Positions 1-64,000 of a stretch of DNA of 64,000 bases are shown piece by piece. The position numbers were made by a program, and so were the translations under genes. The notes below the pieces were generated by a model. The model was not told the origin of the DNA. It searched no databases and saw only the letters and a list, made by a program, of their open reading frames with translations. Position 1 is the first letter of the stretch, and each line of letters opens with the position of its first letter. The DNA is from Ruegeria meonggei (GTDB lineage Bacteria > Pseudomonadota > Alphaproteobacteria > Rhodobacterales > Rhodobacteraceae): the NCBI RefSeq assembly GCF_900172215.1, contig NZ_FWFP01000002.1, forward strand, positions 434,001-498,000, given 5' to 3'.

Positions 1-285
1 ATAGACCTTGCCGTTGCTGGCGTTCTGGATGTTTTCCTTCAGATCCAGCTGCATGATCGGATAGCTGCGCGACGCCCCCAGAACATAAGCGGTCGCAATC
101 GTCATGACGTGATCAGCGGCCTTCTCGCGCTCGCTTTCTTCCTTGGCTGTCTGCGCCGCGGCCTCGGATGACCACAACACGCCGCCAGCCCCGGCAACCA
201 GAGCAGCAGTGAACGCACCCCCGGCGCTCAGCTTCAGGAAGTTGCGGCGTTCTTCTGACGCAAGCTTGTTTCTGTCGTTGTTCAT
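1..285 (-). CDS. TRAP-type transporter substrate-binding protein, Tat-exported (5' part only)
   Basis: Only the first 95 codons are in the window; the gene runs off the left edge. The N-terminus has a twin-arginine signal: ERRNFLKLS at residues 12-20, a hydrophobic alanine/glycine stretch and an AAAQT cleavage region. The following residues (about 55-95: ATAYVLGASRSYPIMQLDL, then KENIQNASNGKVY) resemble the start of mature DctP-like solute receptors. Such proteins capture organic acids in the periplasm for a TRAP permease. The ATG is preceded by a strong GGGAGGG site. A small membrane protein lies just upstream on the same strand, and LacI-type operators precede both. The family call is inference from a short piece; the Tat signal is directly visible. 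Confidence 0.7.
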   Translation of the reverse strand, partial: MNNDRNKLASEERRNFLKLSAGGAFTAALVAGAGGVLWSSEAAAQTAKEESEREKAADHVMTIATAYVLGASRSYPIMQLDLKENIQNASNGKVY

Positions 286-309
286 TTAGTGCCCTCCCAA
301 GCAGAAAAG

Positions 310-495
310 TCAGCCGTCGCTTTCTGCGTCGCGGTCAGCTTCTTTTTTCAAAATTGCGACAACGAATAGGATCGAGGCCGCGAACAGAACCAACATCTCT
401 CCTACGTCCCCAAGGAATGCACTGGCTGCAAAAGCGCCCAAGGCCACGTTCGCAAAGTAGATGGCAAACACGATGGCGGATGCAGTCAAAAACAT
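310..495 (-). CDS. small two-helix membrane protein of TRAP operon
   Basis: This 61-aa protein consists almost wholly of two hydrophobic helices (residues about 3-24 and 29-48) and ends in a charged tail (KKEADRDAESDG). It is the first gene downstream of the two LacI-type operators and lies 24 bp before the Tat-exported binding-protein gene, so it probably heads that operon. I do not recognise a named family. It could be a small TRAP membrane subunit or an accessory peptide; its size and composition are less than a full DctQ subunit. Reality of the gene is supported by position and amphipathic layout, function is unknown. Confidence 0.55.
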   Translation of the reverse strand: MFLTASAIVFAIYFANVALGAFAASAFLGDVGEMLVLFAASILFVVAILKKEADRDAESDG

Positions 496-531
496 TTCAG
501 GGATTCCCTTTGGATTCGGCTCAATCCCATT

Positions 532-566
532 TGTAAGCGCTTACATAAAAAATGCAAGCGCTTACA
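532..566. promoter_or_regulatory. tandem LacI/GalR-type operators
   Basis: Two near-identical palindromes are present: TGTAAGCGCTTACA (532-545) and TGCAAGCGCTTACA (553-566). Both carry the AAGCGCTT core typical of LacI/GalR-family operators. Their centres are 21 bp apart, about two helical turns, so two dimers would bind the same DNA face. They sit between the divergent small-membrane-protein/TRAP operon and the LacI regulator gene, which suggests that this regulator controls both transcription units. Confidence 0.85.
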
Positions 567-633
567 TGAGCCACTTCCATTGGCGCTTGGTAAAGTCTAA
601 ACTTATAGGCAAAAGCGAATTGCGAGTTTGAAA

Positions 634-1659
634 ATGTCGAAACTTCGGTCCGCGCCGACGCTGGAGGATGTGGCCAGGATGGCTGGGGTTTCGACAGCAA
701 CTGTGTCGCGTTGCCTCAACAGTCCTGACAGAGTGGTCAAAGCGACGCGCCAACGGGTTTTGTCCGCAGTTGACACGCTGGGCTATACTCCGAACTTTGC
801 TGCGCAAGTGATGGCGGCGAAACGCACTTTCACCATAGGCGCGATCATCCCCACAATGGAGAACGCGATTTTCGCCCGCGGGCTACAGGCGTTTCAGGAA
901 GAGCTGCACCAGCGCGGCTATACGCTGCTGGTCTCAAGTTCTGCCTACAAGCCCGACCTAGAAGAAGAACAGATTCGCACCCTGGTCGCACGCGGCGCGG
1001 ACGGGCTGTTGCTGATCGGGCATGATCGCGATCCAAAAATCTATGAATATCTGGATCGGCGGAAAATCCCGGTGCTTGTGGCCTGGTCATACTTGCCTGA
1101 CGCTCAGGTTCCGTCGATCGGCTTTGACAACCGCGCAGCTATGTTCGAGCTGACAAACCGCGTGATCGGGTTGGGTCACAAACGGATCGGTATGATTTCC
1201 GGCATCAGTGCGGGCAATGATCGTGCCCGCCTAAGGGTCGAAGGTGTGCGTGATGCGGTGGCGCAGAACGAACTGGCCGTATCGGACCTGCGGATCATCG
1301 AAACCCCTTATGAGATCGAAAACGGAGCAGCGGCGTTTTCCAACCTGATGTCCAAGGGCACCCGACCGACAGCCGTTTTGTGCGGGAACGATGTACTGGC
1401 GGTAGGTGCAATTCGCCGAGCGCAAGAGATGGGCCTCAGGGTGCCCCAGGATGTCTCGATCACCGGGTTTGATGATATCGAATTGGCCCGGATCGCCACC
1501 CCCGCCCTGACGACAGTGCATGTGCCGCATCGGGACATGGGCCGGAAGGCCGCGTTAGAGCTGGTTGGGATGGTGGAAAAAACGGCGGACGGCACGGCGC
1601 TGCGGCTGCCGACAACAATTGTTGAACGTCAATCCCTTGGACGCCCCGCCAAACCTTAG
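634..1659 (+). CDS. LacI-family transcriptional regulator
   Basis: The protein has an N-terminal LacI helix-turn-helix (PTLEDVARMAGVSTATVSRCL, about residues 8-28) and a periplasmic-binding-like effector domain (from about residue 60, IGAIIPTMENAIFARGL; later CGNDVLAVGAIRRAQE and ITGFDDIELA). About 341 residues is the normal family length. I chose ATG at 634; a TTG at 628 in the same frame is possible. It is divergent from the TRAP-type operon, with two operators between them, so it probably represses that operon until a sugar- or acid-like ligand binds. The ligand is unknown. Its 3' end overlaps the convergent LysR gene by 4 bp. Confidence 0.93.
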   Translation: MSKLRSAPTLEDVARMAGVSTATVSRCLNSPDRVVKATRQRVLSAVDTLGYTPNFAAQVMAAKRTFTIGAIIPTMENAIFARGLQAFQEELHQRGYTLLVSSSAYKPDLEEEQIRTLVARGADGLLLIGHDRDPKIYEYLDRRKIPVLVAWSYLPDAQVPSIGFDNRAAMFELTNRVIGLGHKRIGMISGISAGNDRARLRVEGVRDAVAQNELAVSDLRIIETPYEIENGAAAFSNLMSKGTRPTAVLCGNDVLAVGAIRRAQEMGLRVPQDVSITGFDDIELARIATPALTTVHVPHRDMGRKAALELVGMVEKTADGTALRLPTTIVERQSLGRPAKP

Positions 1660-2636
1660 GCCGCATCCGTGTCCATCGTTCGAAAATCGTTCCTCAACCA
1701 GGCATGGGTTGCGCACATCGGGTCGGTGAAATGCTGCCGGATCAGCTTTGTCATAACCTTCTGGATCAGGGCCGAGGTCGTCTCTGGGTATACTTCCGTT
1801 GTGAAAAGCGAGACGGTCCGCACAAAGTTCCTGCCCGGGAACGGAATGGCCTGAACGCTGTCATGGAATTTTTGGGCGCGGTGAAAACAAGCGGCTGTTG
1901 TAATCGCCCAACCACTGCCTTCGGCAACCAGACCCATTATGGATTGGTTGCATTCCAGCTCGAACCGATTTGGTAGGTTGTGTTTGCTGCGGGCCAGCTG
2001 AATTTCGATTTGCTTCCCGATCATATAGTCCCGCGAATACCGCAGCAGTGGCAGGCTAGCATCGGGGGTAAACAAGTCTTCGGGTGCATCTTCGTAGGAT
2101 TTTGGCAGAATCACGATGAACGGGTCGCGCATCAGCGGGTATTCGATCAGCCCTACGGTCCGCTCGGACGGGCGTGTAGCGACCCCGGCATCCAGTTTGT
2201 GTTCCTGCAGCTTGGCAATGATCTCGTGGCTGGGCCGCGTGAAGTGGCGAAAGTTGCAACGCGGCAGAGCCTGCGCCAGAAAGCGGAACAGATCAGGAGC
2301 AATCTGGTTGTCGAAATCGTCGATCAGAGCCAGACGCAAATCCGTTGCGTGCCGCCAGTTCCCGGACCGAATCTCAGCCTCACCACGTTTGAGTACTGTC
2401 AGCCCGTCGCGCACATAGCGCGCAAAGACTTCACCGGCAGGGGTAAGGCCCATCGGGCGGCGCCCATGGTCAACAAGATCAAGACCCAGGGCACCTTCGA
2501 GGCTGCGCAGGTGGTTCGACACGGTGCTGATCGACAGCCCGGTTTCAGACGCGACCTGTTGGATCGAGCCTGACTTGGCAACCAGCTGAAAGACTTCCAG
2601 CCAACGAAGGCTCAGAGATTTCGACACCGTACACAA
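1656..2636 (-). CDS. LysR-family transcriptional regulator
   Basis: An N-terminal winged helix-turn-helix (LRWLEVFQLVAKSGSIQQVA, then TGLSISTVSNHLRSLEGALG) is followed by a LysR substrate-binding domain, about 326 residues in all. The upstream start is TTG (2636); an in-frame GTG at 2627 is an alternative. It lies downstream of the dimethylglycine-dehydrogenase-like gene on the same strand, with an 81-bp gap holding repeated TCGA palindromes. It likely controls that gene and/or the methyltransferase beyond it, and itself. The C-terminus is somewhat extended and diverges from classical LysR proteins (a tail with WLRNDFRTMD). Regulator class is secure; target and ligand are inference. Confidence 0.88.
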   Translation of the reverse strand: MCTVSKSLSLRWLEVFQLVAKSGSIQQVASETGLSISTVSNHLRSLEGALGLDLVDHGRRPMGLTPAGEVFARYVRDGLTVLKRGEAEIRSGNWRHATDLRLALIDDFDNQIAPDLFRFLAQALPRCNFRHFTRPSHEIIAKLQEHKLDAGVATRPSERTVGLIEYPLMRDPFIVILPKSYEDAPEDLFTPDASLPLLRYSRDYMIGKQIEIQLARSKHNLPNRFELECNQSIMGLVAEGSGWAITTAACFHRAQKFHDSVQAIPFPGRNFVRTVSLFTTEVYPETTSALIQKVMTKLIRQHFTDPMCATHAWLRNDFRTMDTDAA

Positions 2637-2641
2637 CCGCT

Positions 2642-2668
2642 GTTTCGATTACTTCGAAACTATCGAAG
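2642..2668. promoter_or_regulatory. candidate LysR operator with three phased TCGA cores
   Basis: Directly upstream of the LysR start is GTTTCGATTACTTCGAAAC (2642-2660), overlapping a second inverted repeat, CTTCGA-N5-TCGAAG (2652-2668). TCGA occurs at 2645, 2654 and 2663, exactly 9 bp apart. The position suggests autoregulation of the LysR gene. That the site binds this protein is inference. Confidence 0.45.
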
Positions 2669-2717
2669 CAAAGATTTGCCCGTGCGGCAATGAAGAAATG
2701 TAGAAGCCGCGCCGAGT

Positions 2718-5153
2718 TTACCCCCTCATCCGCCTGAATTCCGGGTCATAGGGCGAGGGTGCGATGACCGTCGCAGGCACAGTCTGCCCGCAGGAGTCCA
2801 ACTCCATCCCCGTCCCGATCTCTGCCAATTCAGGGTCGACAAACGCATACGCCAGGTTCATTCCGGTGCGGTGTCCCCAGTCGCCTGACGTGATCGTACC
2901 GACGACATGTTCACCGTGTATCAAAGAAGCGCCCGGATGTGCGGGTCTGGTGGCTGAATCGATTTGCAACGCGACCAGTTTCTTATGTGGCCTGCCTGCC
3001 TGTCGTTTCTGCAGGGCCTCACGCCCGATGAATGCGCCTTTGTTCAGTTTCACAAACCGGTCCAACCCGGTCTCGAAAGGATCAAACTCGGTTATCAGAT
3101 CAGCTTTCCAGTGCAAAAAGCTCTTCTCCATTCGCATCGAATCCACCGCGCGTGCGCCGAACAGCTTTAGCCCATGGGTGTCACCAGCCTGCCGCAGCAC
3201 CAGATATGCCGCATAAAGCGAGGCGTTCGGTATATGGATTTCATAGGCCAGCTCACCTGAGAAACTCACACCCATCACCGTGGCGGGGGCAATCCCGATG
3301 AAGCATTCGCGCACGCTGAGCCAGGGGAATGCTGCCGCTGACCAGTCGCCCCGCGTACAGGCAGACAGAACGTCCCGTGCCTTAGGCCCTGCAAGAACCA
3401 GAATGGTCTGATCGTTGGTCAGACTGCGCAGATGGACATCCTCGCCCCGCCGCACATGCTGGCTCAACCAGTCCATGTCATGAAGCTCACTCGCCGCGGC
3501 AGAGCCGTACCATACTCGGGAAGGTCCTCGGTCGCTGGCCGCCAGATTGGCGACAGTTGCCTCTCCTTTGACCATCCCGTGACGGTTCAGAAGGTAGCCC
3601 AGCCCGACCCGTCCATCCCGCCGCGTGACAGTGCCACAGAACATCCAGTCCAAAAAGCTGTGGCGGTCGGCACCCGTGATCTCAATCCGGTTGAACCCGT
3701 TGACCTCGGCCAGCCCGACGCCGGTTTGCACGTTGGCCACTTCGGCTGCGATAATATCGAAGGTTTCGTCAAAATCGAAACTGAGCGTGGGGGAGAAATC
3801 GGGCGAGGGCTTGATGTAGTCCACACGCTCCCACCCGTTGACCACGGTAAACTCAGCCCCCTCTGCCGCAAGCACCGGTGTCAAAGGCGTCGTCTTTGCC
3901 GGTCGGCCAGCCGGGCGGTGTTCGTGCGGAAAGTGGAACCGGAATTCATTTTGATAGTCCTCAATCGCCTTCAGCGCTGTCAGCTCTACATTGGCGTGGC
4001 CCGCGAACCGCCGCGGGTCGATGCACCAAGTATCATAGCAGGCCTCACCATGCACGATCTGTTGGGCCAGCAACCACCCGTGACCACCGCCTTCGCCCAG
4101 GCCTGCGCGCAGGCCTATGATGCAAAACGCGTTGCGCTTACCCGGGATCGGCCCCACCAACGGTGCACCGTCGATCGTATAGGTGATCGGGCCGTTGACG
4201 ATGGTATGAACCCCAACGTCCATCAATGCGGGCATGCGGGCAAAGGCTCCCTCAAGCACATCCGTCACCCGGTCCAGATCGTCGGGGCACAGCGCATTGA
4301 CAAAGTTCGGGTCGATCCCGTTCATACCCCAGGTTTTGCAATCCTGTTCATAGAACCCCAGCAACAGCCCGTTCTTTTCCTGACGGCAGTAATAGTCGCT
4401 GATCGGACAGCGCAGCAGCGGCATTCTGTGACCCGCATCCCGAATGGCCGGGATCTCTTCGGTCAGGAAATACTGATGCTCCATCGACGCGACCGGGTGA
4501 TGCACGCCCATCATCGCGCTGACCTCGTTTACCCTGTAACCGCAGGCATTCACGACGATGTCACAATCGATATCACCGTGTTCAGTATGCACGGTCCAGG
4601 TGTCATCGCTGTGCTGTGTCAGGGCGGTCACCGGCGTGTTGCGATAGACCTCGGCCCCTGCTTTTCTTGCCCGACGCGCCAATGCCTGGCACAGCTGCGC
4701 CGGATCGATATCCCCATCCATCGGGTCCCACAGCCCGCCGATCAGGTTCTCGGTCGAGATCAGAGGATGGCGGCGGGCGCATTCTGCGGCATCAATCACC
4801 TCAAACTGTACATCCATACCCTGGGCCATCGAGGCGAAGTGGCGATAGCCCTGCATCTGCGCCTCGGTATTGGCCAGGCGGATACCACCATCCCCGTGGT
4901 GGTAATTGATCGGATAGTCCGGATCCTCGGCCAGTTCCTTGTACAATTGGATCGAGTGGGTCTTCAGGCCCACCATCGTCTGGTTCATCCCGAAATTGGT
5001 CACCTGCGCTGCCGAGTGCCAGGTGGTGCCCGAGGTCAGCTCGTTCCGTTCGACCAAAACCACATCGGTCCAGCCTTCCTGCGTCAGGTGGTACAGTGTC
5101 GAACATCCGGCGATCCCGCCACCGATCACAACAACTTGGGTGCGCGACTTCAT
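2718..5153 (-). CDS. dimethylglycine/sarcosine dehydrogenase-like flavoprotein (DAO + GcvT domains)
   Basis: This 811-aa protein starts with a dinucleotide-binding motif (VVIGGGIAGCSTLYHL, residues 8-23). It then has the SGTTWHSA segment, where this family normally attaches FAD covalently to histidine. A DAO-type oxidoreductase half runs to about residue 390 and an FAO-type linker follows. The C-terminal half is a GcvT/aminomethyltransferase domain (from about residue 470) that passes the released methyl or formaldehyde unit to tetrahydrofolate. The domain order and length match dimethylglycine and sarcosine dehydrogenases. The exact N-methyl substrate cannot be read from sequence. It is divergent from an MttB-family methyltransferase, consistent with stepwise demethylation of a methylated amine. 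Stop-to-start spacing to the LysR gene is 81 bp. Confidence 0.88.
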   Translation of the reverse strand: MKSRTQVVVIGGGIAGCSTLYHLTQEGWTDVVLVERNELTSGTTWHSAAQVTNFGMNQTMVGLKTHSIQLYKELAEDPDYPINYHHGDGGIRLANTEAQMQGYRHFASMAQGMDVQFEVIDAAECARRHPLISTENLIGGLWDPMDGDIDPAQLCQALARRARKAGAEVYRNTPVTALTQHSDDTWTVHTEHGDIDCDIVVNACGYRVNEVSAMMGVHHPVASMEHQYFLTEEIPAIRDAGHRMPLLRCPISDYYCRQEKNGLLLGFYEQDCKTWGMNGIDPNFVNALCPDDLDRVTDVLEGAFARMPALMDVGVHTIVNGPITYTIDGAPLVGPIPGKRNAFCIIGLRAGLGEGGGHGWLLAQQIVHGEACYDTWCIDPRRFAGHANVELTALKAIEDYQNEFRFHFPHEHRPAGRPAKTTPLTPVLAAEGAEFTVVNGWERVDYIKPSPDFSPTLSFDFDETFDIIAAEVANVQTGVGLAEVNGFNRIEITGADRHSFLDWMFCGTVTRRDGRVGLGYLLNRHGMVKGEATVANLAASDRGPSRVWYGSAAASELHDMDWLSQHVRRGEDVHLRSLTNDQTILVLAGPKARDVLSACTRGDWSAAAFPWLSVRECFIGIAPATVMGVSFSGELAYEIHIPNASLYAAYLVLRQAGDTHGLKLFGARAVDSMRMEKSFLHWKADLITEFDPFETGLDRFVKLNKGAFIGREALQKRQAGRPHKKLVALQIDSATRPAHPGASLIHGEHVVGTITSGDWGHRTGMNLAYAFVDPELAEIGTGMELDSCGQTVPATVIAPSPYDPEFRRMRG

Positions 5154-5338
5154 TGACCCTGCTCCTTTTGGTTCGGCACAAGTCTTGCGGAAAAATGGGA
5201 CAGGCGGACAAGAAAGCTGTGGCCTGTGTTAGAAAAACGAAACTGCGATTGAGGATTCTGATATTCAAACTTCGCCTTTGCGATAGGTGCGAATTGCATC
5301 TTACGGTGCAACACACGAAACCATGGGAAAGAGACTGG
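5154..5338. promoter_or_regulatory. divergent promoter region between flavoprotein and methyltransferase genes
   Basis: This 185-bp gap must carry promoters for both divergent genes. It contains a perfect inverted repeat TCGC-CTTT-GCGA at 5272-5283, a plausible regulator half-site pair. I see no riboswitch-like structure that I can name, and no clear -35/-10 pair stands out. Confidence 0.4.
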
Positions 5339-6859
5339 ATGCCATCTGAGGGTGTAAGACGCAGCGGCCGCCAGGCCCGTCACGCGCAACGTGCGGCCAA
5401 GCCTGTGGTGGACCCTTGCCCACCGGGCCAGAGCGGTGGTGCGTTCAAGCCCTTGACCCCGTCCGAGATCGATCAGATTTACGACACCGCCCTACGCCTG
5501 TTGGAAACCCTCGGTATGGGCAATGTCCCTGATCGGCTTGCCGCGGACCTGCGGGCGGCAGGCGCGTTACCGGGCACACAAGATCGGCTGCTTTTCCCGC
5601 CTGCTATGGTCGAACGCGCTATTGCGACCGCTGCCAAGACCTTTACCTTTCACGGGCGGGATGCGGGCCGGTCTATCGATGTGGGCGGCGACCGCGTGTA
5701 TTTTGGCACCGGCGGGGCAGCCGTTCAGACGTTGGATATCGACAGCGGGCTCTATCGCCCGTCTACCCTGACCGACTTGCATGACTTCACCCGGTTGCAG
5801 GATACACTGGCAAATGTCAGCTGGTTCACACGCTGTTGCGTGGCAACCGACGTGCCGGATGTGAGCGACCTGGATATCAACACGGTCTACGCACTGGTGC
5901 GCAACACAACCAAGCCGGTTGCGACCTCGTTCACGTTGGCCGAACATGTCGCGCCGATTGTAGAGATGCTGGATATCGTGGCCGGAGGTCCGGGCGAGTT
6001 TGCCAAACGACCCTTTCTGAAAGCCCATATCAGCCCGGTGATTTCCCCGCTGCGCTATGGTGAGGATGCGGTGGACGTGGTTTACGAATGCGTTGCCCAC
6101 AACATCCCTATGTCCTGCATCACCGCCGCGCAGGCGGGCGCGACAGCACCAGCGACGATGGCCGGATTTTTGGCACAGTCCCTGGCCGAGACATTGGCAA
6201 GCCTGGTTATGGTCAACACGATCAAGCCGGGCTTTCCGATGGTGTTTTCAAACTGGCCCTTCATCGTGGACTTGCGCACCGGGTCCTTTGCCGGAGGTAG
6301 TGGGGAAACCGCCATCCTGAACGCGGCTTCTGCTCAGATCACAAACTGGTTGGGCCTGCCTTCGGGCGTGGCGGCGTCGATGACCGACGCCAAGGCGATC
6401 GACGCACAATATGGGGCCGAAAAAGGCATCACCTCACTGGCTGCTGCACTGGCCGGCGCGAACCTGATCTATGAAAGTTCGGGCATGACGGCCTCGCTGT
6501 TGGGGGCAAGTTTTGAGGCCTTTGTTCTGGACAACGAAATGCACTCTCACACCTATCGCGCCCTGCGCGGGATTGAAGTCAGCGAAGAGAACCTTGGCTT
6601 TGACGCGATCTGCCAGTCGGTTCTGGGTGACGGGCATTTTCTAGGCAGCGCCCATACTTATGCGGCGATGGAGCGTGACTATTTCTACCCCGAACTCGCC
6701 GACCGGCAAGAACCCAGAACGTGGCAGATAGAGGGTGCAAAAGATGCCTGGTCCTCGGCCCGTCAGGCCGCGAAAGAAGTTCTGGAGACACATCACCCCC
6801 GATACCTGACCGCAGAACAGGACGCGGAAATCCGCAAACGGTTCCGCATCCTAAGCTGA
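5339..6859 (+). CDS. trimethylamine methyltransferase (MttB) family protein, non-pyrrolysine
   Basis: About 506 residues with the MttB-family barrel. Typical segments are LTPSEIDQIYDTALRLLETLG near the N-terminus, YFGTGGAAVQTLD, LADRTGSFAGGSGE-like (RTGSFAGGSGETAILNAAS) and GMTASLLGASFEAFVLDNE near the C-terminus. Family members move a methyl group from a quaternary or tertiary amine (glycine betaine, proline betaine, carnitine, trimethylamine) to a corrinoid protein. There is no in-frame amber codon, so it is not the pyrrolysine-containing enzyme. I chose ATG 5339 because GGGAAAGAG precedes it; the open frame continues upstream without homology. No corrinoid-protein gene is adjacent. It is divergent from the dimethylglycine-dehydrogenase-like gene and 73 bp upstream of a ureohydrolase gene, probably one operon. 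Confidence 0.88.
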   Translation: MPSEGVRRSGRQARHAQRAAKPVVDPCPPGQSGGAFKPLTPSEIDQIYDTALRLLETLGMGNVPDRLAADLRAAGALPGTQDRLLFPPAMVERAIATAAKTFTFHGRDAGRSIDVGGDRVYFGTGGAAVQTLDIDSGLYRPSTLTDLHDFTRLQDTLANVSWFTRCCVATDVPDVSDLDINTVYALVRNTTKPVATSFTLAEHVAPIVEMLDIVAGGPGEFAKRPFLKAHISPVISPLRYGEDAVDVVYECVAHNIPMSCITAAQAGATAPATMAGFLAQSLAETLASLVMVNTIKPGFPMVFSNWPFIVDLRTGSFAGGSGETAILNAASAQITNWLGLPSGVAASMTDAKAIDAQYGAEKGITSLAAALAGANLIYESSGMTASLLGASFEAFVLDNEMHSHTYRALRGIEVSEENLGFDAICQSVLGDGHFLGSAHTYAAMERDYFYPELADRQEPRTWQIEGAKDAWSSARQAAKEVLETHHPRYLTAEQDAEIRKRFRILS

Positions 6860-6932
6860 ATGCATCAGGCATTCCCTCGCCGTGGATCAGCCGCTAGGGT
6901 CCTCTGAGAAACCTGAAAATGATGGGGCACTT

Positions 6933-7901
6933 ATGACCAATTCGTTTTTTCAGCCGGTATCAGCGATGGAGCTTGCCCGGTTCGCCGGTGTCCCGACATT
7001 TATGCGCTTGCCAAACATGCCGTTGGATCATGACCGTATTAGCGAGGTTGAGCTGGGTCTGATCGGCATCCCATGGGACGGCGGCACGACCAATCGCCCC
7101 GGTGCACGGCATGGTCCGCGCCAGTTGCGCGACTTTTCCACCATGATCCGGGCGATGAACCCAGTCACCGGTGTTGCGCCCTTCTCGCTGGTCAATTGCG
7201 CGGATCTTGGGGATGTCGCGCCGAACCCGGTGGATATCCACGATACGCTTGACCGGGTCACAACGTTCTACTCGGACTTACTGGCCCGAAGCATCACGCC
7301 GCTGACGGCCGGGGGTGATCACCTGACCACCCTACCCGTTCTGCGCGCGTTGGCCGCATCAGGGCCATTGGGGCTGATCCAGTTTGACAGCCATACTGAT
7401 CTGTTCGACGATTACTTTGGCGGCCACAAATTCACCCATGGCACCCCCTTCCGCCGCGCGGTCGAAGAAGGTCTGATCGACCCCAAACGCTTTGTTCAGG
7501 TCGGCATCCGTGGCACCGCGTACAACACCGAGGATATCGAGTGGGGTGAGGCCCAAGGCATTCGCATCATCCGCATTGAAGAGCTGTTTGACCGCGGCAT
7601 CGATGATGTCATGGCCGAGGTCCGGCAGATTGTCGGCACGGCTCCGACCTATTGCACCTATGACATCGACTTTGTCGATCCGACCTATGCCCCAGGCACC
7701 GGGACGCCAGAGATTGGCGGCCCCAACAGTTTCCAGGCCCAGCAGGTTATTCGCAAGATGGGCGGCCTGAACCTTGTCGGGGCCGATCTGGTCGAGGTCT
7801 CTCCGCCCTTTGACGCCAGTGGTGGCACCGCCTGGCTGGGCATCTCGCTGATGTTCGAACTGCTTTGTGTTCTGGCACAGGCGGTGGAGGCGCGGCGCTA
7901 G
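6933..7901 (+). CDS. agmatinase/arginase-family ureohydrolase (copy 1)
   Basis: Binuclear-metal ureohydrolase of about 322 residues. Metal-binding motifs are GGDHLTT, FDSHTDLFD and TYDIDFVDP, followed by the classical APGTGTPEIGG signature of agmatinases. The family splits a guanidino compound into urea and an amine. ATG 6933 was chosen for the GGGG run 8 bp upstream (6924-6927); a GTG at 6882 in frame is possible. It follows the MttB-family gene, likely in one transcript, and its stop overlaps by 4 bp the convergent second ureohydrolase gene. Substrate could be agmatine, guanidinobutyrate or another guanidino acid; context with methylated-amine enzymes favours a guanidino acid, but this is inference. 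Confidence 0.9.
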   Translation: MTNSFFQPVSAMELARFAGVPTFMRLPNMPLDHDRISEVELGLIGIPWDGGTTNRPGARHGPRQLRDFSTMIRAMNPVTGVAPFSLVNCADLGDVAPNPVDIHDTLDRVTTFYSDLLARSITPLTAGGDHLTTLPVLRALAASGPLGLIQFDSHTDLFDDYFGGHKFTHGTPFRRAVEEGLIDPKRFVQVGIRGTAYNTEDIEWGEAQGIRIIRIEELFDRGIDDVMAEVRQIVGTAPTYCTYDIDFVDPTYAPGTGTPEIGGPNSFQAQQVIRKMGGLNLVGADLVEVSPPFDASGGTAWLGISLMFELLCVLAQAVEARR

Positions 7902-8872
7902 CGAACGTTTTCAGCAATCATTGAGATCATCTCGAACATCACCGCAGCCGCTGTCAGGGCGGTGATGTTGTTGGGGCTGTCCTTGGTGGGCATCATGCAG
8001 ACGACGTCTCCGCCCACGATATTCAGCCCGCGCGCGGCGCGCAGGATGCCCACGGCCTCATCAATGTCGAACCCCTTTTCGCCGGGCTCCAGATTTGAAA
8101 CCGCGGGTGCGATGCTCGGGTCGAGGCAATCCAGATCAAAGGTGATATAGACCGGGCGATCGCCCAGAACCTCTTTGGTCTGCGCCACCACATCCGCAAG
8201 CCCGCGCTGGCGGAACTCACGCATGGTGACGATGTTGTAACCATAATCATAAGAGGGTTGCAGCCAGTCCAGACTGCGCGGATGCCCCCGCAGCCCGATC
8301 TGCATTGACCGGGTCGGATCGACCTGTCCCTGATCTGCCAGATAGGCCCCCCAATGGGCCGCTGATTTCTTCGCACCCAGAAAGTGGTCAACCTTGGTGA
8401 ACACATCCGTATGCGCGTCGAGATGCAGAAGGCTGATCGGCTCACCGCCGGCCAATTTTCCACCGCCCAGCGCCTGTACGATCCCTCCGGTGATTGAGTG
8501 ATCCCCGCCAACCGAGACGGGGCGTGCGCCTGCCGCGTCGATGTCTTTGAAAAAGGTGGTGATGCGTTCGATACAGTCTTCGTTGTCATTGGCTTTTGGA
8601 AACGGCACATCGCCCACATCGGCAATCTTTGCGCTATTCCAAGGGTCGATTTCGAACAGCGAATGCACCCGGCGCTGTACGGCCGAGACATGGCGCAGGG
8701 CGCGCGGACCCAGATGCTGATCCCGTTCAGTGGTACCATTGCCGGTAGAATGTGGCACCCCGACCAGCGCGATATCCTGATCCTGCGGCCCGACATTGGG
8801 ACAGCGAAACAAGGTGGGCACGCCCCACCAGTATAGGTTTTCCATCATGGACTGTTCGTAGCGGTCGGCCAT
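7898..8872 (-). CDS. agmatinase/arginase-family ureohydrolase (copy 2, divergent signature)
   Basis: 324-aa ureohydrolase with GGDHSITGG, LHLDAHTDVF and ITFDLDCLDPSIAP, so the metal ligands are in place. After the last motif it reads AVSNLEPGEKGFD, where copy 1 has the common GTGTPEIGG, so substrate-pocket residues differ. The N-terminus (YWWGVPTLFRCP) is also family-typical. ATG 8872 is preceded by CGGGGC. It is separated from the upstream betaine-type transporter operon on the same strand by a strong terminator, so it probably has its own promoter or relies on read-through. It is convergent with copy 1. The substrate is unknown; a guanidino compound other than agmatine is likely. Confidence 0.9.
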   Translation of the reverse strand: MADRYEQSMMENLYWWGVPTLFRCPNVGPQDQDIALVGVPHSTGNGTTERDQHLGPRALRHVSAVQRRVHSLFEIDPWNSAKIADVGDVPFPKANDNEDCIERITTFFKDIDAAGARPVSVGGDHSITGGIVQALGGGKLAGGEPISLLHLDAHTDVFTKVDHFLGAKKSAAHWGAYLADQGQVDPTRSMQIGLRGHPRSLDWLQPSYDYGYNIVTMREFRQRGLADVVAQTKEVLGDRPVYITFDLDCLDPSIAPAVSNLEPGEKGFDIDEAVGILRAARGLNIVGGDVVCMMPTKDSPNNITALTAAAVMFEMISMIAENVR

Positions 8873-8890
8873 TTCTTGCCCCGTTCAAAG

Positions 8891-8920
8891 AAAAACGCCC
8901 CCGATCAGAACCGGGGGCGT
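8891..8920 (-). terminator. rho-independent terminator of proX-proV-proW operon
   Basis: On the minus strand a perfect 9-bp stem (ACGCCCCCG pairing with CGGGGGCGT, 8895-8920) with an 8-nt loop is followed by a run of five T. It lies 6 bp after the proW stop codon. Confidence 0.9.
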
Positions 8921-8926
8921 CGGATT

Positions 8927-10516
8927 TTAGAGTTTCTCGTCTTCTCGACGGAAGGCGCCCTGAACAATCCGGTCCATGACCATAGCCAGGAACAGGATCG
9001 CAAAGCCCCCTAGCAGGCCGGGGCCCTTGGCCGCGTATTGCAGCGCTTCAAGGATTTCCTTGCCCAGACCACCGCCGCCAATCAGCGAGATGATCACAAC
9101 CATCGACAGGCACATCAGGATGGTCTGGTTCACCCCGGTCATGATCGACGGCAAGGCCAGAGGTATTTCCACGTCCTTCAGCAACTGCCATTTCGAAGCT
9201 CCAAAGGCCACAGCAGCCTCTTTGATACTGTCGGGCACCCCGCGCATCCCAAGCGCCGTCAGTCGGATAACCGGCGGCATGCCAAAGATGATCGTGGCCA
9301 GAATGCCCGGCGGGTTACCAGTGCCAAAAAAGGCGATGATCGGGATCAGGTACACGAAGGCCGGAAGCGTCTGCATCAGATCCAGTACTGGTTCCGCCCC
9401 GCGATAGGCGCGCGCGGATTTCCCAAACCAGATGCCCAGCGGGATACCGAATACAACGCAAAGCAGCACCGCGGCACCCACAAGCGCCACGGTCTCCATT
9501 GCGACATCCCAGTATCCCAGCAGCGCGATATAGGCCAAGGAAGACGCGGTGAAAATCGCGACACGCGGCCCCGCAGCACGCCACGCGGTGACACAGATCA
9601 CCAGCATGACAACAGGCCAGGGCGACCCGATCAGCGCAATGGTCAGCCCGTCCAGAACCGTCCGGACCCCGCCGACAATGCCGTCAAAGACGTCACCACC
9701 GGCTGCGGCTGCGGCGTCAATCTGCGCCTCCATCCAGCTTGCAAGAGCGGAGAACAGCGTGCCGCCATCCTCACCCAGAAACAGCGCCGACACTTCTTTT
9801 TCAGGGAAGGCGTCCAGCATGGCCAAAGAGGCGTTGACCGTAAACTTGTAGACAATCAAAGGCCCAATCGCAGCGATCAATACGGCGCCTAGCACGGTGT
9901 TGCGCGTGGATCGTCCGCTTTCGGTAGTGGCCGGATCCGTTCGCCAGTTCGAGTACTGCTTTTCATAGACCCGGTCCGCATAAAACCCCTGCACCAGTTT
10001 GAACACCAGCAGCATCAGCAAGCCGGTGATCATGATGCCCACAGCCTCGGACTGCGCCGCAGCCGCTTTTTCGAAACTGGAATCTGCCGCCTTTTGGATG
10101 TTCTCAGCCAGTTTGGTGAACCGGTCGATATCCGCCTTTTCGGTGGCATCAGCTGCCCGACCCAGCAATTCGTTTGCGCGGTCCTGCTGACGGGTGGCGC
10201 GTTCCGCCAGATCGGCGCCGGGGTTGCCCCACGCGCCGCGTCCGATCTGCACCCAGGCAATGATTTCGAGGATCAGGAAGGCCCAGAACATCCCCCAGAT
10301 TGCGCGGGAAGCGGACCAGAACGGGCCCAGAATTGCCGCCCAGTGGTTGAATGTGTTGGGCAAACCGCTGGTGGCATCGTGGATTTTGTGAAACGATTTG
10401 ACATAGTACTCGCCGTTTGGACCTGCAAACTCGTGGATCGAACGGTCCAGCGCCTCGTGATCAACTTCGATATCCGAGGCGGCGGTTACTTTCACTTCTG
10501 TGGTTGCATCAGTCAT
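8927..10516 (-). CDS. proW: glycine betaine/proline-type ABC transporter permease with N-terminal extension
   Basis: About 529 residues, far longer than a classical ProW. The C-terminal half (from about residue 330) is a normal binding-protein-dependent permease with the EAA loop EAAVAFGASKWQLLKDVEIP. The N-terminal half contains FNHWAAILGPFWSASRAIWG, a tryptophan/arginine-rich pattern like DUF2628 membrane domains. Then come a transmembrane helix, a predicted coiled coil (about residues 100-165, AERATRQQDRANELLGRAAD) and more helices. ATG 10516 follows a GGGGGG site; the start overlaps the proV stop by 8 bp, so the two are translationally coupled. Together with proV and proX it should import a quaternary amine. 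The role of the extension is unknown. Confidence 0.9.
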   Translation of the reverse strand: MTDATTEVKVTAASDIEVDHEALDRSIHEFAGPNGEYYVKSFHKIHDATSGLPNTFNHWAAILGPFWSASRAIWGMFWAFLILEIIAWVQIGRGAWGNPGADLAERATRQQDRANELLGRAADATEKADIDRFTKLAENIQKAADSSFEKAAAAQSEAVGIMITGLLMLLVFKLVQGFYADRVYEKQYSNWRTDPATTESGRSTRNTVLGAVLIAAIGPLIVYKFTVNASLAMLDAFPEKEVSALFLGEDGGTLFSALASWMEAQIDAAAAAGGDVFDGIVGGVRTVLDGLTIALIGSPWPVVMLVICVTAWRAAGPRVAIFTASSLAYIALLGYWDVAMETVALVGAAVLLCVVFGIPLGIWFGKSARAYRGAEPVLDLMQTLPAFVYLIPIIAFFGTGNPPGILATIIFGMPPVIRLTALGMRGVPDSIKEAAVAFGASKWQLLKDVEIPLALPSIMTGVNQTILMCLSMVVIISLIGGGGLGKEILEALQYAAKGPGLLGGFAILFLAMVMDRIVQGAFRREDEKL

Positions 10517-11546
10517 TTTTGCCCCCCTGAATACCACGCAGCAGACGCGGCTTTGTGACGACACCAATGTCGTTGCCTGAATCGGTGATGATGACCGGCA
10601 AATCCGTATTGACGGCAAGGTCAATCAACTGGTCCAGATCAGCGCCCTCATCTGCGCGCAGTGCGCCCTCGGTTGGGCCGGAATAGCTTTCCAAAGGCTC
10701 CATGATCGAATGCGCCTTGACCAACTTCAGCTTGGAAATCCCCTGCACAAATTCGCGCACATAGTCGTCGGCGGGGTTCATGACGATGTCTTCCGGGGTT
10801 CCGATCTGCACGATCACACCGTCTTTCATGATCGCAATCCGGTGACCGATGCGAATGGCTTCGTCCAGGTCATGGGTAATGAACAGTGTTGTTTTCTGCA
10901 ACTGGGCCACCAGTGCCTTGAACTGATCCTGCAATTGCAGCCGGATCAAAGGGTCAAGGGCCGAGAACGGTTCGTCCATCAACAGGATTTCCGGATCAGA
11001 GGCCAGCGCACGGGCGATCCCGACCCGCTGTTGCATCCCGCCTGACAGTTCCTTGGGCAAACGATCCTCATACCCGGTCAGGTCTACCAAACCCAGCGCG
11101 TGGTCGGACACCGCCCAACGTTTGGATTTCGAGACTTTGCGAATCTCCAGCGGATAAGCCACGTTATCGCGGACCGAGCGGTGCGGCATCAGTGCCATGT
11201 GCTGAAACACCATCCCGATCTGTTGCGCCCGAATGCGCCGCAGTTCAGCCTCGGATATCTTGGACACGTCATGGCCCAGGATCTCGATCTTTCCGGCGGT
11301 GGGTTCGATCAGGCGATTCACATGGCGCACCAGTGTCGACTTGCCGGACCCCGACAGGCCCATGATGCAGAAAATCTCGCCCCGAGGCACGTCGAAGGTC
11401 GCGCCCTGCACGCCGACTACGCAACCAAATCTCTCAAGGACTTCGGGTTTTCCTATCCCCTCGTCCCGTACTGCGGTCATGGCTTCTTCGGCACGTGCGC
11501 CAAAGATCTTCCAGACATCCGTCAGTTTAACGACTGTTTCGGTCAT
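10509..11546 (-). CDS. proV: glycine betaine/proline-type ABC transporter ATP-binding protein
   Basis: 345 residues with Walker A (GLSGSGKSTLVRHVNRL), the signature LSGGMQQRVGIARALA, Walker B (ILLMDEPFSALDP) and a switch histidine (FITHDLDEA). A C-terminal CBS-like regulatory segment (about residues 270-345) is typical of the ProV/OpuAA type and usually senses osmotic strength. ATG 11546 has AAAGGGA 7 bp upstream. Second gene of the proX-proV-proW operon, separated from proX by a hairpin. Confidence 0.93.
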   Translation of the reverse strand: MTETVVKLTDVWKIFGARAEEAMTAVRDEGIGKPEVLERFGCVVGVQGATFDVPRGEIFCIMGLSGSGKSTLVRHVNRLIEPTAGKIEILGHDVSKISEAELRRIRAQQIGMVFQHMALMPHRSVRDNVAYPLEIRKVSKSKRWAVSDHALGLVDLTGYEDRLPKELSGGMQQRVGIARALASDPEILLMDEPFSALDPLIRLQLQDQFKALVAQLQKTTLFITHDLDEAIRIGHRIAIMKDGVIVQIGTPEDIVMNPADDYVREFVQGISKLKLVKAHSIMEPLESYSGPTEGALRADEGADLDQLIDLAVNTDLPVIITDSGNDIGVVTKPRLLRGIQGGKND

Positions 11547-11567
11547 ACTTGTCCCTTTGATGCAAAA

Positions 11568-11595
11568 CAGGCCGCCGGGTGATCCCGACGGCCTG
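11568..11595. promoter_or_regulatory. intercistronic hairpin between proX and proV
   Basis: CAGGCCG pairs with CGGCCTG, and an inner CGGG pairs with CCCG around a TGAT loop, with one mismatch between the two stems. There is no T-run on the minus strand. Hairpins of this kind after a binding-protein gene often protect the upstream mRNA so that the periplasmic protein is made in excess of the membrane parts. That role is inference. Confidence 0.6.
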
Positions 11596-11623
11596 CCCGA
11601 GTTTCAGTTCCGGTCGATGTCAA

Positions 11624-12574
11624 TCACTCGGACATCCAGCCCAGAACGGCATCTTCGTTCGCACCAACCCATTCTTGCGCATAGGCCTCTGGTTCTTTGC
11701 CTTCGATCACCAGCGCATAGGTCATGGCCGACACTGTATCAGTGTCCAGTTTCATGTTGGACAACAGGGTGGCCACTTCGGGATGCTCGTCTTCCAACGA
11801 CTTGGCGAAATGCAGGTGAAGGTAGGCAAGATCCCATGCAACCCCAGCATCGGATTTCTCGAGCCAGTCCGGATCGTCCGTGGGCTGAAGAACATTCCAT
11901 TTGGCTGCGTCATAAGCCGGTTCTTCCAGGATCTGCATATCATGCAAGGCAAACACGTAATGCGGCGTATAGCAGAACCCGACCCATGGCTCACCGGCTT
12001 TGATCGCGTTGTCGAGGTTTGCGTAGGCAACAGTCTCGTCAATCTCGGTCAGCTCAAAAACCTGATCATAGCCATAGGATTTCGCGCGGATTTTCTCGAC
12101 ATTGGTCGAGGCCCAACCCGGCGCACCAATCCACAGCTCACCCTGTCCGTCGCCATTGCTGTCAAACAGCGCGGCGTTGTCGGGGTTGGTCAAATCTTCG
12201 ATCGACTTGATGTCATTGGCCTCTGCCGTCGCCTTGTCGACGCACATACCCTGAAACGCTTCGACGCCATTGGCGTTGAATGTCACAGTGCCTTTGTCAG
12301 TGACATAAGTGTCATGCAGATTCTGCTGGTTCGGCATCCAAACCTCGGGGTGGACGTGCATGGCACCAGAATCCATGGCCTCGAACACGATCGGGTTGGT
12401 CCCGTTTTGCAGTTCGACCTCAAGCCCAAGGTTCTGTTCAATTGCTACTTTGAGAATATGCGCCGTCGCATTGACCGACGGCCAATTCGGCACACCAATC
12501 ACGATGTCCGCAGCCATTGCCGGCCCGGCGATCACCATTGATGCGCCTCCCAGTAATGTAGCTAGTTTTTTCAT
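11624..12574 (-). CDS. proX: glycine betaine-type ABC transporter substrate-binding protein
   Basis: About 316 residues with a Sec signal peptide (MKKLATLLGGASMVIAGPAMA, cut near residue 21). The mature protein begins with IVIGVPNWPSVNATAHILK and contains VHPEVWMPNQQN and WVGFCYTPHYVF, aromatic-rich segments of the OpuAC/ProX fold that form the box around a quaternary ammonium group. ATG 12574 was chosen for the GGAG 8 bp upstream and the clean signal peptide; the frame extends upstream without one. First gene of the importer operon. The real ligand could be glycine betaine, choline, proline betaine or a related compound. Confidence 0.92.
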   Translation of the reverse strand: MKKLATLLGGASMVIAGPAMAADIVIGVPNWPSVNATAHILKVAIEQNLGLEVELQNGTNPIVFEAMDSGAMHVHPEVWMPNQQNLHDTYVTDKGTVTFNANGVEAFQGMCVDKATAEANDIKSIEDLTNPDNAALFDSNGDGQGELWIGAPGWASTNVEKIRAKSYGYDQVFELTEIDETVAYANLDNAIKAGEPWVGFCYTPHYVFALHDMQILEEPAYDAAKWNVLQPTDDPDWLEKSDAGVAWDLAYLHLHFAKSLEDEHPEVATLLSNMKLDTDTVSAMTYALVIEGKEPEAYAQEWVGANEDAVLGWMSE

Positions 12575-12810
12575 TTTGTATCTCCATGTTGGGCATTTGT
12601 GGCGCATGTTTTTCTTACCCCTGGGGCAGTGTGCACCTTACAAATAGTGTCGAGAAGGCGATGCTTCCCAAGCTTTCGGCCAGCGGCCCGTTGCGCTGGT
12701 TTGGCCAGAAAATTGAAGCATGTGATCATATCGGCCATCAAGGCTTACCTTAGACAAAACCAAGTATGCGATATCATCATAGTTTAGTTTCGGTTTTTTG
12801 CAAAACACCG
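12575..12810. other. intergenic region upstream of proX
   Basis: This 236-bp gap should carry the proX promoter and the end of the HxlR transcript. It is AT-rich near 12,740-12,800. I see a TGATCA palindrome near 12,723 but no clear terminator or named regulatory element. Confidence 0.4.
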
Positions 12811-13185
12811 TCAGTCGGCGACTGAAAACTGGTCAGGCAGAGTTTCGCTCCATTGACGCAGTTTCTCAAGAAAGCCCAGCGCAGAGCATCCAAAGTCGGT
12901 TAGGGAGTACTCCACGGACACTGGCGAGGTTTGCATGACTTTTCGATCCACCAGGCCTTGAGCCTCGAGTTGGCGAAGCCGTTCAGTGATCATCTTCTTA
13001 CTGGCCCCGCCAATCATTCGTGACAGGTCATTGAACCGGACCGGCCCGTCTTTCAGGTGCCACAGAATGGATCCGGTCCATTTACCGCCCAGAATGCGCA
13101 TTCCAGTTTCAATCGAGCATGGCTGGAAACACCCGCGGTCAGCCTGTTTTTTCTGTGCTTCATCCGACTTGAGCCTTGCAGACAT
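12811..13185 (-). CDS. HxlR-family transcriptional regulator
   Basis: About 124 residues with the hallmark layout of HxlR winged-helix proteins: CSIETGMRILGGKWTGSILWHL, then GPVRFNDLSRMIGGASKKMITERLRQLE and EYSLTDFG. Cysteines occur at the N-terminus (GCFQPCS), as in redox-sensing members. ATG 13185 is used; a GTG at 13188 is adjacent. It is divergent from an MdaB-like NAD(P)H:quinone reductase, the classical arrangement in which an HxlR/QorR/YodB-type sensor represses a quinone reductase until electrophiles or oxidants appear. Confidence 0.93.
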   Translation of the reverse strand: MSARLKSDEAQKKQADRGCFQPCSIETGMRILGGKWTGSILWHLKDGPVRFNDLSRMIGGASKKMITERLRQLEAQGLVDRKVMQTSPVSVEYSLTDFGCSALGFLEKLRQWSETLPDQFSVAD

Positions 13186-13218
13186 CACATACCCCTCATG
13201 AGTTTGAAGGTTACCAAA

Positions 13219-13226
13219 AGTATACT
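13219..13226. promoter_or_regulatory. candidate HxlR operator
   Basis: AGTATACT is a perfect palindrome in the 125-bp divergent gap and is flanked by ACCA (13213-13216) and TGGT (13226-13229). HxlR-family operators are often short AT-rich palindromes of this type. The assignment is positional inference. Confidence 0.35.
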
Positions 13227-13310
13227 GGTTGATTTTCGAAACCTAAGTACACAATTTCACCTCGAACCCGCGACACGTCAAGGGATTCACGCAACATATA
13301 GGACACGGAC

Positions 13311-13919
13311 ATGAGCAACATCCTGATTTTGAACGGCACGCAACCCTATGAAGGTGCTCCCGGAAAACTGAATGCCAGCCTAACCGAACAGGCGCGCAGC
13401 ATCTTGACTGACCTGGGTCACGAGGTCCGCATCACCACCGTAGCCGACGGGTATGACCCAAAGACTGAGGTCGACGCGCATTTGTGGGCAGACACAATTC
13501 TGATGCAGTTCCCTGTGAATTGGATGGGCGTGCCGTGGCCTTTCAAAAAGTACATGGACGAGGTCTATACCTCGGCAATGGACGGACGGTTTGCCGACGG
13601 GGACGGCCGGACATCTGATGCCCCCAAGCAGAATTACGGCATGGGCGGCAAGCTGAACACCAAGAAGTACATGCTATCGGTCACATTCAACGCGCCAAAA
13701 GAGGCCTTTGACAACAAGGCCGAGCCGTTCTTTGCAGGCAGCAGCGTAGATGACCTGATGCGCCCGCTGCACCTGACGGCCAAGTTCATTGGCCTGCAGC
13801 CCCTGCCTACTTTCACAGTATTTGACGTTATGAAGAACCCGACCATCGAGACTGATTTCAACCGGTTTGAAGCCCATCTGAAAAACGCGTTTACAGAAGT
13901 GGAAACCGTCGCTGCCTGA
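13311..13919 (+). CDS. mdaB: MdaB-like NAD(P)H-dependent quinone oxidoreductase
   Basis: 202 residues of flavodoxin-like fold. NILILNGTQPYE is the FMN phosphate loop region, and QFPVNWMGVPWPFKKYMDEVY followed by GMGGKL matches the MdaB/modulator-of-drug-activity group. It should reduce quinones by two electrons with NADPH, protecting against redox-cycling compounds. ATG 13311 overlaps a weak AGGACACGG site. Divergent HxlR regulator upstream suggests induction by quinones or electrophiles. Convergent LysR gene downstream. Confidence 0.88.
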   Translation: MSNILILNGTQPYEGAPGKLNASLTEQARSILTDLGHEVRITTVADGYDPKTEVDAHLWADTILMQFPVNWMGVPWPFKKYMDEVYTSAMDGRFADGDGRTSDAPKQNYGMGGKLNTKKYMLSVTFNAPKEAFDNKAEPFFAGSSVDDLMRPLHLTAKFIGLQPLPTFTVFDVMKNPTIETDFNRFEAHLKNAFTEVETVAA

Positions 13920-14047
13920 AGTTCACGCCTTTGACCGCGAGGGCAGCGAAAGAGCGGGCCGAGTTTTCTTTCCGCAGATCGCTGCCCCAGTGGCCATGAC
14001 GTATAGGATGACGTGAAAAAGGGCTGACGGGTATTCACCCCTCAAGG

Positions 14048-14920
14048 CTAGCCCAGGCTTTGCGACAGAATGAACTCCGCGGCTTCGTCTGCGAGGGACT
14101 GGAACCGGGTTCTCTCGCTGACATACAGATAGACCTGTCGTTGATGGCTCAGATCGGAAATCGGGCGAAAGGCGGTGGCTTCAGGGATAAACTCGGCCAC
14201 CGTTTGCGGTAAAACGGTCACCCAGTCCCCGGTGCGTACCATCGTGATCAGCGAATGCGTGTTGTGTACCGTGACATCAGCCCGGGCGATGGCATCCAGA
14301 AACCGCTGTGACTGAATAAGATCGCACAGCGCGTTCCGGATGAACGGTACCGATGTCACATCCGCCAAGCTCGGCGGATCAGGCCGCGCGATCAAGGGGT
14401 GGTCCGCGGCGCAAACAAGGCCGAACCGGTCCTGCAACAGCGGCACCGCCCGCACATTGTTCAGGGCTTGGTGCCCCGATGCGATCCCGATATCCGCCTT
14501 GCCTTCGACCAGCGCATCCAGCACCTGCTGGGTATCGGTATCGCGCAGTTCGATCTTCAACCCGGGATGGGACCGAGTCATATGGGCGAGCACTCTTGGA
14601 AACACCAGCGCCGCGACCGAGGGGACAGACACGATACGCAACAACCCCTGCTCGGCACTGGCCGCTGCTTCGATATCCAGAACAGATTGATCAAACTGGC
14701 GCACTTGCTTCAGGGCCGTTTCAAAAACCTGCTGACCCAAAGCCGAAAGGCGGTTTTTACGCTCTCCCTCGAACAGCTTTTTACCCAGATGATCCTCTAA
14801 CTGCTTGAGAGTCATGGACACGGCGGACTGCGTGCGCCCCAGCCGGTCTGCCGCTTCGACCAGATTGCCGGTTTGTGCGACCACACAAAAGCAGCGCAGG
14901 GTTTCGATCTTCAAGGCCAT
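14048..14920 (-). CDS. LysR-family transcriptional regulator
   Basis: 290 residues: winged helix-turn-helix (LRCFCVVAQTGNLVEAADRL, then RTQSAVSMTLKQLEDHLGKKL) and a substrate-binding domain. It is divergent from the aldehyde dehydrogenase operon, with two inverted repeats between them, so it most likely activates that operon in response to a pathway intermediate. Regulator class is secure; inducer unknown. Confidence 0.93.
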   Translation of the reverse strand: MALKIETLRCFCVVAQTGNLVEAADRLGRTQSAVSMTLKQLEDHLGKKLFEGERKNRLSALGQQVFETALKQVRQFDQSVLDIEAAASAEQGLLRIVSVPSVAALVFPRVLAHMTRSHPGLKIELRDTDTQQVLDALVEGKADIGIASGHQALNNVRAVPLLQDRFGLVCAADHPLIARPDPPSLADVTSVPFIRNALCDLIQSQRFLDAIARADVTVHNTHSLITMVRTGDWVTVLPQTVAEFIPEATAFRPISDLSHQRQVYLYVSERTRFQSLADEAAEFILSQSLG

Positions 14921-14956
14921 ACTTCAATCCTTTTGAAGTCAAATCAATTTAATTGA
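14921..14956. promoter_or_regulatory. two inverted repeats, candidate LysR boxes
   Basis: ACTTCAATCCTTTTGAAGT (14921-14939) is a perfect 7-bp inverted repeat with a 5-bp spacer and fits the TTCAA-N5-TTGAA (T-N11-A) form of LysR boxes. TCAATTTAATTGA (14944-14956) is a second palindrome. They directly precede the LysR start codon and lie 70-100 bp upstream of the aldehyde dehydrogenase start. Confidence 0.6.
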
Positions 14957-15023
14957 GTTTGACTGATATTGCCCAAAAAGGCCATCCTGTGCCAAATCCT
15001 TTTGTGAACCTTTGGGGGGCACC

Positions 15024-16469
15024 GTGACCAAACTGAACCTGATCGCTGGCGAATGGCTGGCAGGCGAAGCCGAGATTGAAAACCGCAACCCATCGGACCT
15101 GAGCGACTTGGTTGGCATGTTTGCGCAGGCCGGCGCTGATCAGCTGGACGCGACACTGGATCAGGCGCAAGTGGCTCAGGCGGAATGGGCCGCCTACGGG
15201 ATGGAGCGCAAACAAGCCGTTCTGATGAATATCGGCAACGAGTTGATGTCCCGCGCCGAAGAGCTGGGCACTCTGCTGTCCCGCGAGGAAGGCAAACCGT
15301 TGGCCGAAGGCAAGGGCGAGGTGTATCGCGCCGGTCAGTTCTTTACTTATTACGCTGCCGAATGCCTCCGCCAACTGGGTGAGAATGCCGACAGCGTCCG
15401 CCCCGGCGTTGAGGTCGACGTTCGGCGCGAGGCTGTGGGCGTAGTGGCTATCATCAGCCCGTGGAACTTCCCCACAGCCACCGCATCCTGGAAAATCGCG
15501 CCAGCGCTGTGTTACGGCAACGCGGTGGTCTGGAAACCGGCAAACATCACCCCTGCATCCGCCGTGGCGTTGGCCGAGATCATTGAACGTCAGGACATCC
15601 CCAAAGGCCTGTTCAGCCTGGTGATGGGCTCGGGCCGGTCGATTGGTCAGCGTTTGGTTGAAAGCCCCAAGGTCAACGCAATTTCTTTTACCGGCTCGGT
15701 TCCTGTGGGCAAAGGCATCGCCGCAGCCGCGATCCAGAACCTGACCAAGGTTCAGATGGAGATGGGCTCGAAAAACGCGCTGGCCGTGATGGACGACGCC
15801 GATCTGGACTTGGCCGTGACACTGGCGCTTGGCGGTGCCTTTGGCGGCTCGGGTCAGAAATGTACTGCGTCGTCGCGGCTTGTGGTCCACGCGGGCGTAC
15901 ATGATGCCTTTGTCGAGAAACTCGTCGCGGGCGCACAAGCCATGAAAGTGGGCCACGCACTGGAAGAAGGCGTTCAGTTGGGCCCGATCGTCAGCCAACA
16001 GCAGCTGAGCGAAAACCTCGCCTACGTTGATCTGGGCAAATCCGAAGGGGCTGAACTGGCCTGTGGCGGGCTGCGTCTGGATATGCCGCATGACGGCTAT
16101 TACATGTCGCCCGGTGTGTTCCTGAACTCTACCAACGATATGCGCATCAACCGAGAAGAGATGTTTGCGCCGCTCACTTCGGTCATCAAGGTCGACAGCT
16201 ATGACGAGGCGCTGAGCGTCGTGAATGACACCAACTTTGGCCTGACCTCGGGCATCGTCACACAAAGCCTCGCCCGGGCCACGCATTTCCGCCGTAACGC
16301 GCGCACTGGCGTAGTCACCGTGAACTTGCCCACTGCAGGCACTGATTACCACGTGCCCTTTGGTGGACGTGGCGACAGCTCGTACGGTCCGCGCGAACAG
16401 GGTAAAGCGGCGGCTGAATTCTACACCACCGTCAAAACCGCATATATCAGCGCGGGGAACCCGGTCTGA
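15024..16469 (+). CDS. aldehyde dehydrogenase, alpha-ketoglutaric-semialdehyde dehydrogenase-like
   Basis: About 481 residues of the NAD(P)-dependent aldehyde dehydrogenase fold. Visible motifs are SPWNFPTATASWKIAPAL, the Rossmann-like FTGSVPVGKGI, the general-base region MEMGSKNALAVMDDADLD and the catalytic cysteine in GSGQKCTASSRLVV. The MEMGxKN...GQKCTASSR pattern is that of 2,5-dioxopentanoate (alpha-ketoglutaric semialdehyde) dehydrogenases, but the second glycine of MEMGGKN is serine here. GTG 15024 is preceded by GGGGGG at 15014-15019; TTG 15012 is a less likely start. First gene of a five-gene coupled operon; its stop overlaps the next ATG. Confidence 0.9.
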   Translation: MTKLNLIAGEWLAGEAEIENRNPSDLSDLVGMFAQAGADQLDATLDQAQVAQAEWAAYGMERKQAVLMNIGNELMSRAEELGTLLSREEGKPLAEGKGEVYRAGQFFTYYAAECLRQLGENADSVRPGVEVDVRREAVGVVAIISPWNFPTATASWKIAPALCYGNAVVWKPANITPASAVALAEIIERQDIPKGLFSLVMGSGRSIGQRLVESPKVNAISFTGSVPVGKGIAAAAIQNLTKVQMEMGSKNALAVMDDADLDLAVTLALGGAFGGSGQKCTASSRLVVHAGVHDAFVEKLVAGAQAMKVGHALEEGVQLGPIVSQQQLSENLAYVDLGKSEGAELACGGLRLDMPHDGYYMSPGVFLNSTNDMRINREEMFAPLTSVIKVDSYDEALSVVNDTNFGLTSGIVTQSLARATHFRRNARTGVVTVNLPTAGTDYHVPFGGRGDSSYGPREQGKAAAEFYTTVKTAYISAGNPV

Positions 16470-17446
16470 TGCGCATCGACGGGCTGCAATATGCCAACTG
16501 GTCGGAAAAGATTTTCCGGCAACTGCGCGAAGGCGGCGTGGACGCGATCCACGTCACCATCGCCTATCACGAGAACTTTCGGGAAACGGTTCTGAACTTT
16601 GAGAAATGGAACCGCTGGTTTGAACAATATCCCGACCTGATCATGAAAGGCCGCTGGGCCAGCGATATTGACATCGCACGTGAAACGGGCCGGACAGCAG
16701 TGTTTTTTGGCTTTCAAAACCCCTCGCCCATCGAAGACGATATCGGTCTGGTCGAGATCCTGCACGATCTGGGCGCACGGTTCATGCAGCTGACCTATAA
16801 CAACCAATCACTGCTGGCGACCGGGTGTTACGAGGCCGAAGACACCGGCATCACCCGCATGGGCAAACAGGTCATCAGGGAAATGAACCGTGTGGGCCTT
16901 GTGGTCGACATGAGCCATTCGGCTGACCGGTCGACCATCGAAGCCGCCGATCTGTCCGAGCGTCCGATAGCCATCACGCACGCCAACCCGCACGAGTGGT
17001 CGCCCGCACTACGCAACAAAAAGGAAGAGGTGATCCGGGCAGTGACGGAAAAGGGTGGGATGCTGGGCTTTTCAGTCTATCCTCATCACCTAAAGGACAA
17101 ATCCGACTGCACTGTTGAAAGCTTCTGCGAAATGATCGCGCGCACTGCGGACAAATATGGCGCCCAGCACCTGGGGATCGGCACAGACCTGTGCCAGGAT
17201 CAACCCGACAGCATCGTCGAATGGATGCGCGTTGGGCGCTGGACAAAAGAGATCGACTATGGCGAAGGCTCAGCTTCGGCCCCTGGTTTCCCGCCAATGC
17301 CCGGCTGGTTCCAGGACAACCGTGACTTTGGCAATATCGAAACAGGGCTGCGCGCCGCGGGCATGAACCAGGACGAGGTTTCAGGTATCATGGGCGGAAA
17401 CTGGTATCGTTTCTTTGCTGAAAACTTCGGGCCACAAACCGCATGA
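16469..17446 (+). CDS. membrane-dipeptidase (renal dipeptidase) family amidohydrolase
   Basis: 325 residues. Characteristic segments are GGVDAIHVTIAYHENF, the barrel motif LHDLGARFMQLTYNNQS, VVDMSHSADRST with metal-binding histidine, ITHANPHEW and LGIGTDLCQD. Family enzymes are zinc peptidases acting on dipeptides or related amides. The usual N-terminal HxD metal motif appears as HVTIAYHE rather than DGHND, so substrate or metal site may differ. It overlaps the preceding gene by one base (TGATG) and the next by 4 bp (ATGA). Soluble, with no signal peptide. In this catabolic operon it may open a cyclic or amide-linked amino acid derivative (inference). Confidence 0.85.
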   Translation: MRIDGLQYANWSEKIFRQLREGGVDAIHVTIAYHENFRETVLNFEKWNRWFEQYPDLIMKGRWASDIDIARETGRTAVFFGFQNPSPIEDDIGLVEILHDLGARFMQLTYNNQSLLATGCYEAEDTGITRMGKQVIREMNRVGLVVDMSHSADRSTIEAADLSERPIAITHANPHEWSPALRNKKEEVIRAVTEKGGMLGFSVYPHHLKDKSDCTVESFCEMIARTADKYGAQHLGIGTDLCQDQPDSIVEWMRVGRWTKEIDYGEGSASAPGFPPMPGWFQDNRDFGNIETGLRAAGMNQDEVSGIMGGNWYRFFAENFGPQTA

Positions 17447-19128
17447 ACTCAGCTGGCGCTCATATCCCGCGTCGCGACCCCGCGCAGGTTATGCGCCTGT
17501 CACGGTTGGGGTCGTTGCACCAGTGTCGGCTCAGCTTCATGCGCCAACTGACCCGCCGCATGGCGCAGGAAAACTGGACCTTCAGCCGCCCTGTCTTTGA
17601 CATCGACGCCAACGGCGTGGGCCATGCCGTATACACCGCGCAAGGCCTCACACATGCTTATTCCCTTGTCGCCTTTGCCCATGACCTGCCGCCCGAGCAA
17701 CGCTCGGACCGGGTCATTGCCGAGGCCTGGGACGCCACCTTTACCCTGTTCGACGGCATCCCGACGGCCGACGATATCGACCGCCTGTCCAAAAACGTCC
17801 CTCTGCAAGAGGCCGGGCGCGTCAGTGAAAATGAGTTGTCGTTGTCGCGTGCAAACCGCTCAGTCCGGCTTTGGGCACATGTGGTCGACCAGCTCGCCGT
17901 CGGACAGCAACCGGACGTTCAGCAGATCTATCAGGTCGGCTATCTGATGCGTACCACCGCCGTTTACGGGTCGGGTAAATTCGGAGCCGCCGACCGTGAG
18001 AAAACCGCAGCGCGGCCCGAGCTGAATGCCCCTTTCCAAACCGAGATGTTGTCGGTCTATCTGACCCGAACCTTTGTCCGAGATCTGGTGCAGCACATGG
18101 CGCGAGCCAAGGGCGGGGACCAAACTGCGCAGCTGGATCCCGCAATCGCCCGCTGGCTGGGGATCGGCAACTCGACCGGGCTGGGGATGGCCCCGTTCAT
18201 CGTCAACCATCCGGTGCTGTTCAACAACTGGATCATGGTCCGCGAAGAAGCCATCGCGCGTGTGCGGTCCTTGCCGACCGCGTCCGAAACAGAAGAAAAG
18301 CAATTTCGCGACACCTTTGCGCGCTCTAGGTTGTCAATGTCCTGGTGGCAGTCCGAGCATCCGATCCAAATCGAGAAACTGGCCGATCTGACCAGTGATC
18401 TTCTGGCCATCACCGAATATCTGGACCAGAACAACCTGACACAGGATCACCCCTGGGACAGGTTGATCCGCTGGTCCGAGACCGCGCTGAGCGAAGAGGG
18501 TCAAGAGCTACTCGCCTCTCTGATCCTTGAGCCCTACGGCGATTTGGTGGACGGGTTGACCAGTTGCATGGCCGACAGCAACACGCAGGCGCAGGTCATC
18601 GACGGTGCCATGTCAGTGGCCGAGGTTCGCGCTCTGATCCAGGCCAGCTTTGACTGGGCACTTGATCTGGACTGGGCTGCCGAGGCCAACCGCGCCCGCG
18701 CTTGGTACGTATCCGAGGAAAAGCTGGAACCCCGGCTGGGCGAACGGTTCGAAGAACCAATTGCCGACTATGAGCAACCTCTGGCTCCGGCCCGGGATGC
18801 AGCCATCGCCTTTGCTGCATTGAGCGACTGGCACGACGACGTGCCAATTGCAGAGTTCCTGACGCGTCATCCCGAACATCGCCACACGATCCGACGGGCG
18901 CAGATCGGGCGTGTCGCCCCATACGGTGAAATCCGTGACAATACGATCAGCGCCAGTGTCATGCCCATCGACATGCTGCGCGCCAAGCTTTCCTTTTTTG
19001 GTGCGACACATTTTGACCCGCGCTCGGACCGCTGGGTGCGTATCTGCATGTATGCCGGCGCCCCATACCCCGAGGACCTGACATCAGAAACGGCGGATAT
19101 GTGGGTCTATCCGGAGCCCGCAGCATGA
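17443..19128 (+). CDS. conserved hypothetical protein of catabolic operon (561 aa)
   Basis: I do not recognise a family. The protein is soluble, rich in Asp/Glu/Trp, with no signal peptide, no transmembrane helix and no nucleotide-binding loop. Distinct segments are IARWLGIGNSTGLGMAPFIV (about residues 230-250) followed by NHPVLFNNWIMVREEAIAR, and a C-terminal IGRVAPYGEIRDN. It overlaps both neighbours (ATGA with the dipeptidase-like gene, 4 bp with DUF3726), so it is translated together with catabolic enzymes. It may be a large enzyme subunit or a pathway-specific lyase; the conserved-looking glycine-rich segment could be active-site. Function is unknown. Confidence 0.85.
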   Translation: MNSAGAHIPRRDPAQVMRLSRLGSLHQCRLSFMRQLTRRMAQENWTFSRPVFDIDANGVGHAVYTAQGLTHAYSLVAFAHDLPPEQRSDRVIAEAWDATFTLFDGIPTADDIDRLSKNVPLQEAGRVSENELSLSRANRSVRLWAHVVDQLAVGQQPDVQQIYQVGYLMRTTAVYGSGKFGAADREKTAARPELNAPFQTEMLSVYLTRTFVRDLVQHMARAKGGDQTAQLDPAIARWLGIGNSTGLGMAPFIVNHPVLFNNWIMVREEAIARVRSLPTASETEEKQFRDTFARSRLSMSWWQSEHPIQIEKLADLTSDLLAITEYLDQNNLTQDHPWDRLIRWSETALSEEGQELLASLILEPYGDLVDGLTSCMADSNTQAQVIDGAMSVAEVRALIQASFDWALDLDWAAEANRARAWYVSEEKLEPRLGERFEEPIADYEQPLAPARDAAIAFAALSDWHDDVPIAEFLTRHPEHRHTIRRAQIGRVAPYGEIRDNTISASVMPIDMLRAKLSFFGATHFDPRSDRWVRICMYAGAPYPEDLTSETADMWVYPEPAA

Positions 19129-19754
19129 GCTTTTCCCTTAACGAAGTCGAATCCACGTCAAAGCGGGCTGCCCGGGGCGCTGGTTATAGCTGGGGTCATG
19201 CGGAAGAAGCCGCAAAAGCCACCCGCTGGCTGTGCGCGCAGGGTTTAGACGGAGTTGGCGCTTTGGCACAGTTACTACAGCTTGATCTGGTGAAACCACC
19301 AGAAGCCCCTGCGCCTGATATGAACGAAGACGGCCGGATCAGTCAAAGCATGCTCTGCCCGTTGACAGCAGGCCCAGCGGTGTCCGATCGCGCACAGCAT
19401 ATCACCGGCTCCGCTGTTTCACTGAGCAACCTGGCAATGCCCATCTTGTTGCTACCCTTTGCGGCAAACGCGGCGCGATTGCTGAAATCCTGCATTACCG
19501 TCACCTTTGATGGGGTAGACATCGTGACCGATGGCTTTGCCATATCCAATCCGAGCACTACGCCAGATCACGCGAAAACCGTTTCCGTCAGAGTTGGCGG
19601 GACCCTGACCGGCACCGTCCAACAGCAGACGCGGGCAACGCCGGATCCCGCCGACTGGACCACGTTGAACCGTATTGCCCACCGAACCTATGCCCCCGCA
19701 ACCGAGGAATCCCGCCTGCGCGGGGCCGGTGCGGGCCTGTCTGACAATGACTGA
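19125..19754 (+). CDS. DUF3726 domain protein
   Basis: About 209 residues. The opening (SLNEVESTSKRAARGAGYSWGHAEEAAKATRWL) fits DUF3726, a family found beside Ldh-type reductases and dipeptidase-like genes in alpha-proteobacteria. ATG 19125 overlaps the preceding stop. No catalytic motif can be named. Its co-translation with the 561-aa protein suggests a two-part enzyme, but this is inference. Confidence 0.75.
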   Translation: MSFSLNEVESTSKRAARGAGYSWGHAEEAAKATRWLCAQGLDGVGALAQLLQLDLVKPPEAPAPDMNEDGRISQSMLCPLTAGPAVSDRAQHITGSAVSLSNLAMPILLLPFAANAARLLKSCITVTFDGVDIVTDGFAISNPSTTPDHAKTVSVRVGGTLTGTVQQQTRATPDPADWTTLNRIAHRTYAPATEESRLRGAGAGLSDND

Positions 19755-19764
19755 GAGATTGAAC

Positions 19765-20775
19765 ATGGTTGAAACCCGGACCCTGACCCTTGCTGAAATC
19801 GAAGATCTGGCCTTCCGCGCGCTGGTCGCTGCTGGCACAACCGAGGCAAATGCCCGCCCGCTGGCCGTTGCCACAGCAGCCACCGAGGCGGATGGTGTTG
19901 CCAGCCACGGTCTGGCTTACATCCCGATCTATTGCGAACATGTTCAGTGCGGCAAGGTCGACGGCTCTGCTCAACCGGTTCTGTCTCAGCCCCGTCCGGG
20001 CGTAGTGAATGTGGACGCTGCAACCGGGTTCGCACATACCGCGATTGACATGGGGTTCGAAGCCCTGATGCCCGCAGCACGTGAACAGGGCATTGCCGCA
20101 TTGGCAGTGCGCAACAGCTATAACTGCGGCGTTCTGGGATATCACACCTTCCGGCTGGCACAGGCCGGGTTGGTTGGCTTGGGCTTTACCAACGCGCCCG
20201 CATCTATTGCACCGTCTGGTGGCGCAAAGCCGGTTGTCGGCACCAATCCTTTCTCGGTCGCGGCCCCGGGAACAGATGGCCAGCCTGCCCTGCTGATCGA
20301 CCAAAGCGCCAGCACTATTGCCAAAAGCGAGGTCATGAAACACGCCCGCGAAGGCAAACCGATCCCCGTTGGTTGGGCACTGGATTCAGATGGCAATCCA
20401 ACCACCGATCCCAATGTCGGGCTCAAGGGCTCAATGGCGCCGTCTGGCGGATACAAAGGCGTTGGCGTTGCCTTGCTGACTGAGGTGATGGCCGCTGCAC
20501 TGACTGGCGCGACCCTGGGTCTGAACGCCTCGCCGTTCTCCGGCACTGCCGGTGGGCCGCCGCGTACAGGTCAGTTCTTTATCGCCATTGACCCGACCGC
20601 AACAGCTGGCGACGCTTTTGTGTCCGGCCTGGAAGAGCTGGTCGGCGCGATCCACTCACAAAACGGCGCGCACCTGCCAGGGGACGGGCGACGCACCAAA
20701 CGAATTCTGGCCGAAACAGACGGTGTCGCAGTGAATTCGGCCGTTCTGGACAAAATTCAGGCCATCTTGAGTTAA
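19765..20775 (+). CDS. Ldh-family (malate/L-lactate-type) NAD(P)H oxidoreductase
   Basis: About 336 residues with the MDH2/Ldh layout: ATEADGVASHGLAYIP, AVRNSYNCGVLGYHT, GTNPFSVAAPG and MAPSGGYKGVGVALLTEVM. The family includes ureidoglycolate, sulfolactate and delta1-pyrroline-2-carboxylate/piperideine-2-carboxylate reductases. With an alpha-ketoglutaric-semialdehyde-type dehydrogenase in the same operon, a cyclic imino-acid reductase role is attractive but unproven. ATG 19765 is preceded by GAGAG; an upstream ATG (19747) overlaps the previous gene. Last gene of the operon, followed by a terminator. Confidence 0.88.
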   Translation: MVETRTLTLAEIEDLAFRALVAAGTTEANARPLAVATAATEADGVASHGLAYIPIYCEHVQCGKVDGSAQPVLSQPRPGVVNVDAATGFAHTAIDMGFEALMPAAREQGIAALAVRNSYNCGVLGYHTFRLAQAGLVGLGFTNAPASIAPSGGAKPVVGTNPFSVAAPGTDGQPALLIDQSASTIAKSEVMKHAREGKPIPVGWALDSDGNPTTDPNVGLKGSMAPSGGYKGVGVALLTEVMAAALTGATLGLNASPFSGTAGGPPRTGQFFIAIDPTATAGDAFVSGLEELVGAIHSQNGAHLPGDGRRTKRILAETDGVAVNSAVLDKIQAILS

Positions 20776-20840
20776 CGAAACACCGTAATGTTGTCCCAAC
20801 AACAGCGCCCCGTCAGGCGTAAATTTGACAAACCCCAGAC

Positions 20841-20880
20841 GCCCGGCTTCTCACTCAAAAGAGAAGTCGGGCATTTTTTC
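20841..20880 (+). terminator. rho-independent terminator of 15.0-20.8 kb operon
   Basis: GCCCGGCTTCTC pairs with GAGAAGTCGGGC (one G-T wobble) around an ACTCAAAA loop and is followed by ATTTTTTC. It lies 66 bp after the Ldh-family stop codon. Confidence 0.92.
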
Positions 20881-21009
20881 TGACTGTTTCAAAACACGAA
20901 TAAGAAAAAATCTACCGCGGTTTCCCAACCCCATGATATCATCAAATCAGAATATAACACTACAAAGCCGTTCAGCGGATTCATGATGCCATGGAATTGG
21001 GAGGTTCTT

Positions 21010-22932
21010 ATGCTTCGATTTTACGCCTGTTTGTTGGTTCTGATCTATAACCCAGCAAGTGTTCTGGCAGACGCCGTACCAAGCAAAGAAGCTGTGCAAG
21101 GCACCTTTGCCGAGCGACCCTTCTCACCCTATGCCAACCGCTCGTTCCCGGAACGTCCGTTTTGGGGGGACACACATCTGCATACTGGGCTTTCATTGGA
21201 TGCCGGAGCCTTTGGCAACACTTTGTTGCCCGATGAGGCATGGCGATTTGCTAAGGGTGAACAAGTCATTTCGTCGACTGGCCAACCGGTCAGGTTGGCG
21301 CGACCCCTGGATTGGATGGTGCTTACCGATCACACGGATCTGATGGGATTTGCTCCGGATTTGCAGGCGGGAAAACCCGGGGTTCTTGCCGATCCGAAGG
21401 GTTTGCAATGGTATGAGGGCTATATGGCCGGCGGTGAAGACGCAGCCAAGGCAGCCTTTGATATCATCACCAACTTCTCTCAAATGACATTGCCCGAGGT
21501 ATTGCTGGAATCCTACAGCCCCGGTGCTGACGCCTTTGCGTTTACCTGGGAACAGATCGTGCTGGCCGCAGAACGCCACAACGACCCCGGAACCTTTACC
21601 GCGTTTATTGGCTTTGAGTGGACCTCGGTCCCCAAAGGGTTCAACCTGCATCGGAACGTTATGTTGCGCGATGGCCCGATCCGGGCGTTGCAGATGGTGC
21701 CGCCGGTCACGCAGCCGCCCTATGGCGACACCGACCCAAAAGCGCTGTACGCATGGCTAGAGGAATACCAGGCCAACACGGGCGGTCGGGCCGTTGCCTT
21801 TGCCCATAACGGAAACCTGTCCAACGGGTGGATGTTCCCAACAGAAGACACCTATCACGGCGGCAAGGTGGACGAAGAATACGTACAAAACCGCGCCAAG
21901 TGGGAGCCCCATTACGAGGTCACACAGATCAAGGGGGATGGCGAAGCTCATCCTTACCTAAGCCCGGATGATCCGTTTGCCGACTATGAGAACTGGGATG
22001 TCGGCAACCTCGATATCACCGAACTGAAAACCGAAGACATGCTGGCCGGGGAATACGCCCGAGAAGCTCTCAAGCGCGGTCTGGCGCTGGAAGAGAAATT
22101 TGGTGTGAACCCCTATAAGTTCGGTATGGGTGGTGCAACGGACAGTCATACGTCGCTGGCAACCGCCGAAGAGGAAAACTATTTCGGCAAATCCGTCAGT
22201 GCTGAACCGTCCGCCACGAGAGTCCTGCATCCGTTTGTTGAAAGCGAGCTAGGGGCGTTTGAGGGCCATACACTCGTCGCGTCGGGATACACCGCCGTTT
22301 GGGCGTCCGAAAACACCCGCACTGCCATTTTCGACGCGTTCAAGCGCCGGGAAACCTACGCCACGACCGGCCCTAGAATCGGTTTGCGGTTCTTCGGGGG
22401 ATGGGACTTTGCTGACGAAGACCTGCTGACCCGGCTGGTGGCCGATGTCGGCTATACCAAAGGCGTGCCAATGGGCAGCGACCTGCGCCCGCGTGAAGGA
22501 GATGGCGCGCCCAAGTTTCTGATCGGTGCCCTGCGCGACCCGATCGGAGCAAACCTGGATCGGGTTCAGGTCGTCAAAGGCTGGCTGGATGCCAACGGAG
22601 AATTACAGGAGCAAGTCTATAATGTCGCCTGGTCGGATAATCGCGCGCTGGACGCTGATGGAAATCTGCCCGATGTAGGCAATACTGTTGATCTTGAGGC
22701 CGCAAGCTGGAGCAACACAATCGGCGCCTCAGAGCTGCTGACGATCTGGACAGACCCTGATTTCGATCCGGATGCGCGGGCCTTCTATTACGTGCGGGTT
22801 CTTGAAATTCCGACACCGCGTTGGGTGCTGTATGATAAACTTCGGTTCGGAATTGACCTGCCGGAAGAGGCACAGCTGACCCATCAGGAAAGGGCTTACT
22901 CGTCCCCAATCTGGTACACACCGGGCGCGTGA
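21010..22932 (+). CDS. DUF3604 domain protein, exported
   Basis: About 640 residues with an N-terminal Sec signal ([20 protein letters not shown]). The mature protein has [19 protein letters not shown], a PHP-like HxH metal motif, [26 protein letters not shown] and GATDSHTSL. These suggest a metal-dependent hydrolase, possibly a phosphoesterase, outside the cytoplasm. ATG 21010 was chosen because GGGAGG lies just upstream and a signal peptide begins there; earlier in-frame ATGs at 20983 and 20986 lack both. It is followed by a periplasmic-type peptidyl-prolyl isomerase and a HupE-like membrane protein. Substrate unknown. Confidence 0.9.
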
Positions 22933-22939
22933 TTGATCC

Positions 22940-22999
22940 AGCGGGGAAAACCGCTATTCCGGGGGCGAAAGCCTTCCTTCTGGGAAGGTCTTCTGCCCC
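22940..22999. other. structured intercistronic region
   Basis: Between the DUF3604 gene and the isomerase gene there is a hairpin AGCGG-GGAAAA-CCGCT (22940-22955). A nested stem follows: GGGGC (22962-22966) with GCCCC (22995-22999), enclosing CCTTCC-TTCTG-GGAAGG. No T-run follows, so termination is doubtful; mRNA stabilisation or a weak terminator is possible. Confidence 0.45.
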
Positions 23000-23096
23000 T
23001 TGATAGTTCCAATAAATACACGGGGTTTCCGCATGGCAGATCCAACGGATCAAGCCAACGATTTGATGTCTAACACTTCCTGAGCCAGGGTTGCCT

Positions 23097-23927
23097 ATGC
23101 GCATTCTCAAAGAACCACTTTTTCATTTCATTCTGATCGGATTCGCCATCTTTGGCTGGTTCCATCTGGTTTCTTCCGAAAACGATGTGCCTGCAGACAT
23201 CCAAAAGATCACCATTGACGCAGATGACATCGCCCTGCTGACCAGCCGGTTCGAAACAAGCTGGAAGCGCACGCCTAACGAAGCAGAGTTTCAGGCGTTG
23301 ATAGATGCTTTGATCCGCGAAGAGGTTCTTGTTCGCGAGGCCCGAAACCTCGGCCTGGATCGCGGCGATCAGGTTGTCCGCGCGCGACTGGCCCAAAAGA
23401 TGGACTTCCTGACCAGCGCCATCGCCTTGTCCGTGACCCCGGAAGATGCTGTTTTGCAAACGTTCCTCGACGAGAACGCGGCGCGGTTTACAACCCCCTC
23501 TCTGATTGCCTTTGATCAAGTTTATCTGGGCGACGCGCCCGAGCCGGACGACATCGCACAAGCGCTATTGGCACTGGAAGCCGGGGAAGACTGGTCCAAC
23601 CTAGGAGTGCCGTCTCTTTTGCTGCGGTCCATGCCTTTGTCGGTGACAAGTGTTGTGGATTCGACCTTTGGCCGCGGGTTTTCAGCCAACCTTGAAAACC
23701 TGGGGCCCTCACTCTGGTCCGGCCCGGTCCAATCCGGGTACGGGCAGCACCTTGTCCGGGTCACGCAGATGCAACCCGAGCAGTTGCCTCCGCTTGACGA
23801 CATCCGCGATGCGGTTGTGTCAGAGTGGCGTCGTGAGGCCGGTGACGATCTGGCACAGGCCCAATACGAAAGTTTTGCCGCCCGTTACAAAATCGAGACG
23901 CCGACGCCTCAAGAGGACGAACAGTGA
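23097..23927 (+). CDS. parvulin-type peptidyl-prolyl cis-trans isomerase, membrane-anchored
   Basis: About 276 residues. One N-terminal transmembrane helix (LFHFILIGFAIFGWFHLV) anchors a SurA/PpiD-like region (ALIREEVLVREARNLGLDRGDQVVRARLAQKMDFL) and a degenerate parvulin domain (about residues 135-230; STFGRGFSANLENL, SGYGQHLVRVT). It should act as a periplasmic folding factor, perhaps for the exported DUF3604 protein upstream. ATG 23097 is used; TTG 23091 is an alternative. The stop overlaps the next GTG by 4 bp. Confidence 0.85.
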   Translation: MRILKEPLFHFILIGFAIFGWFHLVSSENDVPADIQKITIDADDIALLTSRFETSWKRTPNEAEFQALIDALIREEVLVREARNLGLDRGDQVVRARLAQKMDFLTSAIALSVTPEDAVLQTFLDENAARFTTPSLIAFDQVYLGDAPEPDDIAQALLALEAGEDWSNLGVPSLLLRSMPLSVTSVVDSTFGRGFSANLENLGPSLWSGPVQSGYGQHLVRVTQMQPEQLPPLDDIRDAVVSEWRREAGDDLAQAQYESFAARYKIETPTPQEDEQ

Positions 23928-24925
23928 GAGCCGCGGTCTTTGTATTTCTGGCACTCAGTCTGATCTGTGCGCCACAGGCCGGAAAGGCCCACGCGCTGGA
24001 TCCGGGGTACCTGGATCTGCGCCAGTTGGCACACGGCACCTGGCAAGTTCTGTGGCGTGTTCCTGATGTAAAAGGCCAGCCCATGAATATTGGGGCGGTA
24101 CTGCCCGAGCATTGCAAGCCCGGCCGCAGCCCGGAACCAACCTCAGAAGGTGCGGCCTGGGTTTCCACTTGGGTCGCCGAATGCGACGCAGAGATTGCGG
24201 GCCAAACAGTGACCATTGATGGCCTGGAAAGACAGAAAAACGAAGTTCTACTGCGCCTGCAGCCCCTGAATTCTGAAACGGTAACGCTGCGATTCACACC
24301 CAAATCACCGGTTCTGACAATCCCTGTTAATCCGTCAACCTGGACCGTGCTTGTCAGCTATTTCCAATTGGGCTTCGAACATATTCTGGCCGGGTGGGAT
24401 CACCTATTGTTTGTCGTCGCTCTGTTTGTCCTGGTGCGTGACCCTTGGCGCCTTGTTGGGGCAGTTACGGCTTTCACAGTTGCACACTCGATTACTTTGG
24501 CCATGGCCACATTGGGGATTCTGAACGTGCCGGCCGCACCGGTCGAGGCCATAATCGCACTGTCGATCGTGTTTCTGGCGCTGGAAATACTTAAACACAA
24601 AAAGGGAAAGCTCAGGTTATCAGAGCAATACCCGTGGATCGTTTGCTTTTGCTTCGGCCTGCTGCACGGGCTTGGTTTTGCGGGTGCCTTGTCTGAAATC
24701 GGGTTGCCGCCGCAAGATATCCCCACGGCGCTTCTTGCCTTCAACGTTGGTGTCGAGGGTGGCCAGCTTGCATTTATCGGAACCTTGTCCCTGCTAATCC
24801 TTACGTGGCGCACCGTAGCGCCGCCAATCGCTGCACAGTTTCACTCAATCGCCGCACTCGTTGCTGGTTACGCCATTGGTTGTGTGTCTGTTTACTGGCT
24901 TGTTGAGCGTATCAGCGGCTTTTGA
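23924..24925 (+). CDS. HupE/UreJ-family membrane protein
   Basis: 333 residues. A signal peptide (VFVFLALSLICAPQAGKAHA) leads to a periplasmic domain of about 110 residues. The HupE/UreJ_2 core follows, with LGFEHILAGWDHLLFVVALF, AHSITLAMATLG and GLLHGLGFAGAL; histidines in these helices resemble those of nickel permeases. The GTG start overlaps the isomerase stop (GTGA). The family is usually called a nickel transporter or accessory protein, but versions with the long periplasmic domain beside DUF3604 are uncharacterised. It is the last chromosomal gene before the island boundary. Confidence 0.87.
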   Translation: MRAAVFVFLALSLICAPQAGKAHALDPGYLDLRQLAHGTWQVLWRVPDVKGQPMNIGAVLPEHCKPGRSPEPTSEGAAWVSTWVAECDAEIAGQTVTIDGLERQKNEVLLRLQPLNSETVTLRFTPKSPVLTIPVNPSTWTVLVSYFQLGFEHILAGWDHLLFVVALFVLVRDPWRLVGAVTAFTVAHSITLAMATLGILNVPAAPVEAIIALSIVFLALEILKHKKGKLRLSEQYPWIVCFCFGLLHGLGFAGALSEIGLPPQDIPTALLAFNVGVEGGQLAFIGTLSLLILTWRTVAPPIAAQFHSIAALVAGYAIGCVSVYWLVERISGF

Positions 24926-24976
24926 CGTTCCCGGCAAGGGTCGCCTGATTCTGACTGGCCTAATACGATGTCTAAA

Positions 24977-24992
24977 TGGTGCCCGGGGGCGG
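24977..24992. repeat. left attachment site (tRNA-Phe 3' remnant)
   Basis: Sixteen bases identical to the 3' end of tRNA-Phe including the encoded CCA, in the same orientation as the copy at 39216. It is the displaced end of the target gene after integration. No tRNA body is attached here. Confidence 0.88.
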
Positions 24993-24998
24993 CACAAG

Positions 24999-25015
24999 CA
25001 ACCTGTTTGAGGTTG
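24999..25015. repeat. inverted repeat next to the left attachment site
   Basis: CAACCT-GTTTG-AGGTTG is a perfect 6-bp inverted repeat, 7 bp inside the left attachment site. It could be a recombination-factor binding site or a transcript end. It has no T-run. Confidence 0.35.
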
Positions 25016-25111
25016 TTCATTCTTGTTCAGGTTCGCATTCATATACAACCTTCTAGCTGAATAAACTGTCCGGACTTGTCTTGCCGTGTTTGGCGCTATC
25101 CAATAAGATAA

Positions 25112-25131
25112 GGTGGATATTGGGGTGGATA
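25112..25131. repeat. tandem GGTGGATA repeats, left end of island
   Basis: Two copies of GGTGGATA are spaced 12 bp apart just before the integrase start codon. The same pair, 19 of 20 bases identical, occurs in the same orientation at the other island end (39141-39160). Paired short direct repeats at both ends suggest arm-type integrase binding sites. The second copy may also serve as the integrase ribosome-binding site. Confidence 0.6.
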
Positions 25132-25134
25132 TAA

Positions 25135-26328
25135 ATGCGGGCAACGAACAGACTTTCAGCTTCCTTTGTAAAATCTGCACCGGTCGGTAAACACTGCGAT
25201 GGAGCTGGGCTTTGGTTTATTAAACGAGACGACGGTGGCGCGCAGTGGATGCTTCGTGTGACTGTGCATGGCCGAAGGCGCGAAATGGGCTTAGGCGGCT
25301 ATCCAACTCTTTCTCTTGCAAGTGCTCGAAGTGTTGCACAGCGATGGCGCACGGTTGCTGCGGAAGGCCGTGATCCGGTCAAGGAGCGTGAAGCAGAGGC
25401 ACGTGCGGCGCGGCGGGAAGATGTTTCACTTGCGGTTCTGACTGCAGATGCATTCGAAGCGCGAAAGGCTGAACTCAAAGGCGATGGAAAAGCAGGGCGT
25501 TGGCTCTCACCGCTAAATGGGCATGTACTGCCCAAGCTTGGAAAGGTGCCAATAACAGACATTGACCAGCGCGACATTCGCGACACCCTGGCCCCAATCT
25601 GGCACACAAAAGCCGACACAGCGCGCAAAGCAATGAACCGGCTAAACATTGTCTTTCGCCACGCGGCCGCGCTTGGATTGGACGTTGATCTTCAGGCAAC
25701 CGAAAAAGCCAAAGCGTTGTTGGGAAAGTCACGTCACAAGCCGAAACACATCCCAGCGATGCTGTGGAGCGATGTCCCTGCCTTCTACTCAAGCTTAGAG
25801 GAACCCTCGCTCACGAACCTCGCTATGAGGTTGCTCATCCTAACCGGTGTTCGCTCTAAACCTTTGCGCTTTATCCGGCTCGAACAGATTGAAGGAGACG
25901 TCTGGACTATACCCGGTGAGGCCATGAAAGGTCGAAAAGGGGCAACAAGTGATTTCCGTGTGCCGCTTTCGCAGGAAGCGCAACGCGTTATCGACCTTGC
26001 CCTACCGCATTTCAGAAATGGTTTCCTTTTTCCGAATACACGGCAGGGCGTGATCTCTGATATGACGCTCTCAAGGATGATGGAGCGTCGCAAATTGGAC
26101 GCCCGCCCGCATGGCTTCCGCAGCAGTCTTCGCGACTGGCTGGCTGAAGCCACCGACGCACCTCACGAAGTAGCGGAAGCAATGCTGGGACACGTAACTG
26201 ACTCTGGTGTCGTTCGAGCTTACAGACGCACAGATTTTCTTGAGCAGCGTAGGGTGTTGAGCGAGCAATGGGCGAGCTACGTGTGCGGTGGAACTAGGGA
26301 AGTCGTGTCTTGCGTCTCAACACGGTAA
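25135..26328 (+). CDS. tyrosine recombinase integrase (DUF4102 type)
   Basis: 397 residues. An N-terminal DUF4102 arm-binding domain (GAGLWFIKRDDGGAQWMLRV, GLGGYPTLSLASAR) precedes the core-binding SAM-like domain and the catalytic domain. The active-site residues visible are Arg in LTGVRSKPLRFIRL, His-x-x-Arg in HGFRSSLRDW, the later His in MLGHVTD and Tyr in VRAYRRTDFLEQRR. It integrates the island at the tRNA-Phe 3' end. Transcribed inward from the tRNA-distal boundary. Confidence 0.93.
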   Translation: MRATNRLSASFVKSAPVGKHCDGAGLWFIKRDDGGAQWMLRVTVHGRRREMGLGGYPTLSLASARSVAQRWRTVAAEGRDPVKEREAEARAARREDVSLAVLTADAFEARKAELKGDGKAGRWLSPLNGHVLPKLGKVPITDIDQRDIRDTLAPIWHTKADTARKAMNRLNIVFRHAAALGLDVDLQATEKAKALLGKSRHKPKHIPAMLWSDVPAFYSSLEEPSLTNLAMRLLILTGVRSKPLRFIRLEQIEGDVWTIPGEAMKGRKGATSDFRVPLSQEAQRVIDLALPHFRNGFLFPNTRQGVISDMTLSRMMERRKLDARPHGFRSSLRDWLAEATDAPHEVAEAMLGHVTDSGVVRAYRRTDFLEQRRVLSEQWASYVCGGTREVVSCVSTR

Positions 26329-26541
26329 TTAACGCTAGCCGGGACCACTCTAAATACAGTGGCTGAGCAAATCTAAACAGCTACATATTGAATTGCACCA
26401 ATTAGTCCGCTAACACTGGAATTGTTGCTGCGCAAGATGTGCAGCTCGTCTTCCCCGACACGGGGGCACCCATTGGTGGGACGAGCGGCCGTTTGCGATC
26501 ATTCTGGCTTTCGTCCCGAGTAAGAAAGGACGACTGTCACA
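26329..26541. other. intergenic region between integrase and alpA-like gene
   Basis: This 213-bp gap contains an imperfect hairpin, GCTGCGCA-AGA-TGTGCAGC (26427-26445), without a T-run, and presumably the promoter of the downstream phage-like cassette. I see no gene in it. Confidence 0.35.
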
Positions 26542-26748
26542 ATGAGCACATCCACGGCGACTTCCGCAAAATACCTGACCCTAATGGAACTTCGCGAGAA
26601 GCTCGGGAACCGTTCTCGTTCATCCATTTATGCCGACCTGGCTGCAGAGCGGCTTCCCAAACCCGTCAAACTGGGTGGTCGTTTGCTGTGGATCGAAGAG
26701 GAAATCGATTCCCACCTCCGCGCTCTGCGCGATGGCGACATATGCTAA
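26542..26748 (+). CDS. AlpA-type DNA-binding protein (recombination directionality factor)
   Basis: 68 residues with a MerR-like helix-turn-helix: YLTLMELREKLGNRSRSSIYADLAAERLPKPVKLGGRLLW. AlpA proteins of P4-like elements activate integrase or act as excisionases. Position between the integrase and the replication-like genes fits that role. Confidence 0.88.
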   Translation: MSTSTATSAKYLTLMELREKLGNRSRSSIYADLAAERLPKPVKLGGRLLWIEEEIDSHLRALRDGDIC

Positions 26749-26865
26749 TCGCGCGCAGTGGAGGATCCATTATGGTCGATCGCTTCGATACATCGACAAT
26801 AGCTAACATCACTTGTGACGCTGTAAGCCCAAGGGAACTTGGAAAGCTGCGGCAGGTTACTCACG

Positions 26866-27618
26866 ATGAGTAATTTCAACGCCAAACGTGCCCGCACAAA
26901 ACGTCCCTGCCCACTTTGGGTAGACGCATTCCAGCGTGATACTCAACCCCTCGCAGCCGATGAAGTTGGCGCCTACATGCTTATTCTCATGGCGATGTGG
27001 GTGCGCGAAACATGTGATTTCCCTGATGATGACCGCCGTCTAGCGGCGGTCTCCAGGGTATCTTTCCGCCTCTGGAGGTCACGCATCGGGCCTGCCATCA
27101 GGGAGTTCCTTGAAACCGAAAATGGCGTCCTAATTTCCCGCCGGTTGCGAAAAGAAGCTGCTTACGTCGAACGCCATTGCAAGACTCAATCCGACCGGAA
27201 ATCGGGGAAAAAAACGGGTAACCCATTGGGAAATACAGGAACACTATCAACCGAGGGAAAATCCGCGGTTGCAACCGTGGATACCCCCACGGACAAACCT
27301 ACCCAACTACCCAACAACCCAAATATTACCATTCCTGACGGAATGGACGGCAACGCCGTCGATGCGACAGATGTCGTTTGGTCGAAGTGCAAGGGTTGGC
27401 TGGTTTCGAAAGGTGTCGATGACCGCCAGGCCCGCAGTGTCATTGGCAAGTGGCTGAAGAGGAGTTCAGTTAGCGAGGTTCGGGCGGCCTTCATTGACGC
27501 CTACCACGCCAAAACCGGAGACCCGATCCCCTACATCACCGCAATTCTCGGCAAGCCTGCACAGCCTACCACGGCTGAACTCATGGCGATGGCGAAGGAG
27601 GTAAATGCAAAACGATGA
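26866..27618 (+). CDS. DUF1376 (YdaU-like) phage replication-associated protein
   Basis: About 250 residues. The N-terminal DUF1376 domain reads CPLWVDAFQRDTQPLAADEVGAYMLILMAMW, typical of YdaU-like proteins in lambdoid phage replication regions. A low-complexity linker (about residues 115-160) leads to a C-terminal helical segment (VWSKCKGWLVSKGVDDRQARSVIGKWLKR) of the kind seen in replication initiators. ATG 26866 is used. The stop overlaps the next ATG by 4 bp. Confidence 0.82.
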   Translation: MSNFNAKRARTKRPCPLWVDAFQRDTQPLAADEVGAYMLILMAMWVRETCDFPDDDRRLAAVSRVSFRLWRSRIGPAIREFLETENGVLISRRLRKEAAYVERHCKTQSDRKSGKKTGNPLGNTGTLSTEGKSAVATVDTPTDKPTQLPNNPNITIPDGMDGNAVDATDVVWSKCKGWLVSKGVDDRQARSVIGKWLKRSSVSEVRAAFIDAYHAKTGDPIPYITAILGKPAQPTTAELMAMAKEVNAKR

Positions 27619-28235
27619 CCATGTTCGACCGCAAGCGGCGGGAAACCTTCTTGACCGACAAGATCACCGGCTATCTCGACCGCAAGGCCCCGCCTCGCAG
27701 CCTCGGGGCTCAAGCTCAGGCCAACGAGATGGCCTCACTGGTTCGTTGCTTCATGCGTTTTGCCCCGAAAGACGGTTACGAGGATTGGTGGCCGAACTTC
27801 GAGGATCGGCTTGACGAGGACGCCAAGACCCGCGCATGGCCCACCGCCGGAGAAATTAAGGCGGCGGCAATGGCAATCACCGGCCCGTCCTCCCGGCGCA
27901 TTGCCGAGGGCAACGAGTTTGACCCTCTGGATGTGAACGCAAAGCGAATGCATGCCGGTGAGCGGGTGTCTGATGGCTATCTCTATGGGCGTCTTTCTGT
28001 CGAATTGGTGGCAAGTGGGAAAGTCAGTGAAGCCCAGATGCGCCGCTATCGCGCGGCGTTTATCTTTTGGCTCAAAGACACCTACGACGAACCAATTGCG
28101 TTGGCGAAAGTTGCCGAGTTCGAAGCCCGCCATGCCGCTGCGGAGGCCGCTGCGCATGAACCCTTAGAGCCGCGCGCCTTGCCCAAGCCGCAACCCAAGA
28201 TAGTACCCAGACACGAATGGGATGGTGCAGCATGA
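27615..28235 (+). CDS. hypothetical island protein (206 aa)
   Basis: No recognised domain. It is charged, predicted helical, with MTMFDRKRRETFLTDKITGYL at the start and a basic-to-proline-rich C-terminus (PRALPKPQPKIVPRHEWD). ATGA overlaps on both sides show it is co-translated with the DUF1376 protein and the following 38-aa reading frame. In this position phages often encode DnaC- or replication-accessory proteins; that is only context. Confidence 0.75.
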   Translation: MTMFDRKRRETFLTDKITGYLDRKAPPRSLGAQAQANEMASLVRCFMRFAPKDGYEDWWPNFEDRLDEDAKTRAWPTAGEIKAAAMAITGPSSRRIAEGNEFDPLDVNAKRMHAGERVSDGYLYGRLSVELVASGKVSEAQMRRYRAAFIFWLKDTYDEPIALAKVAEFEARHAAAEAAAHEPLEPRALPKPQPKIVPRHEWDGAA

Positions 28236-28348
28236 ACGCAATGTCAAAACTAGCCTCTATGGAAAGCAAGGGGACCGGCGCCACCCCCTTCGCCTCGCGC
28301 CCATCATGGGGTTTGCCAACTATGTTAACAAATGTTGGTGTTTTCTGA
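28232..28348 (+). CDS. 38-aa translationally coupled micro-ORF
   Basis: ATG 28232 overlaps the previous stop (ATGA), and the TGA at 28346-28348 overlaps the next ATG (TGATG). The product would begin MNAMSKLASMESKGTGATPF and end TMLTNVGVF. Being joined at both ends to its neighbours argues for real translation, at least as a coupling device. No family recognised. Confidence 0.5.
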   Translation: MNAMSKLASMESKGTGATPFASRPSWGLPTMLTNVGVF

Positions 28349-28719
28349 TGGGGCGACCGACCAATTTTGAGAAGAAATTCCGTGCGCGCTTTCAGTGTGA
28401 CCCCATTGATTGGCAGGCACTACAGTCACGTTGGCGGCCGTGCCCAGCAGAGGCGCACAAGCACCCAAACTATCGGAGGGATTGCTCACAGTGTCGCGGT
28501 GCAAACTGCAAACAGATGGCGGAGCTGGGCTTGAATGATTCCGGTGAACGACTGCCTAAGTCAGAGCGCCCAACATGCAACGCTAAGACCCGTGCAGGAG
28601 GCCAATGTCAGGCACGTGTAGTACCTGGCAAGCGGCGATGCAGGTTGCATGGTGGTCTCAGTACCGGCCCCAAAGGGAAACGAAGAAGCAAGGCCAATCT
28701 TGAGCAAGAGGGCGACTGA
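28348..28719 (+). CDS. HGGxSTGP-motif phage protein
   Basis: About 123 residues from ATG 28348; the frame is open further upstream, to ATG 28222. Two Cys clusters (CPAEAHKHPNYRRDCSQC, CNAKTRAGGQC) precede the motif CRLHGGLSTGPK. Small proteins with this HGGxSTGP motif are common in phages and satellites, often near terminase genes, and may bind zinc and DNA. Start chosen for the TGATG junction with the micro-ORF. Last gene of the phage-like cassette. Confidence 0.78.
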   Translation: MGRPTNFEKKFRARFQCDPIDWQALQSRWRPCPAEAHKHPNYRRDCSQCRGANCKQMAELGLNDSGERLPKSERPTCNAKTRAGGQCQARVVPGKRRCRLHGGLSTGPKGKRRSKANLEQEGD

Positions 28720-28721
28720 AG

Positions 28722-28740
28722 GGAGGCGGGCGACGCCTCC
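28722..28740. repeat. GC hairpin after phage-like cassette
   Basis: GGAGGCG-GGCGA-CGCCTCC is a perfect 7-bp stem with a 5-nt loop just after the HGG-protein stop. No T-run follows, so it is at best a rho-assisted terminator or RNA-stability element. Confidence 0.45.
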
Positions 28741-28912
28741 GTAGTACTGCCGGTAGAGCACGCAATCCGTTAGTAGTGGGTCTATATAGTGTTACGATTT
28801 CGTCCGTTATCTACCCTGTCTCAACGACGTCGCTGTCCGACACATCGTTCTGAAAAATAGCCGCCTGTAGAACTGATACCATCCGGTTCACGCAAAAACC
28901 CGAAAGCTCAAA

Positions 28913-31468
28913 CTAGTTCGCACTGAGTTGCATAATACGAACTTCCAGTATCTTTTTTGCAATCCCCAATTGTGCGGTCAAAATATCGACCCTTTCACGG
29001 TTCCGTTTTCCAGCGGCCTTTTCGATGGCCAATATTCCATCTTGGAGGGTTCCTTGCGCCCTTCTTAGCATCGTCATATCTCTGGACTTAGATAGACCAG
29101 CAATTTGGTCTGCAACGAACGTAGCTGTGTATTGGTCGAAAGATAATCCTCGTTTAATTGGTTCCGAAATAGACTTGAATAAATAGCCTAAATCTCCTTC
29201 TGCTGCCCCAATATAGCCTGTCATCGCCCTGTTTAGCCAGTCTGCTGTTTTTGAACGATCAATCTTCTTAGCCGAAGCAGCAAAATGCATGGCCCAAAGG
29301 TAAGCTATTATTGATTGTGTGAAAAACGTCAATTTATCAGGATTGCCGCTTCCAGATATCGACCGAGCTTGCGTTGACCTGCACTCACCGATCTTCGAGT
29401 AAAATTCGGATCTGTGTCTGTCAGAAAAGTTTTCGTCAGTAGCAACACGCTCACAAAGTGAAACCGCTTCTAGAAAACGATACCCTGTTTTGCGCTCCGC
29501 GTAAAACCACGCACGAAGCATAAAAATATCTTTGTAGCCAAAGCTATCAGCTTTCTCAAACAAACCACGCGCTTTCGACAGATCAGGCGGCTCTGATTGC
29601 ACGTAAGCTTGCCCTAGAACTGATAGGAACTTTGGATTTACTTTTACAGCATCGTTCTCGTCGATTTGCTTGGCCTCCAAGACCACTTGACCGTACTTTC
29701 CTTCACGCACAAGCCGTTCGAATTTGATAATCGTCGTGGCTTCTTGCGGAGTGGATTTAGCTGTGTCCCGACGGAAGTGTTCAACTGCACGCTTGACTGC
29801 CTCGTAGTAAGGAAGTCTCTTTGATACTGATCGAACAAAGCCCTGCGCAGATGGAGAGAGACTGTACCCAGTAGTTTCGTCATCCTGGGTCGAAATCTTC
29901 AAGAAAATGTTTGCGGTTTCGTTGATTGCAGATCGCACTTGGTCGTTAGAAGCGTTTGTTATCGCGCAAATCGCGTCGAACCCCAGCGGGCCACCATACT
30001 CCATAAGAGCTGCAAGGACTTGGCGGCTTTTACCGTTAAGGTCCAGCTTGTCGTATTCTCGTTGATAGAGGTATTTTCTAGCGGCCTCGCCCCCCTTGTC
30101 TTTGAAGTCTCTTAGAGCCTCGTGATAAGAACTACAGTTTGTTCGGAGACCAACAACGGTTTCTATAAGCAGTGGCAAACAAGAAGTTTCTTCCGCGATA
30201 CGCTCTATTGCGTCGCTGTTTGGCATCTGGGGTCCAAACAACTCGCAACACTCTTCTAAAAACGCGGGAAGTTCCGCTTCTTTATCTAATCCCGGAACAG
30301 AAATTGCTGAGTTTTTAGCATAAGAAGCGTCATTTCTAAGGGTATAGATCAGCTTTATGACCTTGCGCGCTTGGCTACAAAGTAGGAACAAGTCTTCTTC
30401 ACCTGTATCCTGACCACTCCTACTGAGCGCGTCGATGTCGTCGATCACGATCAACCCGTTATAGGTATCAAAGAGACCTCTTATTTCATTGAGCAAACCT
30501 TCTCCACTCAGCAGCTCTGTTTCGGCTTCCGAAAATCCACCGACATCTTTCAGTATCAAACGATACAATTCCTCAGCTGTAGAAAACTGCCTACTGCCAA
30601 ACAATTGCTCTGCGCCGATGCGAACGTTCAGTTCGGTCTCCTTCGAAGAAACAAATAACGCAAAGTCCAGCTTCTCCCCATTTTGCAGACTTGCAGCTTT
30701 CCAGTTGTACGCGACTTGGTCCAAAAACTCATATGCCAACGTGCTTTTTCCAGAACCACCAGGTCCCGAAAGATAAATTCTTGGCATCCGGCTCAGCAAA
30801 AGCCATTTCCAAAGCTCAGTCGTCAATTCTGTACGACCAATAAAGTTAGGTAGTGTAGACGGCGATGGAGGTGCTGAGTATTGAATACCCGAAATATTTT
30901 CATCTGCTTCGTCGAAAGGATTTTCGCGGCGCGAAAACACTAAAGGGAGGTGATGGCTGCTTGCGGTTTTTGCTTCATGGCGTTCCCGTATGTACAGCTT
31001 GCCCTTGTCAATTTGATGGTAGGTTCTTTGAGAAATGACTGGTTCCGTAGTTGTGCGCTTTGGAACTAACACAACAGATATCGTTTTGCTGTCGCCTCCG
31101 ACCGTCAATTCGTAATTTCGCCGAATCAATTCGAAGCGCGTACCAAAAATTTCAGTTACTAGGGAATTGAATTTTTCAACATCGAACGATCCATTTACAC
31201 CGACCGGTTTAAAGTCCTTGTCACGAACGCCAAATACAACGATCCCACCGAATGTATTGTGAAACGCTAGAAACAGTTTTAGCAAACCTGATCGATAATT
31301 CTCGTCCTTTGGAGCCGGGAAATCCTCCTTGAAGTCGAGCAGAACATTCTCTTGAATTACGAACTGATCGTTTTTAGTGTCATATAGATCATCAAAAAGA
31401 TCAAAAAAATCTTCTGAAAGACTCCCTGCACAAACCGCCTCATGCAATTTCGTAATTTCGGCCTTCAT
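28913..31468 (-). CDS. AlbA_2 (Schlafen-like) - STAND NTPase - TPR-like protein
   Basis: 851 residues in three parts. Residues about 37-165 form an AlbA_2/Schlafen-type domain (LLDFKEDFPAP, then FHNTFGGIVVFGVRDKDFKPVG). Residues about 205-480 form a STAND/NB-ARC-like NTPase: Walker A GPGGSGKST (235-243), Walker B GLIVIDDIDAL (338-348), an IYTLRND segment and the GLPL-like SCLPLLIETVVG. The rest is helical and TPR-like (VLGQAYVQSEPPDLSKARGLFEKADSFGYKD). STAND proteins of this build act as sensors with an effector at one end; the AlbA_2 part may be the nucleic-acid-acting effector. AT-rich relative to the chromosome. Next to a restriction-type operon on the same strand. Anti-phage defence is inferred. 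Confidence 0.82.
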   Translation of the reverse strand: MKAEITKLHEAVCAGSLSEDFFDLFDDLYDTKNDQFVIQENVLLDFKEDFPAPKDENYRSGLLKLFLAFHNTFGGIVVFGVRDKDFKPVGVNGSFDVEKFNSLVTEIFGTRFELIRRNYELTVGGDSKTISVVLVPKRTTTEPVISQRTYHQIDKGKLYIRERHEAKTASSHHLPLVFSRRENPFDEADENISGIQYSAPPSPSTLPNFIGRTELTTELWKWLLLSRMPRIYLSGPGGSGKSTLAYEFLDQVAYNWKAASLQNGEKLDFALFVSSKETELNVRIGAEQLFGSRQFSTAEELYRLILKDVGGFSEAETELLSGEGLLNEIRGLFDTYNGLIVIDDIDALSRSGQDTGEEDLFLLCSQARKVIKLIYTLRNDASYAKNSAISVPGLDKEAELPAFLEECCELFGPQMPNSDAIERIAEETSCLPLLIETVVGLRTNCSSYHEALRDFKDKGGEAARKYLYQREYDKLDLNGKSRQVLAALMEYGGPLGFDAICAITNASNDQVRSAINETANIFLKISTQDDETTGYSLSPSAQGFVRSVSKRLPYYEAVKRAVEHFRRDTAKSTPQEATTIIKFERLVREGKYGQVVLEAKQIDENDAVKVNPKFLSVLGQAYVQSEPPDLSKARGLFEKADSFGYKDIFMLRAWFYAERKTGYRFLEAVSLCERVATDENFSDRHRSEFYSKIGECRSTQARSISGSGNPDKLTFFTQSIIAYLWAMHFAASAKKIDRSKTADWLNRAMTGYIGAAEGDLGYLFKSISEPIKRGLSFDQYTATFVADQIAGLSKSRDMTMLRRAQGTLQDGILAIEKAAGKRNRERVDILTAQLGIAKKILEVRIMQLSAN

Positions 31469-31553
31469 TACACCAACCTTTGTAGTCTTGTTTTATGTTA
31501 GAGGAGACGAACTTTGGGAAAGCTAAACCTGATATCGCGATTGATAGGATAAT

Positions 31554-32717
31554 TTAACTTCCTAATCTGAGAGTTTCGTGGATATCTTCGGCTACTATGC
31601 GGGCAAGCTGCACGGGCACCGCATTGCCCAGCTGTCGCATAGTTTCAGTCCAAGAACCGTGAAATACCATGTCATCTGGAAAAGTTTGCAGTCGCGCGCT
31701 TTCGCGAACAGTAAAGTAGCGAATTGAGCCATCTGGGCGTCGAAGCATATTTTCTCCGCCCGGTACGCCATGCACTCCGGCTTTTAGTGTTTTCGCTGGT
31801 TCGTCTAGTGGGCTGCCGGTATGACCCGGATAAGAACGCGCACCGGGCTGAAAGTGATGATCATGGAAGTGTGCTGCCAAATCAGGCTGAATCTCCGGGT
31901 CTGGGAGATCGCTAATAGCCTGTCGAACCGTAATCCAAGGCAAACTGTCCGGTTTGTCCTTCAGTTTTTCAGCGCGCGCTTGGCCCCTGCCACCCTCAGG
32001 TCGATTCTTCTTTGCAACTTCAAGTAGGTCCCAATATTCTCCGGAACGCCATTGCGACCAAAGTAATGCGTCTTTCGAGTGCGTTTGGTTAGGAAAATGC
32101 CAGCGGATTTCCGTATCTCCTCGAAAACCAACAAAAAACACCCGTTCACGCCGTTGGGGAACGCCGTAGTCCGCAGCATTGAGAACCTGTTTTATCACGC
32201 GGTAGTGTAAGCCATCCTTAGAACCAAAGGTGTGATGCTCTTCCAGCCGAGCGAGGTGTTCGAGCCACTCTTCGTTTTCCCGCGCGACAACGTCAGGATA
32301 CGACAGTTGCAAGTGAATATACTCTAAGTAGTTGGCAAAACTACTACGCGTCAGCCCCTTGACGTTCTCGAAAAGAAACACGGAAGGCTTTAATTCTCTC
32401 ACAGCACGTATCGCTTGAGGAAACATATCTCTCTCGTCGAGAAACGCTCTATGCTGTCCACCCATTGAGAACGGTTGACAAGGTGGACCTCCTGTAACCA
32501 ACGACACGTCGTCTGAAATGGATGTGAAATCAAAGTCTTTTACATCACCCTGATGAATTGGCCAATGGGCAATCGGATGCAAGCCTCTGGCTTTGTTCTC
32601 TCGCAGAGTATCACAAGCCCAGCGATCCCAGTCCATAACCGCAACAGGCTCAAATCCAGCCAAGCTGGCTCCCATGCCTAACCCGCCCGCACCAACGAAG
32701 AGTTCCACCGAGCGCAT
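31554..32717 (-). CDS. C5 cytosine DNA methyltransferase
   Basis: 387 residues with the ordered motifs of Dcm-type enzymes: motif I ELFVGAGGLGMG (5-16), IV GGPPCQPFS with catalytic Cys80, VI FENVKG (116-121), VIII PQRRERVFFVGFRG (187-200) and a C-terminal RESARLQTFPDD. It methylates cytosine C5 in a recognition site set by the region between VIII and IX, which cannot be read from sequence. Start codon overlaps the vsr stop by 1 bp (TAATG). Acts with the Vsr, helicase and MORC genes upstream as the modification arm. Confidence 0.94.
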   Translation of the reverse strand: MRSVELFVGAGGLGMGASLAGFEPVAVMDWDRWACDTLRENKARGLHPIAHWPIHQGDVKDFDFTSISDDVSLVTGGPPCQPFSMGGQHRAFLDERDMFPQAIRAVRELKPSVFLFENVKGLTRSSFANYLEYIHLQLSYPDVVARENEEWLEHLARLEEHHTFGSKDGLHYRVIKQVLNAADYGVPQRRERVFFVGFRGDTEIRWHFPNQTHSKDALLWSQWRSGEYWDLLEVAKKNRPEGGRGQARAEKLKDKPDSLPWITVRQAISDLPDPEIQPDLAAHFHDHHFQPGARSYPGHTGSPLDEPAKTLKAGVHGVPGGENMLRRPDGSIRYFTVRESARLQTFPDDMVFHGSWTETMRQLGNAVPVQLARIVAEDIHETLRLGS

Positions 32718-33127
32718 TAGTTCAAATACTCCTTGATTTCCCTTTCAAGCCAATCTTCATCTTTAACCTGACATTCCCAAATCACTAACGAACTCCAGCC
32801 CATTTTCACAAGCAACTTCGAGTTTCGTTGGTCCCTCTGCTTGTTCTGTTCCAATTTCGGGTACCAAAAGTCCAACCTAGATTTGGGCAGGCGTGCGAGA
32901 CGGCAATTCGTATCATCATGCCGATGCCAGAAACAACCGTGAACGAAGATTACCTTCCTTTTAGGCCTAAAAACCAAATCAGGCTTCCCAGGCAAATCCC
33001 TACAATGGAGACGGTAACGATAGCCCATACCGTGAACCAAACGGCGCACCAACAATTCGGGCTTTGAGTCTCTCCCGCGAATACGCTTCATACGTTCGCT
33101 TCGCTGTTGCTCCGTCAGTGTATCCAA
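32717..33127 (-). CDS. vsr: very short patch repair (Vsr) endonuclease
   Basis: 136 residues, the usual length. MKRIRGRDSKPELLVRRLVH at the front and catalytic Asp50 in GKPDLVF are present, followed by VIFVHGCFWHRHD with conserved histidines. Vsr nicks next to T:G mismatches arising when 5-methylcytosine deaminates, which fits the methyltransferase gene directly downstream. The start is TTG 33127 with GGGGTAG upstream; no earlier ATG exists in frame. Confidence 0.93.
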   Translation of the reverse strand: MDTLTEQQRSERMKRIRGRDSKPELLVRRLVHGMGYRYRLHCRDLPGKPDLVFRPKRKVIFVHGCFWHRHDDTNCRLARLPKSRLDFWYPKLEQNKQRDQRNSKLLVKMGWSSLVIWECQVKDEDWLEREIKEYLN

Positions 33128-33204
33128 TTTTTGTATCTACCCCGCTAGCCGAGCCTATTGTTGCTTAGAGCTTCTACGCCAGCCAGACTGGGCGTGATCT
33201 TAAG

Positions 33205-33726
33205 TCAATCCAACCAGACGATCTTTTGGATGCCGAGCCGCTGGGACGCAATTTCAACTACGTCACGCTCTGACGCTAAATCAAACTTTGCCGCTGACTC
33301 CGTCAGCACGACCGCAAATGGCTTGCCAATCTCAAACGAACGCTCAAAGATAGCCATAAGCGTAGCTTTCCATTCGCTCGATTTACTCCACGCAATCTGT
33401 CGACCGTCGGACAACAAACAACCGTGAGGTTTTATATAAGTTTCGGCTATCGCTTCGTCTTGCGCTATTCCAAGGACTCTCATTATGCGAGTTGGATCGG
33501 CAGACGCCTCGCGCATGTATGATTTTAGCAAAGTATCCTTTATGTAAACACGGACCTTTCGCGGATCCATATACCGGCCCAATCTGCCCCCAATTGCCTC
33601 AGCTTCAGTCCAATTTGTGTAGTACCTTGACTTATCGGTCGATGCCAAAGCCGACCAGTTCAAACGATCAGCTTCCTCCCATAAGATCTTCCGAATTTCT
33701 TCTCGAACTTCGGCAGGAACTCTCAT
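33205..33726 (-). CDS. hypothetical protein of MORC/Vsr restriction operon (173 aa)
   Basis: No family recognised. The N-terminus is helical (VREEIRKILWEEADRLNW), then a charged middle (YMDPRKVRVYIKDTLLKSYM), then an alternating strand/helix C-terminal half (KPHGCLLSDGRQIAWSKSSE, ATLMAIFERSFEIGKPFAVV) ending IQKIVWLD. It overlaps the helicase stop by 4 bp (ATGA), so it is made with it. Could be a specificity, inhibitor or nuclease subunit; the sequence alone does not decide. Confidence 0.75.
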   Translation of the reverse strand: MRVPAEVREEIRKILWEEADRLNWSALASTDKSRYYTNWTEAEAIGGRLGRYMDPRKVRVYIKDTLLKSYMREASADPTRIMRVLGIAQDEAIAETYIKPHGCLLSDGRQIAWSKSSEWKATLMAIFERSFEIGKPFAVVLTESAAKFDLASERDVVEIASQRLGIQKIVWLD

Positions 33727-35396
33727 TGCACATTTCCTGATTGAGTAGGCGCCGGAAATTCAAATCGAGGGATTTCAAGTTGTGGGTCGCCTTCTCGAAG
33801 CATGAGGTCAGCCTGATCCTTGAGCCACTCAAGCATAAAACTCCCTGCGGACGCATCCCGAAAACTAATTAGATTTTGGCCTAGTGGAAGTCGCTCGATA
33901 GGGCCCGAAGCAGACTTTTCTAGCTCCACAACTTCCGCCATGCGGCGCAGATCAGTAACAAAATCCAAGACAATCACCTTGTCCTTTCCATCACTTATGC
34001 GGAGTCCACGGCCTAACTGCTGCACGAATATTCGCCTGCTATGTGTCGCTCGCATAAAGGCGATTAAATCTACATCTGGCACATCGACCCCCTCATTAAA
34101 GAGGTCCACGCTTGCAAGAAGGTCAATATCACCTCTACGGAACATTGCCATTAACTGATCACGTTCGCGCGGCTCATGTCGCGAGGAAATGGCTTCCGCA
34201 CGCAAGCCATAGCCGCGTAACACACCAGAAAATGCCTCGGCGTGATCGACTGTTGGCGAGAACACAATTCCACCACGTCTTTTCTCGCTAATGAAAGCTT
34301 CCGCTATGAGACGAGCCGCCTCTTCATCGCGGGTAGGCATTAGAAGCCTCTTATTCAATTGGTTCAACGAGTAATTATGCGCCGAAATATCCTGAACAAA
34401 TTTCCAATCTATGTTGTCCGCAAGCAGTCGGTAATCGACTTCGCACAGAAAACCGTGCTGCAAACCATCAGAAATGCCCAGCTGGATCAGTGGCTTGCCA
34501 ATCAGCTCATCAATGTCAAATCCATCTCCCCGCCAAGGCGTCGCTGTTACTCCACCAACCATAGGCGGTTCGAGAGCATCAATGGCGCTTCGAAATGTCC
34601 GAGAACCTATATGATGCGCCTCGTCAACTAAAACCAATCCAAAGTCGGGAAGGTCGTCCAGCCTCCCAATAACGCTTTGTACAGTTGCGAATGTTACCCC
34701 CTCAAAAAACGAAGGTGTTTCACTGCTTGAGAGTAGATGTGTTGGAATCCACTTGGGAAGCTGTTGCCAAAATCCAAATTGGAGTTGTCTTACGAGCTCA
34801 ACCTTGTCAGCCAGAACCAGAACTCGATTGTGCGGAATCAGCTGATCGCGATACAGGTCTGCGACGACTTCCGCCATTACGACGGTTTTCCCCAGTCCTG
34901 TAGCGAGTACCGCTTGCGCTTTGCCTGTGTCTGTAAGTCCTTCCCTGAATCGATTGACAGCTTCGGTTTGATAAGGCCTCAAATCTCGGCGAGTTCCTGT
35001 GTACTCATCTACTTCTTTCGACAAGCGCAACAGGCGCGCTGGATCGAGAAGTTCGACGGTTATCCCTATTCTGCGTAAGCGATCTACCTCGGCTTCAATT
35101 CCCCCACCTATGGCACGGGATGTAGCGACGATCATTCTATTCGCTTTATAGAAAGTTCCAGCATCTACAACTTCTTGAACGGCCGTCTTTGGCGCAGGCG
35201 CGGACGTCGTGTGCTTACACTGAACAACCCAAGTCTCCCCATTCTTCACACCGAGCACATCCGCGCCTTTGTCACCAGAACCACCGACAACGCGTACGTC
35301 TTCAAAACCTGCGTGCATTAATAGCCTTGCCACGTCGCGTTCAAAGGCTTGCCATGGTCCTCTTAGCAGCCGCCGGTCATCAAGAAATGCCGTCAT
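33723..35396 (-). CDS. Mrr-type nuclease / superfamily 2 helicase fusion
   Basis: 557 residues. The first about 120 form an Mrr-like PD-(D/E)XK nuclease: Glu19 in AFERDVARLL, Asp46 in SGDKGADVLG, and Gln59-x-Lys61 in VVQCKH. Residues about 135-500 are an SF2 helicase with ATGLGKT (165-171), VDEAHH (257-262), GGVTATPWRGDG, LASVDLFNEGVDVPDVD and QQLGRGLR. Such fusions translocate on and cut DNA. Overlaps the MORC gene stop and the 173-aa gene start by 4 bp each. Probably the restriction motor of the operon. Confidence 0.9.
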   Translation of the reverse strand: MTAFLDDRRLLRGPWQAFERDVARLLMHAGFEDVRVVGGSGDKGADVLGVKNGETWVVQCKHTTSAPAPKTAVQEVVDAGTFYKANRMIVATSRAIGGGIEAEVDRLRRIGITVELLDPARLLRLSKEVDEYTGTRRDLRPYQTEAVNRFREGLTDTGKAQAVLATGLGKTVVMAEVVADLYRDQLIPHNRVLVLADKVELVRQLQFGFWQQLPKWIPTHLLSSSETPSFFEGVTFATVQSVIGRLDDLPDFGLVLVDEAHHIGSRTFRSAIDALEPPMVGGVTATPWRGDGFDIDELIGKPLIQLGISDGLQHGFLCEVDYRLLADNIDWKFVQDISAHNYSLNQLNKRLLMPTRDEEAARLIAEAFISEKRRGGIVFSPTVDHAEAFSGVLRGYGLRAEAISSRHEPRERDQLMAMFRRGDIDLLASVDLFNEGVDVPDVDLIAFMRATHSRRIFVQQLGRGLRISDGKDKVIVLDFVTDLRRMAEVVELEKSASGPIERLPLGQNLISFRDASAGSFMLEWLKDQADLMLREGDPQLEIPRFEFPAPTQSGNVQ

Positions 35397-37792
35397 TCGA
35401 TCATCTCGGAATCCGGTTTAATCAACTCAAGCGCAAGCACGGCTCTTACTACTTCGCTTCTCGGTTTCTCTATCAAGTCATCGCTCGCTTGCTCGGACAA
35501 CCAAATCGCATCAGACAGCAAGGATGTATAGCGGCCCAACACGCTAGCGCGAGCTTCGTCTGTTATGCTTGGGTCGCCGTAGTCGAGGTGCTCGTAGGGG
35601 GCATCCCAAATTGCGCCATCAAAACAGAGCTCCGGGCGTTTCTTCACAATTCCAAGCAAAATCTTGAAAGGCGCAGAAACGAGAAACTCGCCATTGGGCG
35701 TGACATCCGTTGGCTTGATCTTTTTTGTTGCCAACGCTCTCATAACGGTAGTTTGCTCTTCAAGATTCAAATCATCGAACAGTGTACCACGCTCTTCTTC
35801 CGGACATTGAGCAACCAATGACCTGGCGATATCAGTAAGAACCAGAGTAGCGTCGTTCGGTAGCGTCTTAAAATCTAGATTGTTTTCCTCTCCGTAGGTT
35901 TGGCGGTACTCAGATAGAATGCTTGCATAATCCGGCTTTTCCAACAAATTGCGCGTTTGATCAGCTGTCTCGTGAGCCAGATGAGAAAGCAACGCATCGC
36001 GCGGCGTTACTGTTACAGACCGAAAAACTGGATGACTCGGATCATATAGAAAATGGTGCGTTTTGGTCGTCACATCTCCCATTACAAGTGCCCATGGGAC
36101 ACCCGTGGGCAAATCCGGGTCCGCCGGCTCTACCTCGAAGGCCAAAATATTCCATTTCAGACCGGATGAAGCGTGATTGTACCTTCTACTAAGCAAAGGT
36201 GCTTCCCGACGCGGAGGAAGCTTTGGTTTTGCCTCTTTAGTCGGAGATTTTTTTTTCCCATCGTCGGGAGGGTTGTCACTTGGAGGAGGATCACCAATCA
36301 ATCCCGGCGGCAGGTCTACGCCACCACTGGAATGACTGTCCGAACTCCCAGCACTAGTTGTACGCCTGTTACCGAGCAACAATTCCCTGTCTGCTGCCTC
36401 GACAAGCTCCCACCACTTTGCGTCGTCTTGATATTCAGGAGCACCATCATGGTATTGGTTCGACATCTCCAAAGCACGTGCATTGTCTTTGACAATCAAT
36501 ATTCTGCCATAGGCGCCGGCGGTTTTAGAGTGCGGGCTAGTGCGCCTAAATGCTTTAAAAAGTCGAAACAACGGCGAATCGTTGGCTCCGTATCCAAGGT
36601 CCTTTGCTTTCTCAGGTAGAAGTGGTCCATCTCCCCTTACGATACGAACCATTTCATCCCATGTTGGATCAGCGCGATCAAAACGGTCTTTTGCGTAGCT
36701 AACACGGCAATGATCTATGTGAATCTCGCCGACTATTCTTCCGCGGTTGCGTTGGTCGTCAATGGGATACTCCCTCAGTTCGTTTTCGCCATCGCTCCAA
36801 GAAAACAAATCCTTACTACCAATTTCAATTTTTCTACCGTTGCGAATAAAGTCTATGCCGAACTCAGACTGATGTAAGTATCTTTGTATTCCCAGCCAAC
36901 CAGTCACTCTTCGTTTTCGGCTGACCACAGAGTTTGCCATCTCGCAATTGGGACAAGGTTTACCTTCCTCTGCACCGCGCAACCAACTCATGCAGCTGGT
37001 GCAATATAGTCTTTCGGCAAGTTCGCTGTTAATTGAGGTAACGGCATTTACGGTAGTGCCGCCCGGCCCAGGCACGACCCTGTCTTCATTCCAAAGACAA
37101 TGCCTGCGGGCTTCAACGCGTTTGTGGTTGACGTACAGCTCAAAGCTTATTGGTACACCATTTTTTCGCAGCATCGAGGAATATGCCTGCGCGAGACGTT
37201 TTCGAGTTGTGGTTTGGTTTGCATTTTTCGCAAGCCACTTTCGTTGTTCTGGCTTCAGTTGCTTGATCGTAATTTCGGTACCATGTTGTTCCGGATCAGC
37301 CTTTGGTCTTGTAAAATGTGGTGTCTTGTAGTGCCTTTGGCGGCGCAACTTTTCGAAATCAATCAGCAGCCCATGCCATTCTCTTTCTCCCTTACGTGTT
37401 GTCCACACTTCGGTCAGCGATCCAAGCCGGGCGGTGGCAATGTTAAAACCCATCCCAAAGAGACCCAAACTATCAATCGGATTGTTTCCAGACCAACCCG
37501 CCCGCACAGCCCGTTCTAGAACATCCGGCGCCATCCCGGAGCCATTATCAATGACCCTCAGCGTGGCCCCATCAACATTTGCTTGGGGCAAATGCACATC
37601 GACCCGTGTTCCGGCGATAGCGGTACCTGCTCGACTCTCCTTTAGAAAGCCATCGATAGCATTGTCCACAAGTTCTGCCACGCAGCGCCACTGATCGATG
37701 CTTATTTCGCCAAGCATCGGCAAAACACGAGGATCCGGTTCTAAATTAAACTCCCCAGCTACTTGACCAATACTTGGTTCAGCAATTGCCAT
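35393..37792 (-). CDS. MORC/MutL-like GHKL ATPase with zinc ribbon
   Basis: 799 residues. The GHKL ATP-binding motifs are present: ELVDNAIDGF (40-49), DNGSGM (82-87) and GLFGMGF (110-116). A zinc-ribbon-like CxxC-x12-CxxC follows at Cys264, 267, 280 and 283, then an S5-like region (GDGPLLPEKAKDLGY). A proline/lysine-rich linker sits near residue 500-530, and the C-terminal helical part is unassigned. GHKL ATPases of the MORC/MutL class are known in restriction-modification loci with SF2 helicases, C5 methyltransferases and Vsr. ATG 37792 has GGAG and AGAG upstream. First gene of a five-gene operon. Confidence 0.88.
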   Translation of the reverse strand: MAIAEPSIGQVAGEFNLEPDPRVLPMLGEISIDQWRCVAELVDNAIDGFLKESRAGTAIAGTRVDVHLPQANVDGATLRVIDNGSGMAPDVLERAVRAGWSGNNPIDSLGLFGMGFNIATARLGSLTEVWTTRKGEREWHGLLIDFEKLRRQRHYKTPHFTRPKADPEQHGTEITIKQLKPEQRKWLAKNANQTTTRKRLAQAYSSMLRKNGVPISFELYVNHKRVEARRHCLWNEDRVVPGPGGTTVNAVTSINSELAERLYCTSCMSWLRGAEEGKPCPNCEMANSVVSRKRRVTGWLGIQRYLHQSEFGIDFIRNGRKIEIGSKDLFSWSDGENELREYPIDDQRNRGRIVGEIHIDHCRVSYAKDRFDRADPTWDEMVRIVRGDGPLLPEKAKDLGYGANDSPLFRLFKAFRRTSPHSKTAGAYGRILIVKDNARALEMSNQYHDGAPEYQDDAKWWELVEAADRELLLGNRRTTSAGSSDSHSSGGVDLPPGLIGDPPPSDNPPDDGKKKSPTKEAKPKLPPRREAPLLSRRYNHASSGLKWNILAFEVEPADPDLPTGVPWALVMGDVTTKTHHFLYDPSHPVFRSVTVTPRDALLSHLAHETADQTRNLLEKPDYASILSEYRQTYGEENNLDFKTLPNDATLVLTDIARSLVAQCPEEERGTLFDDLNLEEQTTVMRALATKKIKPTDVTPNGEFLVSAPFKILLGIVKKRPELCFDGAIWDAPYEHLDYGDPSITDEARASVLGRYTSLLSDAIWLSEQASDDLIEKPRSEVVRAVLALELIKPDSEMIE

Positions 37793-37824
37793 TTCTCTTT
37801 ATCTCCGACTAAATAGCGGCACTT

Positions 37825-38580
37825 TTGACGCTTAATCAGGACGTTACCGAGGTCTCAAACCAGACACAACCGATGGAAGAATTTACTTCGCAGGAACTCT
37901 TTCGAAAGCCACCTACTGGGCTCGAGGATTACTTCGAGCGTATGCGTCCGATCGTGGACAACACAATTCTAAAACTCAGCAAGGCCAAATTTCGTGAAGA
38001 CCCCATTGCGGGTCGAAAATACTCGCGTGCGACTTCAATTGTCAGCTCAGCTTACAAACGGCACGGCACTCTGCTGGTCCAAGCGTTGCTTGAGAGACTG
38101 AGGGACTGCGCTCATCTTCGCGTGTGGACAGAGGACGATTTCAAACTTTCGCACGAGTCTCTCGAAAAAACGCGCGTCGTCGAACGAATTGAGGCACTAG
38201 TGAATACACATTTGCCATACGGCGATCGGCAGCGATCAATTCGAGTGGACATGTTTGTTTTGGACGAGCATCGCAATTCGCTCAATGCATACAGCATAAA
38301 AAGAGGAAATGGCTCATATGACGGCGGCAAACGACGATCTATACTTACTGAACTAATCAGAACCCAAATGCTCCTGAAAAGCTATGCAAACAGCCTCGAT
38401 ATTGATCCAGTTTGTGTCAACGCGCACATCATATTCTACTATGGCGTGATGTCCTTGACGCCCCCGTTTGCGATAGACGGCGGTGATCTTGATAAGCACT
38501 TCAGTTTCCCAGTGCGAGAGGCCATAGAGTTGGTGAATGACTACTTCGCGACAATGCTTAGAAATCTAATCGAAGAATAG
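37825..38580 (+). CDS. predicted PD-(D/E)XK-like nuclease, divergent to MORC operon
   Basis: 251 residues from TTG 37825; ATG 37873 is an alternative start (in-frame stop at 37810). I do not recognise a named family. The middle reads RSIRVDMFVLD (Asp142), then LNAYSIKRG (S-x-K, Lys159), then a long helix (GGKRRSILTELIRTQMLL) and a hydrophobic strand (VNAHIIFYYG). Strand-D, strand-x-K, helix, strand is the order of PD-(D/E)XK nucleases, with Ser in place of the usual Glu. It is 32 bp from and divergent to the MORC operon, in the same AT-rich block. A restriction-endonuclease role is inference. Confidence 0.72.
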   Translation: MTLNQDVTEVSNQTQPMEEFTSQELFRKPPTGLEDYFERMRPIVDNTILKLSKAKFREDPIAGRKYSRATSIVSSAYKRHGTLLVQALLERLRDCAHLRVWTEDDFKLSHESLEKTRVVERIEALVNTHLPYGDRQRSIRVDMFVLDEHRNSLNAYSIKRGNGSYDGGKRRSILTELIRTQMLLKSYANSLDIDPVCVNAHIIFYYGVMSLTPPFAIDGGDLDKHFSFPVREAIELVNDYFATMLRNLIEE

Positions 38581-38639
38581 ACCTGGCTAAAAATAGATGG
38601 TCAGCTGCCGTCATCAAGGACGGCAAGGTATATTGGTAA

Positions 38640-38990
38640 ATTACTCCCGCAGCCAATTCGGAGAACGCGATGTCTTGGTGGGACATCACAAAGGCAGGGG
38701 ATGCCAACCCGCGTCGAACCTTGTGCCAGGCGGTGACGTTCATGATGCTTCGCGCATGCCTCTTCTGGCTACGAACTTGGGTATACCATGATGCGAAGCA
38801 ACGAGGACGAAAGGAAGCAAATGTTGCCCTGACTCGGCGCAATGCAGTCGTCTTGCACCTTATGTGGCGAGACGGGACGTCATTCGATAATGCTGCGCCG
38901 CCAGTAACCGCCTATACAAACCGATCAGAAATGTATGATTGCACCTCACTGAGCGGCAATTCAGGAGACGAATTTCCGCTCCTGACGTAG
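38640..38990 (+). pseudogene. IS110-family transposase remnant (C-terminal part)
   Basis: The frame after a TAA at 38637 reads SWWDITKAGDANPRRTLCQA, VTFMMLR and later ALTRRNAVVLHLMWRDGTSF. This matches the usual end of IS110/Transposase_20 proteins (R/DITKxGDxxxRRxLxxAAxxMxxR ... ARKLAVVLHRMWxDGT). Everything before the C-terminal about 80 residues is missing, and no IS ends are seen. After DGTSF (about 38886) the frame runs on as unrelated sequence. Confidence 0.72.
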
Positions 38991-39140
38991 AATTTATCCT
39001 GTGGTGGTCCACGCTTCGACGGCAGCGTCAGCTAGACCGGTGTGTTTGAGGGCTTCACTGCAACCATCTGGCGCAGGCCTCCCTCAGCAGGGGATCGACT
39101 GTGGAACCGAACGAAGAATTGTGAGCACCCGGGCCGAATG

Positions 39141-39160
39141 GGTGGATATTGAGGTGGATA
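39141..39160. repeat. tandem GGTGGATA repeats, right end of island
   Basis: Two GGTGGATA copies 12 bp apart, 56 bp inside the right attachment site. They differ from the pair at 25112-25131 by one base and have the same orientation. Candidate arm-type integrase sites. Confidence 0.55.
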
Positions 39161-39215
39161 AAACCCACCTTCTATCTGGATTTTGTATAAAAATCATACA
39201 GATGGTAAATATTAG

Positions 39216-39290
39216 TGGTGCCCGGGGGCGGAATCGAACCACCGACACGAGGATTTTCAATCCACTGCTCTACCCCTGAGCTACCCGGGC
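39216..39290 (-). tRNA. tRNA-Phe (GAA)
   Basis: 75 nt with encoded CCA. Acceptor GCCCGGG pairs with CCCGGGC, D arm GCTC/GAGC, anticodon loop TTGAAAA (anticodon GAA), T arm GGTGG-TTCGATT-CCGCC. The anticodon stem has a T-T mismatch. Its 3' 16 bases are the right attachment site of the island, so the gene stays intact although the island abuts it. Confidence 0.96.
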
Positions 39291-39369
39291 ACGGGAACGA
39301 TATCTATCGTTGGGTGGAGGCCTTCTATGACTTGCTACAGGCGGTGTCCAGAGGCTTTTTGACATTTTT

Positions 39370-39552
39370 TCAATGCGGGCGCAGTTGGTCTATTTCGCTG
39401 TCGGGCACTTCCGTTTCCATATCCTCTTCCCGCTGCGACGGGACCGCGTAGGACCCGTTCAGCCATTTGGCCAGATCAACGTCGGCGCAGCGTTTAGAGC
39501 AGAAAGGGCGAAACCTAGCGACCGTGTCCTCGGCGCAGATGGGGCAGCTCAT
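39370..39552 (-). CDS. yacG: DNA gyrase inhibitor YacG
   Basis: 60 residues with the YacG zinc motif CPICAED (Cys3, Cys6) and FCSKRCADVDLAKWLNG (Cys18, Cys22). YacG binds GyrB and blocks gyrase DNA binding. The start overlaps the RNase E/G gene stop by 4 bp, so the two are coupled. Conserved neighbour of this RNase in the family. Confidence 0.92.
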   Translation of the reverse strand: MSCPICAEDTVARFRPFCSKRCADVDLAKWLNGSYAVPSQREEDMETEVPDSEIDQLRPH

Positions 39553-40571
39553 TTCAGCATCTCCGACAGCGGAATGCGACCGCGTTTGCGCTGCAATTCG
39601 TAGTGACCCAATGGGGTCCAGCCAGCCAGATTCGTCTCGATTCCATCAGCCTTGAGCGCCGCGCGCAGGGCTGATTCAAAGCCTCTGCGATCCTTTTTAG
39701 GCATGGGAGCCAGATCTAGGGTGATCTGCCCGCCCAAGCCCCTGACACGCAGCGCGCGGGGCAAGGCCTTGGCGCAGGCAAAGTTGGCCTTGGTACCGGC
39801 CGCCAGCGAGGTATCAGCACCAGTATTGACGTCCACGGCCACCAGCGCTCGGGTCGGTTGGATAAACAAATGGCCACCTCCGGACAGCGGCTCAGATATT
39901 CCGCGGGCGGTATCCAGCGCGTCAAGGACGCCGTGCGTTTCAAACCCTCCGGCTTGGGTGACGACTTCGGCCGGATCGGTCCAGTCACGCCAGGCAAGAA
40001 CGTGAGGTCCGTCGCCACCCAGCAACAATTCGGGTTCGGTTCCCGCGTCGTTCAGAACTTGCTCGGCATGGGCCAGCATCGCGCCGATGTCTTCGGCAAT
40101 CTCAGCAACGTCTTCGCCCTGACAGCACGACCGCAGGATAAGGCCGTAGTCGCTGCCATCCATACTGTCATGCGCAATTTCAAGAAGGCGGTCGCGTTCA
40201 TCCTCGTCCCGGATACTGCGCGAGATATTCAGACCGGGCGCATCGGGCGTTACAATCGCAAATCGGCTTTTGAACAGGACACGTTCGGTAACCGGCAGCG
40301 CCTTGCCCGGTTCCGCATACCCTGTCACCTGAACCAGCATCAGGGTTCCGGGGGCCAGACCTTTGGCCTGCCGTAGGAACGCCGGACCATCGGGAGTTGT
40401 CAGGAACATGCCCCCTTGCCCTTTGACTGGGCGGTCAGTGCGGGCGCGATAGATCGTGCCGGGCGCAGGCGCGTCTGCGGCAATCAGAAAATCCTCAAGC
40501 TTGCCGTCCACCATCAAAGCTGCGGCTTCCCGGTTTTCGATATGATCCAGAACGATTGTACGACCCTTCAT
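39549..40571 (-). CDS. ribonuclease E/G family protein
   Basis: 340 residues, shorter than typical RNase G (about 490). Catalytic aspartates are visible in [14 protein letters not shown] and [17 protein letters not shown]. The N-terminal S1-like part ([11 protein letters not shown]) is reduced, and there is no CPxCxG zinc-link, so dimer or tetramer assembly should differ from E. coli enzymes. It ends in [18 protein letters not shown]. Probably a 5'-end-sensing endoribonuclease of rRNA or mRNA. Overlaps maf by 4 bp upstream and yacG downstream. Confidence 0.88.
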
Positions 40572-41146
40572 GGGACCTCACGATACAAAGGATAGCCGAT
40601 GCCCTGCAAAAGGGCGGCAGTTTCGGATAGTGGCAAGCCGACAATGCCGGTGAAAGAGCCGGAAATCCAGGGAATGAAGGCCCCAGCGGGCCCCTGAATG
40701 GCGTAGGCACCCGCTTTGCCCTGCCAATCCCCCGTCGCCAGATATGCGTTGATTTCCACATCCGACAGGCGCTTGACCTTAACTTGGGATACGACGTCGC
40801 GTTGCAGCACCCGATCCCCCCGCCGCACCGCGACCGAGGTGATCACACGGTGGCGTCGACCGGACAGAGCGTGCAGAAACTCTGCCGCCTGCCCGGCATC
40901 ATCTGGTTTGCCAAGAATTCGACGGCCCAACGCAACAGTGGTGTCCGCGCATAGGGTGAAATCGCCGCTATCCGCCTGAACCGCCTGCACTTTTGCGCGC
41001 GTGATACGGTTGCAATATGGTACTGGCAGCTCGCCCCTGAGCGGCGTTTCGTCAATGTCAGGGGCGCGGATGGCATCAGGTTGCACGCCAAGCTGGGCCA
41101 ACAGGTCCAGCCGCCTTGGGCTGCCCGATCCTAAGATAAACGCCAT
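40568..41146 (-). CDS. maf: Maf-family nucleoside triphosphate pyrophosphatase
   Basis: 192 residues. [19 protein letters not shown] is the phosphate-binding SxSPRR loop; [18 protein letters not shown] and [10 protein letters not shown] follow. The family hydrolyses non-canonical or modified NTPs, cleaning nucleotide pools. Lies 11 bp after infA and overlaps the RNase gene. Confidence 0.93.
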
Positions 41147-41157
41147 TGCGGCAAGCG

Positions 41158-41376
41158 TTACTTGAAGCGGTAGTTGATCCGACCCTTGGTCAGATCATAG
41201 GGGGTCATTTCGACCTGTACTTTGTCGCCGGCCAGAACACGGATGCGGTTCTTGCGCATCTTGCCTGCCGTATGTGCGATGATCTCATGGCCGTTTTCCA
41301 GCTCGACCCGAAACGTCGCATTAGGCAGGAGTTCCTTCACGACACCGGGAAATTCGAGCGTATCTTCCTTGGCCAT
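41158..41376 (-). CDS. infA: translation initiation factor IF-1
   Basis: 72 residues, the exact family length: [33 protein letters not shown] and [12 protein letters not shown]. It is a single OB-fold that binds the ribosomal A site during initiation. ATG 41376 has GGAG upstream. Followed by maf, RNase E/G and yacG. Confidence 0.98.
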
Positions 41377-41399
41377 GTTGTCTCCATCATTACGTTGCA

Positions 41400-41416
41400 C
41401 CCGCAGAATCTGCGGG
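41400..41416. repeat. palindrome upstream of infA
   Basis: CCCGCAGAATCTGCGGG is a perfect inverted repeat in the infA leader region, 24 bp before its start. No T-run follows on either strand. It could be an RNA hairpin of the infA leader or a protein site. Confidence 0.4.
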
Positions 41417-41463
41417 GATGTGCGCCTAAATGAGCCTATTTCGGGCTTATTTCAAGGCCTCAA

Positions 41464-42342
41464 TCACGAAAGCGGGGATATTATGACTGTTTCGGCCCGG
41501 GGAAGTTGCTCGTGCCAATGGGTCCGGTTCAGCACATGACCGTCAGCGCGGACATTGGCGATCGCCGAAAGGTCGACATCGGCGAAAACCCATCCGGGTT
41601 GGTTCAAGGTCCCTTCGGCCAATACGCCGGTTTGAGGAAACCCTTTGTCAGGCGGGCCAAACACGCCGCCCGTGCCAGTGTTCTTGTCCACGGCCTCGGA
41701 CCAGTCATTGTTGCCAACCAGCGAGGCCATGACCGTAACGCATTGATTTTCCAACGCGCGTGACATCGCCCCGATGCGGACCCGCCAATACCCCGACAGC
41801 GCCTCGGTGCAGGAAGGCACCAGGATCAGGTCGGCCTCCTGCAGGGCACGGCCCAATAAGGGAAATTCGCCGTCATAACAGATCAGCACCCCAATCTTGC
41901 CCAGCTCGGTGTCGAACAGCTTGAGCGGGCCGCCCGGCGCGATGTCCCACTCCTCGCGCTCGAACCGGGTCATGATCTGTTTGTCCTGATGGTCGCAGCC
42001 ACCGCCCGGCGCATAAAACGCCGCGCGATTCACAGGACGCCTGAAGCCATCATTTACCGGGGCTGAGGCACCCAGAATATAGATCTTGTGCGCTTGGGCC
42101 AGACGAGTGTGCAGGTTATGCACATCCTCCATCCGGTCCGAGACCGCCCGGATCGACCGCTCTAGATCGCCAGCGACATCTGCCCCGTCCAGCGTCGACA
42201 GCTCCATCGCGCCGTATTCCGGAAAGACCAGCAACTCAGCCCCCTGCCCCGCGGCCTCCGAAACCCAGCGGTCCAGCTTGTCCTCGTACTGTGCCCAACT
42301 GTCGAGCCAATCAAGGTTGTATGCAGCGGTGGCGACTTTCAT
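41464..42342 (-). CDS. carbon-nitrogen hydrolase (nitrilase superfamily)
   Basis: About 292 residues. The Glu-Lys-Cys triad is visible: FPEYGAM (Glu), GCDHQDKQIMTRFEREEW (Lys) and GVLICYDGEFP (Cys). The group includes amidases acting on small amides or omega-amides. I chose ATG 42342 (AAGGG upstream) over ATG 42363. Substrate unknown. It stands alone, inserted between infA and the GNAT block. Confidence 0.88.
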   Translation of the reverse strand: MKVATAAYNLDWLDSWAQYEDKLDRWVSEAAGQGAELLVFPEYGAMELSTLDGADVAGDLERSIRAVSDRMEDVHNLHTRLAQAHKIYILGASAPVNDGFRRPVNRAAFYAPGGGCDHQDKQIMTRFEREEWDIAPGGPLKLFDTELGKIGVLICYDGEFPLLGRALQEADLILVPSCTEALSGYWRVRIGAMSRALENQCVTVMASLVGNNDWSEAVDKNTGTGGVFGPPDKGFPQTGVLAEGTLNQPGWVFADVDLSAIANVRADGHVLNRTHWHEQLPRAETVIISPLS

Positions 42343-42446
42343 ATCGGTTACCCTTGGGTCCATTTTCGCGCGAGATTAGAAGCAGACATCACAGGCTGTA
42401 TAGTCAAATCTGTTCGTTTGCTCGAAGGACCGACGCAACAGCGTCT

Positions 42447-42710
42447 CTAAGGGTCATCCGGTTTGGACGGGCGCGGGTCCCAGCCATCTTCGTACTCGCC
42501 CAATACTCTGGACAGATGCAGCAAAGACGCAAACAGCCGCGCGTAAACATCCCGCGACAACATCGGCTTGTTATCGTCCAGCAACTGCAAAAGATCGACC
42601 ACGCCCGAAGAAAACGCGTCGTAGATTTGCTTGTCCACCGCGGTGGGATCCAGGGTCCAATAGTTGTGTTCGTCATAGTAACTGGCTGAGTGGGGTTCAT
42701 CATCAATCAT
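42447..42710 (-). CDS. hypothetical acidic protein (87 aa)
   Basis: Acidic, helical small protein (SGVVDLLQLLDDNKPMLSRDVYARLFASLLHLSRVLGEYEDGWDPR) with a proline-rich tail. No motif I can name. Reality rests on codon pattern and sensible composition; its neighbours are on the same strand. Confidence 0.55.
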   Translation of the reverse strand: MIDDEPHSASYYDEHNYWTLDPTAVDKQIYDAFSSGVVDLLQLLDDNKPMLSRDVYARLFASLLHLSRVLGEYEDGWDPRPSKPDDP

Positions 42711-42879
42711 CAGGCGACCTCATTAAGTTGAGGCACAGGTGGGACCGGAATCCACATGGACAAGATCACTGGCAGGAAGTCACAAGAACTTGGCAGGTCG
42801 GGAAATAAGTTATCGCGGATGGGGCTTTAGTCAGAACCTTCCGTTGCTGTCGTGTTTTGGCCAAGCCGCTGGTTCCCGT

Positions 42880-43473
42880 TTACAGATCCCTGATCCAGAA
42901 CTGCAACGGCTTTGGTGTCTCATCGACTTCCCCGATGTCTTTCCACGAGAATTGCGCGACAACTCCGGGCAGTGGCACATAACCCCGCGCGCGCCAGAAC
43001 GTATCCAGTGGGCGATATCCTTCGGGGCGTTGCGGGTGATCCGCCGCGCGCTGGGCGCTGCAAAATGCGCATTTGGAGAAGCCAAACCTACGGGCATGTG
43101 CCTCGCGCAGGTCAAAGAACCTGTGCCCGATCCCCTGCCCGCGATATTCGGGCAACAAAACGGATTCGGCGCAGTAGAAGATGCCGCCCAGATTCAGACC
43201 AATGCCTTCAAATGCGGCGGCGAAATCCTCGGCGTGGTCAGTCAACGGCGCGCCTGCGGATGCGCCGATCAGACGGTCCTTGTCGAAGGCGCCAAGCACG
43301 ATGGCCCTGTCGCTGTCACGATAGGATTGCAGGTACTTACGCTCGTACTCCAGATCACCATCATAGAGATAGGGCCAGGCGTGAAAAACTTCGATCCGCA
43401 GGCGGGCAACGTGGTCCAGAGCGTCAGCCAGTGCCACCCCGGTCAGGGGGCGGACGTCGGTGACCTTAGCCAT
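42880..43473 (-). CDS. GNAT-family N-acetyltransferase
   Basis: 197 residues with the acetyl-CoA loop YRGQGIGHRFFDLREAHARR in the middle and a preceding strand IFYCAESVLLPE. Substrate unknown. The start overlaps the SnoaL-like gene stop by 8 bp, suggesting one transcript. Confidence 0.82.
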   Translation of the reverse strand: MAKVTDVRPLTGVALADALDHVARLRIEVFHAWPYLYDGDLEYERKYLQSYRDSDRAIVLGAFDKDRLIGASAGAPLTDHAEDFAAAFEGIGLNLGGIFYCAESVLLPEYRGQGIGHRFFDLREAHARRFGFSKCAFCSAQRAADHPQRPEGYRPLDTFWRARGYVPLPGVVAQFSWKDIGEVDETPKPLQFWIRDL

Positions 43474-43864
43474 TGGATACCTGTTTGGTCCAGTCGGCGA
43501 GGTTGTAGAACGTGGTCACGCGGGTGATCTTGCCATCGTGTAAGTCAAAGAATGAGCCGGCAGGCAGGCGATAGGTCTGACCGTGCGCCTCGGGCAGACG
43601 CTCATCGGTTTCAAGATAAGTGCCGTTGACGATGAATTCGGCAGCCGCGCGGGTGCCGCCTTCGGCGTCGAACACCACAATATCGGTCAGGTTTTCGCGG
43701 TAACTACGGTTCATATGGGCGCAGAAGGCCGCGAATTTCTCTTTACCGACACGGATCTGGCCTTCGTTCACGTGATGGGCCACGTCGTCGGACAGGCAGT
43801 CCAACATGCCGTCCACATCCCCGGCATTGAAGGCTTCGAAATAGGTTTTGACGGTCTGGTTCAT
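43466..43864 (-). CDS. SnoaL-like / nuclear transport factor 2-fold protein
   Basis: 132 residues: YFEAFNAGDVDGMLDCLSDDVAHHVNEG is the standard helix-strand start of SnoaL/ketosteroid-isomerase-like folds, and GSFFDLHDGKITRVTTFYN ends it. Catalytic role unclear, as the family is broad. ATG 43864 is 2 bp after the phosphatase stop. Confidence 0.78.
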   Translation of the reverse strand: MNQTVKTYFEAFNAGDVDGMLDCLSDDVAHHVNEGQIRVGKEKFAAFCAHMNRSYRENLTDIVVFDAEGGTRAAAEFIVNGTYLETDERLPEAHGQTYRLPAGSFFDLHDGKITRVTTFYNLADWTKQVSNG

Positions 43865-43866
43865 GA

Positions 43867-44319
43867 TCACTCCGTAGGTTCGCCCCAGCGGTCTTTCAGA
43901 TGCTGGATGATCTGATCGCGGGTCTGTCGGTAGTGATGTAACTTCTGTTCGCGGGTTTCGCCCATCCCGGTAGGGTCCATTATTGGCCAATAATCGACAT
44001 CCAGATGAAATATCCGGGTCAGTTCCAGCGCCCTGCGCTGGCTTGCGGGTGACAGCGCCACGATCAGGTCGAAAGAGCTGAGATCGTCGCCCCATTCCTG
44101 CATCTCGTCAAACGAGCGCGAGCGGTGGCGGGACAGTTCGACCCCGATCTCGTGACAGGCCGCAATGCAAAAGCCATCGATCTCAAGGTCGTTATGGACA
44201 CCAGCGGATTGCACATAAGTGCCGGTGCCATAAAATTTCTTCATGATGCCTTCGGCCATCGGTGACCGAACCGAATTATGGTCGCAACAGAACAGAATGG
44301 ACTGCGGCAGAGACGTCAC
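43867..44319 (-). CDS. low-molecular-weight protein-tyrosine phosphatase
   Basis: 150 residues. The phosphate loop CDHNSVRS (C-x5-R) is in ILFCCDHNSVRSPMAEG; the acid loop WPIMDPTGMGE follows. It could be a tyrosine phosphatase or an arsenate-reductase-like enzyme of the same fold. It lies 3 bp after the UPF0262 stop, in the conserved hisD block. Confidence 0.87.
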   Translation of the reverse strand: MTSLPQSILFCCDHNSVRSPMAEGIMKKFYGTGTYVQSAGVHNDLEIDGFCIAACHEIGVELSRHRSRSFDEMQEWGDDLSSFDLIVALSPASQRRALELTRIFHLDVDYWPIMDPTGMGETREQKLHHYRQTRDQIIQHLKDRWGEPTE

Positions 44320-44322
44320 CCG

Positions 44323-44804
44323 TCACCCCCCAAAATGCAGCACGCAGATCAGCGTGAACAGGCGGCGGGCGGTGTCAGTGTCGATATCCGCTTTTCCCTC
44401 CAGCCGTTCCTGCAACACGCGGCTGCCTTCGTTGTGGATGCCGCGCCGGGCCATGTCGATGGTTTCGATCTGGCTGGGTGGCAGGGATTTTACCGCGTCG
44501 AAATAGCTTTCGCAGATCTGAAAATAATCTTTGACCACCTGCTTGAATGGTCCCAGCGACAGGTGAAACTCGGCGGCTTTTTCCTCGGCCTCGGTGGCGA
44601 TATCAAAGACCAGCCGCTTATCCCGGATCGACAGCTGCACATGATAGGGACCATCGGGCACTACACGGTCATCGCGCCGAGGCAACGCAAAGCTGTTTTC
44701 CTCGAGCAGATCAAAGATCGCGACCTTGCGCTCCTGCTCGATCTCGGGGGTCGGCGGGGGCAGGTTTCGGTCGTCCAGTTGGATATGCGAAATACGTGTC
44801 ATGT
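44323..44804 (-). CDS. UPF0262 family protein
   Basis: About 160 residues. RISHIQLDDRNLPPPTPEIE and LLEENSFALPRRDD are family hallmarks; function is not known. ATG 44804 gives the usual length; ATG 44817 is possible. Conserved position between hisD and the small phosphatase. Confidence 0.88.
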
Positions 44805-44887
44805 GTGTCTGGTCCATTCAGATCAGCACAGACCTATAACAAGCGAATTGGATCGGCAACGCCCGCGCGGGCAGACATTGCGGGAAT

Positions 44888-46189
44888 TCATCCGTTGAGG
44901 CGTTTCAGACGCGCGGTCACCGACAACCCATGCGCCTCCAGGCTTTCGGACCGGGCCAGTTGTTCCGCCGCAGGTCCAATTGCGCGCAACGCCTCGGGCG
45001 TCATTTGGCTGAGCGTTGTACGTTTGAGGAAATCCATCACGCTGAGGCCAGACGAAAACCGGGCCGACCGCGCTGTGGGCAGAACATGGTTCGGGCCGCC
45101 AACGTAATCGCCGATCGCTTCGGGCGTGTACTGGCCCAAAAAAATGGCACCGGCATGAATGGTTTTCGCGCTAAGCGCCACGGGGTCCGCCACGCAAAGC
45201 TCTAGGTGTTCCGGGGCGATGCGGTTTGACAGGGTGGTCGCTTCGTCCAGATCGCGGACAGTGATGATCGCTCCGAAATCGCGCCAACTGGCCCCTGCAA
45301 TCGCGCGCCGCTGCAGGGTTTTAAGGCGTTTTTCAACCGCCTGAGCCACAGCCTGTCCAAAGGCCGCGTCATCGGTGATCAGGATCGATTGCGCACTTTC
45401 GTCATGTTCAGCCTGGCTGAGCAGGTCCAGTGCGATCCAGTTTGGGTCGTTGTCGCTGTCGGCAATCACCAAAATTTCCGAAGGGCCTGCGATCATGTCG
45501 ATCCCGACCTTGCCAAAAACCCGGCGTTTCGCAGCTGCCACAAAGGCATTACCGGGGCCGGTAATCTTGTCGACGGGCGTGATGCTTTCGGTGCCATAGG
45601 CCAAAGCTGCAATCGCCTGTGCGCCACCGATGCGATAGATCGTGTCCACGCCCGACAATTGCGCCGCCAACAGGACCACCGGGTTTACCACCCCGTCCGG
45701 CGTTGGCACGGCAATGGCCAGCCGTTCAACCCCTGCCACCTTTGCCGGGATCGCGTTCATCAGCACCGAAGATGGATAGGATGCCAAACCGCCGGGCACG
45801 TACAGACCAGCCGCCGACACCGCCGACCAACGCCAACCAAGGGTTGCCCCAGCCTCATCCGTCCATTGGAGATCATCAGGCATCTGCTTTTCGTGATAAG
45901 ACCGGATACGATCTGCCGCCAGCTCCAGTGCGTGGCGGTCTACATCAGAAACTTTCGCGACGGCCTCGGCAATCTCGGCAGCCGAGAAGGCCAGCGTATC
46001 GGATGTAAGCTCAAGCCGGTCGAACTTGGCGGTCAGTTCGATCACCGCCGCGTCGCCCCGGGCCCGCACATCGGCAATGATCTGGGCCACAACCGCATCC
46101 ACATCCGGGCTGTCTTCGCGCTTGGCGGACAGCAGGGTCTGAAAGGCGGTTTCAAACTCGGGCGATGTGGTGTTCAGGAAAACGGGCAT
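44888..46189 (-). CDS. hisD: histidinol dehydrogenase
   Basis: 433 residues, normal length. VPGGLASYPSSVLMNAIPA, GGAQAIAALAYGTESI, GPGNAFVAAAKRRVFG and the zinc/catalytic segment LLSQAEHDESAQSILIT are clear. It oxidises L-histidinol to L-histidine with 2 NAD, the last step of histidine synthesis. ATG 46189 has GGAG 9 bp upstream. Confidence 0.97.
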   Translation of the reverse strand: MPVFLNTTSPEFETAFQTLLSAKREDSPDVDAVVAQIIADVRARGDAAVIELTAKFDRLELTSDTLAFSAAEIAEAVAKVSDVDRHALELAADRIRSYHEKQMPDDLQWTDEAGATLGWRWSAVSAAGLYVPGGLASYPSSVLMNAIPAKVAGVERLAIAVPTPDGVVNPVVLLAAQLSGVDTIYRIGGAQAIAALAYGTESITPVDKITGPGNAFVAAAKRRVFGKVGIDMIAGPSEILVIADSDNDPNWIALDLLSQAEHDESAQSILITDDAAFGQAVAQAVEKRLKTLQRRAIAGASWRDFGAIITVRDLDEATTLSNRIAPEHLELCVADPVALSAKTIHAGAIFLGQYTPEAIGDYVGGPNHVLPTARSARFSSGLSVMDFLKRTTLSQMTPEALRAIGPAAEQLARSESLEAHGLSVTARLKRLNG

Positions 46190-46249
46190 GGTCTTGCACT
46201 CCGGAGCGTTTGATCGGGACATATCGCCGGGATGGGCGGGCCTCAACCC

Positions 46250-46699
46250 TCAGTGCGCGGGGTGCAGCGATTTGCGCATCTCGCGGCAGGACAAATCCTG
46301 GCGGTCACAACGCTGACCGGTGGCCTGCCAACCCTGCCGCAGATAAAACGCCTGCGCGGTCACCGTCGCCTCAAGCCGGGCCTCGGTGCATCCGGCGGCA
46401 ATGAGTTCCCGTTCAAGACGGTCCAACAGGGCCGCCCCGATACCGCAGCCGATATGGTCGGGGTCGATGTACAGCAGCGTGATTTCACCGGTTTCGATCA
46501 GGCCACCCACGGCAGTAACCTGCCCGGCCTGTTCGGTCAGCCAGATCTGCAATCCGTCCCTGATCCATCCACGGATGGTTTCGGGATCCTTGTTCGCCGT
46601 CCATTGCGCAATGACCTGCGGGTCGTCCTGGTGATCTGCCCGGCACAGTTCAGTGATCGACCGGATCAGAACCCGGCTGAGGTCAAAGACGTCAAACAC
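46250..46699 (-). CDS. GNAT-family N-acetyltransferase
   Basis: 149 residues. ITLLYIDPDHIGCGIGAALLDRLE is the acetyl-CoA-binding strand and loop (the usual QxxGxG/A is GCGIGAA), and FYLRQGWQATG is the typical C-terminal motif. Substrate unknown. Between hisD and DUF2948. Confidence 0.82.
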   Translation of the reverse strand: MFDVFDLSRVLIRSITELCRADHQDDPQVIAQWTANKDPETIRGWIRDGLQIWLTEQAGQVTAVGGLIETGEITLLYIDPDHIGCGIGAALLDRLERELIAAGCTEARLEATVTAQAFYLRQGWQATGQRCDRQDLSCREMRKSLHPAH

Positions 46700-46760
46700 A
46701 GTGGCACGACGATGTACCAGACCTGCCGGGGGTCCGGAGAACGCCTGTGATATGCCGCGC

Positions 46761-47237
46761 TTATTCCGGATGGTGCGGGGCCTGACCCGACGGTGCCTGA
46801 TACGGGCGAGTTACGTCCTTGAGCGTGGCGTCCAGCGCCTCGACCGACAGGCGGATCGCGCCATCACCCGCCAAGGTCAGCAAGATCTGTCCGGCCCCGT
46901 CTTCTGCCGCTTCGAAATCGACGGACAGCAGCGACATAACCATATCCTTGTCGCTGCGATCAACGCCCTGGCTTGAGACAGACAGAACCGAATCAAACAC
47001 CAAAACCGACTGTACGCGTTCAAACGGACGGTTGCGGCTGGTGGCCGCGTCTTTGTCTTCCCATCGAAAACGGTTCAGCAACAGGCCGAAACGACGCTCG
47101 GACGGGCGCCATGTCATCTCGGTGATCGGAAACACCGCGTCCTGCGTCAGGGTTGAGATCACCTGAAGGTCATCATCATCCTGCGCACCCAGATTCAGCG
47201 GGGCCTCGCGCCCGTCATGGAAACTTGCGTCTGTCAT
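46761..47237 (-). CDS. DUF2948 family protein
   Basis: 158 residues. [22 protein letters not shown] and [18 protein letters not shown] are typical of DUF2948, a family conserved beside murA and hisD in Rhodobacterales. Function unknown. The start overlaps the murA stop by 4 bp. Confidence 0.86.
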
Positions 47238-48502
47238 TGGCCTTTTATCCGTTCAATTTTTGCGCCTACGCCTTCCAGCTTGCGCACCACATGCTCATAT
47301 CCACGGTCCAGATGATAGACCCGACTGACCACTGTTTCCCCTTCAGCTGCCAGACCGGCAAGGATCAGTGACACCGAGGCCCGCAAATCCGTCGCCATCA
47401 CCGGGGCCCCCTTCAGGCGCTCAACACCTGTTACCGTGGCAGTCCCGCCATGTACCTCTATATCCGCGCCCATCCGCACCAGCTCTGGCGCGTGCATGAA
47501 CCGGTTCTCAAAAATCCGCTCTTCCAGCACCGAGGTGCCCTCGGCGGTGCACATCAGCGCCATCATCTGGGCCTGCAAATCGGTTGGGAATCCCGGGAAC
47601 GGTTCGGTGACCACATCCACCGCTCGGACCCGGCCATTCTTGCGGGCGACTTTCAGACCCTTGTCGGTTTCTTCAACGCTGACGCCGGCCGCGTCCAGTT
47701 TGGCCGCGAAGGATTCAACAAGACGCATGCGACCGCCCAAAAGCTCGACCTCGCCACCGCAAATGGCCGGGGCCAGCATGTACGTGCCCAGCTCGATCCG
47801 GTCGGTCACCACCTGATGGGTTGCGCCATGCAACCGGTCGACGCCTTGGATTTCGATGGTCGAGGTCCCCTCGCCCGAGATTTGCGCGCCCATCTTGCGT
47901 AGACATTCAACCAGATCGACAATCTCGGGCTCTCGCGCGGCGTTCTTTAAGACAGTGGTGCCTTTGGCCAGCGTGGCCGCCATGACGATGTTTTCCGTCG
48001 CACCAACCGAGGCGAAACGCATTTCATGTACCCCGCCTTTCAGCCCGCCCGGAGCCTTGGCGTGGAGATACCCGTCTTTGAGTTCAATCTCAGCCCCCAA
48101 AGCCTCAAGCCCTTCGACGTGCAGGTCCATCGGCCGCGCGCCGATCGCACAGCCACCGGGCAGCGACACAACCGCATGCCCAAAACGCGCCAGCAGCGGG
48201 CCCAGCACCAGATTTGAGGCCCGCATCTTGCGCACGATCTCATAATCCGCTGTCTGGCTGGTTAGGTCGTGGCTGGACATCGCTTGCACTTGGCCATCCT
48301 GCAGTGACGACACCTCGGCCCCCAACGACTGCAGCAGGGCCGTCATGGTCTTGATGTCGCTGAGACGTGGCGCGTTTGTCAGCGTCAGCGGTTCTTCGCT
48401 GAGAAGCGTTGCGGGCATCAGCGTCAGGCACGCATTTTTAGCCCCCGCAATTGGTATCTGACCGTTAAGCGGCCCGTTGCCTGTTACCAGAATCGAATCC
48501 AT
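47234..48502 (-). CDS. murA: UDP-N-acetylglucosamine 1-carboxyvinyltransferase
   Basis: 422 residues. [39 protein letters not shown] and [13 protein letters not shown] fit MurA. The catalytic position in the LPGGCAIG loop is Cys, so it should be sensitive to fosfomycin. First committed step of peptidoglycan synthesis. Confidence 0.97.
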
Positions 48503-48508
48503 TTGCTC

Positions 48509-48664
48509 TTATCCCTCGTCCTTGCCGGCTTTGTCGTTCGGGGTCGCACGCGCCTTGGCCTGCGCCTTACGCCGCGCCATATTCGCTTTCAGCGCCGCTT
48601 TCAGCCGCTCTTCGCGCGCATCCCCGGATTTGCCAGGCTTTTTTGGTGCATTTTTGTCTGCCAT
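48509..48664 (-). CDS. small basic protein (51 aa) upstream of murA
   Basis: The product is lysine/alanine-rich and predicted helical: MADKNAPKKPGKSGDAREER, then LKAALKANMARRKAQAKARA and an acidic tail. AGAGAAAG lies before ATG 48664. It ends 7 bp before the murA start, so they are probably co-transcribed. Function unknown; basic composition suggests RNA, ribosome or DNA contact. Confidence 0.6.
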   Translation of the reverse strand: MADKNAPKKPGKSGDAREERLKAALKANMARRKAQAKARATPNDKAGKDEG

Positions 48665-48747
48665 GGTCTTTCTCTACAGGAGGGAAAAAAAACCGTCCAG
48701 ACACCCTTGCGCCGCGTTTCGTTTGAGTCTAATCACCCGCCCACAGC

Positions 48748-48822
<75 letters not shown>

Positions 48823-49038
48823 TCTTTCCAGACAACCGCATATTCCACCAGGCAGGTCCCGGATAAGTGTATCGTGAGCGCGCATTGCTTTCTCGTACGC
48901 CTATGCCTCCAGATTTGACAGAATCCTTAGTCGGTGCTTACTTAAAACGCAGGATAATTGCCTGAATTTTCGATTGTTATCAGCACGCTGAGGTGCCGGG
49001 ATCGGCATCCCCCACCAGAATGCAAGTCTGGAGATTTG

Positions 49039-50742
49039 ATGATGGAACTAATCGCTGAACAGCTGCGCGCCTTTCCGATCATGGCGCTTTTTCTATGCCT
49101 AGGCCTGGGGTACGGCGTCGGAAAATTCAGAGTTGGAAAATTCGAACTGGGCGGAATTGCCGGAACCTTGCTGGTGGCAGTTTTTGTAGGTCAGATTGGC
49201 GGGATCACCTTAAGTACAGATGTTCAGAACGTCTTTTTCTCATTGTTTATTTTTATGGTCGGCTACAATGGTGGGCCCCAGTTCTTTGCGGCTTTGAACC
49301 GAACCGCACTTACAAAACTGTTGGCAGCCTTCATGATGACCCTCTGGGGATTGTTTTTCGTGATCGTTGTGGCGCGACTGGCCGGGCTCGACAAAGGGCT
49401 GGCAGCAGGTCTTGCGGCCGGAGGATTGACGCAATCGGCCATCATCGGCACCGCAGGCAACGCCATCGACTTGCTTGGCCTTGCAGCGGATGAAGCTGAA
49501 AAGCTGAAAACCAACATCGCGGTTGGTTACTCTGTCACCTACATCTTTGGATCGATCGGTCCCATTCTGGCGGTCAGCATCATTCCAATCATCATGCGCT
49601 GCGATCTACGGCAAGAAGCGATCAAGCTGGCCCAAAAGCTCAGCGGTGGCGGTCGTAAGCTGGCAGATGGTGAGTTCCTGCCAATGAACCGCTTTGAGGC
49701 CCGCGCCTATCAGGTCAATGATGACGCCGCCATTGCCGGCCAAACCGTCAAATCCATCGAGGCGGAGTATGACGGTGACCTTTTGGTCGAACGGCTGCTG
49801 CAGAATGGCGTGCCGGTGGATCCAGCACCGGATACCGTGGTCGGCGTGGGCGACGTAATCGTGGTTTCGGGCCTTGTTGTAACGTTGGTTCAATTCGAAG
49901 GCACGGCAAGCGGTGAAATCGGAGAATACCCGCCGGAACTGACCGTCGTCGAGGAAAGGCGCAATGTCGTGGTCACCAATCGTAAACTGGCTGGTAAAAC
50001 CCTTGAACAGCTGAACAAAGCGTTGACACCGGATCAGCGGCGCGGTGTCCATATCTCAAAGATCACACGGATGGGGCATGACGTCCCTGTTCTGCTCAAT
50101 ACCGAGATCCACGCAGGCGATGAGATCAGCATTGTTGGCCACAAGAACGACCTGAATCGCGTGGCCAAACAGGCAGGTTATGTTCCGCCTGCGGCCTCGG
50201 TTACGAATTTCATCGCATTGGGGATCGGTGTGGCCGTCGGCTATCTGATTGGCGAGATCAGCTTTGTCATTGCCGGAACCAAGGTTGCATTGGGGTCGGG
50301 TCTTGGATGTCTCATAACAGGGCTGATCATCGGATACCTGCGTATCCGTCGACCCAAGATTGGCGGGATCAATCGAGGGGCTGCCAACTTTTTGCAAAGC
50401 TTCGGGCTGGCGGTGTTTGTCGGTGTCGTTGGACTGAACGCGGGCAAACCTGCGCTGGAGGCAATTCAGCAATACGGAATTACCCTGCTGCTGCTGGGCA
50501 TCCTGGTCACAATGATGCCGATGATCGTGCAGTTCCCGATCAACTATTTCGCGCTGCGCATTCGCAACCCGGTTGAAGCCTGCGCAGTGGTGACCGGATC
50601 ACGCTCGGGCAATCCAGGATTTGCGACCTTGTTGGAAAAGGCAGGCAACTCAACCCCGACACCGGCCTTTACCATGACCTACGCGGTGGCGAATATCTTC
50701 CTGACGCTTTGGGGGCCGCTGGTCGTGGCTTTTGTGCCCTAG
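49039..50742 (+). CDS. AspT-like aspartate:alanine exchanger (copy 1)
   Basis: About 567 residues. Two hydrophobic halves (about 5-180 and 400-565) flank two TrkA-C-like domains (about 215-380, with AIAGQTVKSIEAE and RKLAGKTLEQLNKAL). Substrate-loop-like GGLTQSAIIGTAGNAID in half one and SGNPGFATLLEKAG in half two match the AspT/aspartate-alanine exchanger family. ATG 49039 and 49042 are adjacent; GGAG precedes both. Stop is 1 bp from the convergent second copy. Exchange of aspartate for alanine would fit the decarboxylase nearby. Confidence 0.87.
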   Translation: MMELIAEQLRAFPIMALFLCLGLGYGVGKFRVGKFELGGIAGTLLVAVFVGQIGGITLSTDVQNVFFSLFIFMVGYNGGPQFFAALNRTALTKLLAAFMMTLWGLFFVIVVARLAGLDKGLAAGLAAGGLTQSAIIGTAGNAIDLLGLAADEAEKLKTNIAVGYSVTYIFGSIGPILAVSIIPIIMRCDLRQEAIKLAQKLSGGGRKLADGEFLPMNRFEARAYQVNDDAAIAGQTVKSIEAEYDGDLLVERLLQNGVPVDPAPDTVVGVGDVIVVSGLVVTLVQFEGTASGEIGEYPPELTVVEERRNVVVTNRKLAGKTLEQLNKALTPDQRRGVHISKITRMGHDVPVLLNTEIHAGDEISIVGHKNDLNRVAKQAGYVPPAASVTNFIALGIGVAVGYLIGEISFVIAGTKVALGSGLGCLITGLIIGYLRIRRPKIGGINRGAANFLQSFGLAVFVGVVGLNAGKPALEAIQQYGITLLLLGILVTMMPMIVQFPINYFALRIRNPVEACAVVTGSRSGNPGFATLLEKAGNSTPTPAFTMTYAVANIFLTLWGPLVVAFVP

Positions 50743-50743
50743 G

Positions 50744-52417
50744 CTACATCAGCAGGATCACGATGACCGAGCCCCAAAGCGCCAGCAACACGTTGCCGAC
50801 CGCATATCCCAGACCATAGCCCAGCGTGGGCACCTGGCTCTGAGCGGCTTCCTGCACGGCAGCAAGACCTGGGGCCGAGGTTCCGGCCCCACAACAGGTC
50901 CCGGCCAGAACGCCCTCATTGATGCCAAAGACCTTGCGGCCGACAAACACGGCTGATCCATGCGCCAGCAACACGATGGCCACCGACCCCAGGATCAAGG
51001 ACGGCCCGCTTTCGACAACTCCGGTTACAAAGCTGGGTCCCGAGGTGATGCCGACACAGGCCACAAAGACACACAGGCCCAGGGAATCGAAAATCCACAG
51101 GGTCGCCTCGGGAACAAACCCAAACGTCCTGTGGACCGAGCGCAGCCATCCTGCCATCAACCCGCCCAGCAGCACCCCAACCGATGTGCCAAGCCCCAGT
51201 TCAATCGCGCCGTATTTCAGCGCAGGAATACCAATGAGCCCGCCTAGCAGAATAAAGAACGCCACAAAGACCATATCGGTCTTATTTGTTTCGCGATCCA
51301 GGTAGCCCAGTTTGGCAGCAGCGTCCTCGATATGGCTGCGGGTGCCCGACACTGTCAGAACATCCCCCATATGCAGGGTCACGCGGCGAAAAACCGGCAG
51401 CCGCTCGCCACTGCGCATGATGCCCCGCAAGAATATGGTGCGCGCCTCAGGGCGGGCGGACAGCTCGGCCAGTGTCTGGTTCACCACGGCCTTGTTGGTC
51501 ACGACGATATCGCTGGTTTCTACTGGCAGATCGAGCAATTCCGGATCTTCGACCTCTTCACCCAGCATACTTGTGTGATCGATCAAATAGGATCGCAGCC
51601 CGGCAATAGCAGCGATATCACCCGTTTCCAGAACCATATCGCGGGTCGTGGGCAAGATCTTTTTCCCCCGGCGCACCCGGTCAAAAAAAGCGCGCACATG
51701 GGGAGGAACGCGGGCTTCGATCTCGGCAATTGTCCGGCCCGCAAACTCGGGGTTGATGCGATAGGCGCGGGCCTCAAAGTCGCGGTGTTCGGACACCATC
51801 GGGGCATCATTGTTGTCCAACTCAGCCTCATGCTCTGCGCAGGCTTCTTTCAGGGACCGCCCATAAAAGCGGGGAGCCAGTTGGGTGTGGAAAAAGATAG
51901 TGGCGACTACTCCAACAAAGTAAGCCACCGCAAAGCCGGTGGCGATTTCTCCGTCAAATATTTGTTGTGCGGCAGGGTCGGCACCGGTTTTGGCAAATGT
52001 GTCAATGGCCACGCCCAGTGTCGCGCTTTCGGTGACACCACCAGCCAAAAGCCCCGCCGCGATCCCCACCGACAACCCCATCAAAGGTGCCAGTAGCGCA
52101 GCAACCACCAAGGCCACGACGCATAACAGTGCAGTGATCGCAATCTGCGGCAACGCCCCAAAGTTCAAGGATCGAAAGAACTGCGGCCCTGTTCGATATC
52201 CGATGGAAAATAAAAACAGTAAAAAGAACGCCTGTTTCAGATCGTCCGAGACGACCACCCCGGTCTGACCAACCAGAACGCCGCCCAGCAAACAGCCCGC
52301 CACCGACCCGACCGTAAACGAGCCGATGGTGATTTTGCCCAGCGCATAACCCATGGCGAGACTGCAGAACAAGGCTAGCTCAGGGTGGGTGCCAAAGATC
52401 GCACCAATCAATTCCAT
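50744..52417 (-). CDS. AspT-like aspartate:alanine exchanger (copy 2)
   Basis: 557 residues with the same layout as copy 1: GGVTESATLGVAIDTFAKTG and GTCCGAGTSAPGLAAVQEAA as loop motifs, and TrkA-C-like domains about residues 210-380 (FAGRTIAEIEARV, VVNQTLAEL). Lies 33 bp downstream of aspartate 4-decarboxylase on the same strand, so it is the more likely direct partner. The two paralogues are convergent and clearly not recent duplicates. Confidence 0.88.
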   Translation of the reverse strand: MELIGAIFGTHPELALFCSLAMGYALGKITIGSFTVGSVAGCLLGGVLVGQTGVVVSDDLKQAFFLLFLFSIGYRTGPQFFRSLNFGALPQIAITALLCVVALVVAALLAPLMGLSVGIAAGLLAGGVTESATLGVAIDTFAKTGADPAAQQIFDGEIATGFAVAYFVGVVATIFFHTQLAPRFYGRSLKEACAEHEAELDNNDAPMVSEHRDFEARAYRINPEFAGRTIAEIEARVPPHVRAFFDRVRRGKKILPTTRDMVLETGDIAAIAGLRSYLIDHTSMLGEEVEDPELLDLPVETSDIVVTNKAVVNQTLAELSARPEARTIFLRGIMRSGERLPVFRRVTLHMGDVLTVSGTRSHIEDAAAKLGYLDRETNKTDMVFVAFFILLGGLIGIPALKYGAIELGLGTSVGVLLGGLMAGWLRSVHRTFGFVPEATLWIFDSLGLCVFVACVGITSGPSFVTGVVESGPSLILGSVAIVLLAHGSAVFVGRKVFGINEGVLAGTCCGAGTSAPGLAAVQEAAQSQVPTLGYGLGYAVGNVLLALWGSVIVILLM

Positions 52418-52450
52418 CCAGGTCTACCCCTGTGTCCTTGCACCGTCCCC

Positions 52451-54082
52451 TTACCCATGCAGCGACAATCCCTTCGAGGCGCGATAGGCCTGCACATACC
52501 CAATGGCAACCGCACGCACGGCCCGGCCGATCTGGCGATAGGCGCTGTCATCGAGATTGGCAAAAGACACGCGCGCTGACCAGTTTGGGGCGTCAAAGCC
52601 CGACCCGTTCAACAACACAATCCCATGATCCTGCGCCAGCTTGAAAGAGATATCCAGCGGATGGACATTTTCCTTGATCCAGCCAACCACCTCTTCTCCG
52701 ACGTATTTCCGCAGCCAAAATTCAAAGTCGAGTATGCCGTAATACCGGTCGAACAAAGGATTTTCGGGCACCTCGATGCCCATGCCTTCGACCAGTTCGG
52801 TAAAACGGTGTTCCAGAATGCCCTGACAGAAAGCCTGATAGCTTTTGTCTTCATCCATCATTTCCACCAGCGAAAACAGGGTCATCATCACCTGTTGCGG
52901 TAGTGACAGACCGGCAGTGTGGTTGAGCGCCACATCGCGGCTGTCAGCAACAATCCGGTCGATGAACTTGAACGAGGATGGATCGGGCGTCAGGGTCGTA
53001 TACCGCGCCTCGACCTTTGCTTTGACCTCGGCGGGAGCTTCGGCAATCATCTTGTCGAAAATGTTGTTCTCGGCGACCAAAATGGTGCCCAATCGCCAAC
53101 CCGTACACCCGAAATACTTGGAATAGGAATAGACCCCGATCGTGTTCTCTGGAAGGTGCCCCATGACCGACTGGAAGTTAGGAACAAAAGTGCCATAAAC
53201 GTCGTCGGTCAAAATGATCAGATCCGGGCGGCGTGTTTTGACAAACTCGACCAGCCGGGCCAAAACCTCGGGGCTCATCGCGACGGCCGAAGGATTGCCT
53301 GGATTGACCAGAAACAGCGCTTTGACCTTTGGATCGGCCAACTGTTCCAAGTCCGCATCAGTCAGCTGGAAATTGTCCTCCTCTTCCGATGACACATCCA
53401 CCACGTTCAGCGCGTAATCCTCAAGCTCGGGCATTTCCAAATAGGGTGTAAAGATAGGCGTCCCTAGAGCGATAGTGTCGCCTGCATTCAGCAAACGCTG
53501 ATTTTTAAGCGCCTTGAAAATATAGCACATTGCGGCCGTTCCGCCTTCAACCGCGTAGATGTCGAACTTGGTGTCGGGCCGGTGCCCCGCGCACATTGCC
53601 CACATCAGGTATTCATGGACGATGATCTCATTATGTTCGAGACACCGATCCGGCATCGGATAATGGTCGCCCACAATCCCGTCGGTCAGCTCCAGTACAA
53701 AGTCGTCCGGAGTAAAACCGAATTTCTGTACCGCAAAATCCACCATAGCAGCCAGCGTATCAGCGCCCGGAGGACCGCTTTGCCCCTGGGACGTCGCGCA
53801 ATAGGCCTTGAGCCGACCGTAACTGCCCGGCCCTTGCGGTGTACCCGCCAGACCAACCTGTGGTTCATTGCGGTGCCGCTGGGCCTCGGTCATCGCAAAC
53901 TGACCCAGCAGGAAGAACGCCTCGCGCGCTTTGGTGGCGATCCAGTTGGGATTGCCGCGTCCCGCGTTCAGATAGGGCAAGGTCGACTTGTGCGCCTCTT
54001 TCTGGGCCAGCTTGATAAGCTCGTCCTTGATCTGAAACGGGCTCAGGTGTTCGAACTTGTGAAGATTCAGCGTGTCCGGCAT
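52451..54082 (-). CDS. aspD: aspartate 4-decarboxylase (PLP-dependent)
   Basis: About 543 residues. The PLP lysine is in YSYSKYFGCTGWRLG. FLVNPGNPSAVAMSPEVL, LTDDVYGTFVPNFQSV and HEYLMWAMCAGHRPDTKFD are typical of the long aspartate 4-decarboxylase/aminotransferase group. It converts L-aspartate to L-alanine and CO2, with some aminotransferase activity. ATG 54082 is used (AAGGGA upstream). Decarboxylation consumes a cytoplasmic proton, so together with an exchanger it can make proton motive force. Confidence 0.9.
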   Translation of the reverse strand: MPDTLNLHKFEHLSPFQIKDELIKLAQKEAHKSTLPYLNAGRGNPNWIATKAREAFFLLGQFAMTEAQRHRNEPQVGLAGTPQGPGSYGRLKAYCATSQGQSGPPGADTLAAMVDFAVQKFGFTPDDFVLELTDGIVGDHYPMPDRCLEHNEIIVHEYLMWAMCAGHRPDTKFDIYAVEGGTAAMCYIFKALKNQRLLNAGDTIALGTPIFTPYLEMPELEDYALNVVDVSSEEEDNFQLTDADLEQLADPKVKALFLVNPGNPSAVAMSPEVLARLVEFVKTRRPDLIILTDDVYGTFVPNFQSVMGHLPENTIGVYSYSKYFGCTGWRLGTILVAENNIFDKMIAEAPAEVKAKVEARYTTLTPDPSSFKFIDRIVADSRDVALNHTAGLSLPQQVMMTLFSLVEMMDEDKSYQAFCQGILEHRFTELVEGMGIEVPENPLFDRYYGILDFEFWLRKYVGEEVVGWIKENVHPLDISFKLAQDHGIVLLNGSGFDAPNWSARVSFANLDDSAYRQIGRAVRAVAIGYVQAYRASKGLSLHG

Positions 54083-54189
54083 GGCAGTAATCCCTTCGTG
54101 TAAATCATCGGAAGCAATCAAACCGATGGTACGAAAGGATTTATGCCTGTGTAAACGGCTTAGTCATGAGTGCCGGTTTCAAGGGGCGA

Positions 54190-54696
54190 TCAGTTCAACC
54201 GTCCGGACGCAGCCAACGCGCCAACCAGTGAATTTTCAATCTCACCCGGCAGTTCCCGGCCCTTTTCGTACAGACTTGCAGCAACCCAGCCCACCATATG
54301 GCCGCGGGCCCCAAGATCGTTTGCGCGCACCAGGGTCGGCGACGTTCTTTCAATATTGACCAATGCCATTGAGCGTTCGATTTCATTCTCGCTGAGAACC
54401 ATTTTTACCGCGCTGAAGATGTCCACCGAGACCTGCAGCGTTTGGGTCTCAAGCCGATGCGCAGCATCCGTCAACATTCGGGTGCAAAACGCGGACAAGA
54501 AATACCAGCGAAAGATTGAAAAAACGCGGTCCTGCATTTCCCCATGTGGGCTGACATCGACAGAGGCTGTTTCAGCAATACGTTCAAATGCAGCCTCGGC
54601 TGCCCGGGACGCCTTGCAAATCTGACTTTCGCGTCTTGCAATCGAGATTACGCGCGGGGCGAATTCCATTGCGACTTCGTGGGTTTCCAAATTCAT
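54190..54696 (-). CDS. hypothetical protein (168 aa)
   Basis: Helical and cysteine-poor, with FERIAETASVDVSPHGEMQD and RWYFLSAFCTRMLTDAAHRL; no named motif. It could be a small regulator or an accessory protein. Own promoter region upstream. ATG 54696 has GAGG nearby (TTGGAGGACAACC). Confidence 0.6.
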   Translation of the reverse strand: MNLETHEVAMEFAPRVISIARRESQICKASRAAEAAFERIAETASVDVSPHGEMQDRVFSIFRWYFLSAFCTRMLTDAAHRLETQTLQVSVDIFSAVKMVLSENEIERSMALVNIERTSPTLVRANDLGARGHMVGWVAASLYEKGRELPGEIENSLVGALAASGRLN

Positions 54697-55106
54697 GGTT
54701 GTCCTCCAACGCTAACACTTGTTGAGGACATGGAGACCTTTGCAGAGATTTTGTTGTGATTTGCCGCCATTTTTTGCAGAAACTGCCTGATTGCTGACTG
54801 AACAAAAATGCCACAAACGGACATTTTACGCAAACAAAAGCAGTCGCCTCAACGCACTAGACGGAAAAACTGTGGATTCCTGACAGCACATGAATTGCGG
54901 CGGACATCACGATTCCAGTTGCCGCGCACATAGAACTGACACGTTCTGGCAATAGTTATGCCAATTTCTGCATCTATGAATACTCAATCCTGCTGCTCAG
55001 TTTACTAGTTTTTCTTTAACGAGGGGGTACGAGCGGGACCAGGGGGTGAGCGCCTGCACTTTCGGGTATGCCAAAAGGCAGAGATGCTCCCCCCGCCCGC
55101 AGTCCA
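54697..55106. other. 410-bp non-coding stretch
   Basis: No convincing gene, terminator or repeat. The left part should hold the promoter of the 168-aa gene; the sequence around 54,990-55,030 is AT-rich then G-rich (GAGGGGGTACGAGCGGGACC). The right part is the 3' side of the GlxA-type regulator. Confidence 0.4.
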
Positions 55107-56069
55107 TCAGTCAATCTTGTTTTTCTGCGCATGCGGCGTGACGCCAAAACTCGACCGAAAAACGCGCGAAAAGTGGCCGGGGTTTTCGAAACCGCAGGCC
55201 ATGGCGACCTCGGTCACCGACGCTTCGGTTTGCAACAGAAGTTTCTGCGCGCGTTCCAGGCGCAGCTCCATGAAGTATTTCTTGGGTGACGTATTGAGGT
55301 ATTTGCCAAACAACCGCTCAAGCTGCCGGGTGGAGATCCCAAGATCCTCAGCTATCTGCGACGGAGAGACTGGCGCCTCGATACAGTTTTGCATGATCTG
55401 GATCGCCCGGGCCAGGTGAGCGTTGCGCATCCCGTTGCGTGATTGCAGCGATACCCGTTGTTTCGCTGTGGCGTTGCGCACCGCGTTATAGACCATCTGG
55501 TCGGCGACTGCGATTGCCAGTTCCTTACCATGATCTCGTTCAATCAGGTGCAGCATCAAGTCAGCGGTGGCGGTGCCGCCCGAGGCTGTGATGTGTTTTT
55601 CGTCGGCTACAAATACGCTGCGCACAAGGTTCACCTCTGGGAAGGCTTCCATGAAGGCGTCGTGATACTCCCAATGGATCGCCGCCTGCATCCCGTCCAA
55701 AAAACCCGCCTCGGCCAAAAGCCAAGCCCCGGAACATAGCGCTCCAATGGGTGTTCCCCGCGCCCGTTCCCGCCGCAAGGTCGCCAGCAGCGGTCGGGTG
55801 ACATGATTGCGCATGTGGATGCCCGACAGCACAAACAGCTGATCGGTCTTGGGCAGGGTCTCCAATCCCCCGTGTACCAACGTCACCACCTCATTTGAAC
55901 AGACGGCCCGCGCACCCTCTTCCGATACCAGAGCCCAGTCATATAGCTTTTCCTCGCTGACCAGGTTGGCAATTCGCAACGGTTCGACGGCGCAGGAAAA
56001 AGCGAGGTGCGAAAACTCCTCGATCAGAATGAAGGTGATGTGCCGCGTCTGGCGCATATGTGTTTCCAT
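55107..56069 (-). CDS. GlxA-type AraC-family regulator (DJ-1/PfpI + HTH)
   Basis: About 320 residues. The N-terminal DJ-1/PfpI-like domain contains ITFILIEEFSHLAFSCAVEPL and the elbow GALCSGAWLLAEAG. The C-terminal AraC domain has two helix-turn-helix units (SPSQIAEDLGISTRQLERLF, SVTEVAMACGFENPGHFSRVF). Members include GbdR and CdhR, activators of glycine betaine, carnitine or arginine-type catabolism. Possible starts are GTG 56117, ATG 56069 and ATG 56057 (best ribosome site). Divergent to the GntR-led cluster. Confidence 0.9.
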   Translation of the reverse strand: METHMRQTRHITFILIEEFSHLAFSCAVEPLRIANLVSEEKLYDWALVSEEGARAVCSNEVVTLVHGGLETLPKTDQLFVLSGIHMRNHVTRPLLATLRRERARGTPIGALCSGAWLLAEAGFLDGMQAAIHWEYHDAFMEAFPEVNLVRSVFVADEKHITASGGTATADLMLHLIERDHGKELAIAVADQMVYNAVRNATAKQRVSLQSRNGMRNAHLARAIQIMQNCIEAPVSPSQIAEDLGISTRQLERLFGKYLNTSPKKYFMELRLERAQKLLLQTEASVTEVAMACGFENPGHFSRVFRSSFGVTPHAQKNKID

Positions 56070-56130
56070 TTTAACTGCGTCTTGGGCCGGTGGCTCAAAT
56101 GATGGGTCATGCTGCACGATTTTTTAATGT

Positions 56131-56159
56131 ATACAAGTTGTATTTTCTTCGGATACAAG
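56131..56159. promoter_or_regulatory. candidate GntR operator
   Basis: ATACAA-G-TTGTAT (56131-56143) is a perfect inverted repeat, followed by a further ATACAAG half-site (56153-56159), between the divergent GlxA-type and GntR genes. FCD-type GntR operators are commonly TTGTAT/ATACAA-like. The assignment is inference. Confidence 0.55.
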
Positions 56160-56211
56160 AAATGCAGGGCCGCACCGACGCGATTCGCGCCGGAAGACGC
56201 AGGGGAACTGA

Positions 56212-56922
56212 ATGAAAGACGATGCGAAATCCCGAAAAACAGCGCTGACAGAGCATCTGAAAGCGTCGATTCTGACCCTGCGCCTGCAACCCGGCTCGGA
56301 TCTGGATGAGGCGCACCTGTCTGATGCCTTCGGCCTGTCACGCACCCCTCTGCGTGAGGTATTCCGCCAACTGGCGGGCGAAGGTTACCTGGACTTGCGG
56401 ACCAACCGCAGTGCGCGGGTGACCGAAATGTCTTATACTACGCTGCGCGATTTCTTTCTGGCCGCGCCGATGGTCTATGGAGCGATCTTGCAGCTGGCGG
56501 CGCAGAATGCCACACGCACGCAGATTGATGAACTGAAGGAAGCCCAGCAAGCCTTCAAGGCTGCGCTTCGGTCTGGTTCGGGCGAGGATCGCGCGCTGGC
56601 AAACAACCGCTTTCACGATGTGACCGGAGAGATGTCCGGCAACGTCTATCTGCTGCCGTCATTCAATCGGTTGCTGATCGATCACGCGCGGATCGGGATG
56701 ACCTTTTACCGCCCGCAAACGACCAGCATATCCGACAACCTGTCCATGGCCAGCCAACAACATGACGCCATCATCGCCGCCATCGAGGCGGGCGATGAGG
56801 CGGCCGCTGCGCAGCTTGCCGAAGACCACTGGAACCTGTCACGCGATCAGATCGAGCTGTTTGTGATGCCTGACGCGCTGGACGCCCCAATGGGCATCGC
56901 GCCGCTTTCTAAACCTGCATGA
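56212..56922 (+). CDS. GntR-family regulator (FCD domain)
   Basis: 236 residues. The winged helix (TEHLKASILTLRLQPGSDLD, then LSDAFGLSRTPLREVFRQLAGEGYL) is followed by an FCD ligand domain with metal-site histidines (NNRFHDVTGEM, QQHDAIIAAIEAGD). Probably represses the catabolic genes immediately downstream until a pathway metabolite binds. The next gene starts 7 bp after its stop. Confidence 0.92.
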   Translation: MKDDAKSRKTALTEHLKASILTLRLQPGSDLDEAHLSDAFGLSRTPLREVFRQLAGEGYLDLRTNRSARVTEMSYTTLRDFFLAAPMVYGAILQLAAQNATRTQIDELKEAQQAFKAALRSGSGEDRALANNRFHDVTGEMSGNVYLLPSFNRLLIDHARIGMTFYRPQTTSISDNLSMASQQHDAIIAAIEAGDEAAAAQLAEDHWNLSRDQIELFVMPDALDAPMGIAPLSKPA

Positions 56923-56929
56923 GGACGGA

Positions 56930-57847
56930 ATGAACCCAATCTTCAGATTTGAGGGGATCTATACCCCGGTGGTCACGCCCTATCACGACGATGGCCGCGT
57001 GAATTGGGACGCCCTGGCGCAGGTGATCGAATACCTTATAGCGCATGGCGTGCATGGTCTGATCACCGGTGGGTCGACCGGTGAGAATTATGCCCAGACG
57101 GTCGACGAGCGGCTGGAACTGGCGCGATTTACGCATAAGCAGGTGCAGGGCCGCTTACCGCTGGTTGTGGGAACTGGTGCGATGCTGACACCGGATTCTC
57201 TGGCACTGGCCTCGGGCGCGCGTGAGATCGGAGCGGATGCCATCCTGCTGGCCAGCCCGCCTTATTCCGTACCGACCGACCGGGAAAACGCGCTGAATGC
57301 GCTGGCCATTGACAAGGCGGCTGATCTGCCGGTGATGCTGTACAATTATCCGCATCGCACCGGCACCATGATGGGAGAAGAGTTCCTGGACCGCGTCGGC
57401 CGCAGCCGGAACTTTTGCGGCATCAAGGAAAGCTCGGGTGATATCAACCGGGTGCACCTGCTGGCGCGGGACTATCCGCATATCCAACTGGGCTGTGGCA
57501 TGGACGATCAGGCGCTGGAGTTCTTTGCCTGGGGTGCGCCGTTCTGGGTTTGTGGAGGATCGAACTTTTTGCCTGCCGAACATGTCGCGCTTTACAACGC
57601 CTGTGTGGTCGAGGGCAATTTTTCCAAGGGTCGCCGCATCATGTCGGCGATGATGCCGCTGATGCGCGTGCTGGAACAGGGCGGCAAGTTCATCCAGACC
57701 ATCAAACATGGCGTCACCATGAACGGGATCGAGGCGGGTGTGATGCGGCCCCCGCTGAAGGGTCTGAACAAGGATGACAAGCGCGCGTTGGAACAGGTGA
57801 CGCGCGTGCTGAAACAGACAATCGCTGACATTGTGGCTGAAGAATAG
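56930..57847 (+). CDS. dihydrodipicolinate synthase (DHDPS/NAL) family lyase
   Basis: 305 residues. GGSTGENYAQTVDERLEL (carboxylate-binding), YNYPHRTG (catalytic Tyr) and FCGIKESSGDINR (Schiff-base Lys) are in order. In catabolic clusters this fold serves as aldolase or as 1-pyrroline-4-hydroxy-2-carboxylate deaminase. With the following aldehyde dehydrogenase and FAD oxidoreductase, the latter reaction (hydroxyproline route) is possible, but the substrate is not fixed by sequence. Confidence 0.87.
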   Translation: MNPIFRFEGIYTPVVTPYHDDGRVNWDALAQVIEYLIAHGVHGLITGGSTGENYAQTVDERLELARFTHKQVQGRLPLVVGTGAMLTPDSLALASGAREIGADAILLASPPYSVPTDRENALNALAIDKAADLPVMLYNYPHRTGTMMGEEFLDRVGRSRNFCGIKESSGDINRVHLLARDYPHIQLGCGMDDQALEFFAWGAPFWVCGGSNFLPAEHVALYNACVVEGNFSKGRRIMSAMMPLMRVLEQGGKFIQTIKHGVTMNGIEAGVMRPPLKGLNKDDKRALEQVTRVLKQTIADIVAEE

Positions 57848-57864
57848 GATTGGGGGTAAGAGAT

Positions 57865-59361
57865 ATGGATCTGCTGACACAGGACGAATACAAATCCATC
57901 GCCACCGGTCTGGACCTGCCAACCGGAGCCTTCATCGACGGCGCTTATCGCCCGGCGATCTCCGGCCAGACATTTGGCACGGTGAACCCGGCAACCGGTG
58001 AGAAACTGGCCGATATTGCCGCCTGCGGCGTGGCGGATGTGCACTTCGCCGTTGAAAAAGCGCGCGAGGCTTTCGACGACGGCCGGTGGTCCAAGCTGCA
58101 CCCGTCGGATCGCAAGGATGTGCTGATCCGGATGTGCAAACTGATCACGCGTAATGCCCGCGAACTGGCGGTGATGGAAAGCATTGACAGCGGCAAGACC
58201 ATCTATGACTGCGAAACTGTGGACGTGCCCGAGACGATCCATTGCCTGAAGTGGCATGCCGAAGCGATCGACAAGATCTATGATCAGGTGTCCGCTGCCA
58301 GCGATGATCACATTGCCATGATTGTGCGCGAACCGATTGGCGTTGTGGGTCTGGTGCTGCCGTGGAACTTCCCCCTGCTGATGCTGGCGTGGAAAATCGG
58401 GCCGGCTCTGGCAGCTGGCTGTTCGGTGGTGGTGAAACCGGCGACGGAAACTTCACTGACTGCGCTGCGTCTGGCCGAACTGGCGATTGAGGCCGGGGTG
58501 CCGCGTGGGGTGCTTAACGTCGTGCCCGGTGGGGGCGCAGAGGTGGGCGAGCCCATCGGGCGGCATATGGATATCGACATGGTGTCCTTCACCGGGTCAA
58601 CCGTGACCGGAAAACGGTTCCTGACTTATTCGGCAGAAAGCAACGCCAAAGAGGTCGTGCTTGAGATGGGCGGCAAGAACCCGGCCATCGTGTTGGAGGA
58701 TGCCGAAAACCTCGACCGTGTGGCTGCGCATGTAGTCAATGGCGCGTTCTGGAACATGGGCGAGAACTGCTCGGCCTCTTCCCGTCTGATCGTGCATAAG
58801 GCCGTGAAACCCGAGCTGCTGAAGCGCATCGCTCATCACGCCAAACAGTGGAACATCGGCGACCCGCTGGACCCCAAGACCCGCATGGGTGCGCTGGTCA
58901 GCGAAGGGCACTACACCAAGGTTTGCGGCTATTTGGGTCAGGCGGAAAACGTCTTGATCGGGGGCAAAGCGGACAAGGGGTTCGTCGAGGCCACGGTGAT
59001 CGAAGTGCCAGGCAATGATGCCCCGCTGGCGCGCGAAGAGATCTTTGGCCCCGTCCTGTCCGTGATCACCGTGTCGGGCTTTGACGAGGCCATCAAGATC
59101 GCCAATGACACGGAATACGGCCTCTGCGCCTCGATCTTCACGGCCAACGCAAAACGGGCCATTCGCGGCGCGCGGATGATCCGGGCGGGCACCGTGACCA
59201 TCAACAGCTTTGGTGAGGGGGATATCACCACGCCTTTTGGCGGATACAAGCAATCCGGTTTTGGCGGGCGGGACAACTCGGTTCATGCCCATGATCAGTA
59301 CACCCAGTTGAAAACCATCTGGATCGATCTGGCCGATGACGCAGATGAGGCCGTGGATTGA
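57865..59361 (+). CDS. NAD(P)-dependent aldehyde dehydrogenase
   Basis: About 498 residues. LPWNFPLLMLAWKIGPAL, FTGSTVTGKRF, LEMGGKNPAIVLEDAENLD and the catalytic Cys in NMGENCSASSRLIVH are present. The sequence is nearer to gamma-(glutamyl-amino)butyraldehyde or betaine-aldehyde type enzymes than the first aldehyde dehydrogenase in the window. ATG 57865 follows GGGGGTAAGAG. The stop overlaps the next TTG start by 4 bp. Confidence 0.92.
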   Translation: MDLLTQDEYKSIATGLDLPTGAFIDGAYRPAISGQTFGTVNPATGEKLADIAACGVADVHFAVEKAREAFDDGRWSKLHPSDRKDVLIRMCKLITRNARELAVMESIDSGKTIYDCETVDVPETIHCLKWHAEAIDKIYDQVSAASDDHIAMIVREPIGVVGLVLPWNFPLLMLAWKIGPALAAGCSVVVKPATETSLTALRLAELAIEAGVPRGVLNVVPGGGAEVGEPIGRHMDIDMVSFTGSTVTGKRFLTYSAESNAKEVVLEMGGKNPAIVLEDAENLDRVAAHVVNGAFWNMGENCSASSRLIVHKAVKPELLKRIAHHAKQWNIGDPLDPKTRMGALVSEGHYTKVCGYLGQAENVLIGGKADKGFVEATVIEVPGNDAPLAREEIFGPVLSVITVSGFDEAIKIANDTEYGLCASIFTANAKRAIRGARMIRAGTVTINSFGEGDITTPFGGYKQSGFGGRDNSVHAHDQYTQLKTIWIDLADDADEAVD

Positions 59362-60698
59362 GCAGCTACACGGCCCGAACCCTGCCGGTTCATCGCGGCC
59401 CGGCGGCGTGGAGTATTATTTTGGGCGACTCGTCGCCACCGCAACAGCTGGACGGTGATCTGACGGCAGATTTCGTGGTGGTAGGTGCCGGTTTCGCCGG
59501 GTTGTCTGCGGCGCGGCGTCTGGCGCAATTGCAACCGGGTGCCACGGTGGCCGTGCTTGAAGCCGGACGTGTGGCCGAGGGTGCGGCGGGGCGGAACTCG
59601 GGGTTTATGATCGACCTGCCGCATGATCTGTCGTCCTCAGATTATGCCGGTGCAGGGAACGACGCCGCGATGATCGCGCTGAACCGTCAGGCGATTGCCT
59701 TTGCCCGAACAGCGGTCGAGCAATACCAGATCGACCCGAATTTCTTTGACCCGGTTGGGAAGGTGAACGGGGCGGTCAGCGCTGCGGGGCACACCCACAA
59801 CCAAAGCTATGCCAGGCACTTGGCCACACTGGGCGAGACCAGCGAGATGCTGGACCCACAGCAGATGCACGACCTGACCGGCTCGTGGCATTATCGGTCT
59901 GGCTTGTACACATCGGGGACGGTGATGCTGCAACCGGCTGGATATATTCGCGGGCTGGCCATCGGCTTGGCCAGTTCTGGAGTCCGCATTTTTGAGAACT
60001 CCGCCGTGACTACTTTCGAAAAACAAGGCAGCGCGTGGCAGGTCGAAACTGCGCGAGGGCGCGTCAGCACTGGCACAGTTATCCTGACTGTGAACGGGCA
60101 TCTTGAAAGCTTTGGCATCAAACGGGATCGCCTGATGCAACTGTTTCTGTTCGCAGCCATGACGCCTGAGTTGGACACGGATGCTATGGCCCAGCTGGGC
60201 GGGCAGCCTCGCTGGGGCGTAACGCCATCTGACCCGATGGGCACCACCATGCGGCGCATTGATAGCGGTCAGGGCGGCAATCGCGTCATCACCCGCACCT
60301 GCGCAGCCCTGCGCCCTGGTATGGCAGCAACTCAGCGTGATCTGGCACGTGCCGCTCGGGTCATGCAGCGCAAGTTCGATCAGCGGTTCTCTCAGCTTGC
60401 CGGCCTGCAGATGGAGCACCACTGGGCCGGACATCTGTGCCTGAGCCTGAACGGCGTCTCTGTCACGGGTGAAGTTGAACCGGGCGTCTATTCCGGCTGT
60501 GTTCAGAACGGGTTGGGCACCGCGCGCGGCACCTTGACGGGTATTGCCGCGGCCGAACGCGCTTGCGGCCACAGCTCTGACATCGCCCGGCATTTCGACG
60601 CCGAGGATCAGCCCAAACGCCTGCCGCCACGACCCTTCCGCGAGATCGGAGCAAACGCTGTGCTGCGCTGGAAGGAATGGTGCGCGCGGGATGAATGA
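59358..60698 (+). CDS. FAD-dependent amine/amino-acid oxidoreductase (DAO, PuuB-like)
   Basis: 446 residues. The nucleotide-binding motif VVVGAGFAGLSAARRLAQL and GAAGRNSGFMIDLPHDLSS fit the PuuB/DAO group that oxidises secondary amines or D-/imino acids. The only good start is TTG 59358, overlapping the aldehyde dehydrogenase stop (TTGA), which implies tight coupling. The amine product would be an aldehyde or imine for the dehydrogenase/lyase upstream. Confidence 0.88.
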   Translation: MSSYTARTLPVHRGPAAWSIILGDSSPPQQLDGDLTADFVVVGAGFAGLSAARRLAQLQPGATVAVLEAGRVAEGAAGRNSGFMIDLPHDLSSSDYAGAGNDAAMIALNRQAIAFARTAVEQYQIDPNFFDPVGKVNGAVSAAGHTHNQSYARHLATLGETSEMLDPQQMHDLTGSWHYRSGLYTSGTVMLQPAGYIRGLAIGLASSGVRIFENSAVTTFEKQGSAWQVETARGRVSTGTVILTVNGHLESFGIKRDRLMQLFLFAAMTPELDTDAMAQLGGQPRWGVTPSDPMGTTMRRIDSGQGGNRVITRTCAALRPGMAATQRDLARAARVMQRKFDQRFSQLAGLQMEHHWAGHLCLSLNGVSVTGEVEPGVYSGCVQNGLGTARGTLTGIAAAERACGHSSDIARHFDAEDQPKRLPPRPFREIGANAVLRWKEWCARDE

Positions 60699-61433
60699 TC
60701 AGGGCAGGCTAAGCTGCGCCATGCGGCCGCCATCAATCGTGTAAACTTGACCGGTGATGAAACTGGCCTCGTCCGAGGCGAGGAACGCCACCAGCGCAGC
60801 AACCTCTTCGGGCGCGCCAGTGCGGGCAACAGGGTGGATGCGTTTGATCTCTTCGTGAAACGTATCCGGGTCGGGCATCGAGGCTATGAAATCCACGTTC
60901 AGTTCTGTGTCGATCCAGCCCGGGGCAACCGCATTGCACCTGATCCCCTCACCTCCGTGATCCACGGCCACCGCGCGGGTCAACCCGTGCAACCCGGCCT
61001 TTGATGTGCCATAGGCGGCGTGACCGGGATTGCTGCCCAGCCCCTCAATCGAGCCGACATTGACAATAGCCCCTTGCGCCTGCCGCAGATAGGGTAGCGC
61101 GGCTTTGATCATCAGGAATGGTGCGGTCAGGTTGACGGTCAGGGTGCGCTGCCAGTCGTCCAGGCTCATATCCTCAACCGAGGCTTCCTGCATCATGCCT
61201 GCGTTGTTGATCAGGATATCCAGACGCCCTGCCCGTTCAACGACCTGAGACACCACGGATTGCGGACTGTCTGCTGTGCTGAAGTCTGCCTCAATCCCTT
61301 CGAAATCAGGATCGGACCCGCGCTGCGCCGTAAACACGCGTGCACCATCTTGTTGCAAGCGCTGCGCGATGGCGCGCCCGATGCCACTGCGCCCGCCGGT
61401 GACAAGGGCGGTTTTGCCTTGGAAACGGGTCAT
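60699..61433 (-). CDS. short-chain dehydrogenase/reductase (copy A)
   Basis: About 244 residues of SDR fold: [18 protein letters not shown] (TGxxxGIG), LINNAGMM, and YGTSKAG with catalytic Tyr and Lys. ATG 61433 overlaps the next gene stop by 4 bp, so copy B is translated first. Convergent with the FAD oxidoreductase gene. Substrate unknown. Confidence 0.9.
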
Positions 61434-62155
61434 CGGACTGGCTTGCCTCCGTTCACTTCGACCAAGGTTCCGCACATGTATCGCGCCGCGTCCGAGGCTA
61501 GAAACATCACCACATCCGCGATATCTTCGGGTTCCGCGACCCGGCCCAGCGGCACGGTCTGGCCCAGTTCGGCCACGGCGCTATCTGCGTTAAACCCTCG
61601 TTTTTCAAAGCCCGAACGTAGCATCGGAGTGTTTACCTCATTCGGGCAGACAGCGTTGATACGGATCCCCTGATGGGCATGGTCCAGCCCCATGCACTGG
61701 GTCAACGAAGCAATCGCAGCCTTGGTCATGCAATAGACCGCGTGATTGGGTCCGGGCCGCAGCCCCCAGCACGAGGCCGTGTTGACAATCGCACCGCCGC
61801 CACGCGCGGCCATGATCGGAATTGCTGCGCGGCAGATGCGGAAAGGAGCCTCGACATTCACGCCCAAAGAGAGCGACCAGTCCTGATCCGAGGAGTCGAC
61901 AACGGACCCGCGTGTGATGACACCAGCGTTGTTGATAACGATATCCAACCCGCCCAGCCGGTCCGCTGCCTGCTGTGGCAAGGTGTTCGCATAGTCGGCG
62001 TCCAGCAGATCGCCGGGCAGATGCGCATCGGCGTCGATCCCCGCCACTGAACGATCTGCAACAGCGACGCGTGCGCCTGCCTGACGCAGACACTGCACGA
62101 TGGCCGCTCCGATCCCGCCTGCAGCGCCTGTGACGAGGGCTGTCTTTCCGTTCAT
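61430..62155 (-). CDS. short-chain dehydrogenase/reductase (copy B)
   Basis: About 241 residues: [36 protein letters not shown] and a C-terminal [17 protein letters not shown] 62155 is used, with AGGGG 8 bp upstream; ATG 62161 is too close. Paired with copy A and following the second MttB-family gene, both may oxidise hydroxyl groups of the same substrate family. Confidence 0.9.
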
Positions 62156-62231
62156 ATACATTGCCCCTTGAGTTCTGGCTGGAAAAAGCCCGCCCAATGG
62201 TCCGGGCGGGTGAGTTTCAGTGGATGTTCAC

Positions 62232-63779
62232 TTAGTAACTTTGGTTCAGTTCATCCGCAGCTGGGATTTCCCGTTCGCGCCGAGCAATATAGTCCAACAA
62301 CGCCTCGTTCCTAGCTTCGTCCAGCTTGGGTTCCTGGTATTCCGCCAGCAGAGTCCGCGCGCGGTTCAAGGCGCGTTCAGTAATTTCGACACCCCCCTCG
62401 GCCTGCCATTGCTCGATCGAGTTGTTGTCGAACATCTCAGGCATAAAGAAAGCCTCTTGAAAGTTGTCCTGCGTGTGCGGATGACCCAGATAATGCCCAC
62501 CGGGGCCAACGTCCCGCACGGCAGCCAGGGCCTGATCAAAGTCGTGCCACTTCGGCCCTTCGGCCATGCGATAGGCCATGGCACATTGTTCGGCATCAAC
62601 GATGAACTTCGCGGTAGAGCAATGCATCCCAGCCTCATTCCACCCGGCCGAGTGCCAGATGTAATTGGCCCCAGAGTGCATCACCGCCTGCAACGTGGTT
62701 GCGGATTCATACCCAGCCTGCGCGTCAAACGTCTTGGCCCCGCCCAGCGTGTTCGAGGTGCGCCATGGCACGCCGTAATGCCGCGCCATTTGCCCGATCA
62801 TAAAGTTCATCAGGCTGATCTCGGGCGTGCCCGCCATCGGCGCACCGGATTTCATCGACACGGTCGACAGATAATGGCCATAGATCGCAGGCGCGCCCTT
62901 GCGAATAACCTGCGTGTAGGCCAGCGCGCTTAGCGCCTCGGCATTCAGCTGCGCCACGGTGGCGGGAACGGAGGCGGGTGTATTGGCCCCACCCAGCACG
63001 AAGGGCGAGCACAGCACCGGCTGGTTGCGGCGGCTGAACGCCCGCATGGCACCCAGCATGGTTTCGTCCCAGACCAATGGTGAATTGCCGTTGCAGTTAC
63101 CTGTGGTGACAGGGTGATCCTCAAGGAAGTCCTCGCCAAACAGGATCGCGCACATGTCCATCACGTCTTCGGCGTTCTTGGGGCTGGTGGTCATACCCAT
63201 GAACGTCTTGTCAGAATGTTTCATCGACGAATAGGTAATACGCAGGTGGCGCTGGCTTATCGGGTGGTCATAGGGTTCGACGATGTGATGCGCGCTGGAA
63301 TGCAGCGCGGGCATCATGTGGCTGAGCTTGTGGAACATCGCCAGATCGTCCAGCGTCGGGTTGCGGCGCACATCGTCCAGATCACGTAAAAAAGGTGCAC
63401 CGGTCATCGGCACAAAGATCGATTGCCTGCCCCCCAGCCGAACGTTCTTGTTCGGATCACGGGCGTGATAGGTGAAATCCGACGGGATCGTGGCGATCAG
63501 CTCGCGCACCAGTCCGCGATCCAGATAGACCAGTTCCCCTTCCACTTTGGCGCCCGCTTTCTTCCAGTCTTCCAGCGCAATTGGATCACGGAACTGAACG
63601 CCAACGTTCTCCAGAATCTCCATCGAGGCGGCGTCGATCTGGTCGACCTGCGCGCCATCCATGACCTCGCACAGGGGGATGCCCCGGGTCAGGCCGGGCA
63701 GCATTTCAAAGTTCGGGGCTGATCGCAGGGCGCGGCGGGCCGAGCGCCCACCCGAGCGGGTTGCAGTACGAATGTTCAC
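62232..63779 (-). CDS. trimethylamine methyltransferase (MttB) family protein, second copy
   Basis: 515 residues, full-length. DQIDAASMEILENVGVQFRD at the front; HPVTTGNCNGNSPLVWDET, SVSMKSGAPMAGTPEIS-like (TVSMKSGAPMAGTPEISLMN) and the tail segments GPGGHYLGHPHTQDNFQEAF follow. No amber codon, hence non-pyrrolysine. It would demethylate a quaternary amine onto a corrinoid protein, which is not adjacent. Only distantly related to the copy at 5.3 kb. Confidence 0.9.
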   Translation of the reverse strand: MNIRTATRSGGRSARRALRSAPNFEMLPGLTRGIPLCEVMDGAQVDQIDAASMEILENVGVQFRDPIALEDWKKAGAKVEGELVYLDRGLVRELIATIPSDFTYHARDPNKNVRLGGRQSIFVPMTGAPFLRDLDDVRRNPTLDDLAMFHKLSHMMPALHSSAHHIVEPYDHPISQRHLRITYSSMKHSDKTFMGMTTSPKNAEDVMDMCAILFGEDFLEDHPVTTGNCNGNSPLVWDETMLGAMRAFSRRNQPVLCSPFVLGGANTPASVPATVAQLNAEALSALAYTQVIRKGAPAIYGHYLSTVSMKSGAPMAGTPEISLMNFMIGQMARHYGVPWRTSNTLGGAKTFDAQAGYESATTLQAVMHSGANYIWHSAGWNEAGMHCSTAKFIVDAEQCAMAYRMAEGPKWHDFDQALAAVRDVGPGGHYLGHPHTQDNFQEAFFMPEMFDNNSIEQWQAEGGVEITERALNRARTLLAEYQEPKLDEARNEALLDYIARREREIPAADELNQSY

Positions 63780-63882
63780 AGGGCAATCCTCCAGTCTTGC
63801 CTGTCAGATTGGGGGATTCGTTGCGCGTTGACCTCACTGATTGCGATATCTGCTTGCAAGAAGCGACACCGGGTCCGGAACG

Positions 63883-63911
63883 AAAAACGCCGCCCCGGGG
63901 ATGGGGCGGCG
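63883..63911 (-). terminator. rho-independent terminator
   Basis: On the minus strand CGCCGCCCC pairs with GGGGCGGCG around a 6-nt loop and is followed by TTTTT. It ends the gene entering from the right edge. Confidence 0.9.
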
Positions 63912-63936
63912 CTGAGTGTGTCAGGCGGGCTTGCGT

Positions 63937-64000
63937 TTATTCAGCAGCTTGCGCCGAAGCACTGTGCTTGTCCCGCTGGCTGTCACGGAACAATGCCTTT
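63937..64000 (-). CDS. 3' end of an unidentified gene (partial)
   Basis: The frame ending at the TAA at 63937-63939 gives KALFRDSQRDKHSASAQAAE. A competing frame ends at TGA 63921-63923 with RRKLLNKRKPA. Either way a gene reads toward the terminator at 63.9 kb. Nothing can be said about its function. Confidence 0.4.
   Translation of the reverse strand, partial: KALFRDSQRDKHSASAQAAE

What the first reader, a model, noticed from the sequence alone, without database searches (positions are those of the whole stretch)
31554..37792. MORC-type ATPase restriction operon with Mrr-helicase, Vsr and C5 methyltransferase
Five genes, four junctions, three with overlaps of 1-4 bp. GHKL ATPases of the MORC/MutL class have been noted in restriction loci with helicases and methyltransferases, but the mechanism is untested. 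This operon adds an Mrr-type nuclease fused to the helicase and an unknown 173-aa protein. How a MutL-like clamp would control DNA restriction is an open question.
Basis: partly seen in the sequence, partly recalled or inferred. Interest (0 to 1): 0.78.

Follow-up and report, generated by a model that had tools for sequence, protein, structure and literature searches.

The report
MORC ATPase restriction cassette, overlooked nuclease relative
A small mobile DNA island in this bacterium carries a methyl-marking DNA-defence gene set built around a MORC ATPase, of a kind predicted in 2008 and, as far as I could find, untested, and it includes a sixth gene that looks like a restriction enzyme with an altered cutting site.

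Summary
In detail: five minus-strand genes, junctions -4, -4, +77, -1 bp, motifs intact. The class is known: Iyer et al. 2008 described MORC + SFII helicase (with RE-fold nuclease) + cytosine methylase + Vsr operons. Added here: (1) A sixth, divergent gene (37873-38580 +) encodes R251, a PD-(D/E)XK-like protein beside MORC in 15 of 87 related loci. (2) MORC, Mrr-helicase and the 173-aa protein (71 of 87) are co-inherited; the methylase less tightly; Eco29kI-type nucleases loosely. (3) 74 of 83 methylases share one target-recognition tail, pointing to a GC hexamer (GGCGCC likelier than CCGCGG). (4) R251 relatives away from MORC often pair with an adenine methylase and mostly keep the Glu of ExK; all 15 MORC-linked copies have Asn or Ser there, and 10 of 15 lack that methylase. 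(5) The set lies in a 14.3-kb island at tRNA-Phe. Best reading: an ATP-dependent restriction complex with MORC/helicase/Mrr as effector and R251 possibly a retired restriction enzyme kept for DNA recognition. Vsr is most simply m5C-deamination repair; 8 loci have a MutY-like glycosylase and no Vsr. No function was shown by experiment.

The parts
35393..37792 (-). MORC-class GHKL ATPase, 799 aa, with S5 motif (residues 312-322) and a CxxC...CxxC zinc-ribbon-like insert (264-283)
   Evidence: Pfam HATPase_c_3 4.4e-11; motifs I-IV in alignment A1 and S5/zinc patterns; PDB profile best match MORC3
33723..35396 (-). Mrr nuclease domain (14-125) fused to SFII helicase, 557 aa
   Evidence: Mrr_cat 1.3e-16, ResIII 3.4e-21, Helicase_C 2.1e-15; RadD 2.1e-36 and XPB 6.9e-16 by NCBIfam, both far below the curated cut-offs; motifs present
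33205..33726 (-). p173, conserved core protein of unknown function: helical N-terminal half, beta-alpha C-terminal half
   Evidence: in 71 of 87 MORC loci; no match in Pfam, PADLOC, NCBIfam or PHROGs; model pLDDT 91.4; fold matches weak
32717..33127 (-). Vsr endonuclease, 136 aa, TTG start
   Evidence: TIGR00632 1.4e-40; active-site patterns present
31554..32717 (-). C5-cytosine DNA methyltransferase, 387 aa; predicted site GGCGCC (CCGCGG possible)
   Evidence: DNA_methylase 2.1e-59; recognition tail shared with 74 of 83 relatives, 96% with R. leguminosarum pR132502 and 72% with M.Eco29kI
37873..38580 (+). R251, PD-(D/E)XK-like protein, divergent from MORC; 235 aa from ATG 37873 (ORF open from TTG 37825, 251 aa); ExK glutamate replaced by Ser157 (251-aa numbering)
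   Evidence: 15 of 87 loci, opposite strand to MORC in all 15; alignment A3; model pLDDT 78; EcoO109I Z 8.1; motif comparison and tree
37793..37872 (.). 80-bp divergent intergenic region between MORC and R251 (if ATG 37873 is the start)
   Evidence: sequence
24977..24992 (.). direct repeat, left end of island (att-like)
   Evidence: 16-bp exact repeat
39216..39231 (.). direct repeat, right end of island, 3' end of tRNA-Phe (39216-39290, minus)
25135..26328 (+). tyrosine recombinase of the island, 397 aa
   Evidence: Arm-DNA-bind_3 1.4e-15, Phage_int_M 1.8e-13, Phage_integrase 2.9e-10

Best explanation
A mobile restriction-modification cassette of the MORC class. Shown by sequence: gene content, motifs, co-inheritance of MORC, Mrr-helicase, p173 and R251, the shared recognition tail of the methylases, and the island borders. 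Inferred: the C5 methylase marks self DNA at a palindromic GC hexamer (GGCGCC about 60%, CCGCGG about 25%, other 15%); Vsr repairs T:G mismatches left when that m5C deaminates; MORC (ATP-driven dimer clamp), helicase (translocation), Mrr domain (cutting) and p173 form one effector complex that acts on DNA lacking the mark; R251, derived from a PD-(D/E)XK restriction enzyme that elsewhere is often paired with an adenine methylase, and whose ExK glutamate is replaced in every MORC-linked copy seen, serves as a DNA-recognition or loading subunit rather than as a free cutter.
For: Core genes in 83, 71 and 83 (helicase, p173, methylase) of 87 loci. Tree-distance correlations: MORC-helicase 0.86, MORC-p173 0.89, MORC-R251 0.86, MORC-PIN 0.93, against MORC-methylase 0.70 and MORC-GIY 0.37. 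Frequent 4-bp overlaps (MORC-helicase 41 of 84, helicase-p173 56 of 72). Shared recognition tail in 74 of 83 methylases. No Eco29kI-like nuclease in the host (positive control), so the MORC core is the only nuclease-bearing partner seen next to this methylase apart from R251 and Vsr. R251: Asn/Ser in 15 of 15 linked copies; of 10 unlinked copies that show the motif, Glu 8, Asp 1, Ser 1; adenine methylase adjacent in 5 of 15 linked loci and in 6 of 10 unlinked loci whose neighbours were read. Published class: PMC2292703.
Against: No experiment. Correlations do not remove shared phylogeny, and all loci were chosen by MORC. R251 is in one lineage only (15 of 87), so the site must be read by something else in the other loci. 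Ser at the Glu place can go with an active enzyme in the Cfr10I/Bse634I type (recalled), and one unlinked R251 copy (L152) also has Ser. 39 of 87 loci hold an Eco29kI-like nuclease ORF (profile or cluster), 5 of them together with R251, so a separate cutter often exists. R251's fold match is at the edge of what the tool calls informative (Z 8.1; no Foldseek E under 0.001).
Confidence: 0.55

Rival explanations
1. Conventional Type II R-M plus helper: R251 (here) or the Eco29kI-type enzyme (elsewhere) is the active site-specific nuclease, and the MORC/helicase/Mrr/p173 module acts after cleavage, opening and degrading the broken invading DNA.
For: 39 of 87 loci have an Eco29kI-like nuclease ORF; Vsr-methylase-GIY-YIG sets stand alone on three plasmids; R251 keeps D142 and K159; Bse634I and Cfr10I are among the weaker fold matches (Z 5.8 and 5.6).
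Against: 38 of 87 loci have neither R251 nor an Eco29kI-like ORF in the stretch examined (stretch and profile limits apply); linked R251 copies have all lost the ExK Glu; R251 kin elsewhere go with adenine methylases, not with this C5 methylase.
Confidence: 0.2
2. Two unrelated things side by side: a decayed Type II system (methylase + Vsr, nuclease lost) and a MORC/helicase/p173/R251 defence that senses something other than missing methylation.
For: MORC-methylase correlation (0.70) is lower than within the core (0.86-0.93); methylase and Vsr change side and orientation among loci; the methylase family also lives without MORC.
Against: A C5 methylase is in 83 of 87 MORC loci, with the same recognition tail in 74 of 83, in many phyla.
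Confidence: 0.14
3. Not defence but DNA repair: MORC and helicase act like MutL and UvrD beside Vsr to mend deaminated m5C.
For: Vsr or a MutY-like glycosylase is in 73 of 87 loci (65 + 8; only one of the eight glycosylases was family-scanned); Iyer et al. draw the MutL-Vsr-UvrD parallel.
Against: The same Vsr-methylase pair occurs on plasmids without MORC; p173, R251, PIN and Mrr nuclease domains are not needed for short-patch repair; the setting is a mobile island.
Confidence: 0.06

Closest known systems
Prokaryotic MORC operons with Rad25-like SFII helicase (Iyer, Abhiman and Aravind 2008, PMC2292703, first type)
   Same: MORC GHKL+S5 ATPase, SFII helicase fused to an RE-fold nuclease domain, cytosine methylase and Vsr in one mobile neighbourhood; Roseovarius sp. 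is named in their Figure 2 legend, and one of the loci here is from Roseovarius sp. 217 (L017)
Eco29kI-type R-M systems (CCGCGG), some with V and H (helicase) elements (PMC10855626, passages)
   Same: Related C5 methylase: recognition tail 72%, rest 43% identical to M.Eco29kI; Vsr partner; a helicase element is noted in some such systems
   Different: No Eco29kI-like nuclease in the window's island or host genome; MORC, p173 and R251 instead
VcSduA, paraMORC3-type Shedu (PMC12137116, passages)
   Same: GHKL ATPase in an anti-phage protein; both ATPase and nuclease residues needed there
   Different: Single protein with a C-terminal DUF4263 nuclease; the window's MORC has no such match and its nucleases are separate genes
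BbrUII/HgiDII family restriction enzyme (NCBIfam NF050001)
   Same: Weak partial match of the window's MORC (3.2e-5, 22.6 bits, residues 123-228)
   Different: Far below the curated cut-off of 550 bits
Mza anti-phage system (composition recalled)
   Same: MutL/MORC-like ATPase in a multi-gene defence (recalled); actinobacterial relatives here carry a sigma70_r4 protein after p173, with a marginal MzaA match (0.049)
   Different: No PADLOC match at all for this MORC; the helicase is Mrr-ResIII, with no Z1 or AIPR match among the proteins scanned

Membership tests
MORC family ATPase | GHKL motifs I-IV | tested here: met
   Present in the window protein and invariant or nearly so in alignment A1 of five; strict patterns for motifs I and II hit 57 of 85 relatives each, motif III 83 of 85
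MORC family ATPase | S5-domain motif GhXhhpXXRhl (as worded in PMC2292703) | tested here: inconclusive
   GIDFIRNGRKI at 312-322 fits 10 of 11 positions (Lys where a hydrophobic is asked); with that position free, 85 of 85 relatives fit
MORC family ATPase | Closer to MORC than to MutL or Hsp90 | tested here: met
   Profile against PDB sequences: MORC3 6.4e-8, MORC4 2.9e-5, Hsp90 types 0.005 and weaker, MutL 0.022
MORC operon, first type of Iyer et al. 2008 | Rad25-like SFII helicase with N- or C-terminal RE-fold domain next to MORC | tested here: met
   Mrr_cat at 14-125 and ResIII/Helicase_C; XPB model 6.9e-16 but RadD stronger, 2.1e-36, both below cut-offs
MORC operon, first type of Iyer et al. 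2008 | DNA methylase and Vsr in the neighbourhood | tested here: met
Type II R-M system | Methylase and a cognate endonuclease of the same site | tested here: inconclusive
   Methylase clear; R251 has a PD-(D/E)XK-like fold but an altered ExK and kin with adenine methylases; no activity data
Eco29kI-type R-M system | RE_Eco29kI (GIY-YIG) endonuclease | tested here: not met
   PF09517: 0 matches in the host genome; the two other genomes or records searched as controls rang
PD-(D/E)XK restriction endonuclease (for R251) | Fold of the superfamily | tested here: inconclusive
   EcoO109I Z 8.1, rmsd 3.8, 176 aligned; R2 retrotransposon and viral cap-snatching endonucleases 7.5 and lower; no Foldseek E under 0.001; no Pfam or PDB-sequence match
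PD-(D/E)XK restriction endonuclease (for R251) | D ... (D/E)xK catalytic motif | tested here: not met
   D142 and K159 kept, the acidic residue of (D/E)xK is Ser157 in the window and Asn in the 14 other linked copies; a displaced acid as in Cfr10I (recalled) is not excluded
Shedu / paraMORC3 | C-terminal DUF4263 nuclease on the GHKL protein | tested here: not met
   No such Pfam match at E 0.1
Mza system | Z1 helicase and AIPR proteins beside the ATPase (composition recalled) | tested here: not met
   No Z1 or AIPR match among the 10 window proteins scanned with Pfam; no PADLOC match for MORC

The most novel reading that the evidence does not exclude
A restriction system of unrecognised architecture: a Type II restriction enzyme (R251) that elsewhere is often paired with an adenine methylase was captured by a MORC/Mrr-helicase/p173 machine, lost its catalytic Glu, no longer needed its own methylase (absent next to it in 10 of 15 loci), and now serves as a DNA-reading subunit, while the MORC clamp and helicase-nuclease do the cutting and a C5 methylase gives the self mark. 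PIN_8 and sigma70_r4 proteins take the variable fourth place in other lineages (no locus of the 87 has two of the three).
Probability: 0.27. Interest if true: 0.75.

Novelty: new variant of a known kind. Interest (0 to 1): 0.52.

Why it matters
MORC proteins silence transposons and viruses in eukaryotes (general knowledge), and bacterial MORCs were placed in restriction operons in 2008; my eight searches of an open-access library showed no test of such an operon. This locus gives a compact six-gene unit with a predicted methylation site, a defined core (MORC, Mrr-helicase, p173, with R251) and a sharp prediction about one residue, so the question of what a MORC ATPase does in DNA restriction becomes directly testable. 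It may also show how a restriction enzyme turns into a recognition subunit.

Tried and rejected
Mrr-helicase fusion as a new feature: rejected, described in PMC2292703. Vsr as a restriction nuclease: not favoured, since it pairs with the methylase also on MORC-less plasmids, and 8 loci with a MutY-like glycosylase cluster have no Vsr match (0 of 8 against 65 of 79, Fisher p 5.5e-6, not corrected for kinship). Only one of those eight glycosylases (L090) was family-scanned; the rest are BLAST-cluster members. R251 as the cognate enzyme of the C5 methylase: weakened, since unlinked copies sit next to adenine-type methylases in 6 of the 10 unlinked loci whose neighbours were read (L148, L149, L150, L176, L177, L181; not L152, L178, L179, L180). 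L148 and L149 are near-identical; the L148 methylase was not scanned; L178 lies a few kb from ORFs that read like a Type I system (not scanned).

p173: the C-terminal half gives weak matches, some to nuclease folds (CdiA-CT Z 6.2, rmsd 3.5, 92 aligned; Can2 5.4; EcoT38I 5.1; XPF 4.4), others unrelated (orotate phosphoribosyltransferase 5.3, clamp loader 4.8), with no conserved D..ExK; inconclusive. Site avoidance in 298,589 bases of the host did not discriminate: CCGCGG 0.50, GGCGCC 0.51, GCCGGC 0.44, CGGCCG 0.52 of expectation. p173 against recognition tail: p173 in 67 of 74 loci with the shared tail and 2 of 9 with another, but several of the nine look like one lineage, so no conclusion. No R251 or MORC match in the 50,697 phage records; 5 IMG/VR contigs do carry the cassette with R251 (L119-L123). 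First profile iteration for the PIN and GIY families drifted, probably through a MORC-PIN fused ORF (L049); repeated with tighter limits. The Eco29kI-like count (39 of 87) rests on that profile plus a BLAST cluster; four members were scanned with Pfam: L015 and L040 over the RE_Eco29kI cut-off, L006 just under (30.7 against 30.8), L062 under it but over the GIY-YIG cut-off. Rows dropped before counts: L011 (same contig as L025); L001-L005 (short copies); L013, L014 (no MORC). Of 16 unlinked R251 loci put in, L170 gave no ORF match and L173, L174, L175, L179, L197 showed no motif.

Papers: PMC2292703 parts 1-2 of 4 and passages; PMC8011034, PMC12137116, PMC10855626, PMC1952068 passages; PMC8709438 passages and its figures-and-tables section; every other paper only as a search listing. 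The search for Mza names returned mostly noise.


Full report
OBSERVATION. Family scans support every named gene; the 173-aa protein (p173) has no match in Pfam, PADLOC, NCBIfam or PHROGs. PADLOC gives nothing for the ATPase. Catalytic motifs are present in the four known enzymes.

SETTING. A 16-bp exact direct repeat, 24977-24992 and 39216-39231, is the 3' end of tRNA-Phe (39216-39290, minus); a tyrosine recombinase lies just inside at 25135-26328. G+C in 29-39 kb is 0.465-0.505; outside the repeat it is about 0.56-0.60. So the set sits on an island of about 14.3 kb. An SLFN_AlbA_2/STAND-type protein (28913-31468) follows the methylase by 85 bp but was matched at none of the other MORC loci, so I treat it as separate.

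RELATIVES. Class-wide the ATPase is rare: 3 of 385 genomes including the host, at E 1e-20. One scan of the genome collection gave 327 relatives, of which the best 80 were returned; with the window, five plasmid loci and one more genome locus (L012) this makes 87 loci, chosen by MORC, near-duplicates kept. Present: helicase 83, C5 methylase 83, p173 71, Vsr 65, R251 15, PIN_8-type protein 24, sigma70_r4-type protein 19, Eco29kI-like ORF 39 (one PIN, one sigma70_r4 and four Eco29kI-like members were scanned with Pfam). The loci come from alpha-, beta-, gamma- and deltaproteobacteria, Actinomycetota, Deinococcus, Chloroflexi, Spirochaetes, an archaeon and others (record titles).

CORE AND ACCESSORIES. 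Rank correlations of tree distances: MORC-helicase 0.86 (n 83), MORC-p173 0.89 (71), helicase-p173 0.89 (71), MORC-R251 0.86 (15), MORC-PIN 0.93 (24); MORC-methylase 0.70 (83); MORC-Vsr 0.70 (65); MORC-GIY 0.37 (23). Each was reached by 0 of 200 permutations, except p173-GIY by 1; permutations do not remove shared phylogeny. The core is therefore MORC + Mrr-helicase + p173, with a fourth protein that differs by lineage: R251, PIN_8 or sigma70_r4, no locus carrying two of them. The Eco29kI-like nucleases are the loosest part; 5 of the 15 R251 loci have one as well.

SITE. The C-terminal recognition tail of the methylase (46 residues) is 59-96% identical to the window's in 74 of 83 loci; the other nine have 15-24%. 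M.Eco29kI from pECO29 (CCGCGG; site of the partner nuclease from PMC1952068 passages) has 72% in the tail and 43% elsewhere; the methylase of R. leguminosarum WSM1325 plasmid pR132502 has 96% and 59%. In another R. leguminosarum strain, RCAM1026, cytosine methylation at GGCGCC averages 98% and two R-M clusters with that predicted site exist, one on a plasmid of similar size, one chromosomal with a V and a 'Helicase domain protein' entry (PMC8709438, tables and passages). That the WSM1325 plasmid gene is the counterpart of the RCAM1026 plasmid gene is my inference. The tool used in that paper called the mark 4mC; a C5-type enzyme would make 5mC. GGCGCC is thus the likelier site. Hexamer avoidance in 298,589 bases of the host did not separate the candidates.

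THE SIXTH GENE. R251 starts most likely at ATG 37873 (80 bp from the MORC start) and runs away from MORC. In the 15 loci that carry it, it lies on the opposite strand upstream of MORC. The model (pLDDT 78) has the order of strands and helices of PD-(D/E)XK nucleases; EcoO109I heads the fold comparison (Z 8.1, rmsd 3.8, 176 aligned), followed by R2 retrotransposon ends and viral cap-snatching endonucleases, which I recall as the same superfamily; but Z 8 is near the level that the tool warns about, and no Foldseek E value is under 0.001. Its family is wider than MORC: 12 of 385 genomes at E 1e-5, against 3 of 385 for MORC at the stricter 1e-20. Of ten unlinked loci whose neighbours I read, six have an adenine-type methylase (MT-A70 or NPPF) next to R251, among them viral contigs where it lies by a terminase gene. 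In the tree the 15 MORC-linked copies are one side of a branch with support 100/99. Of 16 unlinked loci put in, one gave no ORF match, five showed no motif (fragments or divergent), and ten showed it: Glu 8 (two near-identical), Asp 1, Ser 1. All 15 linked copies have Asn (14) or Ser (the window); five more linked copies from viral contigs also have Asn. An adenine-type methylase lies beside R251 in 5 of 15 linked loci; the window's host genome has no match to either kind (controls 108, 110 rang in all other genomes searched). The order 'Glu lost, then methylase dispensable' fits, since those five also have Asn, but is an inference.

VSR. In 8 loci a gene of a MutY-like HhH-GPD cluster stands in the neighbourhood and Vsr is missing in all 8, against Vsr in 65 of 79 others (one member scanned). 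This fits the ordinary role of both, repair of T:G from deaminated m5C (recalled biology).

MECHANISM. Shown: composition, conservation, co-inheritance. Inferred: MORC dimerises on ATP and holds or loops DNA (looping proposed for the class by Iyer et al.); the helicase moves along DNA; the Mrr domain cuts; p173 and R251 supply contacts or reading of the site; the C5 methylase protects self. The host lacks an Eco29kI-like enzyme (control), which leaves the MORC core, with R251, as the candidate effector next to this methylase. Against: R251 is found in only one lineage, so reading of the site must be done differently elsewhere; and Cfr10I-like active sites (recalled) show that Ser at the Glu place can be compatible with cutting.

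KNOWN OR NEW. The operon class was described in 2008. Eight literature searches turned up no test of a MORC-helicase-methylase operon in the held library, which lacks most subscription journals. Verdict: new variant of a known kind.

Noticed in passing
window 28913-31468 (-): 851-aa protein with SLFN_AlbA_2 (2.1e-8) and STAND/AAA-type ATPase matches, 85 bp downstream of the methylase; no match at the other MORC loci; looks like a separate defence gene of the island.
   Followed up: partly
window 24977-39231: Island of about 14.3 kb at the 3' end of tRNA-Phe, with integrase, a DUF1376 protein (26839-27618) and the defence genes.
   Followed up: yes
L013 8099-9712 (+) and 9713-10516 (-): Second C5 methylase of the host genome (537 aa, on another contig) with a convergent ORF that reads like a restriction enzyme; the ORF was not scanned.
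   Followed up: no
L049 7992-10703: In Pararhodobacter marinus the MORC gene runs in frame into the PIN_8-type gene (903-aa ORF) and helicase and p173 are missing, as if by an internal deletion.
   Followed up: no
L063-L094, Actinomycetota loci (for example L089 12434-14026): A 440-530-aa protein follows p173 in 19 loci; the one scanned has a sigma70 region 4 match (8.2e-7) and a marginal MzaA match (0.049).
   Followed up: partly
L148, L149, L150, L176, L177, L181: R251 relatives with canonical ExK form compact pairs with MT-A70 or NPPF adenine-type methylases, also in viral contigs beside a terminase gene: apparently an unnamed Type II-like R-M pair.
   Followed up: partly
L054, L067, L069, L076, L077, L079, L085, L090: MutY-like HhH-GPD glycosylase cluster in MORC loci that have no Vsr; seven of the nine loci with another methylase recognition tail are L067, L069, L075, L076, L079, L085, L090, six of which are in this list.
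   Followed up: partly
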